64,000 nucleotides of DNA from a virus: positions 1 through 64,000 of IMG/VR virus record IMGVR_UViG_3300047509_000270; one strand, written 5' to 3'. Position numbers and translations under genes: made by a program. Below the pieces are notes generated by a model that saw nothing but the letters and a program-made list of their open reading frames with translations, had not been told where the DNA came from and ran no database searches. Below, in pieces: positions 1 through 64,000 of this stretch (the stretch's first letter is position 1; each line of letters begins with the position of its first letter).

Positions 1-661
1 ATAGGCGCATCCCCGGAAAGCTAGGCTCGTCGGAGTGTCCGATGTACAGGTCGATCGACGTCCGGTCGAGCTCCGCCTTGCGGTTCAGACCAAACGAGTG
101 GATCCAGGCGAGGCCGGGGAAAGCCTTCCGGAGCTTCTTCAGGATCCAGACACGACGGCCCAGGTAGTTCCCGCGGAACGCGATCTCGGCTGTCTTCTTC
201 ACCGTTCTGTCTGGGCGACCGAGGATCTCCGGCTCGTAGCCGATCGGCGCGTATGCGGTCTGCCTGTACTTTCCAGACCAGAAGTCCGCCACGGTCTTCG
301 TCCCGCCGAGCAGCAGATCCGGGACGTCCGAGACGGACGAGAACCGCTCGATGATGTCGTGCTGGACCGGATTCAGACCGGCCGCATCGCCGACGGACTC
401 CGTGTACCTGAGAACGACTGCAGCACGTCGGTCCTTCGGGATCGTGACGACCGGAAGGAAGCCCCAGAAGATCACGATGAGGGTCGGATCCTGCCAGCTG
501 TCCCGCGTCGGGAACCAGCATCTGACGTCCTCGACGGTCATCCATGGCATCCGGCGCGCAGCGGACCGGTAGCAGTCACGGATCTCGCCGAGGAACTGAT
601 CGTCCGGGAAGACGTGGACGTAGTGCCGTCCGGCCGTCGGATGGAGGCTGCACTCAACCAT
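1..661 (-). CDS. Partial glycosyltransferase-like protein (CgeB/GT-B type), N-terminal part
   Basis: The frame opens with ATG at 659-661 and runs off the left window edge, so only the first 220 residues are seen. The segment AFRGNYLGRRVWILKKL followed by SIDLYIGHSDEP resembles the hinge and second Rossmann domain of CgeB-like GT-B glycosyltransferases, which transfer sugars from nucleotide-sugar donors. It lies with the glycosyltransferase genes at 5.4-10.7 kb, which supports the guess. Reading frames on the opposite strand and in shifted frames over this stretch are Arg-rich shadows. The family assignment rests on pattern memory and the C-terminal half is missing. Confidence 0.55.
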   Translation of the reverse strand, partial: MVECSLHPTAGRHYVHVFPDDQFLGEIRDCYRSAARRMPWMTVEDVRCWFPTRDSWQDPTLIVIFWGFLPVVTIPKDRRAAVVLRYTESVGDAAGLNPVQHDIIERFSSVSDVPDLLLGGTKTVADFWSGKYRQTAYAPIGYEPEILGRPDRTVKKTAEIAFRGNYLGRRVWILKKLRKAFPGLAWIHSFGLNRKAELDRTSIDLYIGHSDEPSFPGMRL

Positions 662-717
662 TATTCTATGCCTTCTTCTCTATTAGCTTACACGTATCAC
701 ACGGACATTCACACGGA

Positions 718-921
718 TCAACGGTCGGATAGCCGCAGGCTTTCCGTTGGCAATGACGCTTTTCTCGGTTCGCTGGAAATGTTCTCATCGACCGTGAACT
801 CGCAGACGTCGTAGTCCCTCGGGCGATGCATCGTCTGGATAAAGGCTTTGGCCTTCTCTTCGGTCGAGAACGCCATGCATGGCTGGCCGTCGAAATTTAC
901 AACTACGAATACGTTCGTCAT
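718..921 (-). CDS. Small hypothetical protein, 67 aa
   Basis: Begins MTNVFVVVNFDGQPCMAFST and contains a short helical stretch (TEEKAKAFIQTMH). The layout looks like the small beta-alpha proteins phages often encode, but I do not recognise a family. Its start ATG overlaps the stop of the upstream gene (TCAT at 918-921, ATGA on the coding strand), so the two are translationally coupled. Confidence 0.6.
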   Translation of the reverse strand: MTNVFVVVNFDGQPCMAFSTEEKAKAFIQTMHRPRDYDVCEFTVDENISSEPRKASLPTESLRLSDR

Positions 922-1217
922 GAAAGGCGTCTCCGATTCTCGTTGGTGACGACGTGCGAGAAGACAGCGGCTTGGATCGTCTCCTCGGTCTGCCGCTCAC
1001 ACAGCTTGATAAAGTGCGACAAGTCGTAATCAACGTGCAGGAGGTAGGTATCCTGCTTCTTTCCGCTGGCGTCGAAAGAATCGCGGACGACGCCCAGCTT
1101 TCCATCCTGAATCATCCACTCGTCGTCCTCCATCTTCACGGGATGTCCGTCGAGCAGAATGTTCAGGAGGATTAGGGCCGGGTGACGCCTTTTGATTTCA
1201 ACTTTCTTCGTCGTCAT
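918..1217 (-). CDS. Hypothetical protein, 99 aa
   Basis: I take ATG at 1215-1217 (MTTKKVEIKRRHP) rather than a TTG three codons earlier, because ATG is the standard start. The protein is mixed alpha/beta with no recognised domain: an Ile/Leu-rich helix, then VKMEDDEWMIQDGKLGVV and a Cys near the end of a helix. It overlaps the downstream 67 aa gene by four bases and closely follows the small zinc-finger gene 1223..1360, forming a leftward operon. Confidence 0.6.
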   Translation of the reverse strand: MTTKKVEIKRRHPALILLNILLDGHPVKMEDDEWMIQDGKLGVVRDSFDASGKKQDTYLLHVDYDLSHFIKLCERQTEETIQAAVFSHVVTNENRRRLS

Positions 1218-1222
1218 ATAGC

Positions 1223-1360
1223 TCAATCACGAAAGAGACATTTCTGACACGTCGCGGCCCGCTGTGAAAGCGTGTACGACTTCGGGCTTTGCAGGCCGCA
1301 TCGCGTCGACTTGAAAATTGAGATCCACCAGTGGATTATTGTCTTTTTCTTCTTCGCCAT
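1223..1360 (-). CDS. Small basic Cys-pair protein, 45 aa
   Basis: Short gene found by direct translation: MAKKKKTIIHWWISIFKST, then CG, then ATCQKCLFRD. The C-x2-C pair (Cys38, Cys41) with the earlier Cys21 could bind zinc. The ATG is preceded by GAGGAACGCT, an acceptable ribosome binding site. It sits in the leftward operon between 1378..1641 and 918..1217. Function unknown; many tiny Cys-pair proteins occur in this window. Confidence 0.55.
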   Translation of the reverse strand: MAKKKKTIIHWWISIFKSTRCGLQSPKSYTLSQRAATCQKCLFRD

Positions 1361-1377
1361 AGCGTTCCTCGGTACTC

Positions 1378-1641
1378 TCAGTTCTTTTCGTTCTCGACCC
1401 GCTTCAGCTTCCCCTGAAGCTCGAGGCCGAACCTCGTCTTGAGGAGTGCCTGGGCCTGCTCCATTCCCTCCGTCGTGCAGTTGAAGCTGTACTCCCCCTG
1501 CGCGTTCTTGGAGAGCTTGAGCCAGCCCTTGCCGACCGCCGCCAGCATCCCGTGAACCATGTCGGGCGGGTTCTGCTCGTCGGTCGCCAAGTCGTACCAG
1601 TACTTCAGGGCTTCCTCTGCCGTGATTTCCTTGTCTTTCAT
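1378..1641 (-). CDS. Hypothetical protein, 87 aa
   Basis: The start MKDKEITAEEALKYW is chosen because AGGAGAAGAGGA lies directly upstream; a longer frame would add MLRRRG. The protein is helical with the segment EEALKYWYDLATDEQNPPDMV, followed by a region (QGEYSFNCTTEGMEQAQALLK) that looks like a small winged or beta-hairpin fold. No family recognised. Member of the leftward small-gene operon. Confidence 0.6.
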   Translation of the reverse strand: MKDKEITAEEALKYWYDLATDEQNPPDMVHGMLAAVGKGWLKLSKNAQGEYSFNCTTEGMEQAQALLKTRFGLELQGKLKRVENEKN

Positions 1642-1669
1642 TCCTCTTCTCCTAAGCAATCAACCGCCT

Positions 1670-2059
1670 TCAGACTTTGACCACCGACGGGACGATCCTG
1701 TAGACCCTGGCGAACTCGTTTCTGAGCGCGGCCATCCAGCCCGCATCGTTCACCCAGCGACTCGCCGCGACCTTGCCGGACGGCTTCCGCCCGAAGAACT
1801 TGGAGGCGAGGTAGTCCTCTTCCTCGGCCTTGAGGAAGAAGTCCAGGCCCATCCCCGACGCGACGGCGGTTCCGTGGCTGGCCTCCCCGAATCGCTGATC
1901 CCCGCCGATGATGACGCCGAGCGGCGTGAACAGGATGTAGCACCAGTGGAATCGCTTCGGCGGCGTCAGCTTGTAGCCGATGATCTCCGAGCCGCAATCG
2001 AGCCGCTCCATCTCGGAGCCCTCGAACGCTGCCCGCTGGTCCCCTCGGATGTAGCTCAT
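1670..2059 (-). CDS. Hypothetical protein, 129 aa
   Basis: The start MSYIRGDQRAAFEGSEME is preferred: GGAGG stands about ten bases upstream, and the residues before it translate through the AT-rich HNH region. The protein has a beta-rich middle (FHWCYILFTPLGVIIGGDQRFG) and a Lys/Ala-rich C-terminus. No family recognised. The HNH gene 2079..2513 lies immediately upstream, so this gene may be expressed from a message that the endonuclease gene invaded. Confidence 0.6.
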   Translation of the reverse strand: MSYIRGDQRAAFEGSEMERLDCGSEIIGYKLTPPKRFHWCYILFTPLGVIIGGDQRFGEASHGTAVASGMGLDFFLKAEEEDYLASKFFGRKPSGKVAASRWVNDAGWMAALRNEFARVYRIVPSVVKV

Positions 2060-2078
2060 AATTCCATGCCTCCGTTTG

Positions 2079-2513
2079 CTAAGTTCCATACTCACACTCT
2101 TCCCTATGAGGCCGCGGCATGGGGAACCGACCGCGACCTCGAGGAGAGAGTGGTTTCTTGTGGACCTCTTTGTGACATTTTCTGCACATCCAAGAAACAT
2201 CTAAAGCTTTAGAGTAACCCTTATGGTGATGGGCTTCTAATTTTCTAGGTTTTACTTTTGTTTTACAAACCGAACAGTTACTTGGTTTACTGATACGGTT
2301 ATGTCTAACTGCATCTCTTAAAGCAGCCCTTGCATCAATTTTCTTTTTCACTATAGGGTCACGCTTTGCCTGAAGAGACATCCAGTTATGCCTCAGGTTG
2401 TTGTGGCATTTTTTACACCTGTAATCCAACCGACGACTTCCGTTCCTTCCTGGTTTTGTATAGAACTTAGAAGTCGATTTTCTTTTAAGACAAACGCCAC
2501 ACCTTTTAGTCAT
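2079..2513 (-). CDS. HNH endonuclease (homing type), 144 aa
   Basis: HNH-family nucleases cut DNA with a His-metal-finger fold and often spread as homing enzymes. Visible here: two N-terminal C-x2-C pairs (RCGVCLKRK, YRCKKCHNN), a basic middle, then SNCSVCKTKVKPRKLEAHHHKGY and VSWMCRKCHKEVH, the HNH core with two zinc knuckles and the His pair. The gene is clearly AT-richer than its neighbours, a sign of independent transfer. It is inserted between two leftward genes with little spacing. Confidence 0.85.
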   Translation of the reverse strand: MTKRCGVCLKRKSTSKFYTKPGRNGSRRLDYRCKKCHNNLRHNWMSLQAKRDPIVKKKIDARAALRDAVRHNRISKPSNCSVCKTKVKPRKLEAHHHKGYSKALDVSWMCRKCHKEVHKKPLSPRGRGRFPMPRPHREECEYGT

Positions 2514-2543
2514 TTATATTTATTACTTCTATGCAACCTAGGC

Positions 2544-3086
2544 TCAAGATTCGCTCCTCATCGTCTCTTCGTTCAGCTTCTTGACGCTGATCTCTCCGCG
2601 CGCGAGCTGGCCGAGAAGATCTCCGCCATGCCGTACGCCGTCGTCACGCTGACTCCTCAAAGCCGCCCGCACTGCCAAATCCAGACGATCGATCACCTTC
2701 CCGGTCGCGGCTGGACCCTTGTAGACCAGCGCCTTCTCGTAGAACGTGGTGTAGTAGGTTCGCCCACGGGTCTCCGAAGGAATAGGAGTGACGTCTTTAG
2801 CGTAGGCGTCCCGATGTAACCACGACGGGCTCAGGACTCGTTGGGTCAATGCCTGGAATGCCTCGACGAGTTCCTTCCTGATTTCGTCGTCGCGGACGAA
2901 GAAGTGGGGCCAGTCTGGGACTAACCGGAACAGAGCCTCTTTTTTACTCTCCTCTTTGTGGTCCGCATCCATCTTAATGGCCCTGCTGAGCGAGAGAAAT
3001 TTCGCACATTCGTCGCAAAGACGGTCGGCATAGCGCCAACCCTTCTTTCCACAACCGTGACAGGGCTTATAAGTTCCGCCGCTCAT
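2544..3086 (-). CDS. Hypothetical protein with N-terminal zinc knuckle, 180 aa
   Basis: The N-terminus holds CHGCGKKGWRYADRLCDECAK, a CxxC-x13-CxxC zinc-ribbon-like knuckle (Cys9, Cys12, Cys24, Cys27). The rest is helical and charged and includes DWPHFFVRDDEIRKELVEAF. No known family. Just upstream of the ATG lies the palindrome CGTGTACACG followed by GGAGAC, the same RBS-linked motif seen at 22587 and 55015. Flanked on both sides by HNH genes. Confidence 0.65.
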   Translation of the reverse strand: MSGGTYKPCHGCGKKGWRYADRLCDECAKFLSLSRAIKMDADHKEESKKEALFRLVPDWPHFFVRDDEIRKELVEAFQALTQRVLSPSWLHRDAYAKDVTPIPSETRGRTYYTTFYEKALVYKGPAATGKVIDRLDLAVRAALRSQRDDGVRHGGDLLGQLARGEISVKKLNEETMRSES

Positions 3087-3094
3087 AAAGTCTC

Positions 3095-3104
3095 CGTGTA
3101 CACG
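3095..3104. promoter_or_regulatory. CGTGTACACG palindrome before a start codon
   Basis: Perfect 10-bp palindrome located nine bases upstream of the ATG of 2544..3086, continuing into GGAGAC (the ribosome binding site). Other exact copies lie at 22587, 48421 and 55015 near gene starts, and one lies inside a coding region (44593). Possible operator or RNA-level element. Confidence 0.4.
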
Positions 3105-3105
3105 C

Positions 3106-3600
3106 CTACTTCAGAAGTGGAAGTCTTCTGCGGCCACATTCGTACTCGTAAAGCACGTTGCAGTTCGCGCACCTGACGTCAAACCCATCTGCTTTCCCAG
3201 ATGCAATCTCAGCGAGATCTCTAACTTTCAAACTCCATTTCTTTTTACCGATGTGATTTATCTCAAGAACTCTAAGGTCGTTATTCCCACATCGAACACA
3301 CCGACCACCTAAAAGAAGGATGACCTTAAAGCGAGCTAATGTTGCTGGCGTCACACCGGACTTCTGCCACTGGACCATAAGCCCGTGTTTAGTCTTATGT
3401 TTTCCGTGGGCACCTCCACCTGGAGATCTAAGTTCAACTCCATTTCGGCGCAGTAACATCAGAATCGTAACTCTGGTGGTTCCGTCGATTTCTGAGATTT
3501 CTCTACACGAAAGACCACTGCGATATTTATCGCAAACCTCTTCGTGAGTCATTGAGCCGATAGATCTAGCTCTACCGTTTTTATAGATCCTTCTTTTCAT
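3106..3600 (-). CDS. HNH endonuclease with HTH segment, 164 aa
   Basis: The start MKRRIYKNGRARS is favoured by GAGGAAGAGG directly upstream. The N-terminal part (CREISEIDGTTRVTILMLLR) reads like a resolvase-type helix-turn-helix for site recognition. The C-terminal part is an HNH core: CVRCGNNDLRVLEINHIGKKK, then VRCANCNVLYEYECG, with paired zinc cysteines and the catalytic Asn-His. AT-rich relative to its neighbours, so probably a mobile homing endonuclease. It overlaps the end of the upstream gene 3581..3859 by 20 bases. Confidence 0.85.
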   Translation of the reverse strand: MKRRIYKNGRARSIGSMTHEEVCDKYRSGLSCREISEIDGTTRVTILMLLRRNGVELRSPGGGAHGKHKTKHGLMVQWQKSGVTPATLARFKVILLLGGRCVRCGNNDLRVLEINHIGKKKWSLKVRDLAEIASGKADGFDVRCANCNVLYEYECGRRRLPLLK

Positions 3601-3859
3601 CCTCTTCCTCGATGCCATTCGCCTTCATGAGCGCGTTCTCGACGGCCGGGATGACCGACGCGGCGACCTCGCGCAGGATCCGTTCGTGCATGATGCTGAC
3701 GGACTGGTCGGCGGCGTTGTTCAGGCCCTTCGCGATCCCGGACGTCGCGGCCCGGATCGTCGTCGCCAGGAGCGACTCGAGGTCCCGCTCGAAGGACTCG
3801 ACAGGCTTGCCGGACGTCGCCAGCTTCGCCCAGCGTTCCAGGAACTCGACCTTCTTCAT
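3581..3859 (-). CDS. Hypothetical helical protein, 92 aa
   Basis: Begins MKKVEFLERWAKLATSGKP and is predicted mostly helical, with a conserved-looking amphipathic centre (SLLATTIRAATSGIAKGLNNA) and an acidic/Lys tail EEEDEKKDL. No family recognised. A strong hairpin (3903-3946) separates it from the upstream coiled-coil gene, so it may have its own promoter: ATTATACAA lies about 20 bases before the ATG. Confidence 0.55.
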   Translation of the reverse strand: MKKVEFLERWAKLATSGKPVESFERDLESLLATTIRAATSGIAKGLNNAADQSVSIMHERILREVAASVIPAVENALMKANGIEEEDEKKDL

Positions 3860-3902
3860 GCCTCACCCGTTGTATAATTCGATCGACAACCAGCCCCTAC
3901 AC

Positions 3903-3946
3903 GGGGCGGGCCGGGCGCCGGGACGTTCCCGACGACGGCCCGCCCC
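3903..3946. terminator. Long GC-rich hairpin between leftward genes
   Basis: Arms GGGGCGGGCC (3903-3912) and GGCCCGCCCC (3937-3946) pair perfectly, and an inner stem CGGGA/TCCCG closes on a CGT loop. It lies in the gap between 3950..4594 and 3581..3859. There is no U-run, so it could end transcription, protect 3' ends or be bidirectional. Confidence 0.5.
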
Positions 3947-3949
3947 ACG

Positions 3950-4594
3950 CTACCCGGTCGCGTTTCCCTTCGACTTCCGGTGCAGCTCGAGCGCCGTCCG
4001 GAAGGACTTCGCTTCGGTCTCGTTGCGGTTCAGCGACAGAGACTTCAGGACGACCGCCTCGGCGAGTCTCAGGAGATTCTCGTACGGCTTGGTCGCGACT
4101 CGCGCCTCTTCTTTGGCGGCCTTCGCCTTGGCAATCTCGATCGCGGTCAGGCGTTCAGATTCGCGGACGGCGTCCATCGACGCGGACGCGCGGCGCTCGG
4201 ACTCGTCGCGGGCGGTCTGCATCGTCTCGATCGTCGCCTGCAGGATCCTGACCTTCTGCTCGGCCTCAGAGGCGCGCCGGAGCGCAAGCGCCTCGGATTC
4301 CCGCATCGTCGTGACCGCGCGCTCGACCTCGACGAGGCGCCGGTCCTTCGTGCCGACTTCCTTCCGGAGCCCGTCGACCTGGACGGCCAGCTCGGCGTCG
4401 GTCCGGACCATCTTCAGGCGGACGTTCTCGGCCTCGAGCTTGATGATCTGGGCGTTCTTCTGGGAGACGAGCGCGCCGAGATCCTTGTTCTCCTTATTCA
4501 GCATGATCGCGATTTCGTTCGCGTTCCTGATACGGACGTCGCGCAGGATGACCTCACGTTGAAGGCTCTCTACCGTCTCGGCTCCAGGGATCAT
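3950..4594 (-). CDS. Long coiled-coil protein, 214 aa
   Basis: The start MIPGAETVESLQREVILRD is chosen because GGAGGAGAGA immediately precedes that ATG. Almost the whole protein is heptad-like and charged (for example KNAQIIKLEAENVRLKMV), with no glycine breaks, so a long parallel coiled coil is expected. The C-terminal 40 residues are basic. Such proteins in viruses serve as structural rods, scaffolds or partition factors; none of these can be chosen from sequence. Confidence 0.65.
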   Translation of the reverse strand: MIPGAETVESLQREVILRDVRIRNANEIAIMLNKENKDLGALVSQKNAQIIKLEAENVRLKMVRTDAELAVQVDGLRKEVGTKDRRLVEVERAVTTMRESEALALRRASEAEQKVRILQATIETMQTARDESERRASASMDAVRESERLTAIEIAKAKAAKEEARVATKPYENLLRLAEAVVLKSLSLNRNETEAKSFRTALELHRKSKGNATG

Positions 4595-4694
4595 TCTCTC
4601 CTCCATCAGCGAAATTTACAGGGGCCCGGGCTCGGAACCCGACGCCCCACACAAACGCCCCGACCCGAGATACCTCGGCCGACGGCGTAACCGT

Positions 4695-4835
4695 TCATTG
4701 AGCGATCAACCTGAAGACTTTCATGGAAACCGCGAGTGCGACGGACAGCAGAACGAGCAGTACGAGCACGATCCCGAAGCAGCCGCCGCAGTACGCGATG
4801 CAGCCTGCGACGAGTTTCTTTTCTTCCGAGTCCAT
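4695..4835 (-). CDS. Small single-span membrane protein, 46 aa
   Basis: Found by translating the gap: MDSEEKKLVAGCIAYCGGCF, then GIVLVLLVLLSVALAVSM, then KVFRLIAQ. An acidic N-terminus, a Cys-rich juxtamembrane patch (Cys12, Cys16, Cys19) and one strong transmembrane helix are visible. It sits between the nucleotidyltransferase-like gene and the coiled-coil gene, both leftward. Could be a virion membrane protein or a holin-like peptide; function unknown. Confidence 0.55.
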   Translation of the reverse strand: MDSEEKKLVAGCIAYCGGCFGIVLVLLVLLSVALAVSMKVFRLIAQ

Positions 4836-4858
4836 CTGCACTCATTCCTAGTTCTATA

Positions 4859-5398
4859 TTAAGAGTTCATCTCGTCGTCCGCACGATTGCAGAGCTGGAC
4901 GAACTTCGCGACGAGATCAGGAGCGTGTTCCTGAAGATACTCTGTTACACGATCCTCGTCGATCGTCGAGTTCTTCCAGAGTTCGACGAGGTCAGCCTCG
5001 TCCTTCTTCCGAGGCGATCGTAGCTTCATGACGACGAGCGCCTCGATCGGGGCGATCGGGATCCCGTCGCTGACTGGGGCGTCGTCCAGGAGGTCGAACA
5101 GATACTCGTCTCCGTCCGTCGGAACCATGTTGTCGATCCCGACTTTCCCGATCCGAAGCGGCATGTCGTCGACGAAGAAAACGAGTCCGGCCGGGCTCTT
5201 CATGAAGCCTTCCGGGCCAACAATGAAGTCAACATCCTTCGTCGCACGCGGCCAGCCATACGCACCGACCGCAAGACCGCCGATCAGCATGTGCCGGACG
5301 CCGATCGACTTCAGGTGCTCTGAGGCCTTATGCATAGCGTCGATGACCGGCTGCGCGACGACGTCATCGAGCTGTCTCAGATTCGGTTTGTCGGACAT
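4859..5398 (-). CDS. Nucleotidyltransferase-fold protein (AbiEii/MNT-like), 179 aa
   Basis: The start MSDKPNLRQLDDVV has AGGA upstream. Residues 35-60 read MLIGGLAVGAYGWPRATKDVDFIV, the GG-x9-x-DxD signature of polymerase-beta-type nucleotidyltransferases (Gly-Gly, then Asp-Val-Asp). Later PIEALVVMKLRSPRKKDEADLVEL matches the region seen in AbiEii/DUF1814-like antitoxin-toxin NTases, where a Lys follows Met and Asp sits in a helix. These enzymes transfer NMPs to RNA, protein or sugars. Next to the glycosyltransferases it may modify a sugar or act in defence; substrate unknown. Confidence 0.75.
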   Translation of the reverse strand: MSDKPNLRQLDDVVAQPVIDAMHKASEHLKSIGVRHMLIGGLAVGAYGWPRATKDVDFIVGPEGFMKSPAGLVFFVDDMPLRIGKVGIDNMVPTDGDEYLFDLLDDAPVSDGIPIAPIEALVVMKLRSPRKKDEADLVELWKNSTIDEDRVTEYLQEHAPDLVAKFVQLCNRADDEMNS

Positions 5399-5432
5399 CG
5401 GAGAGTTCCTAAATGTTTCGAGCTGTCTCATA

Positions 5433-6605
5433 TCAGTACAGGCGTGCGATGATCTTGTCGACCCAGACGACGTCGGCGTCTTTGTTCGGATACAGGTCGA
5501 CCGTACTTCTGAGAAAGTCGTAGTCGCCCTGGTAGTGATTCCCCCAGACACCGATCCGGCCGCGGACATTCGGAACGACGATGCCCTGGGTTCCGACGTT
5601 CCCGTTGCGGACTTCCTTGTCCTTCCAGACAACGCCCCAGGGGTGACGGGCGACCTTCGATTCCTCCTTGAAGACCAGGACGCGGCCTGGATTCTGGTTG
5701 GCTGCGGCCCGGATCGCCGAGACGCCGCCGTTGACGTACTCGTCGTCGTCGTCCAGGAAGGCGAGGTGCGTGCCCGTCGCCAGCGGCATCGCGAAGTTCC
5801 GCTGGGCGATCCCATTGACACGGGTCGGACCGTGCTCGGCGTACGAGAATGGGATAGCGTGGAAACAGTCTAGTATCTGTCGTGCGGCCGGTTGCGGCCC
5901 GTCGCCGACAACGATGATCTCGTCGAGAATGAGCCCTCCGTTATTGGCGACGCTGTTGAGCGCCCTCTCCAGGCTCGGACGCCCGCAGGTCGGGATGATG
6001 ATCGAGATCTGCGCCTGCTTCCTGCAGATCGCAAGTGTGTCGTGCGGATCACGTCCAGACGGACGCCGCAGCATCAGGAGTTTTCCTGATTCGAGAAGAC
6101 GGTCGACGACAATGCGGACTCCGGGATAGTCCGGATTCGAGTAGTCGTGGAACGCGACGATGCCGCCCGCTGAGACGAATTTCCCGAAGCGGGCGTAGTC
6201 TAGAAAAACACTCGCCTCGTCGTGCAGACCGTCGATGAACAGGACTGAGATCGGAGCTGCCCAGTCGATATCTTGAGACGATTTGCGAATCGCGGTCACC
6301 ATATCGTCGACGCCAGACTCCTTCATGTTCCGATTGAAGGCGTCCCAGGATGGCTCCGTCCGGAGGCCGGTCAGAGATCCCTCATGCGGGTCGATCGCGA
6401 TGACCTTCTGCGTCGGATGCGAGTCGATGACCGCCTGAGCGAGCACGACGGTCGACCGGCCGTGGTAGCTTCCGATCTCGACGACGGCGTCGTCCGGCAA
6501 CTTACCGATCGCGTCTACCGCGGCGCGGTAGAGAACGCTGGCCTCAGCGACCGAGAACCAGCCTTCGATGCCGGTCATCTGGACACAGGCGATGTCTTCG
6601 GTCAT
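5433..6605 (-). CDS. Fusion: SAM methyltransferase + GT2 glycosyltransferase, 390 aa
   Basis: Two enzymes in one chain. Residues about 35-195 form a class I methyltransferase of the Methyltransf_24 type: VVEIGSYHGRS (motif I, Glu43), VIAIDPH (acidic end of strand 2), VLFIDGLHDEAS and AFHDYSNP (the metal-ligand-like Asp/His of that family). From residue 199, ISIIIPTCGRPSLERAL opens a GT-A family 2 domain, with the donor/metal motif FLDDDDEY at about 284-290. The start overlaps the stop of 6602..7402. It probably builds a methylated sugar on a virion protein, DNA or host surface glycan. Confidence 0.85.
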   Translation of the reverse strand: MTEDIACVQMTGIEGWFSVAEASVLYRAAVDAIGKLPDDAVVEIGSYHGRSTVVLAQAVIDSHPTQKVIAIDPHEGSLTGLRTEPSWDAFNRNMKESGVDDMVTAIRKSSQDIDWAAPISVLFIDGLHDEASVFLDYARFGKFVSAGGIVAFHDYSNPDYPGVRIVVDRLLESGKLLMLRRPSGRDPHDTLAICRKQAQISIIIPTCGRPSLERALNSVANNGGLILDEIIVVGDGPQPAARQILDCFHAIPFSYAEHGPTRVNGIAQRNFAMPLATGTHLAFLDDDDEYVNGGVSAIRAAANQNPGRVLVFKEESKVARHPWGVVWKDKEVRNGNVGTQGIVVPNVRGRIGVWGNHYQGDYDFLRSTVDLYPNKDADVVWVDKIIARLY

Positions 6606-7402
6606 TTTCCAGATCCAGTCGCAACCGTGACAGTCATCTTCGAGACGCGGATCCCGCAGGTCAGCGCGCTCACGGCGAACGCATCCCGTGCCTGGGGGCC
6701 GCAGAGCGGGACGATCTTCGTCCAGTCCGTCCGGAACGTCGTCACGTCCTTCCCGTCGAGCTGGACGACGAGGCCGGTCTTCCGGACCATGAAGACGATC
6801 GTCCGAGGCTTCTTGATCGAAAGTTGTTTTCCCTGAACCGGAACGGACGCCTTCAGGTGACCGTCGGGGCCTCCAGGAGTCAGGACGGCCGAGTACTTAC
6901 CCTTGTCGACGTCGAAGAAGAACTGGCACTGGAAGCCGCCGGGGGTCGGGAAGGCGACCGCGATATTATCCTCGCCTTCGGTCCGCTCGACGACGAGCGT
7001 CAGGTTGTATTCGTCCGATGCCGGGACGTGCCGGATCTGACAGCAGGCGTTCTCGACGCCGGTCGGCGCCGTCAGATGGAGCGAGCCGTCAGGGAGGAGC
7101 TTCCAGGAGCCGATCAGGAAGTCCTTGTCCTCGATCTTCTTCAGGAGGTCGACGCTGTCGGTCTTCGACTTCTTGTCGAAGGATATCGACGCGCCGGTCA
7201 GCGCGGAGGCCGGTTCGGTCTTCGCGAACCCCTCGACGTCGGCGCGCTTGACGACGACACGAGTGCCTTCCGGGGTCGTGACCGTGTAGGTCGCCCCGGC
7301 ATCCTCCAGGGACCGGAACTCGATCTTCCGGCCATCCTTCAGGAGGACCTCGTCGGCAAGGCAGGGGAGCGCGAGCAGGAGCGCGACGATCATGGTTCTC
7401 AC
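6602..7402 (-). CDS. Secreted beta-rich protein with signal peptide, 266 aa
   Basis: A GTG start at 7400-7402 is preferred: GGAGG lies seven bases upstream and it yields MRTMIVALLLALPCLADEVLL, a typical signal peptide with cleavage near LA-DEV. The mature part starts EVLLKDGRKIEF, an SH3-like opening. A lectin/jelly-roll-like region follows (GSWKLLPDGSLHLTAP, IRHVPASDEYNLTLVVERTE), reminiscent of LamG/3-keto-disaccharide-hydrolase-type domains common in Planctomycete secreted proteins. Its GTG overlaps the stop of the zinc-ribbon gene upstream. Unusual cargo for a virus; may bind sugar made or exposed by the neighbouring GTs. Confidence 0.7.
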   Translation of the reverse strand: MRTMIVALLLALPCLADEVLLKDGRKIEFRSLEDAGATYTVTTPEGTRVVVKRADVEGFAKTEPASALTGASISFDKKSKTDSVDLLKKIEDKDFLIGSWKLLPDGSLHLTAPTGVENACCQIRHVPASDEYNLTLVVERTEGEDNIAVAFPTPGGFQCQFFFDVDKGKYSAVLTPGGPDGHLKASVPVQGKQLSIKKPRTIVFMVRKTGLVVQLDGKDVTTFRTDWTKIVPLCGPQARDAFAVSALTCGIRVSKMTVTVATGSGK

Positions 7403-7545
7403 CGGACACCTCCAGACTTGTTCTTCCGTGGGATATTCCAGTACGGCGTCTTGCACTTACCGCAGCGACGAGGATCCTTCTGGGCGGAATGGAACGACCT
7501 CTCGCACCGCAAGCACCGGAACTCGTTCAGGATGATCTTCGTCAT
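7399..7545 (-). CDS. Zinc-ribbon protein, 48 aa
   Basis: Found by translation: MTKIILNEFRCLRCERSF, then RRCGKCKTPYWNIPRKNKS. Two C-x2-C pairs (Cys10/Cys13 and Cys24/Cys27) followed by a W-x-x-P-R-K tail match a tiny zinc-ribbon family common in phages and bacteria. The ATG follows GTGGAG. It is the first gene after a promoter at 7553-7580 and its TGA overlaps the GTG of the secreted-protein gene. Confidence 0.7.
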   Translation of the reverse strand: MTKIILNEFRCLRCERSFHSAQKDPRRCGKCKTPYWNIPRKNKSGGVR

Positions 7546-7552
7546 GCTCCAC

Positions 7553-7580
7553 AGTGTACACCGCGGTGCATAAAAGTCAA
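7553..7580 (-). promoter_or_regulatory. Sigma70-like promoter, leftward
   Basis: On the minus strand TTGACT (7575-7580), a 16-base spacer, then TACACT (7553-7558), about eight bases before the ATG of the zinc-ribbon gene. GTGTACAC (7554-7561), a shortened form of the repeated CGTGTACACG palindrome, overlaps the -10. Confidence 0.5.
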
Positions 7581-7589
7581 TATGGGAAA

Positions 7590-8228
7590 CTACTTATTTT
7601 TACGATTTGTCCGGTACCAGGGGGCGTTCGGGATGTTCACGCCGAATGTCTTTGTACCCCACTTAGCGACGAGCTTTTCGTATTGCTGGCTCCACGGAAC
7701 TGATTTCGGCGTACCCTCAGTTTGACTCCCCGGTAACGGGTCGAGCTCGTGGAAGCGTTCGTAGACACGACCGAGATCTGTCATCCGGATCGCGTACTCG
7801 TCGTCCTCGCAGTACCCGCCACCGAACTGCTCATCGTAGAATCCAATCGTCTTCAGATTCGATGGGCGATGCACCTGGACGGAGAACTGCAGATCCGACA
7901 GGAATAGATCGACGTCGGACTTCTGGACAACTAAACGCTTCGCGGACTCGAGGCGGTTCGCATCCCAGATGATGTCGTCCTGGAGTAGAACGAGAAGATC
8001 GAACTGGCCGTCGACGAAGGCTCTCCGTAGGAAGAGATTCCAGGACCCGGCGACACCGAGATTCTTCGATGAACGTTCGATCGGAACATTGATGTCGATC
8101 GACTGGTTCCGCCCATTATCGAGAATGAATGCGCGGTCCGGAGAGCGGATCCCCTCCAGAAACTTCTTATTCCGGATCAGCAGGTCCGCTCTCGAGAGTG
8201 TCGGGATCGCGACGAGCGCACGGATCAC
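7590..8228 (-). CDS. GT2-like glycosyltransferase, 212 aa
   Basis: Opens MIRALVAIPTLSRADLLIRN, the first beta strand and nucleotide loop of GT-A enzymes. NLGVAGSWNLFLRRAF and LLVLLQDDIIWD carry the acceptor loop and the DD/DxD-like metal motif (QDDIIWD). FGGGYCEDDEYAIRM resembles the ED base region (GGGxxEDxE). Family 2 enzymes transfer sugars from UDP/GDP donors. Its start overlaps the stop of 8225..9007, so it is translated with the rest of the glycosylation operon. Confidence 0.8.
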   Translation of the reverse strand: MIRALVAIPTLSRADLLIRNKKFLEGIRSPDRAFILDNGRNQSIDINVPIERSSKNLGVAGSWNLFLRRAFVDGQFDLLVLLQDDIIWDANRLESAKRLVVQKSDVDLFLSDLQFSVQVHRPSNLKTIGFYDEQFGGGYCEDDEYAIRMTDLGRVYERFHELDPLPGSQTEGTPKSVPWSQQYEKLVAKWGTKTFGVNIPNAPWYRTNRKNK

Positions 8229-9007
8229 TTGGAATACCTCCTTAGGAATTCCAGGAATCGTCCTTCCGTATATGCCGTAAACAGCATGTGACTTGTCTCT
8301 GGAAAGTCACCCCCGAATGACCAGTGATCCTTCTTAAGAAAATGCGCGATCCTGGTCGACTCATTGTAGCAGAGGAATTGCGGTTTCCGTTCGAACCAGC
8401 CGACGATGTTCATCGACGAGTGGCACGTCACCATGGCTGTCGACCTCTGGAGGGCGACGACCGACCCTGGAACCGTAAGCTGGTCGATCAGATTGATGAC
8501 GCCTGTCGCGGCGAAAGACACTTCCCTCCTGGGGAACTCTTTGCCATAGCTGCGTCCTATCATTACTACTGGGATCCCAATCCGAGCGGCGACTGAGACG
8601 ACCGATCGGCAGATAGTTTCTGGGAAGCTCCGCGGATCGGAGCTTGCGGAGAATGACGCCAGTATGAACCGTCTCGGCAGGCTGTCGAGAACTTTGATAT
8701 CCCCTGAAGATGGGTAGTAGTTCAATGGGGTCGGGAGACGGTCAACGCGGTCCGGAACCTTCACCGGGAGGCCGACCTTCGCCCTGGCTCCAGCCTCCAG
8801 GAACTCGACGCTCCATGGTCGAATGATATTCATTCCGATCCGCGGTAGAGCGGGATGCTGATTGAAGAGCTCGTGGACATGCGGGTTGTGCGAATTAATG
8901 TGGATCCGGATGTTTCCGACCTCTCTGGACAGGAGATCGTAGGCGTCGGTCTTATGGAGGTGTAGGAAACAGTCTCCGAGACCTCCATGCATTTCGATTT
9001 CGATCAC
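8225..9007 (-). CDS. GT9-like (heptosyltransferase-type) protein, 260 aa
   Basis: N-terminus MIEIEMHGGLGDCFLHLHKT carries the GG-LGD motif of ADP-heptose/GT9-type GT-B enzymes. The middle shows RRFILASFSASSDPRSFPE and VVMIGRSYGKEFPR, like the second Rossmann domain. VALQRSTAMVTCHSSMNIVGW resembles the donor-binding DSG/H-S loop of that family. No membrane segment. Overlaps both neighbours by four bases, within an operon of sugar-transfer genes. Confidence 0.7.
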   Translation of the reverse strand: MIEIEMHGGLGDCFLHLHKTDAYDLLSREVGNIRIHINSHNPHVHELFNQHPALPRIGMNIIRPWSVEFLEAGARAKVGLPVKVPDRVDRLPTPLNYYPSSGDIKVLDSLPRRFILASFSASSDPRSFPETICRSVVSVAARIGIPVVMIGRSYGKEFPRREVSFAATGVINLIDQLTVPGSVVALQRSTAMVTCHSSMNIVGWFERKPQFLCYNESTRIAHFLKKDHWSFGGDFPETSHMLFTAYTEGRFLEFLRRYSK

Positions 9008-10740
9008 GGTTGCACCTCCAGAAGTCGGCTCGTTGCAGATGTCGCGGCAATATCCCAGGTAAGCTCTCTTCGAATCCGATCGTAGAAATTGTCGGCCTGC
9101 CGACGGACGAACTTGTCGCCGCTACGAACAGTCTCCAGCATGTCGGCAAGGACGCGGATCGATCGCTTCCCGAACCTCGAGAAGAGCATCCCCTTGTACC
9201 AGTCCGAGATCCAGTCGCCCTCCGGATAGACCTTCTCACCGTCCGGCTTGAACATCAGAGATTCGTAGAAGACCTCCGTGTGGGCCGTGTTGTTCGGGAC
9301 GACGACCGGAGTACCACAGGCACCGGCCTCTAGGGCTGGCAGGTTGAAGCCCTCGCCCCGCGAGGCCGACACGTAGGCGCCGACCGACGAGTAGATCCTG
9401 GCGAGCTCGTACTCGTCGAAGGAGCCCTCCAGCGTCCAGATCGGCACTTTGTAGCGGGCGAACTGTCTGTAAATCTTCTCCTTCCAGGCGGTCGGCGCGT
9501 GCGTCAGGCCAATTACGACCGAGACTTTCTTGCCGCCCGCGAACGCCAGCTCCGCGGCGTCGGCGAGCACGTCCCAGCCTTTCCGAAACCCAGGCAAGCC
9601 GATTGTCAGGAACGTGAAACCGTCCGGGACGCCGCGCAGGCCGCGTCTCGACGTCGAGATCAGGCGGCACTCCGGCAGCGGCTCCGGCTTTCGACGCGTG
9701 TAGACGAGAGGGTCGACGCCGAGACGCATGACGCGCATCGGCAACCGGACGCCGGAGTCCCGGAAGACCTCGATGTTCCAAGCGGTCGGCGTCCAGAGCT
9801 CGTCGAAGTTCTCGTTCGCTCGCTTCGCCATGTCCGGATGGACTCGGTGCGAGGACTCCTGCATCGTCCAGACGATCCGGTGGCGTTTCCCGGTCGTGAT
9901 ATGGTCCGGGCCCATCACGCGCAGGAGCGGCGCATTCGGACCGGCCAGGACGTGCTTGTGGACGTCGAGACGCGACCGGAGGTCCTCCGAGACGTAGCAG
10001 GGCTCCTTGTGCGTATCGTCGAGCCGGACCGATAGGGTGTTCGCGACCCTAAACAGGACCTCGCGGTTCATCTTTCCGTAGCCGGTGTACTGGTACAGGT
10101 GGCCGACCCAGACGACCTCTGGTCCGCGCTTCTTCGCGACAGGCGGCTTCGGCCGACTCTCTGTAGACAGGTCGGAGATCTTCGGCTCGACGGATGACTT
10201 GACCAGCGCGATCTTCTCTCCGAACGAGACGGCCGGGACTGCCACGATCGATCCGAAGACCGGCCGCATCGCGCTCTCGATCCAGCGCCAGTCGGGACCG
10301 AGGAACGCGAAGGCGACTTCCTTTGTCTCCGCCAGGGCGACGCAGAAGTTCACGGACTCGCGCCCAGGGTACGCGTCGTTCCGATGCAGCCAGCGATCGA
10401 CGAGACGCCGGGCGCCCGGAGTCGGTCGGATCAGAACGGCGTCGAGCGAGACGTTCCCGATCCCATCGAACTGCTTGGGCTTCGCCGGGATCGAGCCGAT
10501 CCGATCGACGCAGGCTGCGACGTCGAAGTCTCTCGCCTTCAGTCGATCGTAGACCGGTGCCGTCGCGACCCGGCCACCAGGGGCGACGTACAGGAAGCAG
10601 TCGTGCTCGTCCGGGAAGTGCTTCATGGCGTCAGCGAGTGCGGCGGCCGGTGACGGTCCGGCAACCACCGCGCGCCACGTCACGCCCTTCGCGCGGTACG
10701 GCAGCGGCGGCGGGGCGCCTTTGAATGTAACGATGATCAT
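9004..10740 (-). CDS. Two-domain glycosyltransferase (GT-A-like + GT4), 578 aa
   Basis: Residues 1-180 look like a GT-A nucleotide-sugar domain (ALADAMKHFPDEHDCFLYVAP; NVSLDAVLIRPTPGARRLVDRW; ESVNFCVALAETKEVAF). After a linker rich in K/P/R, residues 207-578 form a GT4 (GT-B) domain: VVWVGHLYQYTGYGKMNREV, then TPTAWNIEVFRDSGV, FLTIGLPGFRKGWDVLADA, and the E-x7-E motif in SRGEGFNLPALEAGACGTP. Such tandem enzymes add successive sugars. Its end overlaps the start of 8225..9007. Confidence 0.85.
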   Translation of the reverse strand: MIIVTFKGAPPPLPYRAKGVTWRAVVAGPSPAAALADAMKHFPDEHDCFLYVAPGGRVATAPVYDRLKARDFDVAACVDRIGSIPAKPKQFDGIGNVSLDAVLIRPTPGARRLVDRWLHRNDAYPGRESVNFCVALAETKEVAFAFLGPDWRWIESAMRPVFGSIVAVPAVSFGEKIALVKSSVEPKISDLSTESRPKPPVAKKRGPEVVWVGHLYQYTGYGKMNREVLFRVANTLSVRLDDTHKEPCYVSEDLRSRLDVHKHVLAGPNAPLLRVMGPDHITTGKRHRIVWTMQESSHRVHPDMAKRANENFDELWTPTAWNIEVFRDSGVRLPMRVMRLGVDPLVYTRRKPEPLPECRLISTSRRGLRGVPDGFTFLTIGLPGFRKGWDVLADAAELAFAGGKKVSVVIGLTHAPTAWKEKIYRQFARYKVPIWTLEGSFDEYELARIYSSVGAYVSASRGEGFNLPALEAGACGTPVVVPNNTAHTEVFYESLMFKPDGEKVYPEGDWISDWYKGMLFSRFGKRSIRVLADMLETVRSGDKFVRRQADNFYDRIRRELTWDIAATSATSRLLEVQP

Positions 10741-11219
10741 CGGCGTGCTTTCTTCTTAGGTGCCTTCGACTTGTGTTTCCCGTTCCCGTTCAGTGGGACG
10801 TCGACGATCGGGATCGTGTCGTAGATCGGCCCCGGACGGATGGCCAGCGGTTTCGGCGTCTTCGGGAGAGGCTCTCGGAGCTCTTTGGCTCCGGGACACT
10901 TCCCCTCGTGGGCGATCCCGCAGGTCTTGCCGTTCCAGCCGTACGCCTGACAGCGGTGCTTCAGGCAGATCGGGCACATGCCGATGCAGGGATCTCCGCA
11001 TTCGACGCAGACGGGCGGCCTCGACGGGACACAGGTGTCCGCGGCGGGAGGCAGCGGCGCGACTGGCTTCTGAATAACGCTGCTGACGACCTGAAGATGC
11101 GGAATAATCGGTCTCGCATTCTTGACGCAGGCCTCGTGCGCCAGCTCCTCGCGTGCATTCGAGACCATCGGAGCGCCGGGCAGAATCTCGAGGTCGCAGA
11201 TCTTGCACTGGAAAGGCAT
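10737..11219 (-). CDS. Multi-zinc-knuckle protein, 160 aa
   Basis: The start MPFQCKICDLEILPGAPM has GAGGAG five bases upstream. Three Cys clusters are visible: CKICDLEI with a later HEACVKN (PARP/LIM-like knuckle), CVECGDPCIGMCPICLKHRC, and CGIAHEGKC. The tail is proline-rich then strongly basic (KHKSKAPKKKARR). Likely binds nucleic acid or protein through zinc knuckles. The stop overlaps the ATG of the GT gene downstream. Confidence 0.65.
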   Translation of the reverse strand: MPFQCKICDLEILPGAPMVSNAREELAHEACVKNARPIIPHLQVVSSVIQKPVAPLPPAADTCVPSRPPVCVECGDPCIGMCPICLKHRCQAYGWNGKTCGIAHEGKCPGAKELREPLPKTPKPLAIRPGPIYDTIPIVDVPLNGNGKHKSKAPKKKARR

Positions 11220-11227
11220 ATAGCTCC

Positions 11228-11515
11228 TCAGTTGTAAATCGACGAGACCGCTAGCAGGTGCGCAACGACGACGGCGAGATCGTCGACCTCGTCGGTGTCC
11301 GGACACCGTTCGCCGAACTCGAGAATAATGTGAGCCAGCTTCGCCGAGACCGGGAAGTCCGGCTTGCCGAACGAATCGAGCGGCCAGCCGGTCAGCTTGC
11401 CGTTCTTCGTCAGGTCGAAGAGCATCCAGGCGCAGAGGAAGCACTTCCCCTTCCGCTCCTCGAGCAGACGCAAGAACCCAGGAGATGACTCTATTTTCCG
11501 AAGGACTTCGCCCAT
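11228..11515 (-). CDS. Hypothetical protein, 95 aa
   Basis: Begins MGEVLRKIESSPGFLRLLEE, with a single C-x2-C pair in GKCFLCAWMLFDLTKNGK and an Asp/Glu-rich C-terminus. Helical; no family recognised. It overlaps the upstream gene 11491..11757 by 25 bases in another frame. Confidence 0.55.
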   Translation of the reverse strand: MGEVLRKIESSPGFLRLLEERKGKCFLCAWMLFDLTKNGKLTGWPLDSFGKPDFPVSAKLAHIILEFGERCPDTDEVDDLAVVVAHLLAVSSIYN

Positions 11516-11757
11516 TTCTCCCTCGCTTCCGCTTCGCGTGCGATGATCGTCTCTTTGAGACGACTTACCTCTTCAAGCTCCCTTCCAGTCGCGTCGCCTT
11601 CGGCCGCCCTCTTGACGAGTTTCGAGTAGCGTGCGCGGATCCGGTCGAGCTCGGTCCAGCCTCGCTGACGTTTCCGTTTCGGAAGCAGCGGCCCGAACAT
11701 GTCGCACGGCGTCCCTTCACTCACGTCGAATCTCCCCGTGTATACGTCATCCTTCAT
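11491..11757 (-). CDS. Hypothetical helical protein, 88 aa
   Basis: MKDDVYTGRFDVSEGTPCDM opens the protein, followed by a long basic amphipathic helix (TELDRIRARYSKLVKRAAEG) and a second one rich in Glu/Arg. The codons for Val-Tyr-Thr near the start (GTATACACG) overlap a variant of the CGTGTACACG palindrome. Function unknown. Confidence 0.55.
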   Translation of the reverse strand: MKDDVYTGRFDVSEGTPCDMFGPLLPKRKRQRGWTELDRIRARYSKLVKRAAEGDATGRELEEVSRLKETIIAREAEAREKWAKSFGK

Positions 11758-11989
11758 CGCGGTCGATCCCGTACCGATCGGCCATCTTGTGGAGCGTCTC
11801 GATCTGACCCTGCGTCAGCGGCGTCCGCTTGTCACGTAGACGGACGATTACGGATTCGAGGAAGTCCGCCTCCCAGGAGGTCACGTCCCGGTCCATCCGG
11901 TCGAGTTCGATCGCGAGATCCAAGTGTTTCTGGAGCGCGTCCGTGAAGGCACGCTCGATGTCCTCGAACGGGTTCTTCTCACTTGGCAC
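11747..11989 (-). CDS. Hypothetical helical protein, 80 aa
   Basis: A GTG start at 11987-11989 is preferred because AGGAGG lies six bases upstream; the longer frame is Arg/Ser-rich and antisense-like. The product starts MPSEKNPFEDIERAFTDAL and consists of three predicted helices, ending GQIETLHKMADRYGIDRDEG. It overlaps both neighbours slightly. No family recognised. Confidence 0.55.
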   Translation of the reverse strand: MPSEKNPFEDIERAFTDALQKHLDLAIELDRMDRDVTSWEADFLESVIVRLRDKRTPLTQGQIETLHKMADRYGIDRDEG

Positions 11990-12467
11990 CGAAGACCTCC
12001 TGCAGCTTGATGACAGCGTCGACCGCGACAGCCTGGACGGCGTCATCATCGATCTCAGCGAGGTCGATCACGGTCTGGAAGTCGGTCCCCTTCGGACCGA
12101 TCCGGAGCGGCACGCGGTCGCCGGGCCGGGCGATCCGGATCGTCAGGCCGGTCGCCTCGATCATCTTTCGGCTCATCAGCTCAAAGACGAGGTACCCCTC
12201 GCTCCCGGACAGGACGTGCGGAGCGTTCCAGGGAAGCGCGTAAGGCGGTCCACCGCAGAGATCGCGAACAAGACCGAGCCATTTCTGCTTCGCGATGCAG
12301 AAGTCGCTGGGCGCTTCGCACGGGCAGATCCCGGACCATTCAGACCGGCAGCGCGTTCCTTCGCGCCAGAGGCGCCCTAGGACCTCGCTACCCTTAATCA
12401 GGCGCGGCACGATCATCGCCCGCTTCCTGGCGGCAATCGTCTCCTGGATCGAAGCCGAGTCAGCCAT
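11979..12467 (-). CDS. Hypothetical protein with Cys cluster, 162 aa
   Basis: Starts MADSASIQETIAARKRAMIV. Residues about 40-72 carry CRSEWSGICPCEAPSDFC, four cysteines that could bind zinc. The C-terminal half is beta-rich (IRIARPGDRVPLRIGPKG) then acidic helical. It is the first gene downstream of the iteron region in the leftward direction, so it may belong with replication, but I recognise no family. Confidence 0.55.
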   Translation of the reverse strand: MADSASIQETIAARKRAMIVPRLIKGSEVLGRLWREGTRCRSEWSGICPCEAPSDFCIAKQKWLGLVRDLCGGPPYALPWNAPHVLSGSEGYLVFELMSRKMIEATGLTIRIARPGDRVPLRIGPKGTDFQTVIDLAEIDDDAVQAVAVDAVIKLQEVFGAK

Positions 12468-12763
12468 TCAGCACCACCAATCGAGTTAGGACAGTTGTCG
12501 AACAGAAACGCTTAAATTCGCTCAAATTTCACGTTTTTAGGACAGTTTGACAGTTTTTCCATTCAACGCCCTTCGCGCGCGCACGCGCGCGCGGGACTGT
12601 GTCATAGAAGAAAACTGTCCTAACTGTCCTAAAACTGCATTTTTGAGAGAATTTTCAACTTTTCGTCTCACAACTGTCCTAACGACCTCAAAATAACGCA
12701 TATTTTCGCTATGAATTAGGACAGTTGCGACCGAACTGTCCTCAACTGTCCTTCGTGTCGTCA
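12468..12763. other. Candidate replication origin (iteron cluster)
   Basis: A 296-base gap between 11979..12467 and the primase gene, with no convincing gene. It holds eight copies of AACTGTCCT in both orientations, six of which extend to AACTGTCCTAA. It also has a 20-base alternating CGCGCGCGCACGCGCG tract (12574-12593) and AT-rich stretches around 12500-12535 and 12640-12720. Iterons plus an AT-rich unwinding zone next to a primase-helicase gene are the classic layout of an initiator-dependent origin. Initiator not identified. Confidence 0.75.
12486..12754. repeat. Iterons, core AACTGTCCTAA
   Basis: Exact 11-mers at 12486-12496, 12537-12547, 12613-12623, 12622-12632, 12672-12682 and 12716-12726. 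Cores sharing only AACTGTCCT lie at 12734-12744 and 12744-12754. Those at 12613, 12622, 12672, 12734 and 12744 read AACTGTCC on the plus strand, and the others read TTAGGACAGTT. A further half-site GACAGTT sits at 12549-12555. Two copies at 12613-12632 overlap as direct repeats with a 9-base period. Confidence 0.8.
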
Positions 12764-15049
12764 TCAGAACTGATTCTTCCGATCCGCCTGGGCGTGTTCC
12801 TTCGAGATCCCGATCCCAAGCCGCCATTTCTGACCGCTGGACTTCTCGACTTTATAGCCGAGATCGGTCAGCCTTCGACCGAACGCCGTTCCGGACATCG
12901 AGTCTTCGTTGCCGATCTCCCGCCGATGCCACTCCACGAACGTCTCGTAGAGGTCGTTCGCCCTGCATTTCGCTCCGTCCAGCAGCACGCAGCAGTCTGA
13001 GAAGAACATTCCGACGACGTCGGCGTTATTCCGGTACTCGGCCGTCGCAGAGAGGACCTCGGTAGGGTCTCCGAGGCCGCCCTCGCGCCAGTGTTTCGCG
13101 CCTTCAACGGCCCAGGCGAGGATCCCCTCTCGCTCGCCCATCAGCTTGTCCATCAGCGTGTAGTCGATCCGGTCTGGACCGATGACGACCGAGAACGGGA
13201 TCAGGCGGACTCGGCGCCAGATGCCGAAGTCCGTCCCCTTGATCTCCGGCTTGTTGTTCGTCGCCATGAAGATCTTCCAGGTCGGCTTGAGCGTCCAGAA
13301 ATCCTCTCGCATCCGGCGGACCTTCAGCTCGTCCCCGCCGGTCAGCTGCTTGACGAAGTTCTCGGCAAGACGCCGTCCATCCTCGACCTCGATCGTCGTG
13401 ACGAACCGCTTTCCGGCAAGATCGGCACGCTCCGTCGGATGCGGTGCGTGAGCTCTGGTCATGATCAGATCCGGAGCGGTCTCCGCGGAGTAGTCCGGGC
13501 CGATGACGTTTCGAAGTGCGCCGAGGAAAGTCGACTTCCCGTTCGCGCCTTTTCCGTACGCGATCGGAAGAATGTGCTCGCGGACGACGCCGGTCAGTGA
13601 ATAACCGGCGAGTCTCTGAAGGTACGAGACGAGCGATTCGTTCCCGTCCATAATTTCGAGTAGGAACTTCCTCCAGCGATCCGCTTTCGCGGACGGGTCG
13701 TATGCCGTTGGGCAGATCTTCGTCAGAAGACTCTCGCGTCTGTGTTCCGAGAAAGTCCCGTCACGGAGATTCAGTATTCCGTTCATGCAGTTGAGCGTCC
13801 ACGGGTCGACGTCGAACTGCTCCGGCTCGACGGCGCGCATGTGCTGGGCGACGCGTAGAGTCGCGGAGATCCTCTCCGACTTCTGCCGCCTCTCTCCGGC
13901 GTTGACGGCGATCTCGACCGAGCGGCCGAACGACGCTCCGACTCGGTCCTGGACCCAGCGTCGACCGTCCCAGATCATCCACTTCCTCCAGGGCTCGCAG
14001 TAGGTGAAGTCCTTCCCGAAGTGCGAGATGAACATGTTTGCCGCGTCGACGTCTGTGACGGTTTCCGTCTCTTCGGTCTTTTTCCGTCCCGTCTTCTGTC
14101 CGAAGCCTTGTTCGAGGAGATCTTTCGCGGACTTCTTGAAGTCGCCGCCGTACTTCAGGAATGTCAGCGCTGCCCATTTCGAGTAGGTCGCGTCCGGCTC
14201 GAACGGCGCCGCATTCGAACTGAAGACGTGGAGATTGTCTCCACAGAAGCCGACGGAAGCGCTGTGCCCCTCGTCGGTCTTTCCTGGACGGCGCCAGTAT
14301 ACGATCGGCCCGTCGATCTTCGCCTTCCGCCAGCCGTACGGTTCTAGGACTTCGTCCCAGGTCGCCCGTGCGTTGAAGTCGTCGCCGGGGGCTGCTTCGC
14401 CGGTCTTGTCGGGATTCCCTTTCTCCCCAGGCCCGATGATCTTCTTCGGTGCCCTGTTGAACGACCTCGCCGTTTCTAGGAGGATTTTCCGCTCTTCTTC
14501 GGTGATCGTCGGAATCTCCGTCAGCAGCGGCCCGTCGGCGTGGACGTACGCTTTCTTTAGCGGATGGCATTCTGGATGACTCGGTGGCGCAAGAACGTAG
14601 CCGCCTTCGCCGCGCGTCTCGATCAGGACGTGTTTATCTTCAGCGACGGCGAGTTTCTGGTTGTGCTCGACGGCCGGAGCTCTGTAGTAGAAGTGCGCGC
14701 CGCCTTTCGGCGTTAGAATTCTAGGGAGTCTCTCGACGAGACCTGCGCGTATTTCAGTGACAGCTTTTATCCAGGGGTCGATCAGGGCCGGGTCATCGAA
14801 GTCGATGATCTCGAGATTGCCGCTGATCAGGCCGCCGATGATAGCGAGGCCGATCGGCTTCTCGGTTGAGAACCATTTATGGATCTCAAAGTCGATCGCC
14901 CGGCGTTTCTCGTACGCTTTCCAGGAGACCGCGGGCGCCTTCGAGCCGTCCGCACGAACCGGAATCACGGACAGACCAGAAGCGATGTATGCCCGTGCTG
15001 CCGCGAGGATGTACTCCGGAGAAGCCGTCCCCGGTGCCGTGTCCGCCAT
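12764..15049 (-). CDS. PrimPol/D5 primase-helicase, 761 aa
   Basis: Bifunctional replication protein. Residues about 12-160 form an AEP primase-polymerase domain: GLSVIPVRADGSKAPAVSWK, LEIIDFDD (acidic motif 79-86), GGAHFYYR (His119) and RGEGGYVLAPPS (146-157). Residues about 340-470 match the D5_N region (CEPWRKWMIWDGRRWV; ILNLRDGTFSEH). Then an SF3 helicase: Walker A GKGANGKST (499-507), Walker B-like TTIEVEDG, sensor FMATNNKP (595-601) and the arginine motif GIWRRVRLIPF. Such proteins synthesise primers and unwind DNA in plasmids and tailless or NCLDV-like viruses. The adjacent iterons suit an origin. A large hairpin precedes it. Confidence 0.93.
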   Translation of the reverse strand: MADTAPGTASPEYILAAARAYIASGLSVIPVRADGSKAPAVSWKAYEKRRAIDFEIHKWFSTEKPIGLAIIGGLISGNLEIIDFDDPALIDPWIKAVTEIRAGLVERLPRILTPKGGAHFYYRAPAVEHNQKLAVAEDKHVLIETRGEGGYVLAPPSHPECHPLKKAYVHADGPLLTEIPTITEEERKILLETARSFNRAPKKIIGPGEKGNPDKTGEAAPGDDFNARATWDEVLEPYGWRKAKIDGPIVYWRRPGKTDEGHSASVGFCGDNLHVFSSNAAPFEPDATYSKWAALTFLKYGGDFKKSAKDLLEQGFGQKTGRKKTEETETVTDVDAANMFISHFGKDFTYCEPWRKWMIWDGRRWVQDRVGASFGRSVEIAVNAGERRQKSERISATLRVAQHMRAVEPEQFDVDPWTLNCMNGILNLRDGTFSEHRRESLLTKICPTAYDPSAKADRWRKFLLEIMDGNESLVSYLQRLAGYSLTGVVREHILPIAYGKGANGKSTFLGALRNVIGPDYSAETAPDLIMTRAHAPHPTERADLAGKRFVTTIEVEDGRRLAENFVKQLTGGDELKVRRMREDFWTLKPTWKIFMATNNKPEIKGTDFGIWRRVRLIPFSVVIGPDRIDYTLMDKLMGEREGILAWAVEGAKHWREGGLGDPTEVLSATAEYRNNADVVGMFFSDCCVLLDGAKCRANDLYETFVEWHRREIGNEDSMSGTAFGRRLTDLGYKVEKSSGQKWRLGIGISKEHAQADRKNQF

Positions 15050-15119
15050 TGGACCCCTCTCGTCTCTCCTCTGACCGTCCCGAGCCCCGCACCCTTACTG
15101 CCTAATGGTTCTCCCTATC

Positions 15120-15162
15120 GCGTCGCTGGGAGCCTGATGGATGGAGGAGCTCCCAGCGACGC
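15120..15162. terminator. Strong 14-bp hairpin between SSB and primase genes
   Basis: Perfect arms GCGTCGCTGGGAGC (15120-15133) and GCTCCCAGCGACGC (15149-15162) with a 15-base loop. A second smaller hairpin GGAGGGA-TTGC-TCCCTCC follows at about 15173-15190. No U-run. It may terminate or attenuate transcription so that the abundant SSB is made in excess over the primase. Confidence 0.55.
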
Positions 15163-15204
15163 AGAGAGAGAAGGAGGGATTGCTCCCTCCGTCGTAGCCC
15201 GGCG

Positions 15205-15843
15205 TCAGAAGTCGGACGAGCCGCCCTTCGCGCTCGCGGTCTTCGCGGCGCCGCCGGTCGGCTTCGCGGTAGCGGCCTTTTCGGTCTTCTTCGGATCGGC
15301 TTTCTTTTCGTCGACCTTCTTGTCGTCGGTCTTCTTGTCCTCGACCTCCGGCTGCCAGGGGTTGATAAAGGCGATCCGGCTGCTGACGCGACCGTTGTAG
15401 GTCTCGTCGCGGACGACACCTTCGAAGGTGCATCCGGCCCACTGGTGGTTCGCCATGACCTCGCTGACTTTCTCATCGGGGAGGAAGTCGCGGGCGATGA
15501 TCGTCGAGAGGTCGCGCTTGATGAACGGCAGGTTCTTCACGGTTCCGTAGAAGACGTGTTCGAGGACCTGTCCCTTGGTGATGTGAGGCTCGCCCGTCTT
15601 CGGATTCGGAACGGACTCCGGCTCCAGGATCTCGCAGAAGATCTTGAATCCCTTCGTGCCGGAGTTCGCAACGAAGAAGTCGTGGTCGGCGACGACAGTC
15701 TCGTCGCCCTTCTTGATCTCGGCCGTCGTACAGACGAACTTGTAGGTCGCCTCCGGAACGCGTCCCGGCGTCGAGTTCACAGCCTTCTCCGTCTTCTGGA
15801 ACTCCTCGTCGAAGTCGCTGAACGGATTCGTCGGATTACCCAT
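15205..15843 (-). CDS. Single-stranded-DNA-binding-like protein (DUF669-type), 212 aa
   Basis: The start MGNPTNPFSDFDEEFQ is chosen over an Arg/Glu-rich upstream extension. The N-terminal NPFSDFDEEF and the following RVPEATYKFVCTTAEIKKG pattern resemble phage DUF669-type replication proteins. Residues 1-150 are beta-rich (OB-like). The tail is a Lys/Asp linker (DDKKVDEKKADPKK) ending GGSSDF, like the acidic-hydrophobic tip of SSB proteins that recruits partners. It lies between the Sak4 ATPase and the primase, the usual place for an SSB. Confidence 0.7.
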   Translation of the reverse strand: MGNPTNPFSDFDEEFQKTEKAVNSTPGRVPEATYKFVCTTAEIKKGDETVVADHDFFVANSGTKGFKIFCEILEPESVPNPKTGEPHITKGQVLEHVFYGTVKNLPFIKRDLSTIIARDFLPDEKVSEVMANHQWAGCTFEGVVRDETYNGRVSSRIAFINPWQPEVEDKKTDDKKVDEKKADPKKTEKAATAKPTGGAAKTASAKGGSSDF

Positions 15844-15936
15844 AGTGCTATGCTTCCTTTCTTCTCTTTCTCTGTTCTTCCGATCAAAATCAACCACAGC
15901 TTTATTTCCTCTCGTCCAGAGCCAGTGTCGGAGCTG

Positions 15937-17205
15937 CTACTCCCACTTCAGGACGTTCTTCCTCACCTCCTCTTCAGTCGTTCCATGCGGGGTCGCGATG
16001 TACACGGTGTTCTGGCCGTCGCGAGCCATGTAGGCCAGTCCGGCTAAGACCTTGCCGAACTCCCCGTAAAGGAATTCGACTTGAGGTTTCCGGAGTTCCT
16101 TCGACGACTCGACGTCGTAGGCGCCGAGTAGGAGCGATTTCCCTTCTTGCTTCGTCGTGTACGGATGGACGTGTCCGTTCTCGGAGCAGCCTTGCTTCCG
16201 GCACTTCTTATTGGGATCCGGCCAGCGAATCTCGCTCCAGCGGGTCATCAGAACCTTGATATCCTCTGACGTCGCTTCCGGTTCCGACGGGTCAGGTTTG
16301 CCTGCCTTGAAGATCTGATGGAGCGCACCCATCGTGTCGGACTTCTCCGGATCCGACGAGGTCCCGAGACTCTCGGCGGCCTCCTTGACGGTCTCTGGAT
16401 CGGCGCTCGCGACGGTCTTGATCGCCTCGGCGGTCTTCTCGACGGGTGTCTGGTCCGGCACGATCAGGATCGGCTCGGTCGGCTCGGTGACCGGCGCGTC
16501 CGGAGCGTCCAGCATTTCGCCGACGTTCGGCTCGAAGAGTTCCTTATACACCCGCTTCTTCGTGACGTCGTGGACGGAATACTTTGGCATCCAGTCATAG
16601 CGGGTCTTCGTACATGCAACGAGGAACTTCGACTCCTTTGTTTTTTTATTTTCTTCCGTGAAGCACCTTAGCGCGATGTCGAATAGGTACTCCGTCTGCT
16701 TGTCGGCGTCGAGGAGGAACTCACCAGTCTTCTTTAGGATCTCTTCGCCAGCTTTGTTTGTCGTCTCGGAGTACTCGTCTTTCTCGCGGAACGACAGGAT
16801 GACGTTCATCGGAAGCTCGGTGAGCATTCCAAGGAATGCCGCGAAACGTCTCTTCTCTACGCCCCAATCTCCGCGGGTCATCGTCTCGTTACCGCGCTTG
16901 TTCTTGATGTAGTCGATGATGTCCTGGATCAGGTCCAGGTAGAAGACCGTCGCCGAGTCGATGACGAGCGTTTCGTAGACGCCAGGGTGCGTTCGGATCC
17001 AGGTCAGAATCGGCTCGAGCTGGCGCCAGCGGTTCGCGACCTTCACCTGAAAGTCGTACTTTCCGATGTACGGTTGGCTCCCCTTCTCGGAGTCGACAAG
17101 GCAGACCTTAGGGAAACTGAGCGCGAGCCGAGTCTTTCCAGTGCCGCCCTTCCCGAAGACGGCGATTTTTAGATACTTTTTCTGTTTGACTGGATCTTCA
17201 AACAC
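15937..17205 (-). CDS. Sak4-like RecA-fold ATPase, 422 aa
   Basis: Opens KYLKIAVFGKGGTGKTRLAL with Walker A GKGGTGKT at residues 18-25, then KVCLVDSEKGS and Walker B-like TLVIDSATVFY (Asp83), the layout of the AAA_24/Sak4 single-strand annealing/RecA-like family that works with a phage SSB in recombination and replication restart. The C-terminal third holds an unusual insert with KKCRKQGCSENGHVHPY (possible zinc site) and a Pro/Glu-rich linker (about 240-300). Its first 37 bases are overlapped by the end of the HNH gene upstream. Confidence 0.85.
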   Translation of the reverse strand: MFEDPVKQKKYLKIAVFGKGGTGKTRLALSFPKVCLVDSEKGSQPYIGKYDFQVKVANRWRQLEPILTWIRTHPGVYETLVIDSATVFYLDLIQDIIDYIKNKRGNETMTRGDWGVEKRRFAAFLGMLTELPMNVILSFREKDEYSETTNKAGEEILKKTGEFLLDADKQTEYLFDIALRCFTEENKKTKESKFLVACTKTRYDWMPKYSVHDVTKKRVYKELFEPNVGEMLDAPDAPVTEPTEPILIVPDQTPVEKTAEAIKTVASADPETVKEAAESLGTSSDPEKSDTMGALHQIFKAGKPDPSEPEATSEDIKVLMTRWSEIRWPDPNKKCRKQGCSENGHVHPYTTKQEGKSLLLGAYDVESSKELRKPQVEFLYGEFGKVLAGLAYMARDGQNTVYIATPHGTTEEEVRKNVLKWE

Positions 17206-17807
17206 CTAGCTTCCTCCTTCTTCTTCTTATCCCTTTGAAGTCTGATTTTTCTTACAGCAGGTCCTAATATTTCATTCATTTCCTCCACTGTAAAATCGTC
17301 TGATCTTACGTAATTGCACCAACCGCAACACGGAACTACATTTCTAATGGAGTAGCCTACTCGGTGATTTAGTCTGTCGAGACCAGTAGATGTCGCTGTG
17401 AGCTGAAGCTTGCAATATTGACACGGAAGAAGGATTAGAGCGTAGTACTTACTTTTGGATATTCTCCACGCTAACCCTCTTTTTTTTGCTGCGAACTTTG
17501 AATATGAGAATCTTGCGTATGGCGTTCTAAGCCATCTTCTGTGCCATATTCTTTTGCAAAGCCTTCCCTTTTTTGAAGAAAAAAATCTTGTTCGTGCCGC
17601 TTTAAGTACAGCTCTCCCATTTTTTGTTCTTCTGTATATAAAAAGGTACTTTCTATCCCACGATCTCTTGCATGGCGTACACCAGCCATGAAGCTTATCC
17701 TTATTCTTTTTACAGACAGAGAATTCTGTTAGTACTTTCTCTTTTTTACACTTAGAGCATCTCTTATGTGTTCTGTCTTTTATTGCTTTGAATCGTCCCA
17801 AAAACAC
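17169..17807 (-). CDS. HNH endonuclease (homing type), 212 aa
   Basis: The N-terminus KRCSKCKKEKVLTEFSVCKK, followed by WCTPCKRSW, is the zinc-finger opening shared by many phage HNH proteins. The core near residues 128-165 reads LPCQYCKLQLTATSTGLDRL, then VGYSIRNVVPCCGWCNYV, giving the catalytic Asp/Asn-His region and two zinc knuckles. It is strikingly AT-rich and Lys-rich compared with its neighbours. It sits between the DinG helicase and Sak4 genes and overlaps the Sak4 start, as expected for an intergenic homing endonuclease. Confidence 0.85.
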   Translation of the reverse strand: MFLGRFKAIKDRTHKRCSKCKKEKVLTEFSVCKKNKDKLHGWCTPCKRSWDRKYLFIYRRTKNGRAVLKAARTRFFSSKKGRLCKRIWHRRWLRTPYARFSYSKFAAKKRGLAWRISKSKYYALILLPCQYCKLQLTATSTGLDRLNHRVGYSIRNVVPCCGWCNYVRSDDFTVEEMNEILGPAVRKIRLQRDKKKKEEARCLKIQSNRKSI

Positions 17808-17851
17808 TTAAATTTCCTTCTTAAGCTCTGCTTTGTTTATCAATTACTGTC

Positions 17852-17868
17852 GTGACATAATATGTCAC
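17852..17868. promoter_or_regulatory. 17-bp palindrome GTGACATA-A-TATGTCAC
   Basis: Eight-base arms around one central A in the short gap between the DinG helicase stop and the HNH gene start. TATTAT inside it on the minus strand could act as a -10. The half TGTGACATA recurs just after the -10 box at 23135-23140. Possible operator. Confidence 0.4.
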
Positions 17869-17885
17869 AGCTTCGCATTAAATTT

Positions 17886-19634
17886 TTACCGCCGAATCTC
17901 CTTCGGCAGCTCACGCTTGAATGAAGCCTTCACCCAGTCAGGGATCATCGAGGCGTTCCGGAACAGCAGATTCTCGAATCCAGCGTCGAGAACGTACGTG
18001 AAGGACCAGTCCGTCTTACTGCGGGTAGTGCGGCCAAAGCTCTGCAACAGGTCAAGAATTGTCTTGTAGCTATACCACCTCGGGTCGCGCTCCATACGCT
18101 CCTTGACGATCTTGTCGCCGATCGAGGCGTACGGCATCTTCAGAACGACATTGAACCGACCGAGCTCATCGCGGAGGTCGACGCCCTCCTTCATCCCAGG
18201 GGAGACCAGGACGCTGTCCTCGCGCTCGGCGTGCGCCTGGAGCATCTCGTCCTTGTCGCCGTCGAACTGGTCGGCGAACAGGAAGCGAGGCGATGCGACC
18301 TCCTGCCGGAGATAGTTTGCGAGGTCGTGACTCTGCGTGTGGATCAGCCCGCGCTGACCGGCGTGGGCGGCGAGGATGGCGCGGACCATGCGAACAAGCT
18401 TCGGCTTCGTCTCGTCCAGCGTCTTCCGCGAGCAGTTTCCGGCGTACTTCAGGAAGATCGGCCGGTTCTCGACAGGGAAGTCGGAGTCCATCGAGACGAA
18501 GGCGACCGCCTTCGGATCGAGACCGAGTCCTTCCGACCAGATCCGGATGTCCAGGATCGTCCCGGACATCGCCAGCACGCGATCGGCGTGCCGGAACAGG
18601 AGATCCTCGGCGAAGTCCTTCGCGTAGAGCGGCCGAGCGACGATCTTCCGAGACGGATCACCGCGACGATCCTTGTAGGTGACAGTCTCGAGAACCCACT
18701 CGGTCTTGTCGAGGTACGTCATGAAGTTCGCCAGCTTCCCCTGGAGCTCCTTGAGCGCGTCTGCCTCGGCCTGGGAGAGGTCCTCGGGGACCTCCTCGGA
18801 GCCTTCCTCGGCGTCCTTCAGCGCATTGTCGATCTTCCGGAGCAGGTCGGTCTCGCGGAGCCAGTCGGCGAACTGAGCCTTCGAGGTGATCTCACGGTTT
18901 AGCCGGACACCGACGATCGAGAGAGACCATTCGCTCAGTTCGAGCGAAACGAAATTCATTAGATTCGACTCGGTCGTGTGGCACTCGTCGATCAGGAGGA
19001 GGTTTCGCTTCCCGAAGCGTCCGATCCGCTGTTGGAACAGGAACGACGAGAAGTTGAAGAGCGTGATCGGATGATCGGCGCAGCGCTGGAGCTGCGACCA
19101 GTAGGGGCACTTGTGACAGCTCGCGGGGAGTTCGAGCGAGACGGCGCGCTGCAGGATGCTCCGGTCGCTGGCGTCCGGCGGTGCGCCGGACTCGTCGACG
19201 CACGAGGACAGGATGCCTTTATTCTTCCGACGGCAGATGCCGTGTGCGGCGTCGAGGTTCTGGCCTTCAGCGTCCGGATGGTTGCAGGCGTAGTTCGCGC
19301 GCCCCATCAGGACCTCCATCTGGGGGCTCGGGAAGTCGCGCTCGTATTGGCGCTGGAGGATCTTGGCTGCAGTTGCGAAGTGCGTCCCGCCGATCTTCCT
19401 GGCGGCGTTTGCGAAGGTCATGCAGACGAAGCTCTTGCCGGAGCCGACCGGCATCTCGAGACCGACGACGCGTTTGCCATCGCGGAAGGCGGCGTTGATC
19501 TTCTTGATCGCCTCGACCTGCTGAGGTCGGGGAGTTTTCCCGGCCGGAAAGTACGTCAGGATCTCTTCGTCGGTGAACGTCCAAGGCGAAAGTGAATTCG
19601 TCGGCTTCGACGGGACTGCGGCGTGCGTGACCAC
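17886..19634 (-). CDS. DinG/XPD-like superfamily 2 helicase, 582 aa
   Basis: A GTG start at 19632-19634 has GGAGG seven bases upstream; the longer frame is Arg-rich leader. Motifs in order: PRPQQVEAIKKI (Q-like), MPVGSGKSF (Walker A, 61-68), a cysteine cluster (Cys117, Cys134, Cys145, Cys173, Cys176) as in the Fe-S domain of XPD/DinG, LLLIDECHT (DECH box, 213-220), RVLAMSGTI, RGLIHTQS, VLVSPGMKEGVDLR, and LLQSFGRTTRS (motif VI). These helicases unwind DNA 5'-3'. It is the first gene of the leftward replication operon behind a strong promoter. Confidence 0.9.
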   Translation of the reverse strand: MVTHAAVPSKPTNSLSPWTFTDEEILTYFPAGKTPRPQQVEAIKKINAAFRDGKRVVGLEMPVGSGKSFVCMTFANAARKIGGTHFATAAKILQRQYERDFPSPQMEVLMGRANYACNHPDAEGQNLDAAHGICRRKNKGILSSCVDESGAPPDASDRSILQRAVSLELPASCHKCPYWSQLQRCADHPITLFNFSSFLFQQRIGRFGKRNLLLIDECHTTESNLMNFVSLELSEWSLSIVGVRLNREITSKAQFADWLRETDLLRKIDNALKDAEEGSEEVPEDLSQAEADALKELQGKLANFMTYLDKTEWVLETVTYKDRRGDPSRKIVARPLYAKDFAEDLLFRHADRVLAMSGTILDIRIWSEGLGLDPKAVAFVSMDSDFPVENRPIFLKYAGNCSRKTLDETKPKLVRMVRAILAAHAGQRGLIHTQSHDLANYLRQEVASPRFLFADQFDGDKDEMLQAHAEREDSVLVSPGMKEGVDLRDELGRFNVVLKMPYASIGDKIVKERMERDPRWYSYKTILDLLQSFGRTTRSKTDWSFTYVLDAGFENLLFRNASMIPDWVKASFKRELPKEIRR

Positions 19635-19657
19635 AGGGCGCCTCCTTCTTCTCTCTC

Positions 19658-19688
19658 CGTCCGACGAGGTCCTCCCCCTCGTCGGACG
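19658..19688 (-). promoter_or_regulatory. Leader hairpin before the helicase gene
   Basis: Arms CGTCCGACGAGG (19658-19669) and CCTCGTCGGACG (19677-19688) pair perfectly across a 7-base loop. In the leftward transcript this stem ends about 20 bases before the ribosome binding site of 17886..19634, so it could act in attenuation or translation control. Confidence 0.5.
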
Positions 19689-19753
19689 AAGCCCCACTAG
19701 AGCCTTTGGGCCTCCGCGGCCCGTCCATCCGCGCACATACCGGCGCGTGATGT

Positions 19754-19834
19754 GTGGGCACCAGAGCCGGATGCGGATAGACCTCTACCCCGGCCGCGAA
19801 GGTTCAGAGACTCTATGCTGTATCTGGTGCCCAC
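19754..19834 (-). promoter_or_regulatory. Long-range inverted repeat at the 5' end of the leftward transcript
   Basis: GTGGGCACCAGA (19754-19765) pairs with TCTGGTGCCCAC (19823-19834), 12 bp, enclosing 57 bases. The right arm starts where the leftward transcript should begin, about seven bases after the -10, so the RNA would fold back at its very 5' end and protect it or form a riboregulator. The 81-base span recalls a tRNA in length only; no T-arm or D-arm fits. Confidence 0.5.
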
Positions 19835-19840
19835 GAAGGG

Positions 19841-19868
19841 AGTATAGCACTGGGAGGGGCCCTGTCAA
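19841..19868 (-). promoter_or_regulatory. Strong sigma70 promoter, leftward
   Basis: On the minus strand TTGACA (19863-19868), spacer of 16 bases, TATACT (19841-19846). This is the best consensus match found in the left half and should drive the helicase-ATPase-SSB-primase operon. Confidence 0.75.
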
Positions 19869-19904
19869 TGGAAAAAAGCACGAATATTCCGATTCGAAAT
19901 ACCT

Positions 19905-19932
19905 TGCCTTCCGCGGCCGGTGCTCATAATAA
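19905..19932 (+). promoter_or_regulatory. Possible rightward promoter
   Basis: TTGCCT, a 17-base spacer and TAATAA lie just before the ATG at 19945, which would give a very short leader; there is no clear ribosome binding site before that ATG. Modest consensus match. Confidence 0.35.
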
Positions 19933-19944
19933 TAGGCACTAGAA

Positions 19945-20199
19945 ATGGCACGACCACTCAAGCCGACCCTCCCGGTCAGTCTGAAGTGTCCCCTCAGCGG
20001 CGTGCAGATCGGCACGAAGGCCTTCGACGAGCACCTCGCGAATGCCTATCCGGCCAAGGGCGGCCAGTCGGTCTACGTCCTCTGCTACCCACACGGCTTC
20101 CAGGGATTCATCAATAACCCTACTATCGTGGAGCTCGTCAATGCCGAAGAAGAAAAAGCAAGAGTCCGCGCTGCCCGAGTCGCCCCTCGACCTTCCTGA
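19945..20199 (+). CDS. Hypothetical protein, 84 aa
   Basis: MARPLKPTLPVSLKCPLSGVQ opens a short protein whose centre (FDEHLANAYPAKGGQSVYVLCYPHGFQGFI) looks like a compact folded domain with two Cys. Its last 20 residues are basic and overlap the next gene by 59 bases in another frame, so the C-terminus may be less constrained. First gene of the rightward block. Family unknown. Confidence 0.5.
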   Translation: MARPLKPTLPVSLKCPLSGVQIGTKAFDEHLANAYPAKGGQSVYVLCYPHGFQGFINNPTIVELVNAEEEKARVRAARVAPRPS

Positions 20200-22234
20200 G
20201 GATCGTGGCGCCGAGACGACGACGCTCGTCGAGTCCGGAAACGGCGAGCGCGAGTCGGAGAGCCAGACCGAGCTCGTCGAGCGCGCCGATCTCGCCGAAC
20301 AGACCGAAGAGCCCGCGAAGATGAAAGTCCAGATCGAGGGGACCGCGTCCGCGGTCCGCGCGGCTGCGCGGAAAGTCGCCAACTCGCCCGCCCAGCGGCC
20401 CGCCCCGCCGCCCTCCGAGCCCGAGGAGCCGCCCGACAACACGGATGAGCTGCTCGCGGACCCGCGGAACATGGTCGTCGTCCGTCGTCAGCTCCCGAAG
20501 TCCGTCGAGCTGGGTGACGGCCGCCGGATCCGGACCGGCACGAAGATGCCTGAGCCGTATTCCTGCCCGACGACGCGCGAGGAGATCGAGAACGACGTTT
20601 TCGACAACTACGGCGGCTACAAGTACAAGTGCTCGATTCATCCGGCGACGACGAATGGCGAGAATACGCTGCTCGGCGCCTTCACGATCGAGCATCCGGA
20701 CGGCCCCGACACGATGCCGATCGTCGAGGGCCTCGATCTGAACGAGCAGCAGACCCAGGTGGACCCTCGCACGGCGCTCCACACGTCGAGCGGCGATTCG
20801 ACGATGCGAGACACGGACCCGTACGCGAAGATGCGCCAGGAGGCCGAGCTGCGTCTCGACCGTGCGAAGGCGAAGAAGGACGCCCTGCTGCTCGAGGCCG
20901 AGGCGAAAAAGATGGAGGCTGAGATCGAACGGATCGGGAAGGCCGACGCCGCCCCGGTCGTGCCTCCCGGCGAGTCCGACGAAGTGAGGAAGCTCCGCGA
21001 GCAGGTCGCCGAGAAGGACCGTCAGCTTGCCGAGAAGAAGATCGATGATCGCTTCGCGATGATCCAGAATTCCATCCTCGAGCTGACCAAGACGGTCACG
21101 ACGCTCGCGACCACGAAGCCCGCGGTGGTCGGCGAGGATCCGACGCTGAAGTTCATCATGAAGAAGATGGACAACGACGCGACGCAGATCAACACGCTGA
21201 TGACCGCGCTGACCGCGAAGGCCCCGGCCCCGGTCCATACGACCGGCGACGACCTCGACAAGTTCCTGAGCCGCGCCGAGAAACTGAAGGCGATCACGGG
21301 CGGCGGCGAGAAGAGCGGCGGCCGTCTGTCGGAGGTCGAGAACCGTCTGATCGACATCGCCTGGGAGAAGCTGAACGGCGGCGATGAGGGCGGTGGCGGC
21401 GACGAGAACGAGGACATCGGCAAGCTGGCCGTCAAGGAGTTCGCGCCGATCCTGAAGAGCTTCGTCGACAAGAAGATGGCCCAGGAAGCATCGACGACCG
21501 GTGCCGCACCGTCGCCCGAGCGCGAGAACCAGATCCGCGAGGAGGCCGCGAAGTTCGCCGTCCAGAAGATCGCCGAGAGTCTGCACGCGCAGGGCATCCA
21601 GCTGACGACCGGGCCCGACGGGAAGCTGCTCGCGATCACCGGCAAGCCGACCGGCAAGGTCACCGTCCCGCCGCGCCACGCCGGGACGAAGGTCATGTCC
21701 TCGCAGCAGACGCAGGGCGGCCTCGTCAAGAAGATCGCAATCACGCCGACCGACCTGATGAACAAGACGGAGCCGGAGCCGAAGCCCGAGGCGGAGGCAC
21801 CGACCGAAGGAGGCGAGGTGACGCACGGAGTGTTCCCGATGCTCGGCGATGGCGGGACGACGCTGAAGATCAAGTTCCCGATCCATCCCGGCGAGATGAA
21901 GTACGACCGGAAGACCTCCGTCGACTTCGTCCTGGCCGGTATCCGCTCGGAGATCCGTCAGCAGTTCCCCCAGAAGGCCGACGCGGGCAAGCAGGTCGAG
22001 AGCTACGTCCCCTCCGACGCGATCGAGTTCCTCGACGAGGACCTGCTGAACAAGCTCGAGGCGATCGACAGCGGTCCGCAGCTCGAGACGCTGCTCGCCG
22101 AGTCCGGCGGCGACCGCGCCCAGATCGACGAGATCAAGAAGTCCGGCGAGGACGAGGTCGTCGCGAGCTTCCTCCGGCGCATCATCAAGACGATCCAGAC
22201 CGAATGGGCGGTCCAGAAGAGACAGGGCAAGTAG
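20141..22234 (+). CDS. Long scaffold-like, coiled-coil protein, 697 aa
   Basis: The start MPKKKKQESALPESPLD is preferred (GGAG eight bases upstream). After an acidic, low-complexity N-terminus with a Pro-rich patch comes a small folded part (VELGDGRRIRTGTKMPEPYSC; FDNYGGYKYKCSIHPAT), then long heptad-rich helices (about 235-330), a Gly/Asp linker, and an Ala/Pro tail ending with an alpha-rich domain. Length, charge and position as the first large gene of the virion block suggest a scaffold or internal structural protein, but no family is recognised. Confidence 0.6.
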   Translation: MPKKKKQESALPESPLDLPEDRGAETTTLVESGNGERESESQTELVERADLAEQTEEPAKMKVQIEGTASAVRAAARKVANSPAQRPAPPPSEPEEPPDNTDELLADPRNMVVVRRQLPKSVELGDGRRIRTGTKMPEPYSCPTTREEIENDVFDNYGGYKYKCSIHPATTNGENTLLGAFTIEHPDGPDTMPIVEGLDLNEQQTQVDPRTALHTSSGDSTMRDTDPYAKMRQEAELRLDRAKAKKDALLLEAEAKKMEAEIERIGKADAAPVVPPGESDEVRKLREQVAEKDRQLAEKKIDDRFAMIQNSILELTKTVTTLATTKPAVVGEDPTLKFIMKKMDNDATQINTLMTALTAKAPAPVHTTGDDLDKFLSRAEKLKAITGGGEKSGGRLSEVENRLIDIAWEKLNGGDEGGGGDENEDIGKLAVKEFAPILKSFVDKKMAQEASTTGAAPSPERENQIREEAAKFAVQKIAESLHAQGIQLTTGPDGKLLAITGKPTGKVTVPPRHAGTKVMSSQQTQGGLVKKIAITPTDLMNKTEPEPKPEAEAPTEGGEVTHGVFPMLGDGGTTLKIKFPIHPGEMKYDRKTSVDFVLAGIRSEIRQQFPQKADAGKQVESYVPSDAIEFLDEDLLNKLEAIDSGPQLETLLAESGGDRAQIDEIKKSGEDEVVASFLRRIIKTIQTEWAVQKRQGK

Positions 22235-22259
22235 CCGAACCGAATACAGGAGAGAGACG

Positions 22260-22565
22260 ATGCCGCATCTCGAAGACAAACCGGTCCAGGATCTCATCAT
22301 CGACCAGATTCAGGAGATCTTCCGTCAGTCCTTCATCATGGGCGAGCGTGCCGTCCTGGAGGCCGCGAAGCGGAACGGACTGAGCGAGTCCGAGACGAAG
22401 GAACTCCTGATCGCGAACGGTCTCCCGATCGGCATGGAGTTCATGAAGCAGATCACGAACACCGCGCAGATCGTCGAGCGTGCCAACCCGAAGGACGTCG
22501 ACAAGATGATCGAGTCGATGGACCTCGTCCTCGACTACGTTCGCAAGAAGAACAAGCTCGACTGA
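22260..22565 (+). CDS. Hypothetical helical protein, 101 aa
   Basis: MPHLEDKPVQDLIIDQIQEIF begins an all-helical protein ending in DLVLDYVRKKNKLD. GAGAGAC precedes the ATG. Located between the scaffold-like gene and a GTG-started helical gene. Perhaps a small assembly chaperone; no family recognised. Confidence 0.6.
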   Translation: MPHLEDKPVQDLIIDQIQEIFRQSFIMGERAVLEAAKRNGLSESETKELLIANGLPIGMEFMKQITNTAQIVERANPKDVDKMIESMDLVLDYVRKKNKLD

Positions 22566-22586
22566 CGGGCACTCCTGAAAACTGAC

Positions 22587-22596
22587 CGTGTACACG
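22587..22596. promoter_or_regulatory. CGTGTACACG palindrome
   Basis: Exact copy followed by GAGAC, 13 bases before the GTG start of 22610..22951. The 18-base string GACCGTGTACACGGAGAC recurs at 55013-55030. Confidence 0.45.
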
Positions 22597-22609
22597 GAGA
22601 CCCGTCGAC

Positions 22610-22951
22610 GTGGAAAGTGAACAGGACGCGCTGCTCCGCAAGCAGCGCGAGCAGGTCATCCAGGCCTTCAGGGATCTTGCAACGGCGACGGCGAACCTCG
22701 TCGCGGCCACCTCGAACTCCGCCGCCGTCTCGAAGAAACAGATCGAGATCACGAACTCGCTGATCGACACGGCGGCCGGTCTCGCCGAGACGATCATGAT
22801 ACCGAAGGATGGACTCCGCGACGTCGTCGACGAGCTGATCGACGAGGTCCGCGGACTCCGCGAAGATCTCCGCGTCATCGTCCAGGCGAGCGGTCTGAAG
22901 TCGGCGCTGACCGGGCTGTTCGAGCAGCTCCCCCGAGGAAAGAAGTTGTGA
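22610..22951 (+). CDS. Hypothetical helical protein, 113 aa
   Basis: GTG start (MESEQDALLRKQREQVIQAF). Fully helical, with an Ala/Thr-rich first half, a Pro break at IMIPKDGLRD and an amphipathic C-terminal helix ending GLFEQLPRGKKL. It may bind a membrane or oligomerise. Its stop is one base from the GTG of the small zinc protein downstream. Confidence 0.55.
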   Translation: MESEQDALLRKQREQVIQAFRDLATATANLVAATSNSAAVSKKQIEITNSLIDTAAGLAETIMIPKDGLRDVVDELIDEVRGLREDLRVIVQASGLKSALTGLFEQLPRGKKL

Positions 22952-22952
22952 C

Positions 22953-23099
22953 GTGCGGTTCCTCCGATGGCTCCGTCAGGTCTGGTGCGGGATCCGTCGT
23001 GGACACGAGCCGCACGTCGAGAACGTCGCCGCGCTCTGGGGGAGGACGCGCTGGTGTAAGGTCTGTCGCCACTGCGGAACGGTTCTCGAAATTCTCTGA
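22953..23099 (+). CDS. Small zinc-knuckle protein, 48 aa
   Basis: GTG-started gene found by translation: MRFLRWLRQVWCGIRRGHEP, then WCKVCRHCGTVLEIL. C-x2-C-x2-C in a short C-terminal knuckle plus an earlier Cys-x5-His, as in many tiny phage proteins with the pattern W-C-x-x-C. GAGGAAAG lies about ten bases before the start. Function unknown. Confidence 0.5.
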   Translation: MRFLRWLRQVWCGIRRGHEPHVENVAALWGRTRWCKVCRHCGTVLEIL

Positions 23100-23111
23100 T
23101 TCCTATTTCCC

Positions 23112-23140
23112 TTGACAACTGAACCTTCTCGTCGCAGAAT
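23112..23140 (+). promoter_or_regulatory. Sigma70-like promoter before the virion genes
   Basis: TTGACA (23112-23117), a 17-base spacer and CAGAAT (23135-23140). It fires into a short leader that ends in a factor-independent terminator at 23181-23210. Confidence 0.6.
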
Positions 23141-23146
23141 GTGACA

Positions 23147-23210
23147 TAGAGATTTGGCGGATCGCCCGTACTGGGCGGAAAAGCCGCGGCGGAAACGCCG
23201 TGGCTTTTTT
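23147..23210 (+). ncRNA. Short leader/sRNA between promoter and terminator
   Basis: From the predicted start near 23147 to the T-run at 23210 there are about 64 bases and no gene. The RNA contains a small hairpin CGCCC-GTACT-GGGCG (about 23163-23177) and the terminator stem. A near-identical copy of the first part (GGCGGATCGCCCGTCCTGGG) lies at 23411-23430, and a looser one at about 35680-35715. Either an attenuator for the genes downstream or a small RNA. Confidence 0.45.
23181..23210 (+). terminator. Rho-independent terminator
   Basis: Stem AAGCCGCGGCG (23181-23191), GAAA tetraloop, CGCCGTGGCTT (23196-23206) with one G-U pair, then T6 to 23210. The clearest terminator in the window; it lies upstream of the Com-like gene, so read-through or antitermination would be needed for expression from 23112. 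Confidence 0.8.
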
Positions 23211-23227
23211 CGTATGGGATACGAAAG

Positions 23228-23410
23228 ATGCCTGAGAGCAGCACGGTCGGCGGGGACCTTCGGTGTCCGGCCTGCGCGAACTGGATCCTGAGAGGATCGT
23301 TCGAGGGTGGGCTGAACCTGAAGTGCGGCAACAAGAGATGTGCCGCGCAGCTCCTGGTGGAGATGCGGTCCGGTAAGCCGACGATCACCGTGCTCTCGAC
23401 GAGAAAGTAG
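23228..23410 (+). CDS. Com-like zinc-finger protein, 60 aa
   Basis: MPESSTVGGDLRCPACANWI is followed by LRGSFEGGLNLKCGNKRC and VEMRSGKPTITV. The pattern L-R-C-P-x-C-x(4)-L-x-x-G ... L-x-x-K-C is that of the Com family; phage Mu Com is a zinc-finger RNA-binding translational activator of mom. Here the gene is flanked on both sides by copies of the same hairpin (23160-23178 and 23411-23431), which could be its RNA target. The RBS is weak (ACGAAAG). Confidence 0.75.
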   Translation: MPESSTVGGDLRCPACANWILRGSFEGGLNLKCGNKRCAAQLLVEMRSGKPTITVLSTRK

Positions 23411-23431
23411 GCGGATCGCCCGTCCTGGGCG
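23411..23431 (+). repeat. Second copy of the GGCGGATCGCCCGT hairpin
   Basis: GGCGGATCGCCCGTCCTGGGCGG differs from the copy at 23156-23178 by one base, in the loop; it directly follows the stop of the Com-like gene and begins the leader of the transglutaminase-fold gene. Confidence 0.6.
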
Positions 23432-23527
23432 GACAGCCTGGAGAGATCCAGGGAGCGCAATGCGCTGTTCGCCCGAACTCGCCGCTCACGACAAAGCTCT
23501 CCTTTCCAACTTCGTTCCTTCTTCTCC

Positions 23528-23561
23528 GTGGGAGCTCAGTTCCAAAAAGCTGAGCTCCCAC
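23528..23561 (+). promoter_or_regulatory. 12-bp hairpin before 23594..25201
   Basis: GTGGGAGCTCAG (23528-23539), loop TTCCAAAAAG, CTGAGCTCCCAC (23550-23561), ending about 20 bases before the GGAGG ribosome binding site. No U-run; it looks like an mRNA-stabilising or translation-control stem. Confidence 0.5.
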
Positions 23562-23593
23562 GACCCCTATACCGACCTCGCCGGAGGCTCCCG

Positions 23594-25201
23594 ATGAGCT
23601 CGACCGTCGAGGGTCTCGACCGCGGCGTCTCCGGCACGTCGGCGACGCTCGAGAAGATGCACAAGCTGGTCGCGCTCGGCAAGCTCGACCCGACCATCCA
23701 AAAGATCGCGACCTGGATCCGTCTTTCCGTTCCACAAGATCGTCGCGGCAAGACGACCGACACGGCCGACGCGATCTTCCAGTGGACCAAGGACCACGGG
23801 ATCTTCCAGTCGGACCCGTTCCAGATCGAGAAGATCGAGCATCCGATCGAGGCGATGCGCGCCGTCATCGAGAGCCGTCAGAACGGCAGCTACTCCGGCC
23901 CCGGGCTCTTCGTCGGCGACTGCGACACCTTCGCGGTCTTCGTCGCGTCGCTCGGCGGCGTGCTCGGCTTCCAGTACGCCTTCGAGACCGCGAAGGTCGA
24001 CGCGAGCCGTCCGGACGAGTTCTCGCACGTCTGGACGTCGCTGCTCGTCAACGGCGACTGGTACCCGCTCGACTCGTCGACACCGGGCGCCTATCCAGGC
24101 TGGCGTCCGCCGGTCGCGCCGGAGCTCCTGGCGCGTTGGCCGGAGCATCCGATCGAGGACGTCGTCGGGAGGTCCGAAATGAGCTCCATGAATCGAGGTC
24201 TCGGCGACGCCGACAACAATGCCTCGCCGCTCGCCGACGTCGACGCCGCCTACCCGAAGGACTACGTCGCCTACGGGATCCCGCGGGACTTCGGCGCCGG
24301 GCCCGGCGTCATTCCAGTCGCGAACTTCGACAACATCCAGCTGCTCCCACCGCACGAGACCCAGATCCCAGATGCCGACCTCCAGCCGGACATGCACTTC
24401 CTGAAGGCGGCGCCCCTGGTCAATCCGTCCGAGCGGATCCAGTCGATCGCCGGACAGCCCGACGACCACGGGAACCCCTACTACAACACCAAGGGCGGCG
24501 TGCCGCCCTACTACAAGGTCCAGCGTCAGTTCTACCCGCCCGGCTCGCGTTGGAACGGTCCGATGGGCGAGGACACCGTCCGGTACGTCAAGACCGGCGC
24601 GTACGTGAAGGTCAAGTCCGGTGAATCACCCGAGAGACAAGTGAGGACGAACATGGGACAGCCGATGACTCTCAAGCGCCGCAACGTCATGGTCACGCCG
24701 CGCCGGGTACCGTACGGCGCGATGGAGGGGTACGGCATGGGCGACGACGTTCCCGGGATCGTCACCTCGCTCGACACGCCGTCGGACTCGACCTCGCCGG
24801 AGGTCGCCGCGACGACCGCGCAGACCTCCGCACCGACCTCCGACTGGCAGAGCACGCTGGTCACGAACAACCAAGTCGCCGCGCCGACGCCGACGTCCGC
24901 GGCGAAGTCCTCGCCGACCGCCTCCGCTGCCGCCGCGGGCGGAACCTCGGTCTGGGACTCGATCTCGGCCGCCTTCAAGGCGGTCGGGACGGTCGCGCCC
25001 GTCGCGCTGCAGTCCTCGCTCGCGCAGTCCGTCATCAACGCGACGAACAAGCTGGCCGGGAAGCAGGTCCTGGCGCCCGGCACGACGGTCCCCTGGTACC
25101 TGAACCCCGTCACGCTCGGCGCGCTCGCCCTGATCGGCGGCGGCGCATGGTACATCACGTCGAAGTCCCGTCCCGGCAGCCGTCGGAGCCGCCGTCGATA
25201 G
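23594..25201 (+). CDS. Transglutaminase/papain-fold protein with C-terminal membrane anchor, 535 aa
   Basis: The start MSSTVEGLDRG follows GGAGG by six bases. Residues about 35-175 form a transglutaminase-like core: GLFVGDCDTFAVFVASLGG (Cys110), EFSHVWTSLLVNG (His145), WYPLDSST (Asp160), a complete Cys-His-Asp triad usable for proteolysis or crosslinking. A long region with Ala/Thr/Ser linkers follows. The C-terminus is PWYLNPVTLGALALIGGGAW plus a basic tail RRSRRR, that is one membrane helix. Position at the head of the virion genes suggests a structural or maturation enzyme; it is my candidate processor for the Asn-Pro-jointed protein downstream. Confidence 0.8.
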   Translation: MSSTVEGLDRGVSGTSATLEKMHKLVALGKLDPTIQKIATWIRLSVPQDRRGKTTDTADAIFQWTKDHGIFQSDPFQIEKIEHPIEAMRAVIESRQNGSYSGPGLFVGDCDTFAVFVASLGGVLGFQYAFETAKVDASRPDEFSHVWTSLLVNGDWYPLDSSTPGAYPGWRPPVAPELLARWPEHPIEDVVGRSEMSSMNRGLGDADNNASPLADVDAAYPKDYVAYGIPRDFGAGPGVIPVANFDNIQLLPPHETQIPDADLQPDMHFLKAAPLVNPSERIQSIAGQPDDHGNPYYNTKGGVPPYYKVQRQFYPPGSRWNGPMGEDTVRYVKTGAYVKVKSGESPERQVRTNMGQPMTLKRRNVMVTPRRVPYGAMEGYGMGDDVPGIVTSLDTPSDSTSPEVAATTAQTSAPTSDWQSTLVTNNQVAAPTPTSAAKSSPTASAAAAGGTSVWDSISAAFKAVGTVAPVALQSSLAQSVINATNKLAGKQVLAPGTTVPWYLNPVTLGALALIGGGAWYITSKSRPGSRRSRRR

Positions 25202-25207
25202 GAACGA

Positions 25208-25489
25208 ATGAACCGTATCGTTTACGTCCGGAGACCCGGCCTGAGCGGCGTCGGCGACGTCACCTCGTCGATCACCGACGCGGCCGTCGCGTCGATGACG
25301 CCCGCGATCCGCGACATCATGATCAACGACGTCGTCCCGATGCTCGGCGTCTTCATGATCGCAGGCGCCGTCTCGGCGGCGTTCATCGGGACGTGGTTCG
25401 GCCACCGGGCCCAGCGCAACTACTCCGGTGTCCGGAGGAATCCGGTCGCCCGCACGCACGTCTCGCTTCGTCGCCGGAGGACCGCGTGA
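25208..25489 (+). CDS. Membrane protein with RRNP tail, 93 aa
   Basis: MNRIVYVRRPGLSGVG opens the protein, then a hydrophobic span VPMLGVFMIAGAVSAAFIGTW (residues about 45-65), then a basic tail with SGVRRNPVARTHVSLRRRR. The Arg-Arg-Asn-Pro motif is shared with the next two genes. The N-terminal VRRPGL also opens 37825..39129 (MRYVRRPGLGF). Its TGA overlaps the GTG of the next gene. Confidence 0.6.
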   Translation: MNRIVYVRRPGLSGVGDVTSSITDAAVASMTPAIRDIMINDVVPMLGVFMIAGAVSAAFIGTWFGHRAQRNYSGVRRNPVARTHVSLRRRRTA

Positions 25490-27861
25490 GAGTCGCGAAG
25501 AATCCGCCGTCCTTCATCCTGGTCGACAAGGAAACCGGCGACGTCGTCTATACGAAGCGTGCGACCGGTGTCGGCTCCGAGGCGATCCGTAAGTGCGTTG
25601 AGAAGGGCCGCGCGCTCACCGCTCGGACCGGCCGGACCTACTTCGTCTACCTCGACATCATGGGCGCGAAGGTCGGTATGAAGCTGTCCGTGCCGATGGC
25701 GTACGCTCTCGGGATCACCGAAGAGATCGGTCCCAAGGGAAGCGCGATGCCGTCGGGTCGTAAGTGCTGCTTCGCTCCGGACGTGCGTCCGTCCGGACAG
25801 GGGATGCGTTGCATGAATTGCCAGCGTTGGGAGGCCGACAACTACCTGAAGAATCCTCGCCGCGCGCCGGTCCGTCGGAATATCTACGCCTTCAACAATC
25901 CGCCGTCTGGTCCGGCCGATCCGACTGCGGCGCGCGAACTCGAGCTGTATATCAGCAACGACTCGCAGCTCTACCATTCGCAATTCATCCCGATCGTGAA
26001 GAACCTGATGCTGAAGCGTCGGAAGGGCGTCTACAACCGTGAGCTGACGGTCAAGCTCTTCATGTACCTGATGGATGCCGGTGCGAAGAAGTACGTGAGG
26101 GAGTTCGGAACCGGCGGGAACATCGACACGATGTTCAACAAGAACACGCGCATGGCCGCCGCACGCGCCTTCCGTGACTCCTTCGAGACCGAAGCCGAGC
26201 TCGGGAACTACGACCGGATGATCGGACCCGTCTCGAATCCACTGAACCGCAAGGAAGTCGCTCAGGTCATCAACATGTCGAGAGATATCGCCAGGACCGC
26301 CATCAGAGCGAAGAAGCTCGGCGATGCCAGTCGAGCGAAGGCGAACCTCGCTTACGGTCGAGGGATGCTCGACGTCTCGATGACGTTCTCGCCGCAGGGC
26401 ACCCGTAAAGGTGTCAGAAACATGCTCGACCGGTACAACACCATCGAGCGTCGTGAAAGCTCCAGGAGCAATCCGTCCATCCGCGAGAACATCTACACGT
26501 TCAATAATCCGCGCAAGCTCAACGCGATGGAACGCGCCGCTTCGCTCTTCAACCTCTCCGTTGCGACCTGGGCGCCCGGCGACGGCCTGACACGCTACCG
26601 TTTCTTCAAGGCGTCCGGACATGGACCGTACGCCGACTACCACCAGGGTGGCGCGATCTATACGGCGAACGGTCGCGGCGAGGCGATAAAGTTCCTGAAG
26701 GCGTACGGCGTCGGCCGCTCGCGGATGAATCCGTCGCCGCACGATCCGTCCGGACTCGCCGAGCTCGACGCGCGCATGAACGACCTGATGCGTCGCATGG
26801 ACGCGATGAAAAAGAGCGGGACCGACAACCGTCCCGAATACATGATCCTCCTGAAGGAGGCTCAGGCGGTCTCGCAGAAGCGTCTCGCTCTGATCGGCCT
26901 CGGGTCGACCTCGATTCAGAAGGGCTTCACGCGCCGGAACCCATGCTCGAATCCGACCTGCAGGATCAAAAAGCACGGACACGTCCGTCAGAACCCGATC
27001 CTCCAGACGATCTTCCTGGCGAACCCGCCGATCTCGGCGCAGTGGGACCGACTGACCGGCCGCCAGCGCCTCCAGGTCCTCGGCTTCGTCGGCTTCGAGG
27101 AGACCGCCAGCCGGTACGTCCGGCTCCCCTGGAAGCTCCTGTCGAGCATGGTCAGGGAAGCCCTCGAGCAGTACTGGCTCGACTCGACGTCGACGCGCGG
27201 CACGACGCGCCGTCGGATGGCGCCGGTCGGCGCGAATCCGCTGACGCGCCGTGAGGCAGGCAGGATCATCGGCGAGGCGAAGCGCGACATCCGATACGGC
27301 TCCGGATTCCGCTCCGGAGAATTCACCCGTACCGTCAGCGCCGGACAGGCGTTCGGGAAGTCGAAGGTCGTCCGGAAGTACGGCCCGAAGAGCGCCGGAC
27401 GTGCCGCGGCGAAGATCGCCGACAAGGCGCACAAGATGGCCGGGACGATCTTCTCGAACCCCGGCGTCAGCCTCCCGCGTCCCGGCACGAAGCTGACGAT
27501 CTCCCAGGCGCTCGACCTCGCCGAGCGTCTCGGTAACCGCGAGCTCGTCAAGCAGTGCCACGCGGCGATGAAGCTCCAGAAGGCCGCCAACAAGGACGCG
27601 AAGTGCGTCATCTGGAAGGTCTTCCCGATGGGCTCGAAGGACAAGATCGACTCGGTCGTCGCCCTGACGCACTACGGCGACTCGCCGGAGACGATGTACA
27701 AGCCGCCGCCCGGCTCGAAGAAGGGCAACCACATGTACCGGCACAACTGGGGCGAGAAGGGCGGCAAGCAATCCGTTCCGCTGCTCGCCTCCCCGGACGG
27801 CAAGATGCTCATGATGCCGCTCGAGGGCCGGAAGGTCGCGTCGGACTGGCTGAGGCATTGA
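25486..27861 (+). CDS. Multi-module protein joined by x-Asn-Pro motifs (putative polyprotein), 791 aa
   Basis: A GTG start at 25486 follows GGAGG by six bases. The chain alternates compact modules with Arg/Lys-rich joints carrying N-P. Asn-Pro occurs near residues 6, 123, 138, 251, 329, 341, 415, 485, 489, 503, 513, 584 and 658, in contexts such as LKNP, FNNP, RSNP, RMNP, RRNP, RQNP and FSNP. Modules: 8-118 (with CMNCQRW zinc knuckle), 140-248 (all-helical, ELELYISNDSQLYHSQFIPI), 253-325, 343-412, 417-480, 514-580, 586-655 and 660-791. The phrase RNIYAFNNP / ENIYTFNNP is repeated. No overall family known to me. Looks like a set of small virion proteins fused, perhaps cleaved at the joints. 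Confidence 0.7.
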   Translation: MRVAKNPPSFILVDKETGDVVYTKRATGVGSEAIRKCVEKGRALTARTGRTYFVYLDIMGAKVGMKLSVPMAYALGITEEIGPKGSAMPSGRKCCFAPDVRPSGQGMRCMNCQRWEADNYLKNPRRAPVRRNIYAFNNPPSGPADPTAARELELYISNDSQLYHSQFIPIVKNLMLKRRKGVYNRELTVKLFMYLMDAGAKKYVREFGTGGNIDTMFNKNTRMAAARAFRDSFETEAELGNYDRMIGPVSNPLNRKEVAQVINMSRDIARTAIRAKKLGDASRAKANLAYGRGMLDVSMTFSPQGTRKGVRNMLDRYNTIERRESSRSNPSIRENIYTFNNPRKLNAMERAASLFNLSVATWAPGDGLTRYRFFKASGHGPYADYHQGGAIYTANGRGEAIKFLKAYGVGRSRMNPSPHDPSGLAELDARMNDLMRRMDAMKKSGTDNRPEYMILLKEAQAVSQKRLALIGLGSTSIQKGFTRRNPCSNPTCRIKKHGHVRQNPILQTIFLANPPISAQWDRLTGRQRLQVLGFVGFEETASRYVRLPWKLLSSMVREALEQYWLDSTSTRGTTRRRMAPVGANPLTRREAGRIIGEAKRDIRYGSGFRSGEFTRTVSAGQAFGKSKVVRKYGPKSAGRAAAKIADKAHKMAGTIFSNPGVSLPRPGTKLTISQALDLAERLGNRELVKQCHAAMKLQKAANKDAKCVIWKVFPMGSKDKIDSVVALTHYGDSPETMYKPPPGSKKGNHMYRHNWGEKGGKQSVPLLASPDGKMLMMPLEGRKVASDWLRH

Positions 27862-27871
27862 GGGTGAGACC

Positions 27872-28978
27872 ATGATCGGAGCACTCGTATTCGCGAACCC
27901 CGGGCGGCCTGTCGCCGCACGGAGGAGACGTTCTCGTTCCAGAACCGCCCGCACGACGGGCAAGGAGATTCGGATGGCACGCTCCCGTACGCGCCGTCGG
28001 GCAGGGCGGCGTATGAGAAATGCCAAGGGGCATTTCGTCAAGGCACGTCGGTCGTCCCGGCGTCGTCGCAACCCCAGCGGTCACATCAAGGTCGGTCGCC
28101 GCTGGAGGAAGATCACGAAGTTCGCCACGCGCCGCAAGCGCGGCAAGCATCGCGGACAGATCCGTGGCTTCCACTTCCCGAAACGCTACCGCCAGAGCCG
28201 TCGGCGTCGGGTTCACGCGAACCCGGTCGTCGTGTCGAATCCGCGTCGGCGTCGGGCCCGTCGGAACCCGTACCGCAGCCATCGTCGCCGGTACGCCCGC
28301 CGGAACCCCGCGGTGTCGTATCGCCTGTCGAGCGACCCGATCGCGGCCCTGAAGAACGCCCTGATGTCGGCGTTCTCGATGGACACCCTCGAGACTCTCG
28401 TCCACATGGGCGTCGGCTTCGGCGGCGCCCTGACGCTGGGCAAGTGGCTGTACGTCCAGCCCTGGATGCCCGCCACGGCCGGTTCCGCGTCGTTCGTGAA
28501 GGTCGGCTCGACCTTCCTGTCGACGGCGGTCCTGACCGCCATGTCGGCCGTCCTGAAGCAGCCGCGCCTGACCGCGCGGATCCTGACCGGCGGCCTCTTC
28601 GCGACGCTCTGGCAGGGGCTCTCCGAAGCGGTCTCGGGTACCCAGGTTCAGCAGTACATCCCGACCCTGTCGGGCTCGCCGGAGACCGACGCCTTTCGCA
28701 AGGCGATCGAGTCCGAGGTCCTCAAGGAGCTCAAGGGCGGCGGCGTCCACGGCTACCTGCGTGCGGCCGGATCCGAGGGGATCTCGACGTACCTGCAGCC
28801 CGCCGGGATCAGCTACCTGCGCCCGGCCGGTTCCGAGGCGTACCTGACCAAGGTCAACACCGAGCGTGCGAACGCCGGGATGAGCGCCTACATGACCGAG
28901 GTCAACACCGAGATGGCGAATGCCGGAGTCGGTGACGACGACGAGTTCTCCCGTCGGGGGATGCCGGAGAAGTTCTAG
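27872..28978 (+). CDS. Arg-rich nucleoprotein-like and membrane-associated virion protein, 368 aa
   Basis: Residues 1-150 are extremely basic (for example RRRRSRSRTARTTGK) with RRNP, HANP and VSNP joints like the preceding protein; this suits DNA condensation. Residues 175-255 contain hydrophobic stretches (VGFGGALTLGKWLYV; VGSTFLSTAVLTAMSAVL; ILTGGLFATLW). The last 70 residues hold imperfect repeats (GYLRAAGSEG, SYLRPAGSEAYL, TKVNTERANAG / TEVNTEMANAG) and end RRGMPEKF. An internal ATG at 27974 has a better RBS (AAGGAG) than the first, so two products are possible. May be a core-like protein tying genome to membrane. Confidence 0.65.
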   Translation: MIGALVFANPGRPVAARRRRSRSRTARTTGKEIRMARSRTRRRAGRRMRNAKGHFVKARRSSRRRRNPSGHIKVGRRWRKITKFATRRKRGKHRGQIRGFHFPKRYRQSRRRRVHANPVVVSNPRRRRARRNPYRSHRRRYARRNPAVSYRLSSDPIAALKNALMSAFSMDTLETLVHMGVGFGGALTLGKWLYVQPWMPATAGSASFVKVGSTFLSTAVLTAMSAVLKQPRLTARILTGGLFATLWQGLSEAVSGTQVQQYIPTLSGSPETDAFRKAIESEVLKELKGGGVHGYLRAAGSEGISTYLQPAGISYLRPAGSEAYLTKVNTERANAGMSAYMTEVNTEMANAGVGDDDEFSRRGMPEKF

Positions 28979-28996
28979 TCCGAGCGACTAAGAGGA

Positions 28997-29022
28997 GCAC
29001 CGGAGACGAGAGTCTCCGGTGC
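28997..29022 (+). terminator. 11-bp hairpin with GAGA tetraloop
   Basis: GCACCGGAGAC (28997-29007), GAGA, GTCTCCGGTGC (29012-29022), followed by another stem CTCCCCTC/GAGGGGAG with inner GGAGG/CCTCC (about 29022-29060). It lies upstream of the capsid gene 29149..29787. No U-run; may be a terminator, an RNase processing/stability stem or a leader. Confidence 0.55.
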
Positions 29023-29148
29023 CTCCCCTCTGGAGGCCCTGATGGACCTCCCGAGGGGAGTGGGCTACGAGCGCCAGCCTGCCCAGCGGCATTTTTGTGG
29101 ACGAAAGTCCCGGCCGGAAGTGGCGCGCGAGACTGAAAGGTGGAAGAC

Positions 29149-29787
29149 ATGGCGAACGGAGCCGCGCCCGCGGACCAGGGCGTGACGGTGGTCCAGCCCT
29201 ACTACAAGATCACCCAGGGCGTGCCTGCGGCGATCGTGCGGTCGTACAAGGAACCCCTGTACGACTCGGAAGTGATCCTCGCCGCGACGCCGTCGCGCGA
29301 GTTCACGCTGTACCAGAAGCCCGTCGGCCAGAGCATGAACGACGGCACGGTGAAGACGTTCCTGTATTCGAATCAAACGCAGGCGGGGTCCTTGGGCACC
29401 CCCTTGAGTTTTGACGTGTACGGGTTCAATGCCCGCGTCTGGGCGTCGCCGTCCTCGAAGATCCTCTCGATCGGCAACTACACGCTCGTCGAAGCGGCGG
29501 GCGTGTCCGAGGTGATCTTCGGCCAGGACACGAAGTTCCTGACCATTCCGATCGAAGACGTCCCCGCGGGCGTCGACACGGAGGGTCTGGGCGCGACCGA
29601 CGCGCCGCACATCGGCTGGGGCGTCAGCGATAACATCTACCGGTTCGACATCGGTGGACGTGCGCTGCACATCAACTCGACGGAGCCGTACTCCGTCAAG
29701 ATCAGCTGGCCGAGCGGCCTGACCGGCACGACCGGCAACCTGCTGTTTCGGTGGTTCATTCGGGGTATCCGCTACAAAGGCGTCTAG
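29149..29787 (+). CDS. Probable single jelly-roll capsid protein, 212 aa
   Basis: ATG at 29149 with AAAGGTGG upstream (a GTG three codons earlier is possible). No hydrophobic segments; nearly all beta: VTVVQPYYKITQG, SLGTPLSFDVYGFNARVW, NYTLVEAAGVSEVIFGQDTK, RFDIGGRALHINSTEPYSV, and a final strand LLFRWFIRGIRYKGV. The final-strand pattern (x-F-x-x-G-I-x-Y) recurs in both halves of the next protein. Hairpins on both sides of the gene fit a very abundant message, so this is a leading candidate for a major capsid protein. Structure prediction would decide. Confidence 0.65.
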   Translation: MANGAAPADQGVTVVQPYYKITQGVPAAIVRSYKEPLYDSEVILAATPSREFTLYQKPVGQSMNDGTVKTFLYSNQTQAGSLGTPLSFDVYGFNARVWASPSSKILSIGNYTLVEAAGVSEVIFGQDTKFLTIPIEDVPAGVDTEGLGATDAPHIGWGVSDNIYRFDIGGRALHINSTEPYSVKISWPSGLTGTTGNLLFRWFIRGIRYKGV

Positions 29788-29809
29788 AGCGCCTTTCGCG
29801 CGCAACTTC

Positions 29810-29833
29810 GGACGCACTCGCGAGAGTGCGTCC
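29810..29833 (+). terminator. 10-bp hairpin with GCGA tetraloop
   Basis: GGACGCACTC (29810-29819), GCGA, GAGTGCGTCC (29824-29833), 22 bases after the stop of the capsid gene. No U-run, so possibly an mRNA 3'-end stabiliser or partial terminator between capsid genes. Confidence 0.6.
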
Positions 29834-29918
29834 CTTGATGGGCCCGAAAGACTAGCAACAAGCGCCCGCACTGTGCGCGGTCCGCTTCCCTGCTGAGATA
29901 GCTCGGAAGGAGACGACG

Positions 29919-30863
29919 ATGAGCTGGGGTCAGGTACCGACATTCCTGCGCGACAAGGATTCCGGCAAGATCTACATGAACCCGGCGAAGGACTGGGTTC
30001 AGCCATTCGAGCTGACGGTCTCGAAGCCGAACCAGCTGATCCACCTCGCCGCGGGCGAGAACCGCGGGCCCTTCCCGCTGACCGCCCAGTACGACGGTCC
30101 GATCGAGTGCTTCTACGTAAAGTGCAACGTCTACGCGCCCGCCGACGATCCGACGCTGCCGGGCGCGCTCGTCCAGACCTACGACATCGACTTCCTGCTG
30201 GAGCATCCCGGCAAGCGGATCCAGTTCTCCAATCGGAAAGTTCCGCTGATCGCGCTCTCCGGGAATGCCGCGCAGCCGTACGTCCTGCCGGAGACGATCT
30301 TCATCCCGCCGGTCCAATCGCTCAATCTGACGCTCGTCAACAACGACCTCGTCAACGCCCGCTTCGTCGAGTTCGTCCTGGGCGGCATCAAGTTCTACCC
30401 GAACATGGCTCCGGCCGGGGCGATCAAGGACGAGGTCTGGAAGTACGTCGACCGTCGCGAGCGGACCTACGCCTACTTCCAGACGACCGACGAGCCGGTC
30501 GTCCTGACGGCGGGCCAGGAGAACATCTTCTTCATGACGATCCCGGACAACTCCGACTTCGAGTGCTTCAAGCTGACCCAGCAGTCGACCGGCCAGTTCC
30601 GCTGTCTGGTCCGGGACGGCCAGAACGATCGCGCCCTGACCGGCGACCGGGTCCACCGGGACCTGCTGTTCGGCGGGCACGCCGAGATGCCGGACGGTGC
30701 GGGCGCGTTCCTCGGGTCCGGTGGGATCTGGCCCGCCCGCTGGGCGGCCTCCTGGCTGATCCGCCGCTCGACGAAGGTCCAGCTCGACCTGCTGGACATC
30801 TCCGGTGCGGACAACACGATCAAGCCGGTCTTCGCGGGGAGAAAGATCTCGTATGTCAGCTAA
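29919..30863 (+). CDS. Probable double-jelly-roll capsid protein with internal duplication, 314 aa
   Basis: The ATG follows GGAAGGAGACGACG. All-beta, with two similar halves at a constant 152-residue offset: GPIECFYVK (60-68) against SDFECFKLT (212-220), and SLNLTLVNNDLVNARFVEFV (134-153) against KVQLDLLDISGADNTIKPVF (286-305), each ending in GGIKFY or AGRKISY. LAAGEN (43-48) likewise matches LTAGQEN (196-202). Two tandem jelly-roll-like domains in one chain are the hallmark of double-jelly-roll major capsid proteins of tailless viruses. Its end overlaps the next gene. The fold is inferred. Confidence 0.65.
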   Translation: MSWGQVPTFLRDKDSGKIYMNPAKDWVQPFELTVSKPNQLIHLAAGENRGPFPLTAQYDGPIECFYVKCNVYAPADDPTLPGALVQTYDIDFLLEHPGKRIQFSNRKVPLIALSGNAAQPYVLPETIFIPPVQSLNLTLVNNDLVNARFVEFVLGGIKFYPNMAPAGAIKDEVWKYVDRRERTYAYFQTTDEPVVLTAGQENIFFMTIPDNSDFECFKLTQQSTGQFRCLVRDGQNDRALTGDRVHRDLLFGGHAEMPDGAGAFLGSGGIWPARWAASWLIRRSTKVQLDLLDISGADNTIKPVFAGRKISYVS

Positions 30864-31578
30864 GAAACCGCCGCGTCCTCCGGGACGCCCGCCGGGTCCC
30901 CCGCGCGGGGGCGGCATGGGCGGTCCGGACCACGAGGGCTACCACTACGAGGGCTGGCGCGATGCCGGACAGGGCGAGCCGCGTCCGGAGGACGTCGTCT
31001 TCGATCCGTCCTGTCCGCCGCCGCCGGACCCGTGCGGCAAGCCGAAGGTCTGCTTCGTCAAGTTCCCGGCCTTCAATCAGCCGCCCTGGTTCGCGAAGCC
31101 GCTGATCAAGGTCCGCTCGTCGCTGATCATCCCGGCCGGTTCGATCGCGCTCGTCTTCGACCGCGAGATCGCCGACCGGCAGCGCGCCGTCTCGTCGTTC
31201 CTCGGGATCGACGTCGCGCCGATCGCGCCTCTCATGAACTCGCAGCTCGAGTTCTGGTTCCAGCTCGGCAAGAAGGGCGTCGCCGAGCCCTCGAAGAACA
31301 TCATCCAGGTCTGGGACGACCAGAATCCGAACTCGTACGGGACCTCGCACGCGATCCAGTCCGGACGGACGACGGTCTGGCCGGGCGTCGGGACGCCGCT
31401 CAAGTTCTTCGAGGCCGGGCTGCAGTTCGGCCTCCGTGGACGCTGCCAGTTCCAAGGCCTGATCGAGAACCGGTCCGGCGTCGACGTGACGATCCGCGCG
31501 CTCTTCGGCTACTACTACTACTGGGCGAGCGCGAAGGGCGGAGCCTCGGAGTTCGAGTCCGGCGACTTCGAGTCGTAA
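30853..31578 (+). CDS. Probable capsid protein (beta-rich) with GYHYEGWR N-terminus, 241 aa
   Basis: ATG at 30853 (MSAKKPPRPPGRPPGPP) overlaps the stop of the previous gene and has GGGGAG upstream. The Pro/Gly-rich N-terminus contains HEGYHYEGWRDAG, whose core recurs in 39742..40668. Residues about 75-235 are beta-rich (IKVRSSLIIPAGSIALVF; LKFFEAGLQFGLRGRCQF) and end with DVTIRALFGYYYYWA, resembling the final strand of the other capsid proteins. Third member of the capsid cluster, perhaps a penton or minor capsid protein. Confidence 0.6.
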   Translation: MSAKKPPRPPGRPPGPPRGGGMGGPDHEGYHYEGWRDAGQGEPRPEDVVFDPSCPPPPDPCGKPKVCFVKFPAFNQPPWFAKPLIKVRSSLIIPAGSIALVFDREIADRQRAVSSFLGIDVAPIAPLMNSQLEFWFQLGKKGVAEPSKNIIQVWDDQNPNSYGTSHAIQSGRTTVWPGVGTPLKFFEAGLQFGLRGRCQFQGLIENRSGVDVTIRALFGYYYYWASAKGGASEFESGDFES

Positions 31579-31588
31579 AGGAGAAACG

Positions 31589-32002
31589 ATGCCCGCGCCA
31601 CTGAACCCGAATCTCTGGCCGACCGTCCTGCACGACGAGGACGGGATCCCGATCGGACCCCTGAATCCGCTGCCGGTCACGGGCGGCGGAGGCGGAGGCG
31701 GATCGTCGCCGAACCAGCCGACCTTCGCGGTCAACCAGCAGACCGTCGCGGTCCCCGGCACCGCCGCACAGCTCCAGGCGCAGGCCGTTCCGAACGGCTT
31801 CCAGATTTTCGTCCGTGCGCTGATCACGAACAATGGTAACATCTACGTCGGCCCGTCCGCCGCGGACGCCCAGAACCATACGAAGGCGACGATCCTCGAG
31901 CCCGGGGCCTTCGTCGAGCTGGCTCTGACGAACGTCAATGCGATCTTCATCGACGCCGACGATGCGGCCGACGGCGTCTCCTGGATCGTGGAGGTCGCCT
32001 AG
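31589..32002 (+). CDS. Virion spike/decoration-like protein, 137 aa
   Basis: MPAPLNPNLWPTVLHDEDGI is followed by a flexible linker with seven glycines, then a compact beta domain (QIFVRALITNNGNIYVGP; ATILEPGAFVELALTNV; WIVEVA). The N-terminal peptide plus Gly linker plus beta head recalls head-fibre or decoration proteins. AAGGAG precedes the ATG. Confidence 0.6.
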   Translation: MPAPLNPNLWPTVLHDEDGIPIGPLNPLPVTGGGGGGGSSPNQPTFAVNQQTVAVPGTAAQLQAQAVPNGFQIFVRALITNNGNIYVGPSAADAQNHTKATILEPGAFVELALTNVNAIFIDADDAADGVSWIVEVA

Positions 32003-32004
32003 CC

Positions 32005-32901
32005 ATGGCTGACGGCGGAATCGGAAACCAGTCCCCGGCGACGCTCTTCCAGGCTCGCCTCGACACGACCGACGGCGTCTCGAACACGCTGACGCTCGGC
32101 CAGTACCTCGGGAACAAGGTCGTCGTCTCGGGCGTCACGGTGAAGATTCCGGGCGCCGGTCTGACCAGGGGTATCGCCGACAATCTGATCGACCTGAACG
32201 GTGCCGATGCCGGATCAGCGCCGCTCGCCTCGACGCTCTATTTCGTCTACATCTCGAATAGGAAGGCGACGTTCTCTCCAGAGTCGATCCGGCTGTCGTC
32301 GCAGGCGCCGACGCCCGTCAATGGCGTCCGGTACCTCGGGACGTCCGGGAACAAGCTCAACTGGCGCTTCGTCGGCTGGGTGATGCCGAATGCGACGCCG
32401 CAGTTCGAGAGCAGCCAGACCTCCAGGCTGATCATCAATCTCTACAATCGCTTCTCCCTGGCGATGTACGCCAATCCAGCGTATCTCGACAACAATGCGG
32501 TCACGACGTACCCGGTCACCGCTGGAAACTGGACGACGCCCGCCGCCGCCGTCGGTCCTCCGACGATCTCGCAGCTTCAGTTCATCTCGAACGGACAGGA
32601 CGAAGTCAGTTATCTGATGGTCGGGCAGGGTGAAGGGAATCCGAACGGAACACCGATGATCGGCGTCGGAGAGGATTCCCAGACGAACGCATCCATGCAG
32701 GCCCAATTGGGCGCCGGAGGTGGACCCTTCGGAAGCATGACCGTCGGTAAGGACACCCTGTTCCCGGAGGGGCCCCATACGCTGGACATGCTGATCGCCG
32801 GTAGCGGCGGAAACGTTCTGTTTCTCTCGGACTTCGGGCGTATCCAGGGCGGCACCTTCGACACTCCGGCAACCTACATGACCGCTCGGGTCAGAGGATA
32901 A
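32005..32901 (+). CDS. Spike-like virion protein, 298 aa
   Basis: Begins MADGGIGNQSPATLFQ and is beta-rich throughout. Residues about 105-150 read RYLGTSGNKLNWRFVGWV, then SRLIINLYNRFSLAMY, a pattern found in a domain of phage virion and receptor-binding proteins (x-G-x-x-T-R-x-Y-L-G-T ... R-F-x-x-N-Y-Y-N-R). A globular Ser/Gly-rich C-terminal part follows. It is a divergent paralog of the next gene and shares its short Gly-rich N-terminus. Confidence 0.6.
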   Translation: MADGGIGNQSPATLFQARLDTTDGVSNTLTLGQYLGNKVVVSGVTVKIPGAGLTRGIADNLIDLNGADAGSAPLASTLYFVYISNRKATFSPESIRLSSQAPTPVNGVRYLGTSGNKLNWRFVGWVMPNATPQFESSQTSRLIINLYNRFSLAMYANPAYLDNNAVTTYPVTAGNWTTPAAAVGPPTISQLQFISNGQDEVSYLMVGQGEGNPNGTPMIGVGEDSQTNASMQAQLGAGGGPFGSMTVGKDTLFPEGPHTLDMLIAGSGGNVLFLSDFGRIQGGTFDTPATYMTARVRG

Positions 32902-32904
32902 CGT

Positions 32905-33966
32905 GTGGCGAAAGGCGGAAGCGGTCCCGGCATCGAAGAGAACAGCATCCTCGTCACGGGTGCCCTCTCCAACATCAACGAAGGGCGCCTGACCGTCGTA
33001 TCGGGACAGCCGAATCCGGTCGACGTGACCGGAGGCGGAGATCCGATCCAGGTCGGCACGGGCCAGAACTCCGCCACGCTCTACTACACGCCGTACGTCG
33101 GAAACAAAGTCCTGCTCTACTTCGGAGGTCACTGGAGCATCTTCACGACGGCGGAGATCTCTATCTCGAACGCCGGACTCGGCGACGGTCTGGATCCATC
33201 CGTCGGCCCTTACGACGTCTTCCTTTTCGGTGACGGCCTAGGGAACGTCCACCTGGAGTTCGGACCCGCCTACGCGCAGTTCACGCGCCCCGCGGGGCGC
33301 CTCATGCGTCAGGACGGGATCCTCGTCAAGAACGGCGACCCGACTAGGAAGTTCATCGGGACCATCTGCACGGTCGCGGTCGGGAACCACGTCGCGCCGT
33401 TCCTGTTCTGGGACGGATCGAACGTCAGGTTCGTCTCGAACTTCTACAACAAGATCATGAAGTACATGTGGGGCGAGCAGGGCTACCAGACCGGCGCGCT
33501 CCGGACGAAGGCTCTAAATGCCGCCGCCGCGGGGCAGTGGCAGATCCCGCTCTTCCTTGGTCTGTCCATCTCGGACTACACGTATCCCGGCCACATTGCG
33601 CCGATCGGGTCCGGAGATCCGATCTACGTCCAGTGGGTCGCCTGCGAGGCGCGGAACGTCCGGCTCGCGCCCAGCGCACTGATGGCTCTCAGTGGCGGCA
33701 CGAGGATGGGATTCGGAGTCGGCCTAAACCAGGGCGACGATCCGTACGACCCGACCCAGGTCATCAAGTCCTGCCAGACCGACCTGACGGAGATCAGCGA
33801 CTCCGTCGAGACTCAGTTCCTCTGTCCGCCCGGCGTCTTCACGGCGTGGATGGCATTCTTCGCGGACGGCGGGACATTCAACGCGAACTTCTTTCCGAAC
33901 GACGTCGCTCGTGGAGCTGCGGCATCGCCGTACCTGACGTATCTCCATGGCGAGATCGAAGTCTAG
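32905..33966 (+). CDS. Spike-like virion protein, 353 aa
   Basis: GTG start (MAKGGSGPGIEENSILVTG). Contains RQDGILVKNGDPTRKFIGT, then NVRFVSNFYNKIMKYMW, the clearer version of the phage structural domain also seen in the upstream gene. A C-terminal half (about 210-353) carries FLCPPGVFTAWMAFFADGG, and a beta-sandwich is likely. Probable host-contact or vertex protein. Confidence 0.65.
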   Translation: MAKGGSGPGIEENSILVTGALSNINEGRLTVVSGQPNPVDVTGGGDPIQVGTGQNSATLYYTPYVGNKVLLYFGGHWSIFTTAEISISNAGLGDGLDPSVGPYDVFLFGDGLGNVHLEFGPAYAQFTRPAGRLMRQDGILVKNGDPTRKFIGTICTVAVGNHVAPFLFWDGSNVRFVSNFYNKIMKYMWGEQGYQTGALRTKALNAAAAGQWQIPLFLGLSISDYTYPGHIAPIGSGDPIYVQWVACEARNVRLAPSALMALSGGTRMGFGVGLNQGDDPYDPTQVIKSCQTDLTEISDSVETQFLCPPGVFTAWMAFFADGGTFNANFFPNDVARGAAASPYLTYLHGEIEV

Positions 33967-33977
33967 AGGTAGCTAGC

Positions 33978-34358
33978 ATGGCTCAAGGTGGCGGATCCGG
34001 AGAGCTCATCGTCCAGACGTTGCCCCCTACCTACGCCTTCACGATCGACGGCAAGGTCACCGTTCGAGATCTGCTCACCGTACCGGGGAAGGGTCCGCAG
34101 GTCACCGGAGCGACCGGGCAGGTCGAAGTCGCACCGGTCGGCGCGGCGATCACGGCCGACGTCATCCTGGTCAATCGTTCCGACGGCTCGACCGTCGCGA
34201 CCCTCGGCACGCTGACGATTCCGGCCGGATCGCTCGAAGGCTCTATCGTCTTCGGGACTCCGAGATTCGTTCCACCGACTCGCGCACTGAAAGTATCCGT
34301 CACGCAGATCGGCTCTCCGGGAACGGAGGGCTCCGATCTCGTTATCCTTGTTTCGTAG
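33978..34358 (+). CDS. Small spike-base-like protein, 126 aa
   Basis: ATG at 33978: MAQGGGSGELIVQTLPPTYA. The MAxGG N-terminus matches 32005 and 32905. The remainder is beta (VTGATGQVEVAPVGAAITAD; TLGTLTIPAGSLEGSIVFG), resembling a phage fibre-associated beta-sandwich in which sugar-free carbohydrate-binding-like strands alternate. Part of the spike cluster. Confidence 0.55.
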   Translation: MAQGGGSGELIVQTLPPTYAFTIDGKVTVRDLLTVPGKGPQVTGATGQVEVAPVGAAITADVILVNRSDGSTVATLGTLTIPAGSLEGSIVFGTPRFVPPTRALKVSVTQIGSPGTEGSDLVILVS

Positions 34359-34369
34359 GATAGGCGCCG

Positions 34370-35068
34370 ATGCCGAGCCATTTCGACACGTTCACGGTAC
34401 CCCACACGGGTAGTTTCATCGCCGTCTGCGGCGCCGGGGGCGGGTCCGGCTTTCGAGGACAGAACTCTCCGTACCGCGGTGGTGGTGGAGGCTCCGGCGC
34501 GAAGGCGTCGAAGATCTTCGCGGAGGTCTTCGGCGACGTCCTGAGCATCCTCGTCCCGGATCCAGGGACGCACAATGTCCTCCAGGACGGATCGGATGCC
34601 GTCTACGCCTTCGCGAGGCCGCTGCACTGTACGGCGGCGGCCGGTAAGGCCCCTCAGTTTTTCGGACCCGTCGGGCTAGGTGGTGCGGCGATCAACTGCG
34701 TGGGCGACGTCATCGTGGCCGGAACAGACGGCGACGGACCGGTTCCGGACTTCACGGTCGGCGCGGGGCATACCGGGGGAGCGAGCCCTGATGGGACTCC
34801 GGGAGGAACAGGCGGCGCGGTCGACGATCCGACGGGCGGCCAGGACGGACCGTCTCCAGGCGCAGGCGGAGGCGGCGGCGGCAGCATGTCGGTCGCCGCG
34901 GCAAATGAGCATTCGGCCTGCAGCGGCGGATACGTCCTGGTCTACGACGCCGCGGACTGGCCGACCTATCCGGCCGGTCTGCCGACGGGATCGCCGATCG
35001 CGACGTACGGGACGCCGCCCCCTCCTCCACCTGTCATTGCAGGCAGAAAATCAGCCTTCGTAATGTAG
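34370..35068 (+). CDS. Glycine-rich virion surface protein, 232 aa
   Basis: MPSHFDTFTVPHTGSFIAVC leads into repeated Gly runs (GAGGGSGFRG; RGGGGGSG; GAGGGGGGSMS), the style of glycine-rich tips such as T4 gp38-like or polyglycine-II adhesins. The C-terminus is Pro-rich, YGTPPPPPPVIAGRKS. It closes the spike cluster; likely a receptor-binding tip. Confidence 0.6.
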   Translation: MPSHFDTFTVPHTGSFIAVCGAGGGSGFRGQNSPYRGGGGGSGAKASKIFAEVFGDVLSILVPDPGTHNVLQDGSDAVYAFARPLHCTAAAGKAPQFFGPVGLGGAAINCVGDVIVAGTDGDGPVPDFTVGAGHTGGASPDGTPGGTGGAVDDPTGGQDGPSPGAGGGGGGSMSVAAANEHSACSGGYVLVYDAADWPTYPAGLPTGSPIATYGTPPPPPPVIAGRKSAFVM

Positions 35069-35117
35069 AATGAATAAAGGAATTCGACCGGGGACAAGGA
35101 AAGGTTGGGTCTAATCG

Positions 35118-35393
35118 ATGGTACCTTTCGTGTCCATGATTCTGGATATCTCGGCGGTCGAGCCGCCGAGCGGCGCGATCAGCCCTCTCGCCTGGGCTAT
35201 CATCGTCGCCCTTTCGTTCGTCTGCGCGACGGCGATACCGGCGCTTTGGTACCGCGGGAACAAGATCCAGGATAAGATGTACGAGGACCTGAAGAAGTGT
35301 AACGAGAAGCGTCTCCAGTCCGAGGAGGACCAGCTCGGTCTCCTGAAGGTCCTGCGCCTCCAGATGGAGGCATCGAGAGGAGCCAAGAGATGA
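35118..35393 (+). CDS. Membrane-anchored coiled-coil protein, 91 aa
   Basis: One transmembrane helix (SPLAWAIIVALSFVCATAIPAL, residues about 22-43), then a charged heptad-rich helix (NKIQDKMYEDLKKCNEKRLQ). That layout resembles an inner-membrane spanin or a holin-accessory protein. A second ATG at 35136 is an alternative start. It is followed by 35390 with a four-base overlap and then, after a terminator, by a possible holin and a lipoprotein. Confidence 0.55.
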   Translation: MVPFVSMILDISAVEPPSGAISPLAWAIIVALSFVCATAIPALWYRGNKIQDKMYEDLKKCNEKRLQSEEDQLGLLKVLRLQMEASRGAKR

Positions 35394-35635
35394 CCGTACG
35401 CTCGAAGAGCACACTCAAGATGATCTGCGCGAAGGCCGGAATCGCGAACGTCGAGCTCACCAAGGAAGCCCAGAAGCTCATGGAGCTCTACGAGGACCCG
35501 AACGTCGCCCCGGAGCAGAAGCAGATCGTCAAGGCCGAGCTCGACCGGGCGATCGAGGAGCTCGAGAGCCGCGTGACGACCCGGCGGCTCCGGGAGTCGC
35601 GTGGAATCGTGGACCCGGAGACCACGTCCGAGTAA
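35390..35635 (+). CDS. Hypothetical helical protein, 81 aa
   Basis: MTVRSKSTLKMICAKAGIAN begins a short all-helical protein with EQKQIVKAELDRAIEELESR in the middle. Overlaps the stop of the membrane-coil gene (ATGA). Unknown function. Confidence 0.55.
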   Translation: MTVRSKSTLKMICAKAGIANVELTKEAQKLMELYEDPNVAPEQKQIVKAELDRAIEELESRVTTRRLRESRGIVDPETTSE

Positions 35636-35644
35636 GATCTACGT

Positions 35645-35670
35645 AACCGCCCGTCCCTAGCCGGGCGGTT
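35645..35670 (+). terminator. 9-bp hairpin after 35635
   Basis: AACCGCCCG (35645-35653) and CGGGCGGTT (35662-35670) pair perfectly, eight-base loop, followed by CTGATCC rather than a T-run. The next ~45 bases (GATCGGCGAGTACTGGCGGAAAG...) loosely resemble the leader repeat at 23156. Confidence 0.55.
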
Positions 35671-35742
35671 CTGATCCGGCGATCGGCGAGTACTGGCGGA
35701 AAGCCCGGGGCGGGCGGGAATATTGTCGATAGGAGGGTGCTT

Positions 35743-36000
35743 GTGAATATGTCCGATATCCTGGTGAAGGTGAAGCCGGTTCTGTACAAGGCGATCGTCG
35801 CCGCCATCACGATGGCGCTGATCAAGTTCCTCCCGAAGCTCGGCGTCACGATCACGCTGGACGACGCCAGGATGATCGCCGGTCTCGGCGGGACGATCAT
35901 CATCGGCATGGGCATGAACTGGGCCGCCAAGACGCACGCGACCATCATGAGCGAAGCGGCGCCCGACAGTGCGGGCGCCCCGCCGGAAACGAAACCTTAA
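35743..36000 (+). CDS. Small two-span membrane protein (holin-like), 85 aa
   Basis: GTG at 35743 is chosen because AGGAGG lies six bases upstream; GTG at 35737 is too close. The product MNMSDILVKVKPVLYKAIVA has hydrophobic segments around 12-30 and 45-62 (DARMIAGLGGTIIIGMGMNW) and a soluble Pro/Glu tail. Size and topology fit a class II holin, but no lysin was recognised nearby. Confidence 0.5.
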   Translation: MNMSDILVKVKPVLYKAIVAAITMALIKFLPKLGVTITLDDARMIAGLGGTIIIGMGMNWAAKTHATIMSEAAPDSAGAPPETKP

Positions 36001-36010
36001 GGAGATCCAA

Positions 36011-36355
36011 GTGAAGAAGACGGCATCGATCGTACTGCTCCTCGCCTTCGTCCTCTGCGCGCTGGTCTCGTGCAAGACGATCAACCGGGACGCTCTCGCC
36101 GCCTGGACGGCGGGCGACGTCGTCATCATGCAGGATCTCCAGGACTACCGAGCCGCCCAGGGAAAGCCCGCCGACGACGTGAAGGTGCATCTCGCGAAGG
36201 CCTTCGGCGAGATCACGGCCGACGAGGAGAACGCCCTCGTCGCCGAGACGCTCGCCGACATCCAGGCCGATCCGAAGCGGTCCGCCCAACGAAAAGCGTC
36301 CTATGCGACTCGCGTCTCGGCACACCTGAATCTTTTCAATTCCCTGAAACAGTAA
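36011..36355 (+). CDS. Lipoprotein, 114 aa
   Basis: GTG start seven bases after GGAG gives MKKTASIVLLLAFVLCALVS, then Cys: a signal peptide with a lipobox (LVSC) at residues 18-21. The mature part is helical (VHLAKAFGEITADEENALVA). Directly downstream of a holin-like protein, it could be an outer spanin, though it is helical and longer than usual and lacks the Pro-rich stretch typical of many. Confidence 0.65.
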   Translation: MKKTASIVLLLAFVLCALVSCKTINRDALAAWTAGDVVIMQDLQDYRAAQGKPADDVKVHLAKAFGEITADEENALVAETLADIQADPKRSAQRKASYATRVSAHLNLFNSLKQ

Positions 36356-36364
36356 GGAGCGAAC

Positions 36365-36733
36365 ATGGCCGATTCGATCAGCATCAGCGCCATCGCGAGT
36401 TCGATCCTGACCGACGCGAAGGGTCTTCTCGAGGCGAAGGCGACCGGCTTCCTGAAGGACCACCCGGATGCGCTCGCGCTCCTCGAGAAGGCGGCCTCGC
36501 AGGCGGCCGAGGCGATGCTCGATCTCGTGACCGAGACGGATCCGCAGAAGAAAGCGGAGATCCGGGACTCGTTCAACGACGACAAGGACGCTCTGAAGGA
36601 AGAGGGTTACTCGATCATCGTCGACGTCGAGGGGACGACGAAGTCGCTCTTCTGGACGATTCTGGAAGATATGGGTCGGATCACGCTGAATCTCGCTCCG
36701 ATCCTGCTCAAGAGCATCCCGATCCCGATCTAA
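36365..36733 (+). CDS. Hypothetical amphipathic protein, 122 aa
   Basis: MADSISISAIASSILTDAKG starts a mostly helical protein with Lys/Asp-rich centre and a hydrophobic C-terminus (RITLNLAPILLKSIPIPI) that could dip into a membrane. No family recognised; sits between the lipoprotein and the first large C-tail-anchored protein. Confidence 0.5.
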   Translation: MADSISISAIASSILTDAKGLLEAKATGFLKDHPDALALLEKAASQAAEAMLDLVTETDPQKKAEIRDSFNDDKDALKEEGYSIIVDVEGTTKSLFWTILEDMGRITLNLAPILLKSIPIPI

Positions 36734-36748
36734 CGAACGGAGAATCCG

Positions 36749-37828
36749 ATGCGAGTCTACGCCGAACCCGGCTACGGTCTCAGCGACATTGAGACCGAGG
36801 CGCTCCGGCGACTTTCGCCGCGCTCGCGCGCGCTCATTCTCGACGAGCTCGGTCATCCGGACTCGCACGGTACGATCCAGTGGGTCCTCCGTCAGCGTGA
36901 TCCGGAGAGAGCTCTCGCGAATGCCGTCGCCGAGAACGTCCATCAGGCGACTATCGATGTGGCGGCCGGAGGTCTCAGTGACGGGCTCGGCCGAAGCTTC
37001 TTCAAGAGGCTGGCGAGACTCCACCGGAAGATCTTTAACCGACTTGATCCCATCCGGAAGATCGCGTTCGGAGGGAAGAAGAAACACCGTGGCGGAGCTC
37101 CGATCGTGTCGCAACCCGCAGCTGCAGCCGCAACTCCCGCTTCGACGGACGCCTCGTCCACTCCTCCACTTCCCCCTCCTCAGCCTCCGCCTCCTCCTCT
37201 ACCGTCACCCGTTACATACGCCGCGCCTCCGGACTCCACGTCCTCGTACTCTCCGCCGCCGCAGGGTCCGGTCAACTACGTCCAGGAGCAGCCGCCTCCC
37301 GACGTCGCGTCTCCGCAGGCGATGCCGCCCGACGCGCCGCCGGTCCCGCTTCCGGCGCAGGTCGCGCCTCCTCCGACGCCCGCGGCGGCTCCGTCGTACG
37401 CGGAGAGCACCGACGAGACTACCGGACTCCCGTCGGCTGGCGGCTACACGCTGACTGTCGAGGGCCAGACGATCACGAACTATCCGGTCCCGCTCGGGAC
37501 ACTCTCGTCGCTCGTCCAGTCCGGAACGCAGCCCGGAGATCGTTTCGAGATCCTGGCCGACGGCGTCGGGACCGGCCTCCGCGTCCGGACGGCGGGCGGC
37601 TTCATCGCGATCCCGGACTCGATCCGCGCGCAGGTCATGGCGATGCCGCACGATCAGGTCCTCGCGCTCCTGACGCAGGCCGCTGCGAACGTCGCCGCGG
37701 CGGGCGGTCCGGACGGTCCGGCGCCGGTCCCGACGCCCGCCAGCTCCGGCGGCGGCACGACGGCGGTCCTGCTGGCGATCCTGGGCGGCGGCGCCGCCCT
37801 GGTCGCGTCGAAGGGGAAGCGTCGGTGA
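36749..37828 (+). CDS. Virion membrane protein: Pro-rich linker and C-tail anchor, 359 aa
   Basis: N-terminal helical domain (LSPRSRALILDELGHPDSHG), basic middle (FGGKKKHRGG), a long Pro-rich linker (about 138-215, including PPLPPPQPPPPPLPSP), a small beta domain (YTLTVEGQTITNYPVPLG) and a C-terminal helix TTAVLLAILGGGAALVASKG followed by KRR. One of a series ending in a Gly-rich membrane helix plus basic tail. Probably anchored in a virion membrane and reaching the capsid through the Pro-rich rod. Overlaps the next gene (GTGA). Confidence 0.6.
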   Translation: MRVYAEPGYGLSDIETEALRRLSPRSRALILDELGHPDSHGTIQWVLRQRDPERALANAVAENVHQATIDVAAGGLSDGLGRSFFKRLARLHRKIFNRLDPIRKIAFGGKKKHRGGAPIVSQPAAAAATPASTDASSTPPLPPPQPPPPPLPSPVTYAAPPDSTSSYSPPPQGPVNYVQEQPPPDVASPQAMPPDAPPVPLPAQVAPPPTPAAAPSYAESTDETTGLPSAGGYTLTVEGQTITNYPVPLGTLSSLVQSGTQPGDRFEILADGVGTGLRVRTAGGFIAIPDSIRAQVMAMPHDQVLALLTQAAANVAAAGGPDGPAPVPTPASSGGGTTAVLLAILGGGAALVASKGKRR

Positions 37829-39129
37829 GGTACGTCCGACGTCCCGGTCTCGGCTTCACGATCCCGGTCGACCCGACCGCCGGTCAGCGTGGCGGCGCGC
37901 CGATCACGTATCCGGGATACCAGTGCCAGATTCGCTACCTCGCCGACGGGACTGTTCAGTCGAACGGGACATCCGTCCGCCATACAATGGCGGGAGCTCC
38001 GTCCTGCGATCTGTCGTCTGGATGGGTCGACTATGACTTGTCGAAGCCGTTCAACGGCCTGAAGAAGTGGGTCGACGGGATCGAGTTCCAGTACAACGCC
38101 GTCGGTGGCGCCGGATTCATGGCGACGCCGATCGGCTGGAACATGACGACCGACGGTCAGCGTGAGTTCGGCGCCCGATCCGCCGCCCAGCGCGCGTCCG
38201 GCTCGTCCGCGGACGGGAGCCCCTACGCGCCTCTGCCTCCTGGAGTCGAGCAGACGACGCCGGTCGATCCACGGAACGTCAGCGATCCGGTCATGATGGA
38301 GTACGCCATCGCGAAGGACGCGGCCAGCCAGCACGCGCCGAGCGCGATCTACAGGATCTACGATCCGTTCACCTGGAAGGGCTATCAGGCGCTCCCGGAC
38401 GGCTTCCTGGAGCCGCAGGACGGCGGCGTCTGGGTGCTCGCCTCCGACAACGTCCTCGACGCCGTCCAGAAGCAGTTCGGCATCATGAAGGATCCCTGGT
38501 ACTGGATGGTCGCGACGCATCCGACGACCGGACAGCTGAGGCTCTTCCTGGCGGCCCGCGATCCGTCCCGGAGCACGATCTGGAGCAAGCTCGGCAAGAC
38601 CGGACCGCTCGTGATCTCGATCCTCGGGACCGTCCTGGCGCCGTTCACGTTCGGCGCCTCGTCCGCCGTCGCCGCCGTCGTCGACACGGCAATCGCGCTC
38701 GAGCAGAAGAAGGCCGCTGCGGCTGCCGCGGTACGGGCCGGAGACCATCAGGCCGCCGTCATGTCGCAGCAGGTCGCCGACCAGGAGGGTCAGGTCAACC
38801 AGCAGGCCGACGCGGTCTACCAGCAGAATCAGACCGCCTTCCTGGCGGCCGGATACACGTCGGACAAGTGGGCGGCCCTGACGCTCGACCAGAAGACGGC
38901 GCTGATCCAGCAGGCCGCCGCCGGTCAGCTCCAGCCGACGCCCGCCGCGGTCGCGGTCGCGCAGCAGACCCAGCAGGCGCTCGATCAGGCCGTCCAGGAC
39001 GCGACCGTCAAGGCCGGACTCGGCGTTCCGTCGACGCAGGCCGCGACGTCGTCCGGTGGGATCGGCTGGCTGCTCGCGATCCTGGGCGGCGGTGCCGCGC
39101 TCGCGGTGGCGGGCGGGAAGAAGCGATAG
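37825..39129 (+). CDS. Virion membrane protein with C-tail anchor, 434 aa
   Basis: GTG start (MRYVRRPGLGFTIPVD). The N-terminal 200 residues are beta-rich (GYQCQIRYLADGTVQSNGTS; WVDYDLSKPFNGLKKWVDGI). A hydrophobic segment PLVISILGTVLAPFTFGASS follows, then a long Gln/Ala-rich helix (about 290-400), then the anchor GIGWLLAILGGGAALAVAGG plus KKR, nearly the same as in the preceding protein (LLAILGGGAAL), suggesting shared ancestry or interaction of the anchors. Confidence 0.6.
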   Translation: MRYVRRPGLGFTIPVDPTAGQRGGAPITYPGYQCQIRYLADGTVQSNGTSVRHTMAGAPSCDLSSGWVDYDLSKPFNGLKKWVDGIEFQYNAVGGAGFMATPIGWNMTTDGQREFGARSAAQRASGSSADGSPYAPLPPGVEQTTPVDPRNVSDPVMMEYAIAKDAASQHAPSAIYRIYDPFTWKGYQALPDGFLEPQDGGVWVLASDNVLDAVQKQFGIMKDPWYWMVATHPTTGQLRLFLAARDPSRSTIWSKLGKTGPLVISILGTVLAPFTFGASSAVAAVVDTAIALEQKKAAAAAAVRAGDHQAAVMSQQVADQEGQVNQQADAVYQQNQTAFLAAGYTSDKWAALTLDQKTALIQQAAAGQLQPTPAAVAVAQQTQQALDQAVQDATVKAGLGVPSTQAATSSGGIGWLLAILGGGAALAVAGGKKR

Positions 39130-39738
39130 ATGGACCGGAACGTCGCGTACGCCCAGGCCCTCGCTACCGCCATGGCGGCCGACATCAGCTCACCTGCCGT
39201 CGCTGCCGCTCTCCAGAACGACGCCCTGACACGAGACCAGTTCACGTCGATCGTCTACCGGGACGTCGCGAAGGGTCTCCGCGGCGATCCGGGACCGGCG
39301 ATCTTCCCGAACGTCCGGGCGTTCGCCCGGCAGGTCGTAGACATCGGTGTCATCCGGACGAGAAAGTCGACCGGTCTGTCCGACACCTACTCGTCCGACA
39401 TCGGCGGAATCTCGGGACTCGTCGGCGCGATTGCCGGTGCGGTCGGCGCGATCTACAGCACGAAGATCAATACGGACGCCCAGAAGCAGCTGGCAACGAT
39501 CAAGGCGAACGAGGCCCAGATCGCGCAGAACTCCCAGACGATCGCCGCGAAGTCGGCCCTGATCCAGAACGCCACGTCGAACGGACTCCTCGTGGCGCCG
39601 ACCGGCTCGCTCGTCGATCCGTCCGCCGGGATCGTCACGGCCGGTCCGCTCGCCGCAGTCGGAGGACTTCCGGGCGTCGCGATCGGGACGGCGGCGATTG
39701 CGGTGCTGGTCGGCGGCTACTATGCGATGAAAGGATAG
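39130..39738 (+). CDS. Virion membrane protein with two hydrophobic segments, 202 aa
   Basis: Starts directly after the previous stop. Helical N-terminus (AYAQALATAMAADISSPAVA), a Gly/Ala hydrophobic segment (GGISGLVGAIAGAVGAIYST, about 98-117), a Gln/Ala/Asn-rich coiled region, and a C-terminal anchor PGVAIGTAAIAVLVGGYYAM. Resembles DNA-delivery or tube-forming membrane proteins in layout only. Confidence 0.55.
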   Translation: MDRNVAYAQALATAMAADISSPAVAAALQNDALTRDQFTSIVYRDVAKGLRGDPGPAIFPNVRAFARQVVDIGVIRTRKSTGLSDTYSSDIGGISGLVGAIAGAVGAIYSTKINTDAQKQLATIKANEAQIAQNSQTIAAKSALIQNATSNGLLVAPTGSLVDPSAGIVTAGPLAAVGGLPGVAIGTAAIAVLVGGYYAMKG

Positions 39739-39741
39739 ACC

Positions 39742-40668
39742 ATGCGTACGAGACACATCCGTCCCGTCCCGAGGCCCCGCGTCTTCCGCCAGGATCCGAC
39801 GATCCAGGTCAACGTTGCGACGATGATCCCGGACGGGATGCACGGCTACCACGACGAGGGCTGGCGCAGCGCGACGCTGATTCCGGACGGGATGCACGCG
39901 CACATGGTCGCCGACGACACGGCCTTCGCGACCGAGCCGGTCATCGCGAAGCTCGTCGTGAACGGGATGTCGCACGAGGAGGCCCGCTCGGTCGTCTGGG
40001 ACGCAGCCGAGCGAGTCCGGTCCGGTGCGACCTCCGGTCTCGGTATCGCGATCATGGTCGACAAGCGCGCCGCTCTCGACGCCGTCTTCCAGGACCTCCT
40101 GGCCCGCGGCATCTCGCCCGACCGGGCCAGGATCCTCGTCCACCGGGCGGCCATGCGCCGGGCCGGTCTGGCCGGACTCGGCGACGACGCGGCCGATGCC
40201 GCAGCGGCGGCCCGCCTCGCGGCGATCTCGGCCGCCGCGAAGGCCGCCCAGAACTCACACCAGTCGATGATCGCGAGCATGGCATCCTGGGAGGAGCGCG
40301 AGCCCGGCTGGGTCACGACCGACGACAACCTCCGCCTGAACTTCCAGGACCAGCTGACGGCGCTCGAGAACAATTTCGTCGCGAACGCGCTCCCGACGCT
40401 CGGCGTCGAGTTCCCGTACCAGATCGACCGGACCGATCCGGCCGGTGCGATCGTCCTGGCGGTCCGGGACGACATCCAGAACACGATCGACCTGCTCGAC
40501 GCCCGGAAGTCCCAGCAGGTCCTCCAGAAGACGATCTCGGACCTGTCGAAGGTCCCGCTGCCGTCGGCGCCGCCCAGCTTCAGCCTGAACCTGCCGGACG
40601 TCCCCTGGTACGTCTGGGCGGGCGGGGCGGGCGTCGGCCTGCTGGCGCTCAAGCAGATGCTCAAGTAG
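39742..40668 (+). CDS. Virion membrane protein with GYHDEGWR motif and C-tail anchor, 308 aa
   Basis: The N-terminus contains PDGMHGYHDEGWRSA and a second PDGMHAHM. The motif GYHxEGWR is shared with capsid protein 30853..31578, with near-identical DNA. The middle is Ala-rich and helical, with HEEARSVVWDAAERV and RARILVHRAAMRRAG as two similar helices. The C-terminus LPDVPWYVWAGGAGVGLLAL plus KQMLK is a membrane anchor. May link membrane and capsid. Confidence 0.6.
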   Translation: MRTRHIRPVPRPRVFRQDPTIQVNVATMIPDGMHGYHDEGWRSATLIPDGMHAHMVADDTAFATEPVIAKLVVNGMSHEEARSVVWDAAERVRSGATSGLGIAIMVDKRAALDAVFQDLLARGISPDRARILVHRAAMRRAGLAGLGDDAADAAAAARLAAISAAAKAAQNSHQSMIASMASWEEREPGWVTTDDNLRLNFQDQLTALENNFVANALPTLGVEFPYQIDRTDPAGAIVLAVRDDIQNTIDLLDARKSQQVLQKTISDLSKVPLPSAPPSFSLNLPDVPWYVWAGGAGVGLLALKQMLK

Positions 40669-40754
40669 GGGGTGAAAAGTCGATTCCTGCACAGTAGAAT
40701 AGTTCAGTCACGGCGGGTCGCGCCGTGGCGGGGTGGAAGAAGAAGGAGATAGGT

Positions 40755-42080
40755 ATGCCGAACAACAAGCCGCAGCTGATCGACATGATCCGGACGGTCC
40801 CGGAGGTCGCCGTGAGACTCTGGGCGGGCGGCGTCCCACGTCCATGCGACGACGGCGTCCGGATCGAGTTCGAGGACCGCGCGCCGGTCTTCCACGGGGA
40901 CATCTACCAGGAGGCCGTCAAGGTCGCTCGGGTCCTGGCGATCCGCTGGGGCGGCCGGAAGCTCCGGACGATCCAGGACGTCCTGGACCTCCGGCACGCC
41001 GCCGAGGACGCCTTCATCGACCAGCTCTTCCAGAAGGGCGATGTCCCGTCGACGCTGTTCGTTCCGGCCGGTGAGACCGCATCCGGCTTCTACCGGGCGA
41101 TGATCCCGTCGGACCTCCTGAACGAGGGCGGACGCGTCGTCTCGCAGTGGACGTCCCGGCTGGACGTCTCGAAGGCGCTCCGGTACGACGTCCTCTGGAT
41201 CCAGCTGATCACGTCCGACGTCCTGACCGAGATCGCCCGTCAGGCGCAGTCCCAGGGCGTCCGGATCGTCTACGACCTCGACGACCGGCTCGACGCGATC
41301 CCCGACGAGAATCAGGCGAAGACCGTCTACGGGACGCCGGAGAAGCAGGCCGAGATCGACGCGATGATCCGCGTCGCCGACATGGTCACGGTCACGACCG
41401 AGCCGCTCGCGGCGCACCTGCGCCGGAAGTATCCGGGCAAGCTCGTCCGGATCCTTCCGAACATGGTGACCGCGAACGTCGCGCCCCGCCGCCAGCCGCC
41501 GAATCCGGCCTTCGTCCGGATCCTCTGGGCGGGCTCGGCGACGCACAAGCGGGACCTCGCGATCATCGCCCCGGCGATCGGGACACTCCTGCGCGAGCGG
41601 GCCGGGAAGGTCCGCTTCACGCTCTTCGGCGAGCGCCTGCCGGAGGCCCTGAAGGACTGCTACGACCTGATCGACCTGAAGAGGCCGGTCGACTTCGCCG
41701 ACTACCACGACGCGCTCGCCGAGTGCGCCGCGGACTTCGGGATCGTCCCGCTCGAGGCGAATGAGTTCAATACCGGCAAGTCCGGCCTGAAGGGTCTCGA
41801 GTACGCCTCGGCGGCCTATCCGCTGCTCTGCTCTCCGGCCGCCGAGTACCCCGCGCTCGTCGAGGCCGGGTTCCCGGTCGAACTCGTCGCCGACGGCGAC
41901 TGGCTGCCCGCGCTCCGGCGGATGGTCGACCGGACGCACGACGAACGGACCGCACTCGGTGCGGCGGCGCTCGACTGGGTCTGCCGGAATCGCTGCATGG
42001 GCAAGAACCACGCGGACCAGTGGGCCGACGCGATCTGCGAGCTGGTCGCGTCGAAGCCGAAACTGGAGACGGTGCGCTGA
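40755..42080 (+). CDS. GT4-family glycosyltransferase, 441 aa
   Basis: The start MPNNKPQLIDMIRTVPEV follows AAGGAGATAGGT. A GT-B fold is indicated: VVSQWTSRLDVSKALRYDV, VRIVYDLDDRLDAIPDE, ADMVTVTTEPLAAHLRRKYP, VRILWAGSATHKRDLAIIAP and the donor-site helix TGKSGLKGLEYASAAYPLLC. Family 4 retaining enzymes use nucleotide sugars. Unlike the other GTs it sits inside the virion block, so it may glycosylate a virion protein. A small hairpin CACGGCG/CGCCGTG (about 40710-40728) and a TAGAAT box lie upstream. Confidence 0.85.
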   Translation: MPNNKPQLIDMIRTVPEVAVRLWAGGVPRPCDDGVRIEFEDRAPVFHGDIYQEAVKVARVLAIRWGGRKLRTIQDVLDLRHAAEDAFIDQLFQKGDVPSTLFVPAGETASGFYRAMIPSDLLNEGGRVVSQWTSRLDVSKALRYDVLWIQLITSDVLTEIARQAQSQGVRIVYDLDDRLDAIPDENQAKTVYGTPEKQAEIDAMIRVADMVTVTTEPLAAHLRRKYPGKLVRILPNMVTANVAPRRQPPNPAFVRILWAGSATHKRDLAIIAPAIGTLLRERAGKVRFTLFGERLPEALKDCYDLIDLKRPVDFADYHDALAECAADFGIVPLEANEFNTGKSGLKGLEYASAAYPLLCSPAAEYPALVEAGFPVELVADGDWLPALRRMVDRTHDERTALGAAALDWVCRNRCMGKNHADQWADAICELVASKPKLETVR

Positions 42081-42340
42081 TGTCGAGACTGTCGGCGGCG
42101 ATCGACGTGGCGACGGAGTACGCGTGGCATCTCCACACGACCGACGGCGTTCCTGCACCGCAGGCGATCCAGATCGGCGTCGCCGCGGTCGTCCGGGCGG
42201 CCCGGTCGAATCCGGCGCGTTTCGTTACGCCGCGCCAGCCCGTCGAGAGCGGCGTCGGCTGGTCCGGACAGGCGCTCTCGCTGGTCGGCTCGTCGCTCTC
42301 GGTGATCGGCCTGCTCAAGACGATTTTCGGCGGAGGATAG
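42080..42340 (+). CDS. Small protein with hydrophobic C-terminus, 86 aa
   Basis: Start ATG overlaps the GT stop (TGATG). MSRLSAAIDVATEYAWHLHT leads to a helical domain, then RSNPARFVTP (an Arg-Ser-Asn-Pro motif as in the modular protein) and a hydrophobic tail SLVGSSLSVIGLLKTIFGGG. Likely a small virion membrane protein. Confidence 0.55.
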   Translation: MSRLSAAIDVATEYAWHLHTTDGVPAPQAIQIGVAAVVRAARSNPARFVTPRQPVESGVGWSGQALSLVGSSLSVIGLLKTIFGGG

Positions 42341-42343
42341 ACG

Positions 42344-42790
42344 ATGTCGGCTCCCAGCGCCAAGGAACTCCTGAAGGCGTTCCCGAGTCTCGAATCCGTC
42401 GAGGCGCAGAAACTCGCCGATCGCCTGAAGGCCGCCGTCGACGCCGACGATCCGGAGCAGGTCGACGACGTCATGGACGCCGTGAACGAGGCCGTCGACG
42501 GTCACGGCGTCGAGTCGATCAACGGCACGGACTACCAAGTCGACAAGTACTGGATGGACACGATCCTCCTGTACGTGAATCTCGGAGACACGTACGACAC
42601 GACCCTCCTGTACGACACCGAGAACAACGAGTTCTCGATCGGCTCCTACGGAGACTTCGTCGAGAAGTGGGAGAACGAAGAGGAGGACGACGAGGAGGAC
42701 GACGAGGAGGAAGAGGAAACGGAAGAGGACGACGAAAGCGACGGCGAGGAATCCGACAAGGAAGACGTCGAAACCGAGGAGGCCGAATAG
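42344..42790 (+). CDS. Protein with very acidic tail, 148 aa
   Basis: A helical start (KELLKAFPSLESVEAQKLAD), a small beta part (YWMDTILLYVNLGDTYDTTL; FSIGSYGDFVEKW), then about 45 residues almost entirely Glu/Asp (beginning NEEEDDEEDDEEEEETEEDD). Such tails mimic DNA or bind basic proteins; here the natural partner would be the Arg-rich protein 27872..28978. Function inferred only. Confidence 0.55.
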   Translation: MSAPSAKELLKAFPSLESVEAQKLADRLKAAVDADDPEQVDDVMDAVNEAVDGHGVESINGTDYQVDKYWMDTILLYVNLGDTYDTTLLYDTENNEFSIGSYGDFVEKWENEEEDDEEDDEEEEETEEDDESDGEESDKEDVETEEAE

Positions 42791-42792
42791 CC

Positions 42793-43482
42793 ATGCCGCT
42801 GACCACCGAACAGTACCGGACCCTGCTCGACGTCCAGCGGAGCCTCGTCCGTGACGGCTGGCATCCCGCCGTCGCCGGTCAGACGATCCTCCGAGCCGTC
42901 GACCGGATATCGCCGGGCGGCATGAGCGGCTGCGGAACGGACTGCTGCTGCTGCCGTGGGAACGGTCTCGGCAGAGTCCAGATGCGCTCGCTCCGGCGCG
43001 ACATGGATCCGTCGATTCCGCCGCGCCAGACCGTCCAGGGCGAGCAGTGCGTCCGGATCGCCGAGACCGACGGCGTCGACGAGACGTCGATGTGGCAGCG
43101 GCTCGACGACTACCGGTCGCGCGGATGGACCGTCATGGAGATCGCATCGAACCAGGGCTTCCCGTCCGGACGAGTCTACTGGGCCTGCCCGCCCGGACGT
43201 ACGCCGCTCGAGGCGCAGAACCAGATCCTCGCCGCGCAGCTCGGCGCGACGACGGCCGCTCCGACGGTGGCCGCGGCGGCTCCAGGCTCTCCGTCGATCC
43301 TGACCGAGATCTCCTCGGCCGGGGACGATCCGGGCGTCACAGCGGCCAGAAACATCGTCAGCAAGTGGTCCTGGCTGATTCCGGTCGGCGGACTCCTGAT
43401 GAGCGCGAAGTCGAAGGTCTCCGGACTCCTCTCGAAGAACGACCCAGCCTACGCGGCGGCGAAGAGTCTGAGGCGTCGGTGA
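42793..43482 (+). CDS. Cys-rich virion protein with C-terminal membrane segment, 229 aa
   Basis: MPLTTEQYRTLLDVQRSLVR opens the protein. A cluster GCGTDCCCCRGNG (about 46-58) is striking and could bind metal or lipid-modify. The middle holds a compact domain (DYRSRGWTVMEIASNQGFPS). The C-terminus WSWLIPVGGLLMSAKSKVSG plus SLRRR is a short hydrophobic anchor with basic tail, as in its neighbours. Overlaps the next gene (GTGA). Confidence 0.55.
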   Translation: MPLTTEQYRTLLDVQRSLVRDGWHPAVAGQTILRAVDRISPGGMSGCGTDCCCCRGNGLGRVQMRSLRRDMDPSIPPRQTVQGEQCVRIAETDGVDETSMWQRLDDYRSRGWTVMEIASNQGFPSGRVYWACPPGRTPLEAQNQILAAQLGATTAAPTVAAAAPGSPSILTEISSAGDDPGVTAARNIVSKWSWLIPVGGLLMSAKSKVSGLLSKNDPAYAAAKSLRRR

Positions 43483-43700
43483 AGCTGTTTCGTTTCCTCC
43501 ACAAGAAGAAGCCGTGCTTCCGCTGCGGCGGGAACGCGACCGTGCAGTACATGGCCGTCGACTACTGTGCGGTCTGCCGTGAGCTCGTGATGAAGATGAT
43601 GCCGATTGTCGGCATGGGTGGGATGTTCGGGTTCCCCGGAGCGACCGGTTACCTCGAGTTCCCGAACCTCGAGAAGATCGTCGAGAAGAAGGAGAACTGA
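43479..43700 (+). CDS. Zinc-finger protein, 73 aa
   Basis: GTG start overlapping the previous stop: MKLFRFLHKKKPCFRCGGNA, then YCAVCRELVMKMM. Two C-x2-C pairs (Cys13/Cys16 and Cys30/Cys33) form a likely zinc ribbon, followed by a Gly/Met-rich hydrophobic part (PIVGMGGMFGFPGATGY). Unknown function. Confidence 0.55.
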   Translation: MKLFRFLHKKKPCFRCGGNATVQYMAVDYCAVCRELVMKMMPIVGMGGMFGFPGATGYLEFPNLEKIVEKKEN

Positions 43701-43704
43701 GACT

Positions 43705-44022
43705 ATGGGCGACGCACCGTACATCATCACGAAGAACCGTCCCGGGACCGGGATGCACTACAAGAAGTCGATCACCATTGCGCGTGTCTGGCAGCACAAG
43801 GAGACAGGGACAATCGTCCGCGTGGTGAACGTCCAGGAGGTCGACGGGAGCTGGCTCCGGATCATCTTCATCGATCCGTCCGTCCCCGGCCTGGAACTTT
43901 CCCTGCCGCTCAAGGCCAGGGAGAATCCGTTCCAGCCTCCCGGCCGGGTCACGCCGCTCATGGAGATGGGCTTCGAGGATCAGTATAGAGTATACGAAAA
44001 TCAGCAGACCACGAGGATCTGA
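43705..44022 (+). CDS. Hypothetical beta-rich protein, 105 aa
   Basis: ATG at 43705 after GGAGAACTGAG. A beta-strand-rich protein (KSITIARVWQHKETGTIVRV; SWLRIIFIDPSVPGLELSL) without Cys or hydrophobic spans. Overlaps the next ATG by one base. No family recognised. Confidence 0.5.
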   Translation: MGDAPYIITKNRPGTGMHYKKSITIARVWQHKETGTIVRVVNVQEVDGSWLRIIFIDPSVPGLELSLPLKARENPFQPPGRVTPLMEMGFEDQYRVYENQQTTRI

Positions 44023-44447
44023 TGGACCCACTCGACAAGTCTCAGAAGATCCAGCCGATCGCCTTCGAAGACATTCCGACTCCGGAGGAGCACGCCAAGG
44101 ATGTCCGGAGGATCTTCTGGACTTTCGGCTGCTTCGCAGCATCGATGTTCGTCCTTGCGGTGCTCATCGTCGGAGTGGCGCTCTGGCGCGGGGTTCCGCT
44201 CCAGACGATCGCCTTCGTCGTCCCGATCGTCATGGGCGCCGGGATCGTGGTCTTCGCGATCGGCTATGCGATGCCGGTCGGGCTCGTCTCCCTGAAACGC
44301 CTCGAGATCGCCTACCGGATGGGCTACTTCAGCGTCGGCCAGAACGTGAAGGCGGTCGCCGCGATGGAGACGATCGCGACGCGGGTCCGACGCGAGACTG
44401 ATCCTCTGCCGACGCGCAGGCGGCCAGTCGAGGAATCGCCGACGTGA
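44022..44447 (+). CDS. Two-span membrane protein, 141 aa
   Basis: Soluble N-terminus (IQPIAFEDIPTPEEHAKDVR), then membrane helices at about 32-54 (FWTFGCFAASMFVLAVLIVG) and 62-84 (IAFVVPIVMGAGIVVFAIGY), then a basic, Arg-rich cytoplasmic tail. Probably a virion or host-membrane protein. Overlaps the metalloprotease start (GTGA). Confidence 0.6.
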   Translation: MDPLDKSQKIQPIAFEDIPTPEEHAKDVRRIFWTFGCFAASMFVLAVLIVGVALWRGVPLQTIAFVVPIVMGAGIVVFAIGYAMPVGLVSLKRLEIAYRMGYFSVGQNVKAVAAMETIATRVRRETDPLPTRRRPVEESPT

Positions 44448-44845
44448 GTCGAGTCGAGGTCCTCTTCGGTCTCGTTCGAGCACACGCCGCACTGAAATTC
44501 CCCTGGATCACTCAGGTTAAGTTTGCTTTCTGTCCGATCGCTGATCGGCACCATGCCGAAAAGTGGCGTCAGTTTGCCCACACGAATCACCGCGTGTACA
44601 CGGTCTGCTTCGCGAAAGCCGCAGAGAATGACTTGTACGATGAGGAAATTTTAGGACTTGGGTGCCATGAACTAGGACATATTGTCGGAAAACGATTAAG
44701 ATACCCAGAGCATTCAAGACCAATTACTACTGTCCGTACACCAAAGGCCGTTCAAGATGAAGCTGACAGGATAGCAAGAGAAGTTCTTGGGTTTGAAAAT
44801 TTAAGGTACAATAAGAGAACAATCCAAGAGCTTCGTTGTCGGTAA
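44444..44845 (+). CDS. Zinc metalloprotease-like protein, possibly recoded 3' end, 133 aa
   Basis: GTG start (MSRVEVLFGLVRAHAAL). The signature LGCHELGHIVGKRL (HExxH at about 70-74 of a helix) and a downstream DEADRIAREVLGF, whose Glu could be the third ligand, mark a small gluzincin/SprT-like protease. The first ~70 bases have normal composition, but from about 44515 the gene becomes AT-rich like the endonuclease that follows. The last codons (TIQELRCR) echo the GC-rich tail of the endonuclease (RIIKELRHS), suggesting co-conversion by homing. Confidence 0.65.
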   Translation: MSRVEVLFGLVRAHAALKFPWITQVKFAFCPIADRHHAEKWRQFAHTNHRVYTVCFAKAAENDLYDEEILGLGCHELGHIVGKRLRYPEHSRPITTVRTPKAVQDEADRIAREVLGFENLRYNKRTIQELRCR

Positions 44846-44849
44846 GACT

Positions 44850-45671
44850 ATGGCATTTGCAGATGGACTTTCTAAATGCGAGAGATGTGGAAAGCTTCAT
44901 ACTGTGTGGGTCCAAAAAAATAGGAATTATAGATCTAGATTCTGCTCTAAAAGCTGCGGCCTTACAGCTGGAGCAACCAAAGAATGTGAGCTTTGTAATT
45001 CTAAATTCAAAGTAAAACCTTCACATCTTCATAGAAGAAAATTCTGCTCGATCAGATGTAAGGAGAAGGCCCAGAAACACCTAAGAACTGAGGCTATAGT
45101 CCGCTACTGGAAGGATCCAGCGTGGAGATCAAGGATGATCGAGAAGATAAAACTTCACCACGCCGATGTCTCTGGCTCAAAGAATCCGATGTACGGAAAG
45201 AAAAGACCTGATTCCGTTATCCTTCTATCTAAAACGATGAAGAAGATTTTGAAGGATAACCCTCAAAGTCACGCCAATTCAATTTCCGCTAGACATGGAA
45301 AAATCAGCGTTGGTCACAAGATCCTTGCCGTCCTGATCTGGAAGTCATATGGAATTCTTCCAGAAATTAACTTCCCCGTAAGGACTTCAGTAACAACTAG
45401 ATTCATAGATGTTGCGCTAGTTGACATGAAGATAGCTTTTGAATATGACGAACCGTACTGGCACGACAAGAAATTAGACGCCAGTAGAGACTTAGAGTTG
45501 TCAGAAGCTGGATGGATAACGAAGCGTGCAGGTCCATGGATAGTTAAGAAGTACAAAAAACTTGAATCTGAATTCTCTGAAAGATTCGCGATCAGAGATC
45601 GCGTACCGTCAAAGCACGGAGCTACGCGAGGATCGCGACGTCGGATCATCAAGGAACTCCGTCATTCTTAG
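44850..45671 (+). CDS. Homing endonuclease: zinc fingers + NUMOD3 + Vsr/PD-(D/E)XK-like core, 273 aa
   Basis: N-terminal CERCGKLHTVWVQ, FCSKSCG, CELCNSKFKVKPSHLHRRKF and CSIRCKEKA form two treble-clef-like fingers. GSKNPMYGKKRPDS is a NUMOD3 DNA-binding motif. A nuclease-like part follows (RFIDVALVDMKIAFEYDEPY, then WHDKKLDASRDLELSEAGW), resembling Vsr/very-short-patch-like homing cores. Strongly AT-rich except for the last ~25 codons, which return to local composition and probably derive from the invaded metalloprotease gene. Confidence 0.75.
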   Translation: MAFADGLSKCERCGKLHTVWVQKNRNYRSRFCSKSCGLTAGATKECELCNSKFKVKPSHLHRRKFCSIRCKEKAQKHLRTEAIVRYWKDPAWRSRMIEKIKLHHADVSGSKNPMYGKKRPDSVILLSKTMKKILKDNPQSHANSISARHGKISVGHKILAVLIWKSYGILPEINFPVRTSVTTRFIDVALVDMKIAFEYDEPYWHDKKLDASRDLELSEAGWITKRAGPWIVKKYKKLESEFSERFAIRDRVPSKHGATRGSRRRIIKELRHS

Positions 45672-45723
45672 TGAAACCTTTTACTGCTGACGACTTACAT
45701 AGACCACATTACAGGGAGGGTTT

Positions 45724-45885
45724 ATGGGTCGAGTCTTCTTCGGGATTGCCGCGATCTTCTTCTTCCTGCTGGCCGTTGGTTCGAGCCTGCTGCCGAACGC
45801 GACCGGCTGGGGTCTCTGCGCGACGGCGATCGGGCTCCTGATCGGCGGATGGACTCCGCCGGGCCCCTGGCGCAAGCCCGCGTAG
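45724..45885 (+). CDS. Small two-span membrane protein, 53 aa
   Basis: Found by translation; ATG follows GGGAGGGTTT. MGRVFFGIAAIFFFLLAVGS and WGLCATAIGLLIGGW form two hydrophobic segments, ending TPPGPWRKPA. Last gene of the rightward virion block; it ends on the TAG facing the convergent leftward gene. Confidence 0.6.
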   Translation: MGRVFFGIAAIFFFLLAVGSSLLPNATGWGLCATAIGLLIGGWTPPGPWRKPA

Positions 45886-46116
45886 CTACGGCGGGATGAT
45901 CTGCTCCTCCGGCGTGTCCGGCAGCGTGAAGGCGACCGTCATCTGGAACTCGTAGATGATTCTCTTCGCGGTGTCGATCGACACCAGCTTCCAGTAGAAC
46001 GGGTCTCCGCGCTCGTCCCGGAATTGCAGGCAGGCGACGATCTCGTCGTCGGAGATCTGGATCCGCAGCGGGCAGTTTGACTTCGGGATCGCGTAGACCT
46101 TCAGAAAATCCCCCAC
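45886..46116 (-). CDS. Hypothetical protein, 76 aa
   Basis: GTG start (MGDFLKVYAIPKSNCPLRIQ). Beta-rich small protein (DDEIVACLQFRDERGDPFYW; IIYEFQMTVAFTLPD). It converges with 45724..45885 with no space between stops. TAAAAT stands about 20 bases upstream of the start as a weak -10. No family recognised. Confidence 0.5.
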   Translation of the reverse strand: MGDFLKVYAIPKSNCPLRIQISDDEIVACLQFRDERGDPFYWKLVSIDTAKRIIYEFQMTVAFTLPDTPEEQIIPP

Positions 46117-46170
46117 CCGGGTCGCAGGGGCTATTTTACCAGAGACGGAGCGAATGCTCCAGAGATGAGA

Positions 46171-46422
46171 TCAGAACGGAATATCCTCGTCGTCTGCGTC
46201 CGTCCGATCGTAGACGAGCTTCCTCCTCGGGAGCATTCCCCAGGACCGCTTCCCCTGCTGCTTCCGGAGGAGCTGGAACGCCTTCTCGGACGCCTCGCAG
46301 CCGTCGAAGGTCTCGACGTCCTTGTTGTACGAGCCGAGATCGATCCCGAGGCGCTCTAGTCCGGCGCGATCGGACTCCTTCCCGCCGATCCAGCCGCGGT
46401 AGACGATCACCTCTCTCGGCAT
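46171..46422 (-). CDS. Hypothetical protein, 83 aa
   Basis: MPREVIVYRGWIGGKESDRA opens a short mixed protein ending in an acidic tip DADDEDIPF, which strongly recalls the C-terminal tip of single-stranded-DNA-binding proteins (DDDIPF). The body is too short for an OB fold I can recognise. It could mimic the SSB tail to capture host replication partners. It lies directly downstream of intergenic element copy (46441-46472). Confidence 0.55.
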   Translation of the reverse strand: MPREVIVYRGWIGGKESDRAGLERLGIDLGSYNKDVETFDGCEASEKAFQLLRKQQGKRSWGMLPRRKLVYDRTDADDEDIPF

Positions 46423-46440
46423 CGAATCACAGATAAGTGC

Positions 46441-46472
46441 AGCTATAATCGTCCACCAAGAAGATTACCTAG
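46441..46472 (-). repeat. Intergenic element class 1, copy a
   Basis: Minus strand reads CCTAGGTAATCTTCTTGGTG then GACGATTATAGCT; its first 20 bases match the copy at 54710. It lies between the stop of 46480..46863 and the start of 46171..46422. Confidence 0.65.
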
Positions 46473-46479
46473 GGGAAGC

Positions 46480-46863
46480 CTACCGCTTCTTCTGGACCTC
46501 TTCGGCCAACTCCAGGAGGTCACCTCTCTTGATCTCGATCTTCTTCCTTCCGGTCCGAAGGTTGTAGACCTCAACGTCCCAAGTGCCTTCATCGACAAAG
46601 AGCTTGTAGTAGTACTCGATGTCGCCGTGAAGAGTGTGACCGGCTTCCGGCTCAAAGATGCCGGGATCCACGGCGCAGAGAAATGAGGCGGCTTTCCCTG
46701 GGCGACCGAGTTCCCATCCGCGATCCGAGAACTCCTCGAGCGCCTCTGCCATTTTCGGAAGCATGTACTCCGGATAGCCGTCGCTGTAATGGTAGAGGGT
46801 GACGTCATCTCCGGTGTCTTGGCCGTCGGCGTTCATCACCCGGACTTGGCAGCGCGTGCTCAT
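46480..46863 (-). CDS. Conserved phage/bacterial hypothetical (MSTRC-x-LYHYSDGYP family), 127 aa
   Basis: MSTRCQVRVMNADGQDTGDD, then VTLYHYSDGYPEYMLPKMAE, is the signature of a widespread uncharacterised family in bacteria and phages. The rest (DIEYYYKLFVDEGTWDVEV) is beta-rich, with a basic C-terminus. Function unknown even in the family. It stands between two class 1 intergenic stem-loops. Confidence 0.7.
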   Translation of the reverse strand: MSTRCQVRVMNADGQDTGDDVTLYHYSDGYPEYMLPKMAEALEEFSDRGWELGRPGKAASFLCAVDPGIFEPEAGHTLHGDIEYYYKLFVDEGTWDVEVYNLRTGRKKIEIKRGDLLELAEEVQKKR

Positions 46864-46885
46864 ATTCTTTCTCCAAACTTGATCT

Positions 46886-46911
46886 ATTATCTTCTGCCGA
46901 GAAGATTACCC
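46886..46911 (-). repeat. Intergenic element class 1, copy b
   Basis: Minus strand GGGTAATCTTCTCGGCAGAA then GATAAT. The TAA inside it is the stop of 46906..47343, so the repeat carries the stop codon. Arms TAATCTTCT and AGAAGATAA pair with one mismatch around CGGC. Nearly identical to the copy at 53974 on the other strand. Confidence 0.75.
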
Positions 46912-47343
46912 AGTACGAACCAATTCTAGGAACAAGCGGCGGTCGGTCATACGATTCGACTGTCCACCCGTCAGAAGCATGAAATCGTCCGCGAATGCTT
47001 CCTCGGGGCCGAACTCATAGATGACCTCGTCGAGCCACGCCTTCTGATCCTTCTCATCGAGCAACTCGAAAAGGCCGTGGCCGACTTCATGTCGGATCGT
47101 ATCTGAAAGCTGGTCACGATCGGCGTGGGCGCTCAGGTTCAAGAGAACGGTCAAGCCTTCTTCGGAGTCGACGGACCCTGCCTGATACTGGCCGACCCAC
47201 TTCACGTCCTCAAATCCCATCTCCCGAAGTTCGCTCGCCGTGTAGGTGATGACCTGGAAGCCGAGCAGATCGTTGAAGCCTTTCGACTTCTTGATCTGAG
47301 CCCGCGCCTTCCGCGCCGCGGCTTCGGCGTCTCTCTCGGTCAT
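46906..47343 (-). CDS. Zinc metalloprotease-like protein, 145 aa
   Basis: The helix LSDTIRHEVGHGLFELLD has the HExGH motif (about 85-89), with a later acidic region PEEAFADDFMLLTGG that could supply the third ligand, as in small phage metallopeptidases. N-terminus basic and helical (AAARKARAQIKKSKGFNDLL). Third HExxH-type protein in the window (others 44444 and 47837). Target unknown. Confidence 0.7.
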   Translation of the reverse strand: MTERDAEAAARKARAQIKKSKGFNDLLGFQVITYTASELREMGFEDVKWVGQYQAGSVDSEEGLTVLLNLSAHADRDQLSDTIRHEVGHGLFELLDEKDQKAWLDEVIYEFGPEEAFADDFMLLTGGQSNRMTDRRLFLELVRTG

Positions 47344-47373
47344 TTATAATCTTCTTCCACTAAGATTACCTAG
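47344..47373 (-). repeat. Intergenic element class 1, copy c
   Basis: Minus strand CTAGGTAATCTTAGTGGAAG then AAGATTATAAATG: TAG is the stop of 47370..47702 and the final ATG is the start of 46906..47343, so the element fills the whole gap. Confidence 0.75.
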
Positions 47374-47702
47374 AGCGACACGACGTCGTCCGGGTGAACC
47401 GTCGGCGGTCGCATCGGATCCGTCCTGGCAATCGAGATCAGGTAGTCCTCCAGGGCAAGGGCGTCCACGAGCGCCTTACCGGACAGGCAGCCTTTGACGA
47501 TCGCTACCGACTGGAGGAGCTTCCTGGACCTCTCGACGAAGCACCATTCGCTGACGTCTCTCCGCTCGCGTGCGGAGTCGAAGGAGATCTGGATGTCCCG
47601 AAAGATCGACTCCATCTCGAAGTGTTCGAGGATCTCCTCGGTTAGGTACTCGAAGATCAGGTCGATCTTCTTGTCCAGCCAGAGTCTCTTGAAAATACTC
47701 AT
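47370..47702 (-). CDS. Hypothetical protein, 110 aa
   Basis: MSIFKRLWLDKKIDLIFEYL starts an all-helical protein with one Cys in a conserved-looking segment (VSEWCFVERSRKLLQSVAIV). First gene of the leftward early operon from the divergent promoter. No family recognised. Confidence 0.55.
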   Translation of the reverse strand: MSIFKRLWLDKKIDLIFEYLTEEILEHFEMESIFRDIQISFDSARERRDVSEWCFVERSRKLLQSVAIVKGCLSGKALVDALALEDYLISIARTDPMRPPTVHPDDVVSL

Positions 47703-47836
47703 CGTTTATCTTCCCGTTGGAAGATTATACACGTAGTTGCACAGAATTGTCCTTCTGTGCAATTTCACGATTTTTTCTCTTGACTACTGTACAGTAGTCA
47801 TATATAATCATGATGTCGATGAAAGGAGGCTCCCTG
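47703..47836. promoter_or_regulatory. Divergent early promoter region with two palindromic operators
   Basis: Leftward: TATAAT (minus, 47724-47729) with AGGACA or GGACAA 17-18 bases upstream, overlapped by the inverted repeat TTGCACAGAA-N6-TTCTGTGCAA (47737-47762). Rightward: TTGACT (47780-47785), 17 bases, TATAAT (47803-47808), with the perfect palindrome GACTACTGTACAGTAGTC (47782-47799) filling the spacer. Each promoter thus has its own symmetric site in the RNA-polymerase footprint. The class 1 element (47704-47730) forms the leftward leader. Confidence 0.8.
47704..47730 (-). repeat. Intergenic element class 1, copy d (promoter-proximal)
   Basis: Minus strand TATAATCTTCCAACGGGAAG then ATAAACGATG. 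The stem ATCTTCC/GGAAGAT is perfect. Here the element's TATAAT is also the -10 of the leftward promoter. Confidence 0.65.
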
Positions 47837-48418
47837 GTGAAGAAGGTCAAGATCAACCGCGAGGCGTGGCTCCGGTCGGCGTACGCCCTCCTGCGGCGCA
47901 AGCTCCTGAAGGAGGCGCCCGAGCAGGTCGCCCTCTCCTGGTCGTTCCCGGCCAAGGGCGGCACCTCGGCGAACCGGCGCCGGATCGGCGAGTGCCACTA
48001 CAAGGGCGGCTCGGCCGACGGCAAGATCGAGGGCGACCGGGTCATCCTGATCTCGCCGACGCTCCGGGAGCCCCTCCAGATCGTCGAGACGCTCCTGCAC
48101 GAGATGGTCCACGCGGCCCTCCCGATGGGCTGCGGCCACCGCGCGCAGTTCTCCCGCCTCGCCGCCCGCGTCGGCCTGATCAAGCCCTGGACGGCCACGA
48201 AGGCCTCCCCGGAGCTCGCCAAGCGGATCACGACGGAGTTCCTGCCCGCGCTGCCCGCGTGGCCCGGCGGTCACCTCGTCATCCAGACGACGCAGAAGAA
48301 CCGCCAGCTGAAGGGGATCTGCGAGTGCGAGCGGATCATCCGAGGCTCGGCCAAGCTCTTCGAGGCCGGACCGATCATCTGCGGCCTCTGCGAGGCGCCC
48401 TTCGAGCTGGCGAACTAG
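47837..48418 (+). CDS. SprT-like zinc metalloprotease, 193 aa
   Basis: GTG at 47837 follows AAAGGAGG by seven bases. LLHEMVHAALPMGCGHRAQF carries HExxH plus the third His of SprT/Spartan-type proteases (GCGHRAQF). A C-terminal zinc ribbon follows: CECERIIRGS, then IICGLCEAPFELAN. SprT-like enzymes digest DNA-protein crosslinks or bind DNA. It is the first gene of the rightward early operon. Confidence 0.85.
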   Translation: MKKVKINREAWLRSAYALLRRKLLKEAPEQVALSWSFPAKGGTSANRRRIGECHYKGGSADGKIEGDRVILISPTLREPLQIVETLLHEMVHAALPMGCGHRAQFSRLAARVGLIKPWTATKASPELAKRITTEFLPALPAWPGGHLVIQTTQKNRQLKGICECERIIRGSAKLFEAGPIICGLCEAPFELAN

Positions 48419-48420
48419 CC

Positions 48421-48430
48421 CGTGTACACG
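48421..48430. promoter_or_regulatory. CGTGTACACG palindrome
   Basis: Exact copy two bases after the SprT-like stop codon and 24 bases before the ATG of the next gene. Confidence 0.45.
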
Positions 48431-48454
48431 ACAACTTCGAAGAAGGAGGATACG

Positions 48455-48610
48455 ATGCCGAAGAAGAAGAACCTGCGCTGCACGCGCTGTAAGCGCGTCA
48501 AGCCGTCCGTCCGGCGCCGGATGGACCCGTACGACCACGAGATCCTCGGGAAGAAGATCTACCGCCAGATCTGCGTGTCCTGCGAGTCCGCCATCGCGGA
48601 TGAGGTGTAG
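48455..48610 (+). CDS. Zinc-finger protein, 51 aa
   Basis: MPKKKNLRCTRCKRVKPSVR, then RQICVSCESAIADEV: two C-x2-C pairs (Cys9/Cys12, Cys42/Cys45 region), a layout common in tiny phage proteins. ATG follows AAGGAGGATACG. Function unknown. Confidence 0.65.
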   Translation: MPKKKNLRCTRCKRVKPSVRRRMDPYDHEILGKKIYRQICVSCESAIADEV

Positions 48611-48623
48611 GATGGAGGCCACG

Positions 48624-49055
48624 ATGACCGACAAGCCCGCCGTCAAGCTTCACAACGGGAAGTACACGATCGAGTCCAAGCAGACCGGCGAGCACCGGAC
48701 CTTCTGGGTCCGGACGCAGCCCGTGGACGCCGAGTTCGCGCCCGGTCATCGGGTCGTCATGCTGCTGACCGGCTCCCAGAACGACGATCCCTCCTGCTAC
48801 ACGACGTTCGGGTTCGTCAACGACGACGGGATCTTCGTCTTCCCGTCGAAGCGCCCCGGTCCGGACTGCAAAACGAACAACTGGATCCAGTTCGCCGACC
48901 TCCTCTGGACGCTGGCGATCGACGGCGCCTTCTCGTCGTGGGCTGAGAAGGGCTTCCGGATCCACCTGGAGGGTCACTGCTTGCGTTGTAATCGCGTGCT
49001 TACGACGCCGAGGTCGATTCAGATTGGCCTTGGACCGATTTGTGAGACTCTCTAA
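48624..49055 (+). CDS. DUF6011-like protein, 143 aa
   Basis: The start MTDKPAVKLHNGKYTIES has GGAGG five bases upstream. The body is beta-rich (RTFWVRTQPVDAEFAPGHRV). The C-terminus GHCLRCNRVLTTPRSIQIGL, then GPICETL, is a zinc-ribbon-like motif (C-x2-C ... G-x-G-P-x-C) seen in the DUF6011 group of phage and actinobacterial proteins. The last 56 bases overlap the convergent endonuclease gene. Confidence 0.65.
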   Translation: MTDKPAVKLHNGKYTIESKQTGEHRTFWVRTQPVDAEFAPGHRVVMLLTGSQNDDPSCYTTFGFVNDDGIFVFPSKRPGPDCKTNNWIQFADLLWTLAIDGAFSSWAEKGFRIHLEGHCLRCNRVLTTPRSIQIGLGPICETL

Positions 49056-49599
49056 GAAGATACTGCGCCGCAGCGATGAGTCGCTGCGGGTCGTCCTGGA
49101 ACTTCCCAAGACCAAGGTTACAGCTGTCGCAGATGAAGCCTCGAAAGGAGCCGCTTTTGTGGCAATGATCCACACGAAGCGTTCCGACAATGGATATCAG
49201 CCTGAAGCAGATCTGACAGGATTTAGACTTTCTGTAGAGGTCGATCACCCCTCTCAGGAGCTCTTCTTTTACACCAGCTTTTCTAAGGCGTCGCTTAAGT
49301 TGCTGAAGAGCGACTGCTTCAGGGTTGTTCCTCTCCCACGCCCGTGTAGAGACCTTTCTAAGGTGGATTGGCTTCCTCTGGTCTCTTTCTCGCCGAAGAT
49401 CTGCCTCGCACTTCATGCACACAGATCTTGGTCTCGGAGTAGCTCTCGTCCGTATACGGAACTCTATAATCGGAAGAAGCATTCTGCATTTTGTGCAACC
49501 ACGCTTCTCTGGAACTATACCAATCCAGCATTTTCTACATTTAGACGCACGGGTGTCTTTCCTGGACCCACATGGACAGGCGTCGTAATAGACAGGCAT
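49000..49599 (-). CDS. Endonuclease VII-like HNH/His-Me nuclease, 199 aa
   Basis: N-terminal zinc-finger pairs (CPCGSRKDTRASKCRKCW; GCTKCRMLL), then the endonuclease VII core: CQICFRLISIVGTLRVDHCH, then FICDSCNLGLGKFQDDPQRL, with D-H-C-H and the N-x-x-L-G helix. T4 endonuclease VII cuts branched DNA; free-standing copies behave as homing enzymes. It is on the opposite strand to all neighbours and overlaps the 3' end of 48624..49055, so it is probably inserted. Confidence 0.85.
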   Translation of the reverse strand: MPVYYDACPCGSRKDTRASKCRKCWIGIVPEKRGCTKCRMLLPIIEFRIRTRATPRPRSVCMKCEADLRRERDQRKPIHLRKVSTRAWERNNPEAVALQQLKRRLRKAGVKEELLRGVIDLYRKSKSCQICFRLISIVGTLRVDHCHKSGSFRGFICDSCNLGLGKFQDDPQRLIAAAQYLLRESHKSVQGQSESTSAS

Positions 49600-49629
49600 T
49601 CAGAGGAGATTATACAAGAAGGAGGAATC

Positions 49630-49833
49630 ATGGGCTACGCCGTTGAAGTGATCGCCGACGCGTCCGAGGTGTTCTGCGGGAACGGACTGCGCTTCGGCAC
49701 GTACGCCGAGGCGGAGACGTACGCGAAGGACCTCTACTCGCGCTGGACCGCCGTCCGGTCCTGGCGCGTCGTCCGGTACGTCCCGCGTGGCTGGCTGACC
49801 GAGAAGGTCGTGCTCGAGAAGGAGGCTGCCTGA
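49630..49833 (+). CDS. Small conserved phage protein, 67 aa
   Basis: MGYAVEVIADASEVFCGNGL, then FGTYAEAETYAKDLYSRWTA and RVVRYVPRGWLTEK. The pattern F-x-T-x-x-E-A-x-x-Y-A-x-D-L-x-x-R-W-T-A-V is common in short phage and bacterial proteins of unknown function. AAGGAGGAATC precedes the ATG. Confidence 0.7.
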   Translation: MGYAVEVIADASEVFCGNGLRFGTYAEAETYAKDLYSRWTAVRSWRVVRYVPRGWLTEKVVLEKEAA

Positions 49834-50156
49834 TGTTCACGCCGAACGTCCGTCGTGCGATCTTCGATCGCACGCACACCGCACGTCCCCGCGGCATGAA
49901 GCCTGGATCCGTCAAAGTCTCGGTCGTCGTCCGGCTGACCGTTGAGGCGCCTAGGATCCGGGATATCGGCGGCCGGGAGCGTCAGATCAACCTGACGGCC
50001 AGGGAGAGGACCTGCCTGGAGCCGGTCCAGGTAACGCTCTTCGGGGACAAGGACCGTCGCCGGTCTGTCCGGCTGATCGTCAACCGGCGCCGGGCGTACC
50101 TGTTGTCGGTCACGAGCACCGGAATCGTCGTCTTCTCGTACTCGCAGGTCTGGTAG
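49833..50156 (+). CDS. Hypothetical beta-rich protein, 107 aa
   Basis: One-base overlap with the previous gene. MFTPNVRRAIFDRTHTARPR then strand-rich KVSVVVRLTVEAP and RRRSVRLIVNRRRAYLLSVT. Basic overall, so nucleic-acid contact is possible. No family recognised. Confidence 0.5.
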   Translation: MFTPNVRRAIFDRTHTARPRGMKPGSVKVSVVVRLTVEAPRIRDIGGRERQINLTARERTCLEPVQVTLFGDKDRRRSVRLIVNRRRAYLLSVTSTGIVVFSYSQVW

Positions 50157-50170
50157 AAAGGAGGATCCAG

Positions 50171-50488
50171 GTGAAATCGAAGAACGTCGACCCGGTGAAG
50201 TGCCCGCGCCTGCACGCCGCGCTCGTCCGGATGGAGGCGCGCGAGAACGAGGGCTGGAAGCGCGTCGTCGAGCTGCGTCGTACTGGTCAGGACGGCTCGG
50301 CGAGTCGCCTCGTCCGGAAGCTGCTCGGTGTCCAGGGCGAGCCGATGTCCGAGGAAACCAAAGAGAAGCTGCGTCAGTACAACGAGGAGCACGCCGAGGA
50401 GATCAAGGAACGCAAGCAGCAGGAGCGCGAGATCCAGCGTCGGACGATCGCGCTGCTGACGACCGGGAAGAAGGGTACGGGTAGATAG
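50171..50488 (+). CDS. Hypothetical helical protein, 105 aa
   Basis: GTG start after AAAGGAGGATCCAG. MKSKNVDPVKCPRLHAALVR leads to a long charged helix (ETKEKLRQYNEEHAEEIKER). Unknown function. Confidence 0.5.
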   Translation: MKSKNVDPVKCPRLHAALVRMEARENEGWKRVVELRRTGQDGSASRLVRKLLGVQGEPMSEETKEKLRQYNEEHAEEIKERKQQEREIQRRTIALLTTGKKGTGR

Positions 50489-50490
50489 CT

Positions 50491-50664
50491 GTGCGCAACC
50501 GCCTCGTCCTGTACAAGCCGCCGTTCGCCTGGAGGGTCACGACCCATCAGGCGGTCTTGCGGCTGGTCCTATGGATGGAGAGGCGCGGGCAGTGGGGCGT
50601 GGAACTCCGGAAGATCGGCTTCTGGATGCGGCGCGAATTGGAAGCGAAACTCAAAGTCTGGTAG
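50491..50664 (+). CDS. Small basic/aromatic protein, 57 aa
   Basis: Found by translation from GTG: MRNRLVLYKPPFAWRVTTHQ, then AVLRLVLWMERRGQWGVELR and KIGFWMRRELEAKLKVW. Rich in Trp, Arg and Leu, amphipathic rather than fully hydrophobic. Two bases after the previous stop. Function unknown. Confidence 0.45.
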   Translation: MRNRLVLYKPPFAWRVTTHQAVLRLVLWMERRGQWGVELRKIGFWMRRELEAKLKVW

Positions 50665-50673
50665 AGGTGGATC

Positions 50674-50817
50674 ATGTTGACAAAGTTCAAGTGGACCGTC
50701 TACGTCAACGGAGAGCTGTTCGACATCATGACCGACCGTGACGTAGAGCATCTGGTCCAGGTGTACAAGGTGACCGAGATCGACACGGAACGTGGGTTGA
50801 TTGTCTTTGGTGGATAG
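50674..50817 (+). CDS. Small hypothetical protein, 47 aa
   Basis: Found by translation: MLTKFKWTVYVNGELFDIMT, then DRDVEHLVQVYKVTEIDTER and GLIVFGG, a beta-alpha-beta pattern. ATG follows AGAGGTGGATC. Lies directly before the LacI-type HTH gene. Confidence 0.5.
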   Translation: MLTKFKWTVYVNGELFDIMTDRDVEHLVQVYKVTEIDTERGLIVFGG

Positions 50818-50829
50818 GAAGGAGGAATC

Positions 50830-51135
50830 GTGGCTGTCACTCAGATGGAGATCGCGAGGTTGGTTGGTCTCGACGTCAGTTCTGTGAACAAGATACTCAA
50901 CAAGACGCACGGGTCGATCTTCCGGAAGGAGACCATTAAGATGGTCTTCTCAAAGGCGAAGGAGCTCGGCTATACAGGAAGGATCTCCGGGAAGGGGGCG
51001 ATGCGCCGAACACTCGAGGGACTGTTCCCGAAGGACGGACACATCAAGACGTTGTCGGTCGTTCGGAGCGTCTCCGTGGCGGAAGTCGCCAGGATCCGGA
51101 GGATGCTGTACGGGGAACCGGACTTCAAGCTTTAA
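50830..51135 (+). CDS. LacI-type HTH DNA-binding protein without sensor domain, 101 aa
   Basis: GTG start after AAGGAGGAATC. Residues 1-48 (MAVTQMEIARLVGLDVSSVN, then KILNK ... RKETIKMVFSKAKELGYTG) match the LacI-family helix-turn-helix plus hinge helix: T-x-x-E-I-A-R-L-x-G-x-x-x-x-x-V-x-x-x-L-N and A-x-E-L-G-Y. No ligand-binding domain follows, only 50 residues with VAEVARIRRMLYG. LacI dimers bind palindromes, so it is a candidate for the operators at 47737-47799. Confidence 0.8.
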   Translation: MAVTQMEIARLVGLDVSSVNKILNKTHGSIFRKETIKMVFSKAKELGYTGRISGKGAMRRTLEGLFPKDGHIKTLSVVRSVSVAEVARIRRMLYGEPDFKL

Positions 51136-51250
51136 CCTAAAGGAGGGGAGACTCCCTTTGGGCGAACCCCTCTCTATCCGGGCCGGGGCACTTCGCTCCG
51201 GCCATCCTCGCGGGCGGCCCGAATAGACCGTCCACGAGGAATTAGGAAGA
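51136..51250 (+). other. Structured intergenic leader
   Basis: About 115 bases with several competing stems: AGGGG/CCCCT (about 51143-51172), GGCCGG/CCGGCC (about 51181-51203), and an enclosing GGGCCG/CGGCCC. It is not coding in any frame I can support. It could be a riboregulator or terminator/antiterminator before 51251. Confidence 0.4.
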
Positions 51251-51436
51251 ATGATCTGCCGCGTCTGCCGTCACCGTCCAAACTTCCGGGCGATCCAGTC
51301 GACCGCCCGGCGCGCGTGGCTCTACGGCGCCGTCCCGTACGGGATCTGCTGGTGCGGCATGGAGGTCGCCTGGGAACGGAACGACCGGAACTACAAGACT
51401 CGCTGGAAACGGGCCTTAAAGAGGCTGTTCGTTTGA
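51251..51436 (+). CDS. Zinc-knuckle protein, 61 aa
   Basis: MICRVCRHRPNFRAIQSTAR, then GICWCGMEVAW: C-x2-C and C-x-C pairs likely bind one zinc; the tail is basic (TRWKRALKRLFV). ATG follows AGGAATTAGGAAGA. Function unknown. Confidence 0.55.
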   Translation: MICRVCRHRPNFRAIQSTARRAWLYGAVPYGICWCGMEVAWERNDRNYKTRWKRALKRLFV

Positions 51437-51481
51437 GCTCGTAACCAGGGGTATTTTGAAGGAATTAGAGGGGATTTTGAC

Positions 51482-51976
51482 GTGACGAAGAGAGATCGGG
51501 AGCGTTTCTGGGCTAAGGTCCGCGTCGATCGTGAGACCGGCTGCTGGATCTGGACAGCGTCGGTTAGGACCTGGAAGCGAGAGCCCTGGGACGGCGGCTT
51601 TGGTGCCTTCAAGCTCTACGGGAAGGTCGAGCGCGCCCACAAGGTCGCCTACCGGATCCTGTTCGGCTGCTGGCCGCCGCGCGGACTAGTCCTCCGGCAC
51701 GGCTGCGACAACCGGCGCTGCGTCAACGTCCTGGCGCACATCGAGCCGGGCACGCAGAAGCAGAACGTCGACGACATGATCGCTCGAGGAAGGTCGATTC
51801 AGCAGCGTCGAAAGGCTACAATCCTTCAGGGAGACGAGAATGGGCAACCCGCGACTTCGGAAAGGCAAGGCAAATCCGTACGGTCCAACCGGCTTGTCGA
51901 GGCAGGTTTTGATGCAGTTGGAGGGTGGACCCGCAACGATCAGTTTTATCCTTGGCAAGATGGTACCGCGCAGTGA
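51482..51976 (+). CDS. HNH endonuclease (HNH_3 type), 164 aa
   Basis: GTG start. RFWAKVRVDRETGCWIWTAS, then FGAFKLYGKVERAHKVAYRI and VLRHGCDNRRCVNVLAHIEP, then TQKQNVDDMIARGRS is the classic HNH_3 phage family (His-Gly-Cys-Asn region with D-M-x-x-R-G-R-S end). The last 45 residues overlap the following gene out of frame and look unconstrained. Probably a homing endonuclease sitting in front of the winged-helix gene. Confidence 0.85.
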   Translation: MTKRDRERFWAKVRVDRETGCWIWTASVRTWKREPWDGGFGAFKLYGKVERAHKVAYRILFGCWPPRGLVLRHGCDNRRCVNVLAHIEPGTQKQNVDDMIARGRSIQQRRKATILQGDENGQPATSERQGKSVRSNRLVEAGFDAVGGWTRNDQFYPWQDGTAQ

Positions 51977-52199
51977 TGGCATTCACCGCGGGACTATCCT
52001 GACAGTTCTGAACAGGGCGATCATGAACGGCCTCGTCACGACGAATCGACTCGACGGAGCGAAGAAGCCGTACCTGTTCGAATTGACCGACGGCGGTCGG
52101 CGCCGCGTGAAGTGGATCCGCGGCGCGGTCAAGGTCAAGACACGTCCGGCGACCGGCCTCCGTGCGGTCGCGAACCCGAAGGATCCTGAGGAGGAGTGA
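51840..52199 (+). CDS. Winged-helix-like protein, 119 aa
   Basis: MGNPRLRKGKANPYGPTGLS then helices and a wing: LMQLEGGPATISFILGKMVP, RGTILTVLNRAIMNGLVTTN, KPYLFELTDGGRRRVKWI. This matches a MarR/PadR-like winged-helix outline with a recognition helix and a beta wing. GGGAGACGAGA precedes the ATG, inside the endonuclease gene. Possible transcription regulator. Confidence 0.6.
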   Translation: MGNPRLRKGKANPYGPTGLSRQVLMQLEGGPATISFILGKMVPRSDGIHRGTILTVLNRAIMNGLVTTNRLDGAKKPYLFELTDGGRRRVKWIRGAVKVKTRPATGLRAVANPKDPEEE

Positions 52200-53371
52200 T
52201 GGGCAAGCTCGACATCAGCGCAAAGAAGTGGGAGAAGAATCCTGCGATGCTCCGGATCATCAGGATGTTCGAGGACGCCTTCAATTCGGTCGGCGAGAAG
52301 ATCCGCGCGGACCTTCTGAAGGCATACCGGGAGCACGCGAGAGAAAACTTCGACGCATTCATGACGGCGGCCGGAACCAGGGACGGAGAGATCTCGCCGA
52401 GAGAGGAGAGGTTTCCCGAGTTCAAGGGCTGGAGCAGGTACGTCAAGATCGATCGCGCCGGACTGGCGGGATCCCTCAGCGCGTACCCCCACACCTGGAC
52501 GGAGATCCGCAGTCTGAAAGCGAGGCTCTCGGTCGACTACGAGGAGGCCGAGAAGAACGCGAACTACTCGTACGAGAACGCCCGAGACTCCTTCGTCCAC
52601 AAGAACATCGGGAAGATCTCAAACGTCCTCGGCGCCCGTCAGGACCTGAAGAACGCCGTCATGAAGTTCGACTGGCGCGGGAACTACTTCAAGGGCAACC
52701 TGCAGGTCTACCTGGAAGGCGCCTACTTCCGCGGCGACGTCGACATCAAGTACGTGATCCGCCGGATCCCGAACGTCACGCCGTACTTCCAGTACCCGCT
52801 CGTCTTCGTCGAGGCCGAGGTCGCCGGGAAGCACTACGCCCGGCCGTCCGAGGACGAGCTCCGCGTGCTCCTCGGTGCGACGAAGAGCGCCGCCGAGGAG
52901 AAGCGCGAGGAGGCCGTCGCAGCCGGAATCTGTCCGATGAGCGGGAAGTATGTCCCGGAGGCGCTCATGAAGGGCCTCTACAACCGGATGTCCATCTACG
53001 TGAAGTGCCCCGGCTGCGGGGCGGTCGTGAGCGTCCAGAAGGGAAGCTGGAAGTTCCGGAACCACAAGACGCCGGGCGCCGAGCGCGCTGGGGCTGCAGC
53101 GAAGCTCGAGACGGCGGGATATTGTCCGACGTCTGGTCAGACTGCACCGTACCATCTTTTCGAGAAGCTCCTCAGGTCGTACAAGACATACCCAGGCGGT
53201 CAGGAGAAGACGGAGTACGACGTTCCGCTCTTCGACAGCAGCGGAAAGTCAAGAAGGCTTCCCTGCGAGACCTGCGGTCAGAGTGTCGTCATAAGCGACA
53301 TCCGCGGAGCCTACTCCCCAGAGAAGGTCCGAGTCATCTATCGTAAACACAAACTGCCGGGTGCGAAATGA
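52199..53371 (+). CDS. Hypothetical protein with C-terminal zinc knuckles, 390 aa
   Basis: The start ATG overlaps the previous stop (TGATG) after GAGGAGGAG. The first 250 residues are mixed helical/beta (AMLRIIRMFEDAFNSVGEKI; GNYFKGNLQVYLEGAYFRGD). The C-terminal third has three C-x(n)-C units: GICPMSGKYVPEALMKG with VKCPGCGAV, GYCPTSGQ and LPCETCGQSVV. The repeated C-P-x-S-G pattern suggests duplicated zinc modules. No family recognised. Confidence 0.55.
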   Translation: MGKLDISAKKWEKNPAMLRIIRMFEDAFNSVGEKIRADLLKAYREHARENFDAFMTAAGTRDGEISPREERFPEFKGWSRYVKIDRAGLAGSLSAYPHTWTEIRSLKARLSVDYEEAEKNANYSYENARDSFVHKNIGKISNVLGARQDLKNAVMKFDWRGNYFKGNLQVYLEGAYFRGDVDIKYVIRRIPNVTPYFQYPLVFVEAEVAGKHYARPSEDELRVLLGATKSAAEEKREEAVAAGICPMSGKYVPEALMKGLYNRMSIYVKCPGCGAVVSVQKGSWKFRNHKTPGAERAGAAAKLETAGYCPTSGQTAPYHLFEKLLRSYKTYPGGQEKTEYDVPLFDSSGKSRRLPCETCGQSVVISDIRGAYSPEKVRVIYRKHKLPGAK

Positions 53372-53652
53372 GCGACGACTTCGAGCGGATCCGGGACATG
53401 ATCGCCGACGCCAACGAGGAGGCTCTCCTGGCGGACGGCTTCGAGGACGCGCTGATCGGCTACGTCGAGATCTTCCACAAGCTGATCGCGCTCTACGACA
53501 AGGAGAAGTGCATCGAGATCCTGATGGTCCGGGACGGCATGAGCTACGAGGGCGCCCACGACTACTTCTCGTTCAACGTCCAGGACGCCTTCATGGGAGA
53601 GGGGACTCCGGCGTTCGCGACGATCCTGAAAAAGGTCGACCCTGCACACTAG
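53368..53652 (+). CDS. Conserved phage hypothetical protein, 94 aa
   Basis: FEDALIGYVEIFHKLIALYD, then KEKCIEILMVRDGMSYEGAH and DYFSFNVQDAFMGEGTPAF: the motif Y-D-x-E-K-C-x-x-I-L-x-x-R-D-G-M-x-x-x-E-A-x-E-x-x-x-F-N-V marks a family common in phages and of unknown function. Overlaps the previous gene by four bases. Confidence 0.75.
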   Translation: MSDDFERIRDMIADANEEALLADGFEDALIGYVEIFHKLIALYDKEKCIEILMVRDGMSYEGAHDYFSFNVQDAFMGEGTPAFATILKKVDPAH

Positions 53653-53674
53653 ATAAATTCTGTGCCGTACTGTA

Positions 53675-53709
53675 TATAATCATCGTGGAAGAAGATTATA
53701 GAGGTTGAA
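53675..53709 (+). promoter_or_regulatory. TATAAT box and class 1 element copy e
   Basis: TTCTGTGC (53658-53665), a half of the 47737 operator, precedes GTACTGTATATAAT (53667-53680). Then GTGGAAGAAGATTATAGAGG (53685-53704), matching element copy c, leads to the ATG at 53710. No good -35 is seen. Probably a second operator-linked promoter for the 53710-55354 gene string. Confidence 0.5.
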
Positions 53710-53976
53710 ATGGCTCGTGCACGGCGTAGTTCGATCAAGGGATGGATGCTTCGCACTTCAGAGCACAATGAGGACTTCGTCCTAGCCGTCGCGCGCACTA
53801 AGGAAGACCTTCAGTACATCGCGGAGCAGTACGTTCTGAGCATTTACGAAGACCAGGACTACATCGAATCCTATGTTGATTTTCGCGCGAAAACGGTAAG
53901 AGTGTCTTTTGGAACGCACTCGGATCTTGAAGGGAACGGTCAGACGTTCTACATCAGCGAAGTCGAGATCCTCTAG
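53710..53976 (+). CDS. Hypothetical protein, 88 aa
   Basis: MARARRSSIKGWMLRTSEHN begins a small alpha/beta protein (EDLQYIAEQYVLSIYEDQDY; TVRVSFGTHSDLEGNGQTFY). First gene of a run in which every gap is a class 1 stem-loop or a short spacer. Unknown function. Confidence 0.55.
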   Translation: MARARRSSIKGWMLRTSEHNEDFVLAVARTKEDLQYIAEQYVLSIYEDQDYIESYVDFRAKTVRVSFGTHSDLEGNGQTFYISEVEIL

Positions 53977-54000
53977 GTAATCTTCTCGGCAGAAGATAAA
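53974..54000 (+). repeat. Intergenic element class 1, copy f
   Basis: TAGGTAATCTTCTCGGCAGA then AGATAAA. TAG is the stop of 53710..53976. Arms TAATCTTCT (53978-53986) and AGAAGATAA (53991-53999) pair around CGGC with one mismatch. Same sequence as copy b on the opposite strand. Confidence 0.75.
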
Positions 54001-54011
54001 GCGAGGTTGTT

Positions 54012-54221
54012 ATGGCAAGGCGTCGGATGTGTCGTGGATGGGGAACCTACGGCGTTGGTCAGGGCGGAATCTTCGTCGCCGTGACCTGCTCCGAGTGCGA
54101 CTCGACCAGGAAGTTGAAGGCGAACCTCCATGGAGAGGTTCACTTCCCGCCTCATACCCCAGTGTATCACGACAAACCCAGGAAGCCGGGCCGCAGCGGG
54201 CGGCGGTCGTACTGGAGGTAG
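54012..54221 (+). CDS. Small basic protein with Cys pair, 69 aa
   Basis: MARRRMCRGWGTYGVGQGGI then VAVTCSECDSTRKLKANLHG: a C-x2-C knuckle; strongly basic tail (KPGRSGRRSYWR). Likely nucleic-acid binding. ATG preceded by GCGAGGTTGTT. Confidence 0.5.
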   Translation: MARRRMCRGWGTYGVGQGGIFVAVTCSECDSTRKLKANLHGEVHFPPHTPVYHDKPRKPGRSGRRSYWR

Positions 54222-54223
54222 CC

Positions 54224-54406
54224 ATGACCAAGGCGCAGAGAGAAAAGGCGTACTTCGTGAGCATTACGCTCTACTCACCGAAAAAGAGGGGACGCCGATC
54301 ATTCATATCTGGAGGAGGCAAGTGCTACTCCAGCGGGTCGAAGGCGAGGAAGGTATACGAGACCCTCTTCAAGAGGGTCCATGGACGTGCCCCTATTTCC
54401 CTGTAA
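54224..54406 (+). CDS. Small basic hypothetical protein, 60 aa
   Basis: The start MTKAQREKAYFVSITLYSPK is chosen because GGAGG lies six bases upstream, two bases after the previous stop. Basic with a beta-hairpin-like segment (RRSFISGGGKCYSSGSKA) and a final helix. Unknown. Confidence 0.5.
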   Translation: MTKAQREKAYFVSITLYSPKKRGRRSFISGGGKCYSSGSKARKVYETLFKRVHGRAPISL

Positions 54407-54424
54407 TCTCTTAGCGGAGGACTT

Positions 54425-54712
54425 ATGGACGGCATGACTCCGGTCTCAGTCCTGGTCAACCCGGAAGGCGTGACGATCATCTCGATCAAGGGCAGCACGA
54501 CCTATAAAAGGCTAATCCCGTGGAAGGAGATGTACAAGCTCGGTCTCCGCGGCGAGAAGGTCACGGGCCCGGCCTTCACGAAGCAGCTCGCGAAGAAGGT
54601 GGACGAGCTGGTCGCCTCCAACGTCAAGAACATGGACTCCAACAAGGAGTTCCTGAAGAGAATGCGTCGGACGAAGGTTCTGCTGCCGCCTCGCCCGGCG
54701 GCGGCTCCCTAG
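54425..54712 (+). CDS. Hypothetical protein, 95 aa
   Basis: MDGMTPVSVLVNPEGVTIIS, then a beta hairpin and basic helices (KQLAKKVDELVASNVKNMDS). ATG follows GCGGAGGACTT. Ends on the TAG of class 1 element copy g. Unknown. Confidence 0.5.
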   Translation: MDGMTPVSVLVNPEGVTIISIKGSTTYKRLIPWKEMYKLGLRGEKVTGPAFTKQLAKKVDELVASNVKNMDSNKEFLKRMRRTKVLLPPRPAAAP

Positions 54713-54736
54713 GTAATCTTCTTGGTGGAAGATAAA
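54710..54736 (+). repeat. Intergenic element class 1, copy g
   Basis: TAGGTAATCTTCTTGGTGGA then AGATAAATG: TAG ends 54425..54712 and the final ATG starts 54736..54990, so one element supplies both codons. The first 20 bases equal copy a. Confidence 0.75.
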
Positions 54737-54990
54737 TGAACGACGAGGACAGGAAGCTGATCGAAGGGATCGACGCCGTCATGGAAGACCGTCCGATGAA
54801 GCACGAGTGCGAGAACTGCGGGGACGTCGGGATGGCGCCGGTCTCCAAGCTCCCTCCTGGCTGGAAGTACATCTCCGAGAACGACGAGCTCGTCGACAGC
54901 CTCGATGACCTGGACAGAAGGACGGTCATTGTGTGCGCCGTCTGCTTTGGTCTCGTGACGCGGATCATCAAGAAGTGGGCTCCCAAGTAA
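54736..54990 (+). CDS. Hypothetical protein with zinc knuckle, 84 aa
   Basis: MNDEDRKLIEGIDAVMEDRP, then HECENCGDVGMAPVSKLPPG and VIVCAVCFGLVTRIIKK. The two C-x2-C pairs (CENC, CAVC) are far apart but could share one zinc. Function unknown. Confidence 0.55.
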   Translation: MNDEDRKLIEGIDAVMEDRPMKHECENCGDVGMAPVSKLPPGWKYISENDELVDSLDDLDRRTVIVCAVCFGLVTRIIKKWAPK

Positions 54991-55012
54991 TCTTATCTGC
55001 GAAAGATAAATG
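54988..55012 (+). repeat. Intergenic element class 1, copy h
   Basis: TAATCTTATCTGCGAAAGAT then AAATG: TAA ends the upstream gene and the final ATG starts 55010..55354. Stem ATCTT/AAGAT around ATCTGCGA. Confidence 0.65.
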
Positions 55013-55354
55013 ACCGTGTACACGGAGACTTCTAGAGCCTGGAGGTTCTCTCCGCACGCCATTGAGCGTCTAGCCAAGCGGATGAATCTGCTGATGGACA
55101 TGTCCGTCGAGGCGCAAATCTCGAAGACTCTGAACTCTGGTCAGGCGAAGCTGATTAGGGTGAACTACGGACGGACCCTCTACGAGATTCCGATCTTCGG
55201 AGTCCAGATGGTAGCCGTGTGCGACACAGAGGAGCACGTCGTCGTAACATTCATGGATGCGAAGAAGTGGCACCGGAAGCTGAACTGTCGTCGTACACGG
55301 CACAAGAATTTCCGGCCGAAAGAATCGAAGGAATCGATCGACGAAGAGGAGTAG
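55010..55354 (+). CDS. Small toxin/RNase-fold-like protein (DUF4258-like), 114 aa
   Basis: RFSPHAIERLAKRMNLLMDM opens like BrnT/DUF4258-type proteins (F-S-x-H-A-x-E-R-x-x-x-R). The following strands EIPIFGVQMVAVCDTEEHVV and VVTFMDAKKWHRK suit that small RelE-like fold, used by RNases and toxins. The start codons coincide with the CGTGTACACG palindrome (Met-Thr-Val-Tyr-Thr). No antitoxin recognised next to it. Confidence 0.5.
   Translation: MTVYTETSRAWRFSPHAIERLAKRMNLLMDMSVEAQISKTLNSGQAKLIRVNYGRTLYEIPIFGVQMVAVCDTEEHVVVTFMDAKKWHRKLNCRRTRHKNFRPKESKESIDEEE
55015..55024. promoter_or_regulatory. CGTGTACACG palindrome within a gene start
   Basis: Exact copy covering codons 2-5 of 55010..55354; the surrounding 18 bases equal those at 22585-22602. 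Confidence 0.4.
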
Positions 55355-55432
55355 ACAACCGCCGGTCTTGCTGGCATAATACTTGGGCTGCACTCAACTT
55401 CGGAACTGTGCATCGTGAAGAAGGAGAGAAGA

Positions 55433-55867
55433 ATGGAACTAGGTAGAGCCGCTTACATCACGTCAGGCCCCTCCATCAACCAACCGGCCGTACGTGTCGA
55501 ACTCGTGAAGCTCGGGAACGGCTACATGACCGAGCTGATCGAGAACAGGCAGCAGCCGGAGCCGGAGGTCAAGGAGGACATCGCCACCGCGGTCGAGGCC
55601 GAACTCGATCCGCCGTCCGTGGACGAGCAGATCGACCGGATGGTCGAGGGGCTCGGCGCCTTCATGCGGTCGGTCCACGACAAAGGGGCCGGTGAGGACT
55701 GGAAGGAGGACGGCGACAAGGAGAAGATCCGCGCGGCCGTCAAGCTGTTCATGCCGAACGTCGTTCGAAGCGATGTCGGAATCAAGCGGTACGTAGCGCC
55801 GCGTCAGGAGAGCCTCGTCTTCGAGTCGAAGAAATCTCTGATGGAGTACCTCGAGAAGAACCTGTAG
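55433..55867 (+). CDS. Hypothetical protein, 144 aa
   Basis: The start MELGRAAYITSGPSINQPAV follows AAGGAGAGAAGA. Middle region acidic helical (EVKEDIATAVEAELDPPSVD), C-terminus with VRSDVGIKRYVAPRQESLVF. No family recognised; it directly precedes the HerA-like ATPase and may be its partner. Confidence 0.5.
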   Translation: MELGRAAYITSGPSINQPAVRVELVKLGNGYMTELIENRQQPEPEVKEDIATAVEAELDPPSVDEQIDRMVEGLGAFMRSVHDKGAGEDWKEDGDKEKIRAAVKLFMPNVVRSDVGIKRYVAPRQESLVFESKKSLMEYLEKNL

Positions 55868-55902
55868 TCGACACGGCATAGGGAAGAAGAAGGAGAAGAG
55901 GG

Positions 55903-57306
55903 ATGTCGCTGCACATCGGAACGACCATACCGAGCGGTAAGCCGTTTCATCTCCAGGACGACCTGAGCGACGTCAAGCTGGCGATGCTCGCGCAGTCGAA
56001 GAAGGGGAAGACGTACGGCCTGGGCGTGATCCTGGAGGAGCTCTGCTACGCCGAGCGTCCATGGATCGCGACCGATCCGGCGAACAACCTCTATGGTCTC
56101 CGCGTCAAGCCGGACGGCAGTCCGAGCGGCCTGAAGGTCGTCGTGATCGGCGGGACGCACGGGGACCTGCCGTTCGAGAAGGACTCCGGCGACCGCCTCG
56201 CGGAGGCGCTCCTCGCGACGCCGACCTGTGCCGTGATCGATATCGCCTTCGAGTCGCTCGGGACGGTCCGTCACTTCATGACGGCCTTCGCCGGTCGCCT
56301 GATGCAGTCGAAGCCGGACCCGTCGCGCGTCATCTTCCTGGAGGAGGGTCAGGTCCTGATCCCCCAGAAGGCCCGCGGCCCGCAGATGGAGGCCTGCAAG
56401 TCCGCCGTCGCGAAGCTCGCGGTCGTCGGTGGGAACTTCGGCTACGGCGTCGTCGTCGCCAGCCAGCGGGCCGCGACGATTGACAAGGACGTACTCTCGC
56501 AGTGCGAGGGTCTCATCGTCATGGGGATGACCCACAACAAAGACCGTAAGACGGTCTGGGAGTGGATGGAAGCAAAGGACATCGACGAGCAGGCCGAGAC
56601 GGCCTTTGACGAGCTCGGTTCGTTGCAGCCGGGCGAAGCATATTACTGGAACCCGGGCGAGAATCGCCTGGAGAAGTTCATGTTCCGGAAACGGCACACG
56701 CTCCATCCGCGCGAGATGAAGAAGCTGAAGATCCGTCCCGGCGAGGTGAAGCTCGGAGAGGCGACGAAGGTCGTCGAGCAGCTCCGCTCGCTGATGACGC
56801 GGACGACCGTCTCTGTCCCTGACGGACCTAAGAAGAATCCGGAAAAATTCGGAAAGCGGTCCACCGGATTTGACGATCTGGCGAAGCTCCAGATCGAGAA
56901 GAGCGCGATTGAAGGCAACTACATGAATCAGGTGAGCCACCTGAAAGGCGAGTTGGAGCGCGAACGGAAGGCCAGAGTGGACGCCGAGCATCGTCTACAC
57001 GCCGTTCGCGAGGCGCTCCAGCCGCAGTACGACAACCTACGTGTGCTCTTCGAGCAGTTGTCGTCGACGTCGGGACGCACCGTCTCGGATCGCGGTCCAT
57101 TCCTGAAGTGGCTCGAGAAGGCACCTAAGATCGGCATGAAGACGATGCTGGAGCACCTGCTCGAGAACGGCTCGGCGACACGCCAGCAGCTCGCGACGAT
57201 CGCCGGGGTCGCTCGGTCGACCGCGTACGACTACGTCGGTTGGATCCTCCGGAACCAGCTCGCCGAGGACACGGGTGGCCGGATCGTCCTTCGACCTGTC
57301 CACTAG
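55903..57306 (+). CDS. HerA/FtsK-superfamily ATPase with C-terminal winged helix, 467 aa
   Basis: Walker A AQSKKGKT (30-37) after DVKLAMLA, Walker B VIFLEEGQVL (143-152), and VVVASQRAATIDKDVLSQC (183-201) resembling the sensor/arginine region of HerA/DUF87 ATPases. A coiled stretch (about 335-370) and a C-terminal winged-helix-like part (SATRQQLATIAGVARSTAYD) could bind DNA. HerA/FtsK/A32-type ATPases translocate DNA; in tailless viruses they package the genome. It is distant from the capsid genes, so packaging is likely but not shown. AAGGAGAAGAGG precedes the ATG. Confidence 0.8.
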   Translation: MSLHIGTTIPSGKPFHLQDDLSDVKLAMLAQSKKGKTYGLGVILEELCYAERPWIATDPANNLYGLRVKPDGSPSGLKVVVIGGTHGDLPFEKDSGDRLAEALLATPTCAVIDIAFESLGTVRHFMTAFAGRLMQSKPDPSRVIFLEEGQVLIPQKARGPQMEACKSAVAKLAVVGGNFGYGVVVASQRAATIDKDVLSQCEGLIVMGMTHNKDRKTVWEWMEAKDIDEQAETAFDELGSLQPGEAYYWNPGENRLEKFMFRKRHTLHPREMKKLKIRPGEVKLGEATKVVEQLRSLMTRTTVSVPDGPKKNPEKFGKRSTGFDDLAKLQIEKSAIEGNYMNQVSHLKGELERERKARVDAEHRLHAVREALQPQYDNLRVLFEQLSSTSGRTVSDRGPFLKWLEKAPKIGMKTMLEHLLENGSATRQQLATIAGVARSTAYDYVGWILRNQLAEDTGGRIVLRPVH

Positions 57307-57315
57307 AGGTGTACG

Positions 57316-57801
57316 ATGGAACCACGCGGCAGTTTCGGTGAGCGTATGGTGATGATCTGCGCCGTCTGCAACAACAATCACCACGACGGCGGCAAGGAAG
57401 TCTTCGTCCCGGACGCGACCGGCGTCGTTCGTCGAATGAAGTGCCCGCTCTGCTGCTGCCTGGACTGCGTCCAGATGGCCGACGATCCGATCCGCCGACA
57501 GATCCGTCCGCTGATGATGGGCCAGACGCTCCAGTCGAAGTACAACCTGAGCGTCGAGGAGTACAAGCCCGGGCAGGCTCCGACCAGGAAGAACATCGAG
57601 ATCAACGCTCCGGGTCCGCTCAATCTGAAAGACGCGATGGCACAGATCGGCGGGATGCTCGGCCTGCAGCCGTCGGCGACGGCGGCGCGACACAACCTCG
57701 GGCAGGCTGGATGCCGATGCGGGAAGAACGCCGTCTCGCGCTGCATCGGCTGCGAGGAGCCGCTCTGCATGAAGTGTCTGAAGGGCCACGAATGCGGGTA
57801 G
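57316..57801 (+). CDS. Cys-rich zinc protein, 161 aa
   Basis: N-terminal MICAVCNNNHHDGGKE and MKCPLCCCLDCVQM, and C-terminal GCRCGKNAVSRCIGCEEPLC, then MKCLKGHECG, which resembles a B-box/AN1-like finger. The middle is helical (NIEINAPGPLNLKDAMAQIG). Follows the ATPase by nine bases and may act with it. Function unknown. Confidence 0.6.
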   Translation: MEPRGSFGERMVMICAVCNNNHHDGGKEVFVPDATGVVRRMKCPLCCCLDCVQMADDPIRRQIRPLMMGQTLQSKYNLSVEEYKPGQAPTRKNIEINAPGPLNLKDAMAQIGGMLGLQPSATAARHNLGQAGCRCGKNAVSRCIGCEEPLCMKCLKGHECG

Positions 57802-57806
57802 AAGGT

Positions 57807-57837
57807 AGGGCGCCGGGTGAACGTTTCCCGGCGCCCT
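57807..57837 (+). terminator. 11-bp hairpin after the ATPase operon
   Basis: AGGGCGCCGGG (57807-57817) and CCCGGCGCCCT (57827-57837), nine-base loop, six bases after the stop. No U-run. Followed at about 57877-57882 by a TATAAT box, suggesting end of one transcript and start of another. Confidence 0.6.
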
Positions 57838-57876
57838 GCAGAAGATGGAAGGAAAAGGAAATCTCAGTGTACCGCC

Positions 57877-57882
57877 GGTATA
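57877..57882 (+). promoter_or_regulatory. TATAAT -10-like box
   Basis: GGTATAATTATACC is itself a near-palindrome, 26 bases before the ATG at 57908 and just before the AAGGAGG ribosome binding site. No clear -35 hexamer at the right distance. Confidence 0.4.
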
Positions 57883-57907
57883 ATTATACCTCAAGGAGGA
57901 TCATCCG

Positions 57908-58240
57908 ATGGACAACGGCATCACGGTTCTGATGACGGCGCTGCCGGGACAGCGAGTCACCGACGAGAAGAGTCCCGAGGACGGTTCGATCCTGGCGTAC
58001 CGGAAGAACGGCGACGAGGTCCTGTTCGCCTCATGGGACGCCGAGACCTCGAAGGGCATGGTCTGGCTGCCGGTCGGCGAGTTCTCGCCGGATCCGGAGT
58101 CGATCCAGCCGCCGGACCTCGAGCAGCCCGGCCAGGAGCCTGCCGAGCCGGAGGCGGACGGCACGACGGAACGTCCGTCAACAGCAGGTCCGTTCGGTCG
58201 TGGCTCCGGTAGTCTCCGGCGCCGTCCGGGTGTGGAGTAG
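57908..58240 (+). CDS. Hypothetical protein, 110 aa
   Basis: MDNGITVLMTALPGQRVTDE begins a small beta-rich domain (EVLFASWDAETSKGMVWLPV), followed by an acidic Pro/Glu tail and a basic tip. AAGGAGGATCATCCG precedes the ATG. Unknown. Confidence 0.5.
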   Translation: MDNGITVLMTALPGQRVTDEKSPEDGSILAYRKNGDEVLFASWDAETSKGMVWLPVGEFSPDPESIQPPDLEQPGQEPAEPEADGTTERPSTAGPFGRGSGSLRRRPGVE

Positions 58241-58242
58241 TC

Positions 58243-58626
58243 ATGGGAAAGAAGGGAAAGCCGGACGAGCCGGAGCAGTTCGAAGTCTGGATCTCGAAGG
58301 TCGACGGCTGGAGTCAGGTCCAGGAGGGCGGCAACGGCGGCGTCTTCCCGAACAGGAACCGGGCGATGCTCCTGGCCGAGTCGAAGTCCCACGGGGAAGG
58401 CGTCATCGAGACCATGGTCATCGCGCGTAAGCCGATCGTCGTGTTCAACGGCGAGGCGATCGGCGTGAAGCATCTTGTCGGCGCCGTCGAGAAGAAGAAG
58501 GAGATCAAGGATGCCCCGATTCACAGCGGTAGTTCGCAAACGGTCAACATTCCGGACGCCGGTCTTGCAGACCAACCTGAAGCCGGTCCTGGTGGGGCCG
58601 GACGGGAAGGAACTGCTCAAGGATGA
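58243..58626 (+). CDS. Hypothetical protein, 127 aa (C-terminus overlaps next gene)
   Basis: MGKKGKPDEPEQFEVWISKV, then GGVFPNRNRAMLLAESKSHG and MVIARKPIVVFNGEAIGVKH look like a folded domain ending near EKKKEIKD. The remaining ~38 residues are read out of frame through the start of the next gene (116-base overlap) and are low-complexity, so they may be an unconstrained extension or hint at a sequencing or real frameshift. Confidence 0.5.
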   Translation: MGKKGKPDEPEQFEVWISKVDGWSQVQEGGNGGVFPNRNRAMLLAESKSHGEGVIETMVIARKPIVVFNGEAIGVKHLVGAVEKKKEIKDAPIHSGSSQTVNIPDAGLADQPEAGPGGAGREGTAQG

Positions 58627-58870
58627 CAAGGGCGTCTACATCGGCACCGGCACGCAGAAGTTCGAGGTCACGACGACCGACTCGACCGACGACCCGCTGA
58701 CCGACGAGGCCGGAAACCCGGTCACGGCCGGATCGCCGGAGGCGCTCCTCCGGAAGGTCAAGGAGCACTTCGCCGCGGAGGAGTTCGAGAATGTCGAGAT
58801 CCTGGAGGTCTCCGTCCAGGAGACCCTGACCATGCGGAAGGTCACCGGAGAGGAGCTCGCGAAGCTGTGA
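58511..58870 (+). CDS. Hypothetical protein, 119 aa
   Basis: The start MPRFTAVVRKRSTFRTPVLQ has GGAGATCAAGG upstream. Beta-rich (TQKFEVTTTDSTDDPLTDE), then helix and strand (EFENVEILEVSVQETLTMRK). It overlaps both neighbours. Unknown. Confidence 0.5.
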   Translation: MPRFTAVVRKRSTFRTPVLQTNLKPVLVGPDGKELLKDDKGVYIGTGTQKFEVTTTDSTDDPLTDEAGNPVTAGSPEALLRKVKEHFAAEEFENVEILEVSVQETLTMRKVTGEELAKL

Positions 58871-59145
58871 CGATCGAGGGGGACATTCCGGTCGCCTGCA
58901 CGTCGTCCGGCGCGGTCTACCTGCTGGAGGCCGTCGTCGAGGTCAACGATGGCGAGGCGCTGCTGGCCCGGCGCGTGATCGAGGCGCAGGGCGTCAACGC
59001 GCGCCTGACCGGGCTCCCCTGCGCGTCCTGCCGGTCCGTCGTCTCGACCGACCGCCGGACCGAGAAGGCCGAGGTCTGCACCTACCGGCCGCTCCGCGGG
59101 CCGCTGCACGTTCCAAGGCAACCCGGAGGCCAGCCCCCAGGCTGA
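58867..59145 (+). CDS. Hypothetical protein with Cys pair, 92 aa
   Basis: GTG start overlapping the previous stop. MTIEGDIPVACTSSGAVYLL, then LTGLPCASCRSVVSTDRRTE, a C-x2-C with two distant Cys, and a Pro/Arg tail. Unknown. Confidence 0.5.
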   Translation: MTIEGDIPVACTSSGAVYLLEAVVEVNDGEALLARRVIEAQGVNARLTGLPCASCRSVVSTDRRTEKAEVCTYRPLRGPLHVPRQPGGQPPG

Positions 59146-59164
59146 TCTCCCACACCCCTCACCT

Positions 59165-59201
59165 CGCCGGGGGCCCCTGTCCTATCTAGGGGCTCCCGGC
59201 G
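59165..59201 (+). terminator. 13-bp hairpin after 59145
   Basis: CGCCGGGGGCCCC (59165-59177) pairs with GGGGCTCCCGGCG (59189-59201) with one G-U, 11-base loop. No U-run. Marks the end of the 57908-59145 gene set before the inserted endonuclease gene. Confidence 0.6.
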
Positions 59202-59228
59202 CCCTTAGACCCCAGGTACGGAGGTTAA

Positions 59229-59678
59229 ATGAAGCAGGTTAAGCTCCGGAAGAGCGATCTCTTCGCCCTGGTGGACGACGAAGACTACGATCGAGTCTCG
59301 AAGTACAAGTGGACCATCGAGCTTAGGAAAAGAGGTCTTCGGTACGCGAGAGGAACGGTTGCCGGAAAGACCGTAAGGCTACACAGGTTCGTTTTGAATC
59401 TTCCTCTTGGGGTCGGTAGCGTGGATCACGATGATGGCGACGGACTCAACAACACTAGGAAGAACCTCATCGAGACCACCCAAGCTGAGAACATGCGGAA
59501 CGCCAGGGTTCATAGGGACTCAGCCTCTAAGTATAGAGGGGTCCTACTGATAAAAGGGAAGTGGAGAGCTCGCCTGACCCTTGGAACGTTCGACACAGAG
59601 GAGAAGGCCGCTGAGGCCTATAAAACCGCCTTTCAGGCCTACTTCGGGCACCCTCCAAAGCATCCATCTAAGGGGTGA
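59229..59678 (+). CDS. HNH-AP2 homing endonuclease, 149 aa
   Basis: Residues 1-95 form an HNH_3-like nuclease: LFALVDDEDYDRVSKYKWTI, VRLHRFVLNLPLGVGSVDHD, then NTRKNLIETTQAENMRNARV. Residues about 103-140 are an AP2/ERF-type DNA-binding domain (SKYRGVLLIKGKWRARLTLG, then FDTEEKAAEAYKTAF). This fusion is typical of mobile phage endonucleases. It is the last rightward gene before the convergent block. Confidence 0.88.
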   Translation: MKQVKLRKSDLFALVDDEDYDRVSKYKWTIELRKRGLRYARGTVAGKTVRLHRFVLNLPLGVGSVDHDDGDGLNNTRKNLIETTQAENMRNARVHRDSASKYRGVLLIKGKWRARLTLGTFDTEEKAAEAYKTAFQAYFGHPPKHPSKG

Positions 59679-59717
59679 AACGTACCCCTATAGCTGCACA
59701 CAATGGCCCTTCGGTGC

Positions 59718-59984
59718 CTAGCCCGCCCAGGCGGCGAGCTCCGGCTCGAAGACGCCGTCGTCGGTCGTGTCGTCGAGCCAGGAGGCCGCGGTCTCGATCC
59801 AGTTCGAGATCTCGTCGTCGGTCATACCCTGGGAGCGACCGGCCTCGATCCAGTCCTGCTCGGTGTACTCGAAGAGCTTGCCCTTCTCCGCGAGGACCTC
59901 CAGGAACTCGTACATCTTCGCCTCCGGCGGATTCGACCGGGCGCCGCGCAGGAAGCGATCAAGTTCGGCCTGCAGATGGTTCAT
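59718..59984 (-). CDS. Hypothetical helical protein, 88 aa
   Basis: MNHLQAELDRFLRGARSNPP opens a helical protein rich in Glu/Trp (TDDEISNWIETAASWLDDTT). Its ATG overlaps the stop of the gp88-like gene (ATGA). Unknown; perhaps a partner of that protein. Confidence 0.55.
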   Translation of the reverse strand: MNHLQAELDRFLRGARSNPPEAKMYEFLEVLAEKGKLFEYTEQDWIEAGRSQGMTDDEISNWIETAASWLDDTTDDGVFEPELAAWAG

Positions 59985-61087
59985 CAGTGGCTCCTGTAGG
60001 AAACGGACATGTCGACGTGGACCCAGCAGACGCGGCAGTCCTTCTCGCCCTTCGGGCCGCCCGCGCCCGCGCAGGTGTGGCCGTCGTGCTGGTAGGCCGG
60101 ACAGATCCAGTCGGCCTTCCCGGCCTTGACCGGATCGACCTCGATCGAGTGCGCCGAGGATCCGTGGTCGAAGCCGTCGAGGTCCGGCGCGACGTCGCCG
60201 AAGTGCAGCGCCGACGGCCGGATCGACATGTTGTCCGGCGGCGGGTTCGCGCGGACCAGCTCATTGAACTTCGGGAAGGTCCACATGCGGGTCGGCGCCC
60301 AGAAGTTGACGTCCGGCATCGCCCGGGCGACGAGGCACCAGAGCAGGTAGGTGTTCGGCGCCAGCTGGAAGTCCCCGGAGTCGTGGATCCGGAAGAACTT
60401 CGGGTTCTCCATGGCCTTCTCGCGCCGTTTCGCGTTCCCCTGGTGGGCGCTCAAGGCCTTCGCCATCCGGTCCGCTGCGCCGTCCAGGCCGTGGTGCTGG
60501 ACCATGCCGCTCAGCCAGATCAGGCGGGCCGTCTGGGAGTACTGGGAGGTCCGGTGCATGTAGTTCGACTTCCCGGCGTAGCAGAAGTTGCAGATCCACT
60601 CTGGCTTCGAGGCAGGGCGTTGCTCAACGTCACCTTGCTGGAGAGCGACGTTGTACTTCGACGTGTTTTTAAATAGCTCCGCAGAGGCGCAGGCTCCGCC
60701 GACCGACGGCGGACCTGCTGGGACCGACCAGGACGCCGCCGACATTTTCGATGTTTTTGTGAAAAGGGACGGAGCCGTCAACACAAACTCGTCAAAGTGG
60801 GAATGTAAAACCTTTTTAATGCCTCCTGCTTTTGTTCTGATAATCTTCGGCATCCCTGTCTTCGGATCCATTGTTTCTTCGGTCATGTATCCGAAGCGAA
60901 TTCCAGGTGTCAGTTCTAGAGTGGGGTCCTTTCCGTGTAGAATCTTAAGATCGATAGTCTGGTTAAGGAATACCATGTACGCTTCGTTCCGGTTGATGAC
61001 GGTCCTCTTTAGGAACGGTGATGGGTTCTCGAATCCGACGAAGCGGATTCCAGACCCATCCAGTTCTGTGACGATCTCGCTCTCCAT
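59984..61087 (-). CDS. Phage gp88-family protein, 367 aa
   Basis: Characteristic segments: EWICNFCYAGKSNYMHRTSQ, FRIHDSGDFQLAPNTYLLWC, VNFWAPTRMWTFPKFNEL, and a Cys-rich C-terminus (GHTCAGAGGPKGEKDCRVCW). These match the gene-product-88 family of phages, whose biochemical role is unknown; the Cys arrangement suggests a metal site. The N-terminal third (about 60780-61087) is noticeably less GC-rich than the rest. Confidence 0.8.
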   Translation of the reverse strand: MESEIVTELDGSGIRFVGFENPSPFLKRTVINRNEAYMVFLNQTIDLKILHGKDPTLELTPGIRFGYMTEETMDPKTGMPKIIRTKAGGIKKVLHSHFDEFVLTAPSLFTKTSKMSAASWSVPAGPPSVGGACASAELFKNTSKYNVALQQGDVEQRPASKPEWICNFCYAGKSNYMHRTSQYSQTARLIWLSGMVQHHGLDGAADRMAKALSAHQGNAKRREKAMENPKFFRIHDSGDFQLAPNTYLLWCLVARAMPDVNFWAPTRMWTFPKFNELVRANPPPDNMSIRPSALHFGDVAPDLDGFDHGSSAHSIEVDPVKAGKADWICPAYQHDGHTCAGAGGPKGEKDCRVCWVHVDMSVSYRSH

Positions 61088-61155
61088 GCGCCTCCCCTTT
61101 CAACCCATATAGTGTGCCAGTTCACGTCCTGCTGGTCTACTACTACAGGTCTCTC

Positions 61156-61536
61156 TTAGTTTCTACGAGGGCTCCATTTCTCGACCATCATCTCTACAAA
61201 GCTGGACTTCTCTTCCGGTGTCGACTGACTCCAGACTTCCTTAAAGCACTCCAGGAAGCCGTTCCATTTCCCGGCTTGCGGGCAGGCCGCCGGATTGCGG
61301 ACGTCGAACTCAACGCCCCATGGGATCTTGTAGGCTACACGCAGGCGCTTCTTCTCGTTCCAGTACTTCACGCCGAACTTTCGGAAGAGCATCTTGCAGT
61401 TCTCACGCTCGTCCCGTGCAAGCATACTCTTGAAGATCCGTGAATAACAGCGAGGCGGCCGATGTCTCCACCGACGTAGAGCGGCCGACACCCTCGCGTC
61501 AAACCTCTTGCGCTTTTTGCTTCTCGTATCAAGCAC
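61156..61536 (-). CDS. Hypothetical basic protein, 126 aa
   Basis: GTG start (MLDTRSKKRKRFDARVSAAL) lying in the end of a class 2 intergenic element. Very basic N-terminus, then KIPWGVEFDVRNPAACPQAG and a charged helix. Unknown. Confidence 0.5.
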   Translation of the reverse strand: MLDTRSKKRKRFDARVSAALRRWRHRPPRCYSRIFKSMLARDERENCKMLFRKFGVKYWNEKKRLRVAYKIPWGVEFDVRNPAACPQAGKWNGFLECFKEVWSQSTPEEKSSFVEMMVEKWSPRRN

Positions 61537-61560
61537 TCTTCACCTTAAAGGTGCCAACCT
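61530..61560 (-). repeat. Intergenic element class 2, copy 1
   Basis: Minus strand GGTTGGCACCTTTAAGGTGA then AGAGTGCTTG: contains the TGA stop of 61540..61755 and the GTG start of 61156..61536; inner stem CACCTT/AAGGTG. Confidence 0.5.
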
Positions 61561-61755
61561 TGCCTTGAGACTTTCCAGGCGCTCCTCGAGCATCTTGATC
61601 TCGGACTCCAAGGCGACCCGCTCTTGAGCGCCTTTAACTCTTGAGCACTCCGGGTTTCCACAAAGAACCCAGCGCGCCAAGTATGCCCTCGCATGATCAG
61701 GCTCGTACTCGAAGTAGCATCCGCAGTCAGAAATCCGGATCGTTGTTAATGGCAC
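61540..61755 (-). CDS. Small protein with Cys and coiled coil, 71 aa
   Basis: GTG start: MPLTTIRISDCGCYFEYEPD, then RWVLCGNPECSRVKG (C-x4-C) and a short coiled coil (EIKMLEERLESLKARLAPLR). Four cysteines could bind one zinc. Unknown. Confidence 0.55.
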   Translation of the reverse strand: MPLTTIRISDCGCYFEYEPDHARAYLARWVLCGNPECSRVKGAQERVALESEIKMLEERLESLKARLAPLR

Positions 61756-61772
61756 TCTTTACCTCTGCCTAA
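61750..61772 (-). repeat. Intergenic element class 2, copy 2
   Basis: Minus strand TAGGCAGAGGTAAAGAGTGC then CA: TAG ends 61769..62005, GTG starts 61540..61755; GGCA/TGCC arms enclose the AGAGG ribosome binding site. Confidence 0.6.
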
Positions 61773-62005
61773 CCTCGACCGTCGTACTTCTCCCCGGACG
61801 AAATCACAAACCCGGACGGATCAACGTAGACCGAGCCAGCCGCAATCAACTCGCCGTTGACGGTGATGGTCCTTGGACCGCTGACATGAATTCCGTGAGC
61901 CACGAGAAAGGCGTCTATTGCCGTCGCAACCTCATCGCCTGTAAGCGTCACTTCGACTCCAGGGCCGTACTTGGTTGTCCCGCCTCCGCTTTTCACTTCA
62001 GGCAT
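61769..62005 (-). CDS. Conserved hypothetical protein, 78 aa
   Basis: KYGPGVEVTLTGDEVATAID, AFLVAHGIHVSGPRTITVNG and SVYVDPSGFVISSGEKYDGR: a beta-alpha-beta protein whose motif G-P-R-T-I-x-V-N-G-E-x ... V-Y-V-D-P-S-G-F-V I recall from environmental phage proteins. Function unknown. Confidence 0.65.
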   Translation of the reverse strand: MPEVKSGGGTTKYGPGVEVTLTGDEVATAIDAFLVAHGIHVSGPRTITVNGELIAAGSVYVDPSGFVISSGEKYDGRG

Positions 62006-62030
62006 CGTTTACCTCTTCTGTGCCAGCCTA
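62000..62030 (-). repeat. Intergenic element class 2, copy 3
   Basis: Minus strand TAGGCTGGCACAGAAGAGGT then AAACGATGCC: TAG ends 62028..62450 and ATG starts 61769..62005; arms GGCA and TGCC. Confidence 0.65.
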
Positions 62031-62450
62031 CGGAGCCTGCCCGTGCTCACACAGCACGGAGAAGGCTTCAACCCGATAAACCGAAGGACCGAATCCATCG
62101 TACTCCGGACTCTTGCGGACCTTTTCGAGAGCCTCTTCTTCCGTCTCGGCCTTGACAATGATCGGCCGCCGCTCGCCGGGATAGATCCAGTAACCAGTCC
62201 TGCCAATCGGCGTCGTCATTCGCTCTTCCAGCCACTTTTCCAGAGCGACCTCTGTCGCCTTACAGAACAATGCGTCATGCTCCGCTGGAGTGACCCAAGT
62301 TAGAGGGATTGTTGCGACGACGGACCAGTAGGAGTTTTTCTTCGTTGAAAAAACGGTTGTCAGTTCATTCTTCACGGTGTACTTCTTGCTGAACTCGTAG
62401 TTCAGACCGTGACGCGCCAGCAACTCCCGAAGCATCCTCTCTAGGTCCAT
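62028..62450 (-). CDS. Hypothetical protein, 140 aa
   Basis: The start MDLERMLRELLARHGLNYEF follows AGGAGGAGAT. Beta strands YWSVVATIPLTWVTP and YWIYPGERRPIIVKAETEEE, then AFSVLCEHGQAP. Mixed alpha/beta, no family recognised. Confidence 0.55.
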   Translation of the reverse strand: MDLERMLRELLARHGLNYEFSKKYTVKNELTTVFSTKKNSYWSVVATIPLTWVTPAEHDALFCKATEVALEKWLEERMTTPIGRTGYWIYPGERRPIIVKAETEEEALEKVRKSPEYDGFGPSVYRVEAFSVLCEHGQAP

Positions 62451-62455
62451 ATCTC

Positions 62456-62496
62456 CTCCTGGCACTCAATCTGCCTTCTGTGCTACCTTACGGCGG
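62456..62496 (-). repeat. Intergenic element class 2, copy 4
   Basis: Minus strand TAAGGTAGCACAGAAGGCAG then ATTGAGTGCCAGGAGGAG: TGA is the stop of 62466..62576 and the RBS of the next gene closes the element. Confidence 0.55.
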
Positions 62497-62576
62497 GACC
62501 ACCACACGTTGATTGTCAGGTTGACGAGGCTACAAAACGCAATGCCGGTTATGAATCCGAACAAGTATTCCCTCAC
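62466..62576 (-). CDS. Tiny single-span membrane protein, 36 aa
   Basis: Found by translation from GTG: MREYLFGFITGIAFCSLVNL, then TINVWWSRRKVAQKAD: one membrane helix (about 4-26) and a basic tail, the positive-inside pattern. Located between the membrane-associated gene 62586..63248 and 62028..62450. Preceded by GTAGGGGGGTTGG. Confidence 0.45.
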   Translation of the reverse strand: MREYLFGFITGIAFCSLVNLTINVWWSRRKVAQKAD

Positions 62577-62585
62577 CCAACCCCC

Positions 62586-63248
62586 CTACGCCTTAACGAA
62601 CATTGGAGTGACTCCCGGGGGAACAAGCCCGCCAGGACTGAAGACAGAGCCGGTCCAAGTCCAGCCCTGCGCGACGAGCGCGTTTCGGATGTCGAGCGGC
62701 ATCCCGGCCGCGCTGATCTCAGAGGCCATCGCTGCAAACGCGCCGCCGGACTTCGCGGTCGCTACGGCCTGAGCGATTCTCGGGTCACTCAGACTGAGAA
62801 TTGGACCTATCGGAGTTGTTGGTACAGCAGCGGACGACCAAGGAACAGGTGCGGGAGCTGGCGCCTGGGTGGACAAGTTTACGACTTTTACGTTCGCGTA
62901 CACTGCGGGCAGAGCCATCATATTTGATGCCATCGCATTCGCTGCGTAGAGGGTAGAAAAGTCCTGAGAGCCAGACTTGCCGCTACTAGGCATAGACCAT
63001 GTAACTCGGAAGTTACCACCAGTAGGGATCGCCTGTGTATACTTGTCGACCACAGTATTTGCGGCACTCGCCGCCGCCTGCGCGACAGGAATGCCAGCTT
63101 GAACCTGTTGAGCTGCGATCTGAGTAGCTTGTGAGGTTAGATGGTCTATCACGGCAGGGTGAATGTCCTGCTGCTGATCTCCTTTACTTGAAAGGAGAGC
63201 CCAGATTCCGGCAGCGATGCCGCCACCCACTACCCAAGGATTCACCAT
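62586..63248 (-). CDS. N-terminally anchored protein, 220 aa
   Basis: The N-terminus MVNPWVVGGGIAAGIWALLS is a membrane helix preceded by an Asn-Pro motif (MVNP), a mirror image of the C-tail-anchored virion proteins of the rightward block. Then Gln/Ala-rich helices (TSQATQIAAQQVQAGIPVAQ) and a small beta domain. May also be a virion membrane protein although it lies in the small-gene region. Confidence 0.55.
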   Translation of the reverse strand: MVNPWVVGGGIAAGIWALLSSKGDQQQDIHPAVIDHLTSQATQIAAQQVQAGIPVAQAAASAANTVVDKYTQAIPTGGNFRVTWSMPSSGKSGSQDFSTLYAANAMASNMMALPAVYANVKVVNLSTQAPAPAPVPWSSAAVPTTPIGPILSLSDPRIAQAVATAKSGGAFAAMASEISAAGMPLDIRNALVAQGWTWTGSVFSPGGLVPPGVTPMFVKA

Positions 63249-63256
63249 GGTCTACC

Positions 63257-63772
63257 TCACTTTCCGTCCGTCAGCAGCTCAATCTTGTGAGCGTCAAAGT
63301 AACAGTTGGTTCTTCCGGGCATCTCCGGGCTTTCTTCGTCAAGCTCAACGCACACTTGAACTTGATACCCTCTAATCTTACCCGGTCCGAGTGGTGTTGT
63401 CGCAGACAGGCCGATCATGCTTTTTTCGCCTTCAATTACGGAAAGAAGGGATGCTAGATTTTTCTTGGTTGGTCCCTTAGTCAGGTACGCGCCAATGCCA
63501 GCATCCGTACGCTCTGTTTCCGCCTGGATCAGACCTGAATCTGAACCGTCATTGCAATTACTTCTAATCAGTCCCGCTATCTGACCGCGCTCCCAGCTAA
63601 AATCAAAGTCGAACGGCATCGTCTCTACGATCACGGCACACCGCTCCCGCTCCTCGATTATTGCAGCGCGAATAGCTAAGGCAATTAGCTTAATGGACTC
63701 TCCACGCTCGCAATTGATAGGTTCCTTGGAAAGGACAGTCCATGTGCGATCAGCGCGTTCTTCTGAGGTCAT
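63257..63772 (-). CDS. Hypothetical protein, 171 aa
   Basis: The start MTSEERADRTWTVLSKEPIN has GGGAGG seven bases upstream (a second ATG two codons before is too close). Helical N-terminus (ALAIRAAIIEERERCAVIVE), which resembles the short phage helical segments A-x-A-I-R-x-A-x-x-E-E-R-E-R-C, then a beta-rich C-terminus (RGYQVQVCVELDEESPEMPG). Function unknown. Confidence 0.6.
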   Translation of the reverse strand: MTSEERADRTWTVLSKEPINCERGESIKLIALAIRAAIIEERERCAVIVETMPFDFDFSWERGQIAGLIRSNCNDGSDSGLIQAETERTDAGIGAYLTKGPTKKNLASLLSVIEGEKSMIGLSATTPLGPGKIRGYQVQVCVELDEESPEMPGRTNCYFDAHKIELLTDGK

Positions 63773-63778
63773 TATCAT

Positions 63779-63817
63779 CCTCCCAGTGGCACTCTATTCG
63801 GCTTCTATGCCACCTAC
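63779..63817 (-). repeat. Intergenic element class 2, copy 5
   Basis: Minus strand TAGGTGGCATAGAAGCCGAA then TAGAGTGCCACTGGGAGG: TAG is the stop of the partial gene upstream, and the arms GGCA and TGCC flank the element. Confidence 0.65.
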
Positions 63818-64000
63818 CAGGGTGGCGATCCGTACTTCAGATCCAGCCCGTAAAGAACGACCTTTAACTGTACCGGCCCCTTCAGATTGACCAGCGGAAT
63901 CTTCGCCTCGACACGGAAGGACTCGGTTGAGTCCAGGTGGAGAGGTTTCCCTGCTGCGCTCACGACGGACCTGAAGTAGTGCGTCCAGACGCCTTCCTGG
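63814..64000 (-). CDS. Partial beta-rich protein (3' end only)
   Basis: The frame enters from the right window edge and ends with TAG at 63814-63816. The visible ~61 residues (QEGVWTHYFRSVVSAAGKPL ... VEAKIPLVNLKGPVQLKVVL) are beta-strand-rich. Too little is visible to name a family. Confidence 0.5.
   Translation of the reverse strand, partial: QEGVWTHYFRSVVSAAGKPLHLDSTESFRVEAKIPLVNLKGPVQLKVVLYGLDLKYGSPPW

Follow-up and report, generated by a model that had tools for sequence, protein, structure and literature searches.

Small protein modules joined and shuffled at Asn-Pro sites in a candidate polyprotein of a bacterial virus

The chain gene and its neighbors

The window, i.e., the whole analyzed stretch of 64,000 nucleotides of viral DNA, carries at 25486..27861 a gene coding for a 791-residue protein chain. 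The gene starts with GTG, overlaps the stop of the preceding gene and, like all the features described below, lies on the plus strand. The initial annotation had counted 13 Asn-Pro (NP) sites in this NP-jointed modular chain; we found the same number, compared to a mean of 2.3 and a maximum of 8 in 2,000 shuffled copies. About eight modules of 60-130 residues had also been proposed. Splitting at NP did produce eight long segments, of 70-134 residues, along with pieces of 4-15 residues. The phrase NIYxFNNP, said to occur twice, was present as NIYAFNNP and NIYTFNNP.

An NP at residue 6, behind a 5-residue N-terminal peptide, opens Module 1 (PSFILVD; 25501..25851, residues 6-122), which ends in a Cys4 zinc-type tail and has homologs in relatives L011, L012, L013, L007, and L014. 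The short linker NPRRAPVRRNIYAFN (25852..25896) has an NP on either side and represents the linker VRKNI[FY]xFNN conserved in the family. Module 2 (PSGPADPTAAREL, helical; 25897..26235, residues 138-250) has homologs in L011, L012, L013, and L015. Module 3 (26236..26469, residues 251-328) and Module 7 (27235..27456, residues 584-657; cluster 1) are two copies from the NPL[TN]RxE family, whose 20 members occur in one to three recognized copies per protein. The short linker NPSIRENIYTFN (26470..26505) precedes Module 4 (WAPGDGLTRYRFF; 26506..26727, residues 341-414), which belongs to a family present in relatives and has a stand-alone copy without NP in the unrelated contig L027. Module 5 (26728..26937, residues 415-484) is a singleton cluster, found so far only in the window genome. 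It is followed by a zinc-knuckle-like segment CSNPTCRIKKHGH (26938..26991, residues 485-502), with the pattern C-x4-C...H-x-H kept in relatives, and by the short linker NPILQTIFLA (26992..27021), a form of the NPLLQT[VI]xxAN(P) linker present in all nine homologs. Module 6 (PISAQWDRLTGRQR; 27022..27234, residues 513-583; cluster 2) and the C-terminal module (27457..27861, residues 658-791; cluster 3) were both found in 9/9 relatives.

Upstream, the gene 23594..25201 codes for a 535-residue protein with a transglutaminase-type Cys-His-Asp triad, a C-terminal membrane anchor and a basic tail. The triad residues named in the initial annotation, C110 (near 23921), H145 (24026), and D160 (24071), were invariant in 8/8 aligned sequences. 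The motifs GDCDT, HVW, and LD followed one another in this order, invariant in the eight sequences, as in transglutaminase-like cysteine peptidases (PF01841). We also observed that this protein was encoded just upstream of the chain in each of the eight relatives checked. The match to Transglut_core (PF01841) was weak, with the best E = 0.016 among three of the eight members; the window protein itself had no PF01841 match in the Pfam profile search and no sequence match in PDB. Based on the triad and the weak Pfam score, the protein may be a transglutaminase-fold cysteine protease, a candidate for cutting the chain.

Between the two genes, 25208..25489 codes for a small single-pass membrane protein. 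It had been described as ending in RRNP; the RRNP is present (NP near 25439), but a 14-residue basic tail, VRRNPVARTHVSLRRRRTA, follows it. Both NP and basic tail are kept in relatives, with the exception of N-Q-P in L014.

Downstream, the protein encoded at 27872..28978 has an Arg-rich (protamine-like) N-terminal half with six NP, as claimed before (27896, 28070, 28220, 28238, 28265, and 28304; 0.6 expected), and then a hydrophobic membrane-type segment. Five of the six NP are invariant in nine relatives, and the NP residues are 98% conserved compared to 73% over all columns. Further downstream (29140..30863) lies a conserved pair of capsid-candidate genes, 29140..29787 and 29919..30863, also present there in all the relatives. 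The model of the protein encoded at 29919 (mean pLDDT 48) gave weak, low-confidence jelly-roll-like matches to capsid proteins of STIV, PRD1, PR772, and giant viruses, too weak for assigning a capsid lineage. Among the window proteins scanned, a part of the gene set, no terminase, portal or tail genes were recognized; a HerA-type ATPase (55903) partially matched one PHROG named terminase. The virus is probably a tailless, membrane-containing bacterial virus.

Pfam and PHROG searches with the window chain produced nothing significant, nor did INPHARED phage records match the chain, the protease candidate, the 215-residue capsid candidate or the Arg-rich protein. Searches in bacterial genomes with protease or capsid queries found no relatives, and Foldseek gave no match to the chain model (mean pLDDT 50). 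The linker NI[FY]TFNNP was considered as a wider signal and rejected, the three extra IMG/VR matches being chance short frames.

Exchange of modules at the NP joints

The comparison set consisted of nine homologous chains from related uncultivated bacterial viruses. When complete, these homologs are 608-1213 residues long and each is a different string of modules, so to speak, with 5-12 small proteins strung together in a chain across the virus group. The three C-terminal modules are constant in 9/9, while exchange among the relatives affects the N-terminal part.

In the nine related viruses, NP was the most enriched dipeptide (111 occurrences vs. 18.5 expected, z = 21.5; the runner-up had z = 7). 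Together with the shuffling results, these counts rule out chance or composition as the source of NP. At each relative's locus the NP-enriched genes were exactly the chain gene and the adjoining gene of the Arg-rich membrane protein. Lengths of the segments between NP were bimodal, either 4-15 residues or at least 32 residues (nearly all 53-152). The Asn of NP was conserved at 97%, compared to 52% for the remaining Asn residues. Also, 53% of homology ends fell within 5 residues of an NP vs. 16% for random positions (a maximum of 24% in 500 trials).

Nearly every module opens with NP, often after a short linker, VRKNI[FY]xFNNP or NPLLQTxxxANP; modules unrelated to one another have NP and short linkers in common. 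Two insertions ran exactly from NP to NP. Where L015 reads FAANPPIS, L007 has a 101-residue module between FAANPP and KKNPPIS, and L013 has a 66-residue module between MLANP and RNPPIS. In both relatives the extra modules directly follow the NPLLQT[VI]xxAN(P) linker.

On the other hand, the basic flanks ascribed to the joints held for some sites only. Arg or Lys is found next to certain NP, but the constant part is NP alone, with Asn preceded at the 111 sites by S (23), K (16), N (16), A (14), and R (13), among others; basic flanks were therefore rejected as the joint motif. The residues around NP are more diverse than in a classical protease motif. Some joints have no NP, namely LLVRPTSRG in L011, VQSPPSF in L014, the zinc-type tail of Module 1, and the Cys/His segment of the KLKFSDL module in L013; in L015 the second NP is gone from two doubled joints.

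We also found modules as separate genes elsewhere, in unrelated phages and on one plasmid, mostly without the joint NP. In the clearest case, the 66-residue insert of L013, a single NP-to-NP segment, aligned end to end with a 62-residue plasmid gene (54% identity, E 6e-10). Other modules had matches among small genes standing alone in mycobacteriophages, BcepSauron, phage JP1, and Pam2. Homologs of single modules were PHROG families 3207, 8217, and 2423 (DUF6496-like), as well as mycobacteriophage SirDuracell gene 138, BcepSauron_064, JP1_122, and Pam2_180, several of them over the whole length. Homologs of the variable modules in tailed phages sit among small genes with function unassigned. 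In tailed phages these accessory genes are separate and mostly lack NP joints, whereas here proteins of this kind are fused into one chain. A zinc module of L012 had a weak Lar-like restriction-alleviation match, with E = 0.17, which we did not count as evidence.

By sequence comparison, then, the chain is modular and shuffled at NP joints. The shuffling at NP, the stand-alone homologs and the exact NP-to-NP insertions strongly support the initial view of small modules joined at NP. A continuous fold crossing the NP sites, which would have spoken against it, was not seen: in the structure model, weak overall (mean pLDDT 50), 13/13 NP were in low-confidence predicted coil and none was inside a helix or strand.

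Possible processing of the chain

We consider it moderately likely that the chain is a polyprotein of small interchangeable accessory proteins, which the adjacent enzyme would cut apart at NP or in its vicinity while the virion assembles, and which would probably be packaged for delivery. In the late (structural) gene cluster, accessory proteins that are small and fold on their own would be fused into one chain. This chain and the neighboring Arg-rich core-like protein would enter the nascent particle in uncut form, and cleavage at or close to NP by the putative transglutaminase-fold cysteine protease encoded next door would follow. The virion would then contain several small proteins that could be delivered to the host cell. 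We infer packaging into the virion because of the gene position. Most proteases disfavor Pro after the scissile bond; the true bond may therefore be elsewhere than at NP.

The main alternative, to which we give a distinctly smaller chance, is that the chain stays uncut and each NP serves as a docking or spacing motif, binding one common partner, be it the capsid, a membrane protein or the DNA core, and keeping the modules tethered. A constant NP with varying flanks looks like a short linear motif, the NP sites are in coil in the low-confidence model, and NP also occurs in the Arg-rich membrane protein. However, an NP is found after a 4-5 residue N-terminal peptide even without a preceding module, which fits a trimming site; this feature and the doubled NP with a short spacer fit trimming or excision better than tethering. 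The triad protein located just upstream in every sequence checked argues in the same direction.

It is also conceivable, though improbable, that the chain is cut and its products are structural parts of a core or matrix shell, like those of pp220 of African swine fever virus, rather than delivered effectors. The late-gene position beside the capsid candidates and the protamine-like protein would agree with this, as would the constancy of the three C-terminal modules. The variable modules, however, match a plasmid gene and small tailed-phage genes situated among small genes of unassigned function, and they are gained and lost quickly, unlike parts of a shell.

The exact entry of new modules at NP could suggest that NP is a mere scar of in-frame insertion of small genes at the DNA level, with no meaning for the protein. 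This is very improbable, as the codons of NP are mixed (AAT or AAC with all four Pro codons), so the constraint acts on the protein. The bias to AAT before Pro is identical in other genes; with the codon diversity, this rules out a DNA-level element at the joints. Moreover, NP is conserved long after insertion and also in the Arg-rich protein, which is not modular. Spontaneous breakage by side-chain attack, with no protease, is barely credible: Asn-Pro bonds are chemically labile in some conditions, but their cleavage is slow, the residues beside NP have no constant pattern, and the triad protein adjoins the chain gene.

Known systems and significance

Many eukaryotic viruses routinely make polyproteins that are processed; phrases describing a phage polyprotein were not found in the literature searched, with incomplete coverage. 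A comparable case is pp220 of African swine fever virus, a large and icosahedral virus that has a dsDNA genome and an internal membrane; this polyprotein is made late and is processed at maturation by a viral protease, guided by a small transmembrane protein. The products of pp220 are constant shell parts, whereas here the modules are shuffled, related to small phage genes and joined by a different motif, and we found no sequence relation to pp220. The Arg-rich DNA-binding precursors of adenovirus, cleaved in the particle by the adenovirus protease (PMC4246237), resemble the Arg-rich, presumably cleaved protein of 27872..28978.

In T4, the internal head proteins IPI, IPII, IPIII, and Alt carry capsid targeting sequences and are cut by gp21. 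The T4 internal proteins are small, poorly conserved and interchangeable, with a short shared head-targeting sequence removed by the maturation protease, and some of them act on host restriction (PMC9026906). T4 has separate genes and a serine protease, gp21, cutting after L/I-X-E; here there is one chain, with NP rather than L/I-X-E at the joints, and the neighboring enzyme candidate has a transglutaminase-type Cys triad. Unlike in T4, no tail genes were recognized among the window proteins scanned, and packaging is presumed for our chain.

We tentatively propose a broader reading, less certain than processing itself, in which the chain would be a swappable late-gene cassette and the first cargo polyprotein of a prokaryotic virus. 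Any small accessory protein could be added between two NP and packaged within the chain; a dedicated transglutaminase-fold protease would then release it inside the particle, and it would be delivered along with the genome as one of several separate effectors. Should cutting occur, a single gene would deliver an entire set of anti-host or accessory proteins in constant proportion, and the NP joint would offer a portable way to load further proteins. Each segment from one NP to the next in the chain family would then be a candidate host-takeover protein, available by a simple route of listing; some of these segments already match uncharacterized genes of mycobacteriophages and jumbo phages.

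A modular chain with Asn-Pro at most joints

The 791-aa product of the ORF 25486..27861 (the chain) contains 13 Asn-Pro (NP) dipeptides, the number given in the initial annotation, compared to a mean of 2.3 and a maximum of 8 in 2,000 shuffles of its own sequence. The repeated phrase NIYxFNNP was also found as described (NIYAFNNP and NIYTFNNP), as were the six NP of the Arg-rich neighbor at 27872..28978 (0.6 expected). Two other details had to be corrected: basic flanks are no general property of the NP sites, and RRNP is not the very end of the small membrane protein at 25208..25489, since a basic tail of 14 residues comes after it.

The virus record that contains the window has 70,898 bases. 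With four cluster genes as queries, searches retrieved eight related IMG/VR records of 22–73 kb, some of which are fragments; one contig (L005) stops inside the chain gene. The eight homologous chains have 458 (partial) to 1213 aa, with 9–16 NP each. Over all nine chains NP was the top enriched dipeptide (111 compared to 18.5 expected, z 21.5; 7.2 for the second-best dipeptide), and a scan of all coding-like ORFs showed that only the chain and the Arg-rich neighbor were NP-enriched in each relative's locus.

The chains are shuffled strings of small modules, and most of the joints carry an NP. Splitting them at NP gave short pieces of 4–15 aa along with larger pieces, nearly all of 53–152 aa; the NP-to-NP pieces formed about 19 clusters, some of which, cluster 0 above all, join unlike modules via a common linker. 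Three C-terminal modules were present in all nine chains, while others were gained or lost, and the NPL[TN]RxE family had one to three recognized copies per chain. Of the ends of local homology, 53% lay no more than 5 residues from an NP (45% with nearby ends merged), compared to 16% for random positions. For example, the joint between LLQT..ANP and PIS has no insert in L015 (FAANPPISAQW), a module of 101 aa in L007, flanked by FAANPP and KKNPPISIAW, and a different one of 66 aa in L013, flanked by MLANP and RNPPISTQW. Joints without NP were seen in L011, in L014 and ahead of some zinc-type segments; at each of two doubled joints in L015 one NP was lost and the other retained.

Where no module comes first, an NP still sits 4–5 residues from the N-terminus (VRVAKNPPSF, MRAAKNPPSF, SVRKNPPSF, MSARKNPPSF), a position easier to reconcile with trimming than with a simple linker. 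The Arg-rich neighbor likewise has a near-N-terminal NP (MIGALVFANPG).

Several modules have stand-alone homologs. The 66-aa insert of L013 is 54% identical to a 62-aa gene of an Alteromonas plasmid, whose first residue aligns 4 residues past an NP and whose end falls just ahead of the next. Other modules have counterparts in unrelated tailed phages, small genes that they match in full or almost in full. Residues 544–654 of L010 matched SirDuracell gene 138 (103 aa) and PHROG 8217; 314–366 of L012 matched mycobacteriophage gene 108 (Firecracker), weakly (tblastn E 0.04; PHROG 3207, 5e-8); 327–410 of L013 matched parts of BcepSauron_064 and JP1_122; and 266–309 of L014 matched PHROG 2423/DUF6496. 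The cluster-4 module had a weak match to Pam2_180 (E 0.2–0.3), and the TRYRFF module matched a 72-aa domain in an unrelated contig, L027. NP was not found in SirDuracell 138, JP1_122, Pam2_180 or the L027 copy; it is not strictly missing from all stand-alone homologs, since Firecracker 108 and BcepSauron_064 have some. In annotated neighborhoods these homologs sit among small genes of unknown function, away from annotated structural genes. The TRYRFF-domain gene of L027 (2405..3198) is seemingly split or duplicated about an HNH-type coding stretch. Zinc-binding Cys/His patterns occur in many modules (e.g., residues 94–122 and 485–502 of the window chain, 314–366 of L012, 280–317 of L013), one of which resembled Lar-like restriction alleviation proteins very weakly (E 0.17).

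Constraint on the Asn-Pro sites

In the chain alignment, Asn was 97% conserved within NP compared to 52% elsewhere, and Pro 86% compared to 64%; in the Arg-rich protein the Asn and the Pro of NP were each 98% conserved. In L014, the most distant relative, the Arg-rich protein retained two NPs despite growth of the spacer between them from 4 to about 30 residues. Asn at NP was coded by AAT (87) and AAC (81), all four Pro codons were used, and the AAT share before Pro was alike at NP sites and in other window genes (0.53 and 0.57). Judged from these sequences, the constraint acts on the protein. Over all window genes, AAT was favored for Asn before Pro (0.57), with AAC dominant before other residues.

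An AlphaFold2 model of the chain from nine sequences had a mean pLDDT of 50. All 13 NPs fell in segments with pLDDT below 50, which make up 56% of the chain; none was within a helix or strand, and two touched a helix's first residue. Because of these placements the model, itself weak, gave no continuous fold across the NP sites, the outcome set beforehand as evidence against a polyprotein.

Gene cluster and candidate protease

As far as each contig reaches, the relatives keep one gene order: protease-like, small membrane, chain, Arg-rich membrane, 215-aa and 314-aa proteins. Bacterial genome contigs had no relative for protease or capsid queries, and phage records had no match to the chain, the protease, the 215-aa protein (29140..29787) or the Arg-rich protein.

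The triad C110, H145 and D160 reported for the protease-like protein (23594..25201) was confirmed. GDCDT, HVW and LD were kept in all eight aligned sequences, and Pfam Transglut_core matched three members weakly (E 0.016). This protein is probably, as predicted from sequence, a transglutaminase-fold cysteine protease. PWYxNP stands immediately ahead of its C-terminal membrane anchor in seven of eight sequences (LSP in L014) and is a possible self-release site.

The conserved 314-aa all-beta protein (29919..30863) had a low-confidence model and weak matches to double-jelly-roll capsid proteins of STIV, PRD1, PR772 and giant viruses. Four successive late proteins at 36749..40668 have hydrophobic Gly-rich ends, mostly with a short basic tail (e.g., LLAILGGGAALxxxxGKRR), that resemble tail anchors for an internal membrane. 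Otherwise dissimilar proteins open with the same stretch, YVRRPGL, RYVRRPGLG or RFVRRPGLG (window 25208 and 37825; L005 12618), possibly a targeting tag. The HerA/FtsK-like ATPase (55903..57306) may not be the packaging enzyme shared by the group, since a clear homolog was found in only one of the eight relatives' records, some of them fragments, and a weak one in one more. Several glycosyltransferase-like genes lie, together with a methyltransferase-like match, at 5433..10740 and 40725..42080.

Predicted processing and known systems

The initial annotation had read the chain as a candidate polyprotein cut at its joints. The architecture supports the polyprotein reading well; processing is predicted, and would make the chain a kind of processed viral polyprotein. 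A literature search for phage polyprotein phrases, of incomplete coverage, found none. By analogy, the chain would work most like two systems combined: T4 internal proteins, which are small and variable and have in common a targeting sequence that the head protease removes (PMC9026906), and African swine fever virus core-shell polyproteins, processed by a viral protease (PMC9910796). It is, however, a member of neither, as no sequence relation to either was found and both motif and enzyme differ.

The locus combines shuffled small modules that mostly join at NP, an Arg-rich neighbor whose NP are conserved, and a triad protein just upstream of the chain. In the mechanism we propose, the chain would be brought into the assembling particle via its constant C-terminal modules, and the triad protein would cut it at or near NP. 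Short linkers would be taken out, and the variable modules would travel as individual small proteins, which may be delivered to the host. There is a fair chance that the chain represents a new cargo-delivery arrangement.
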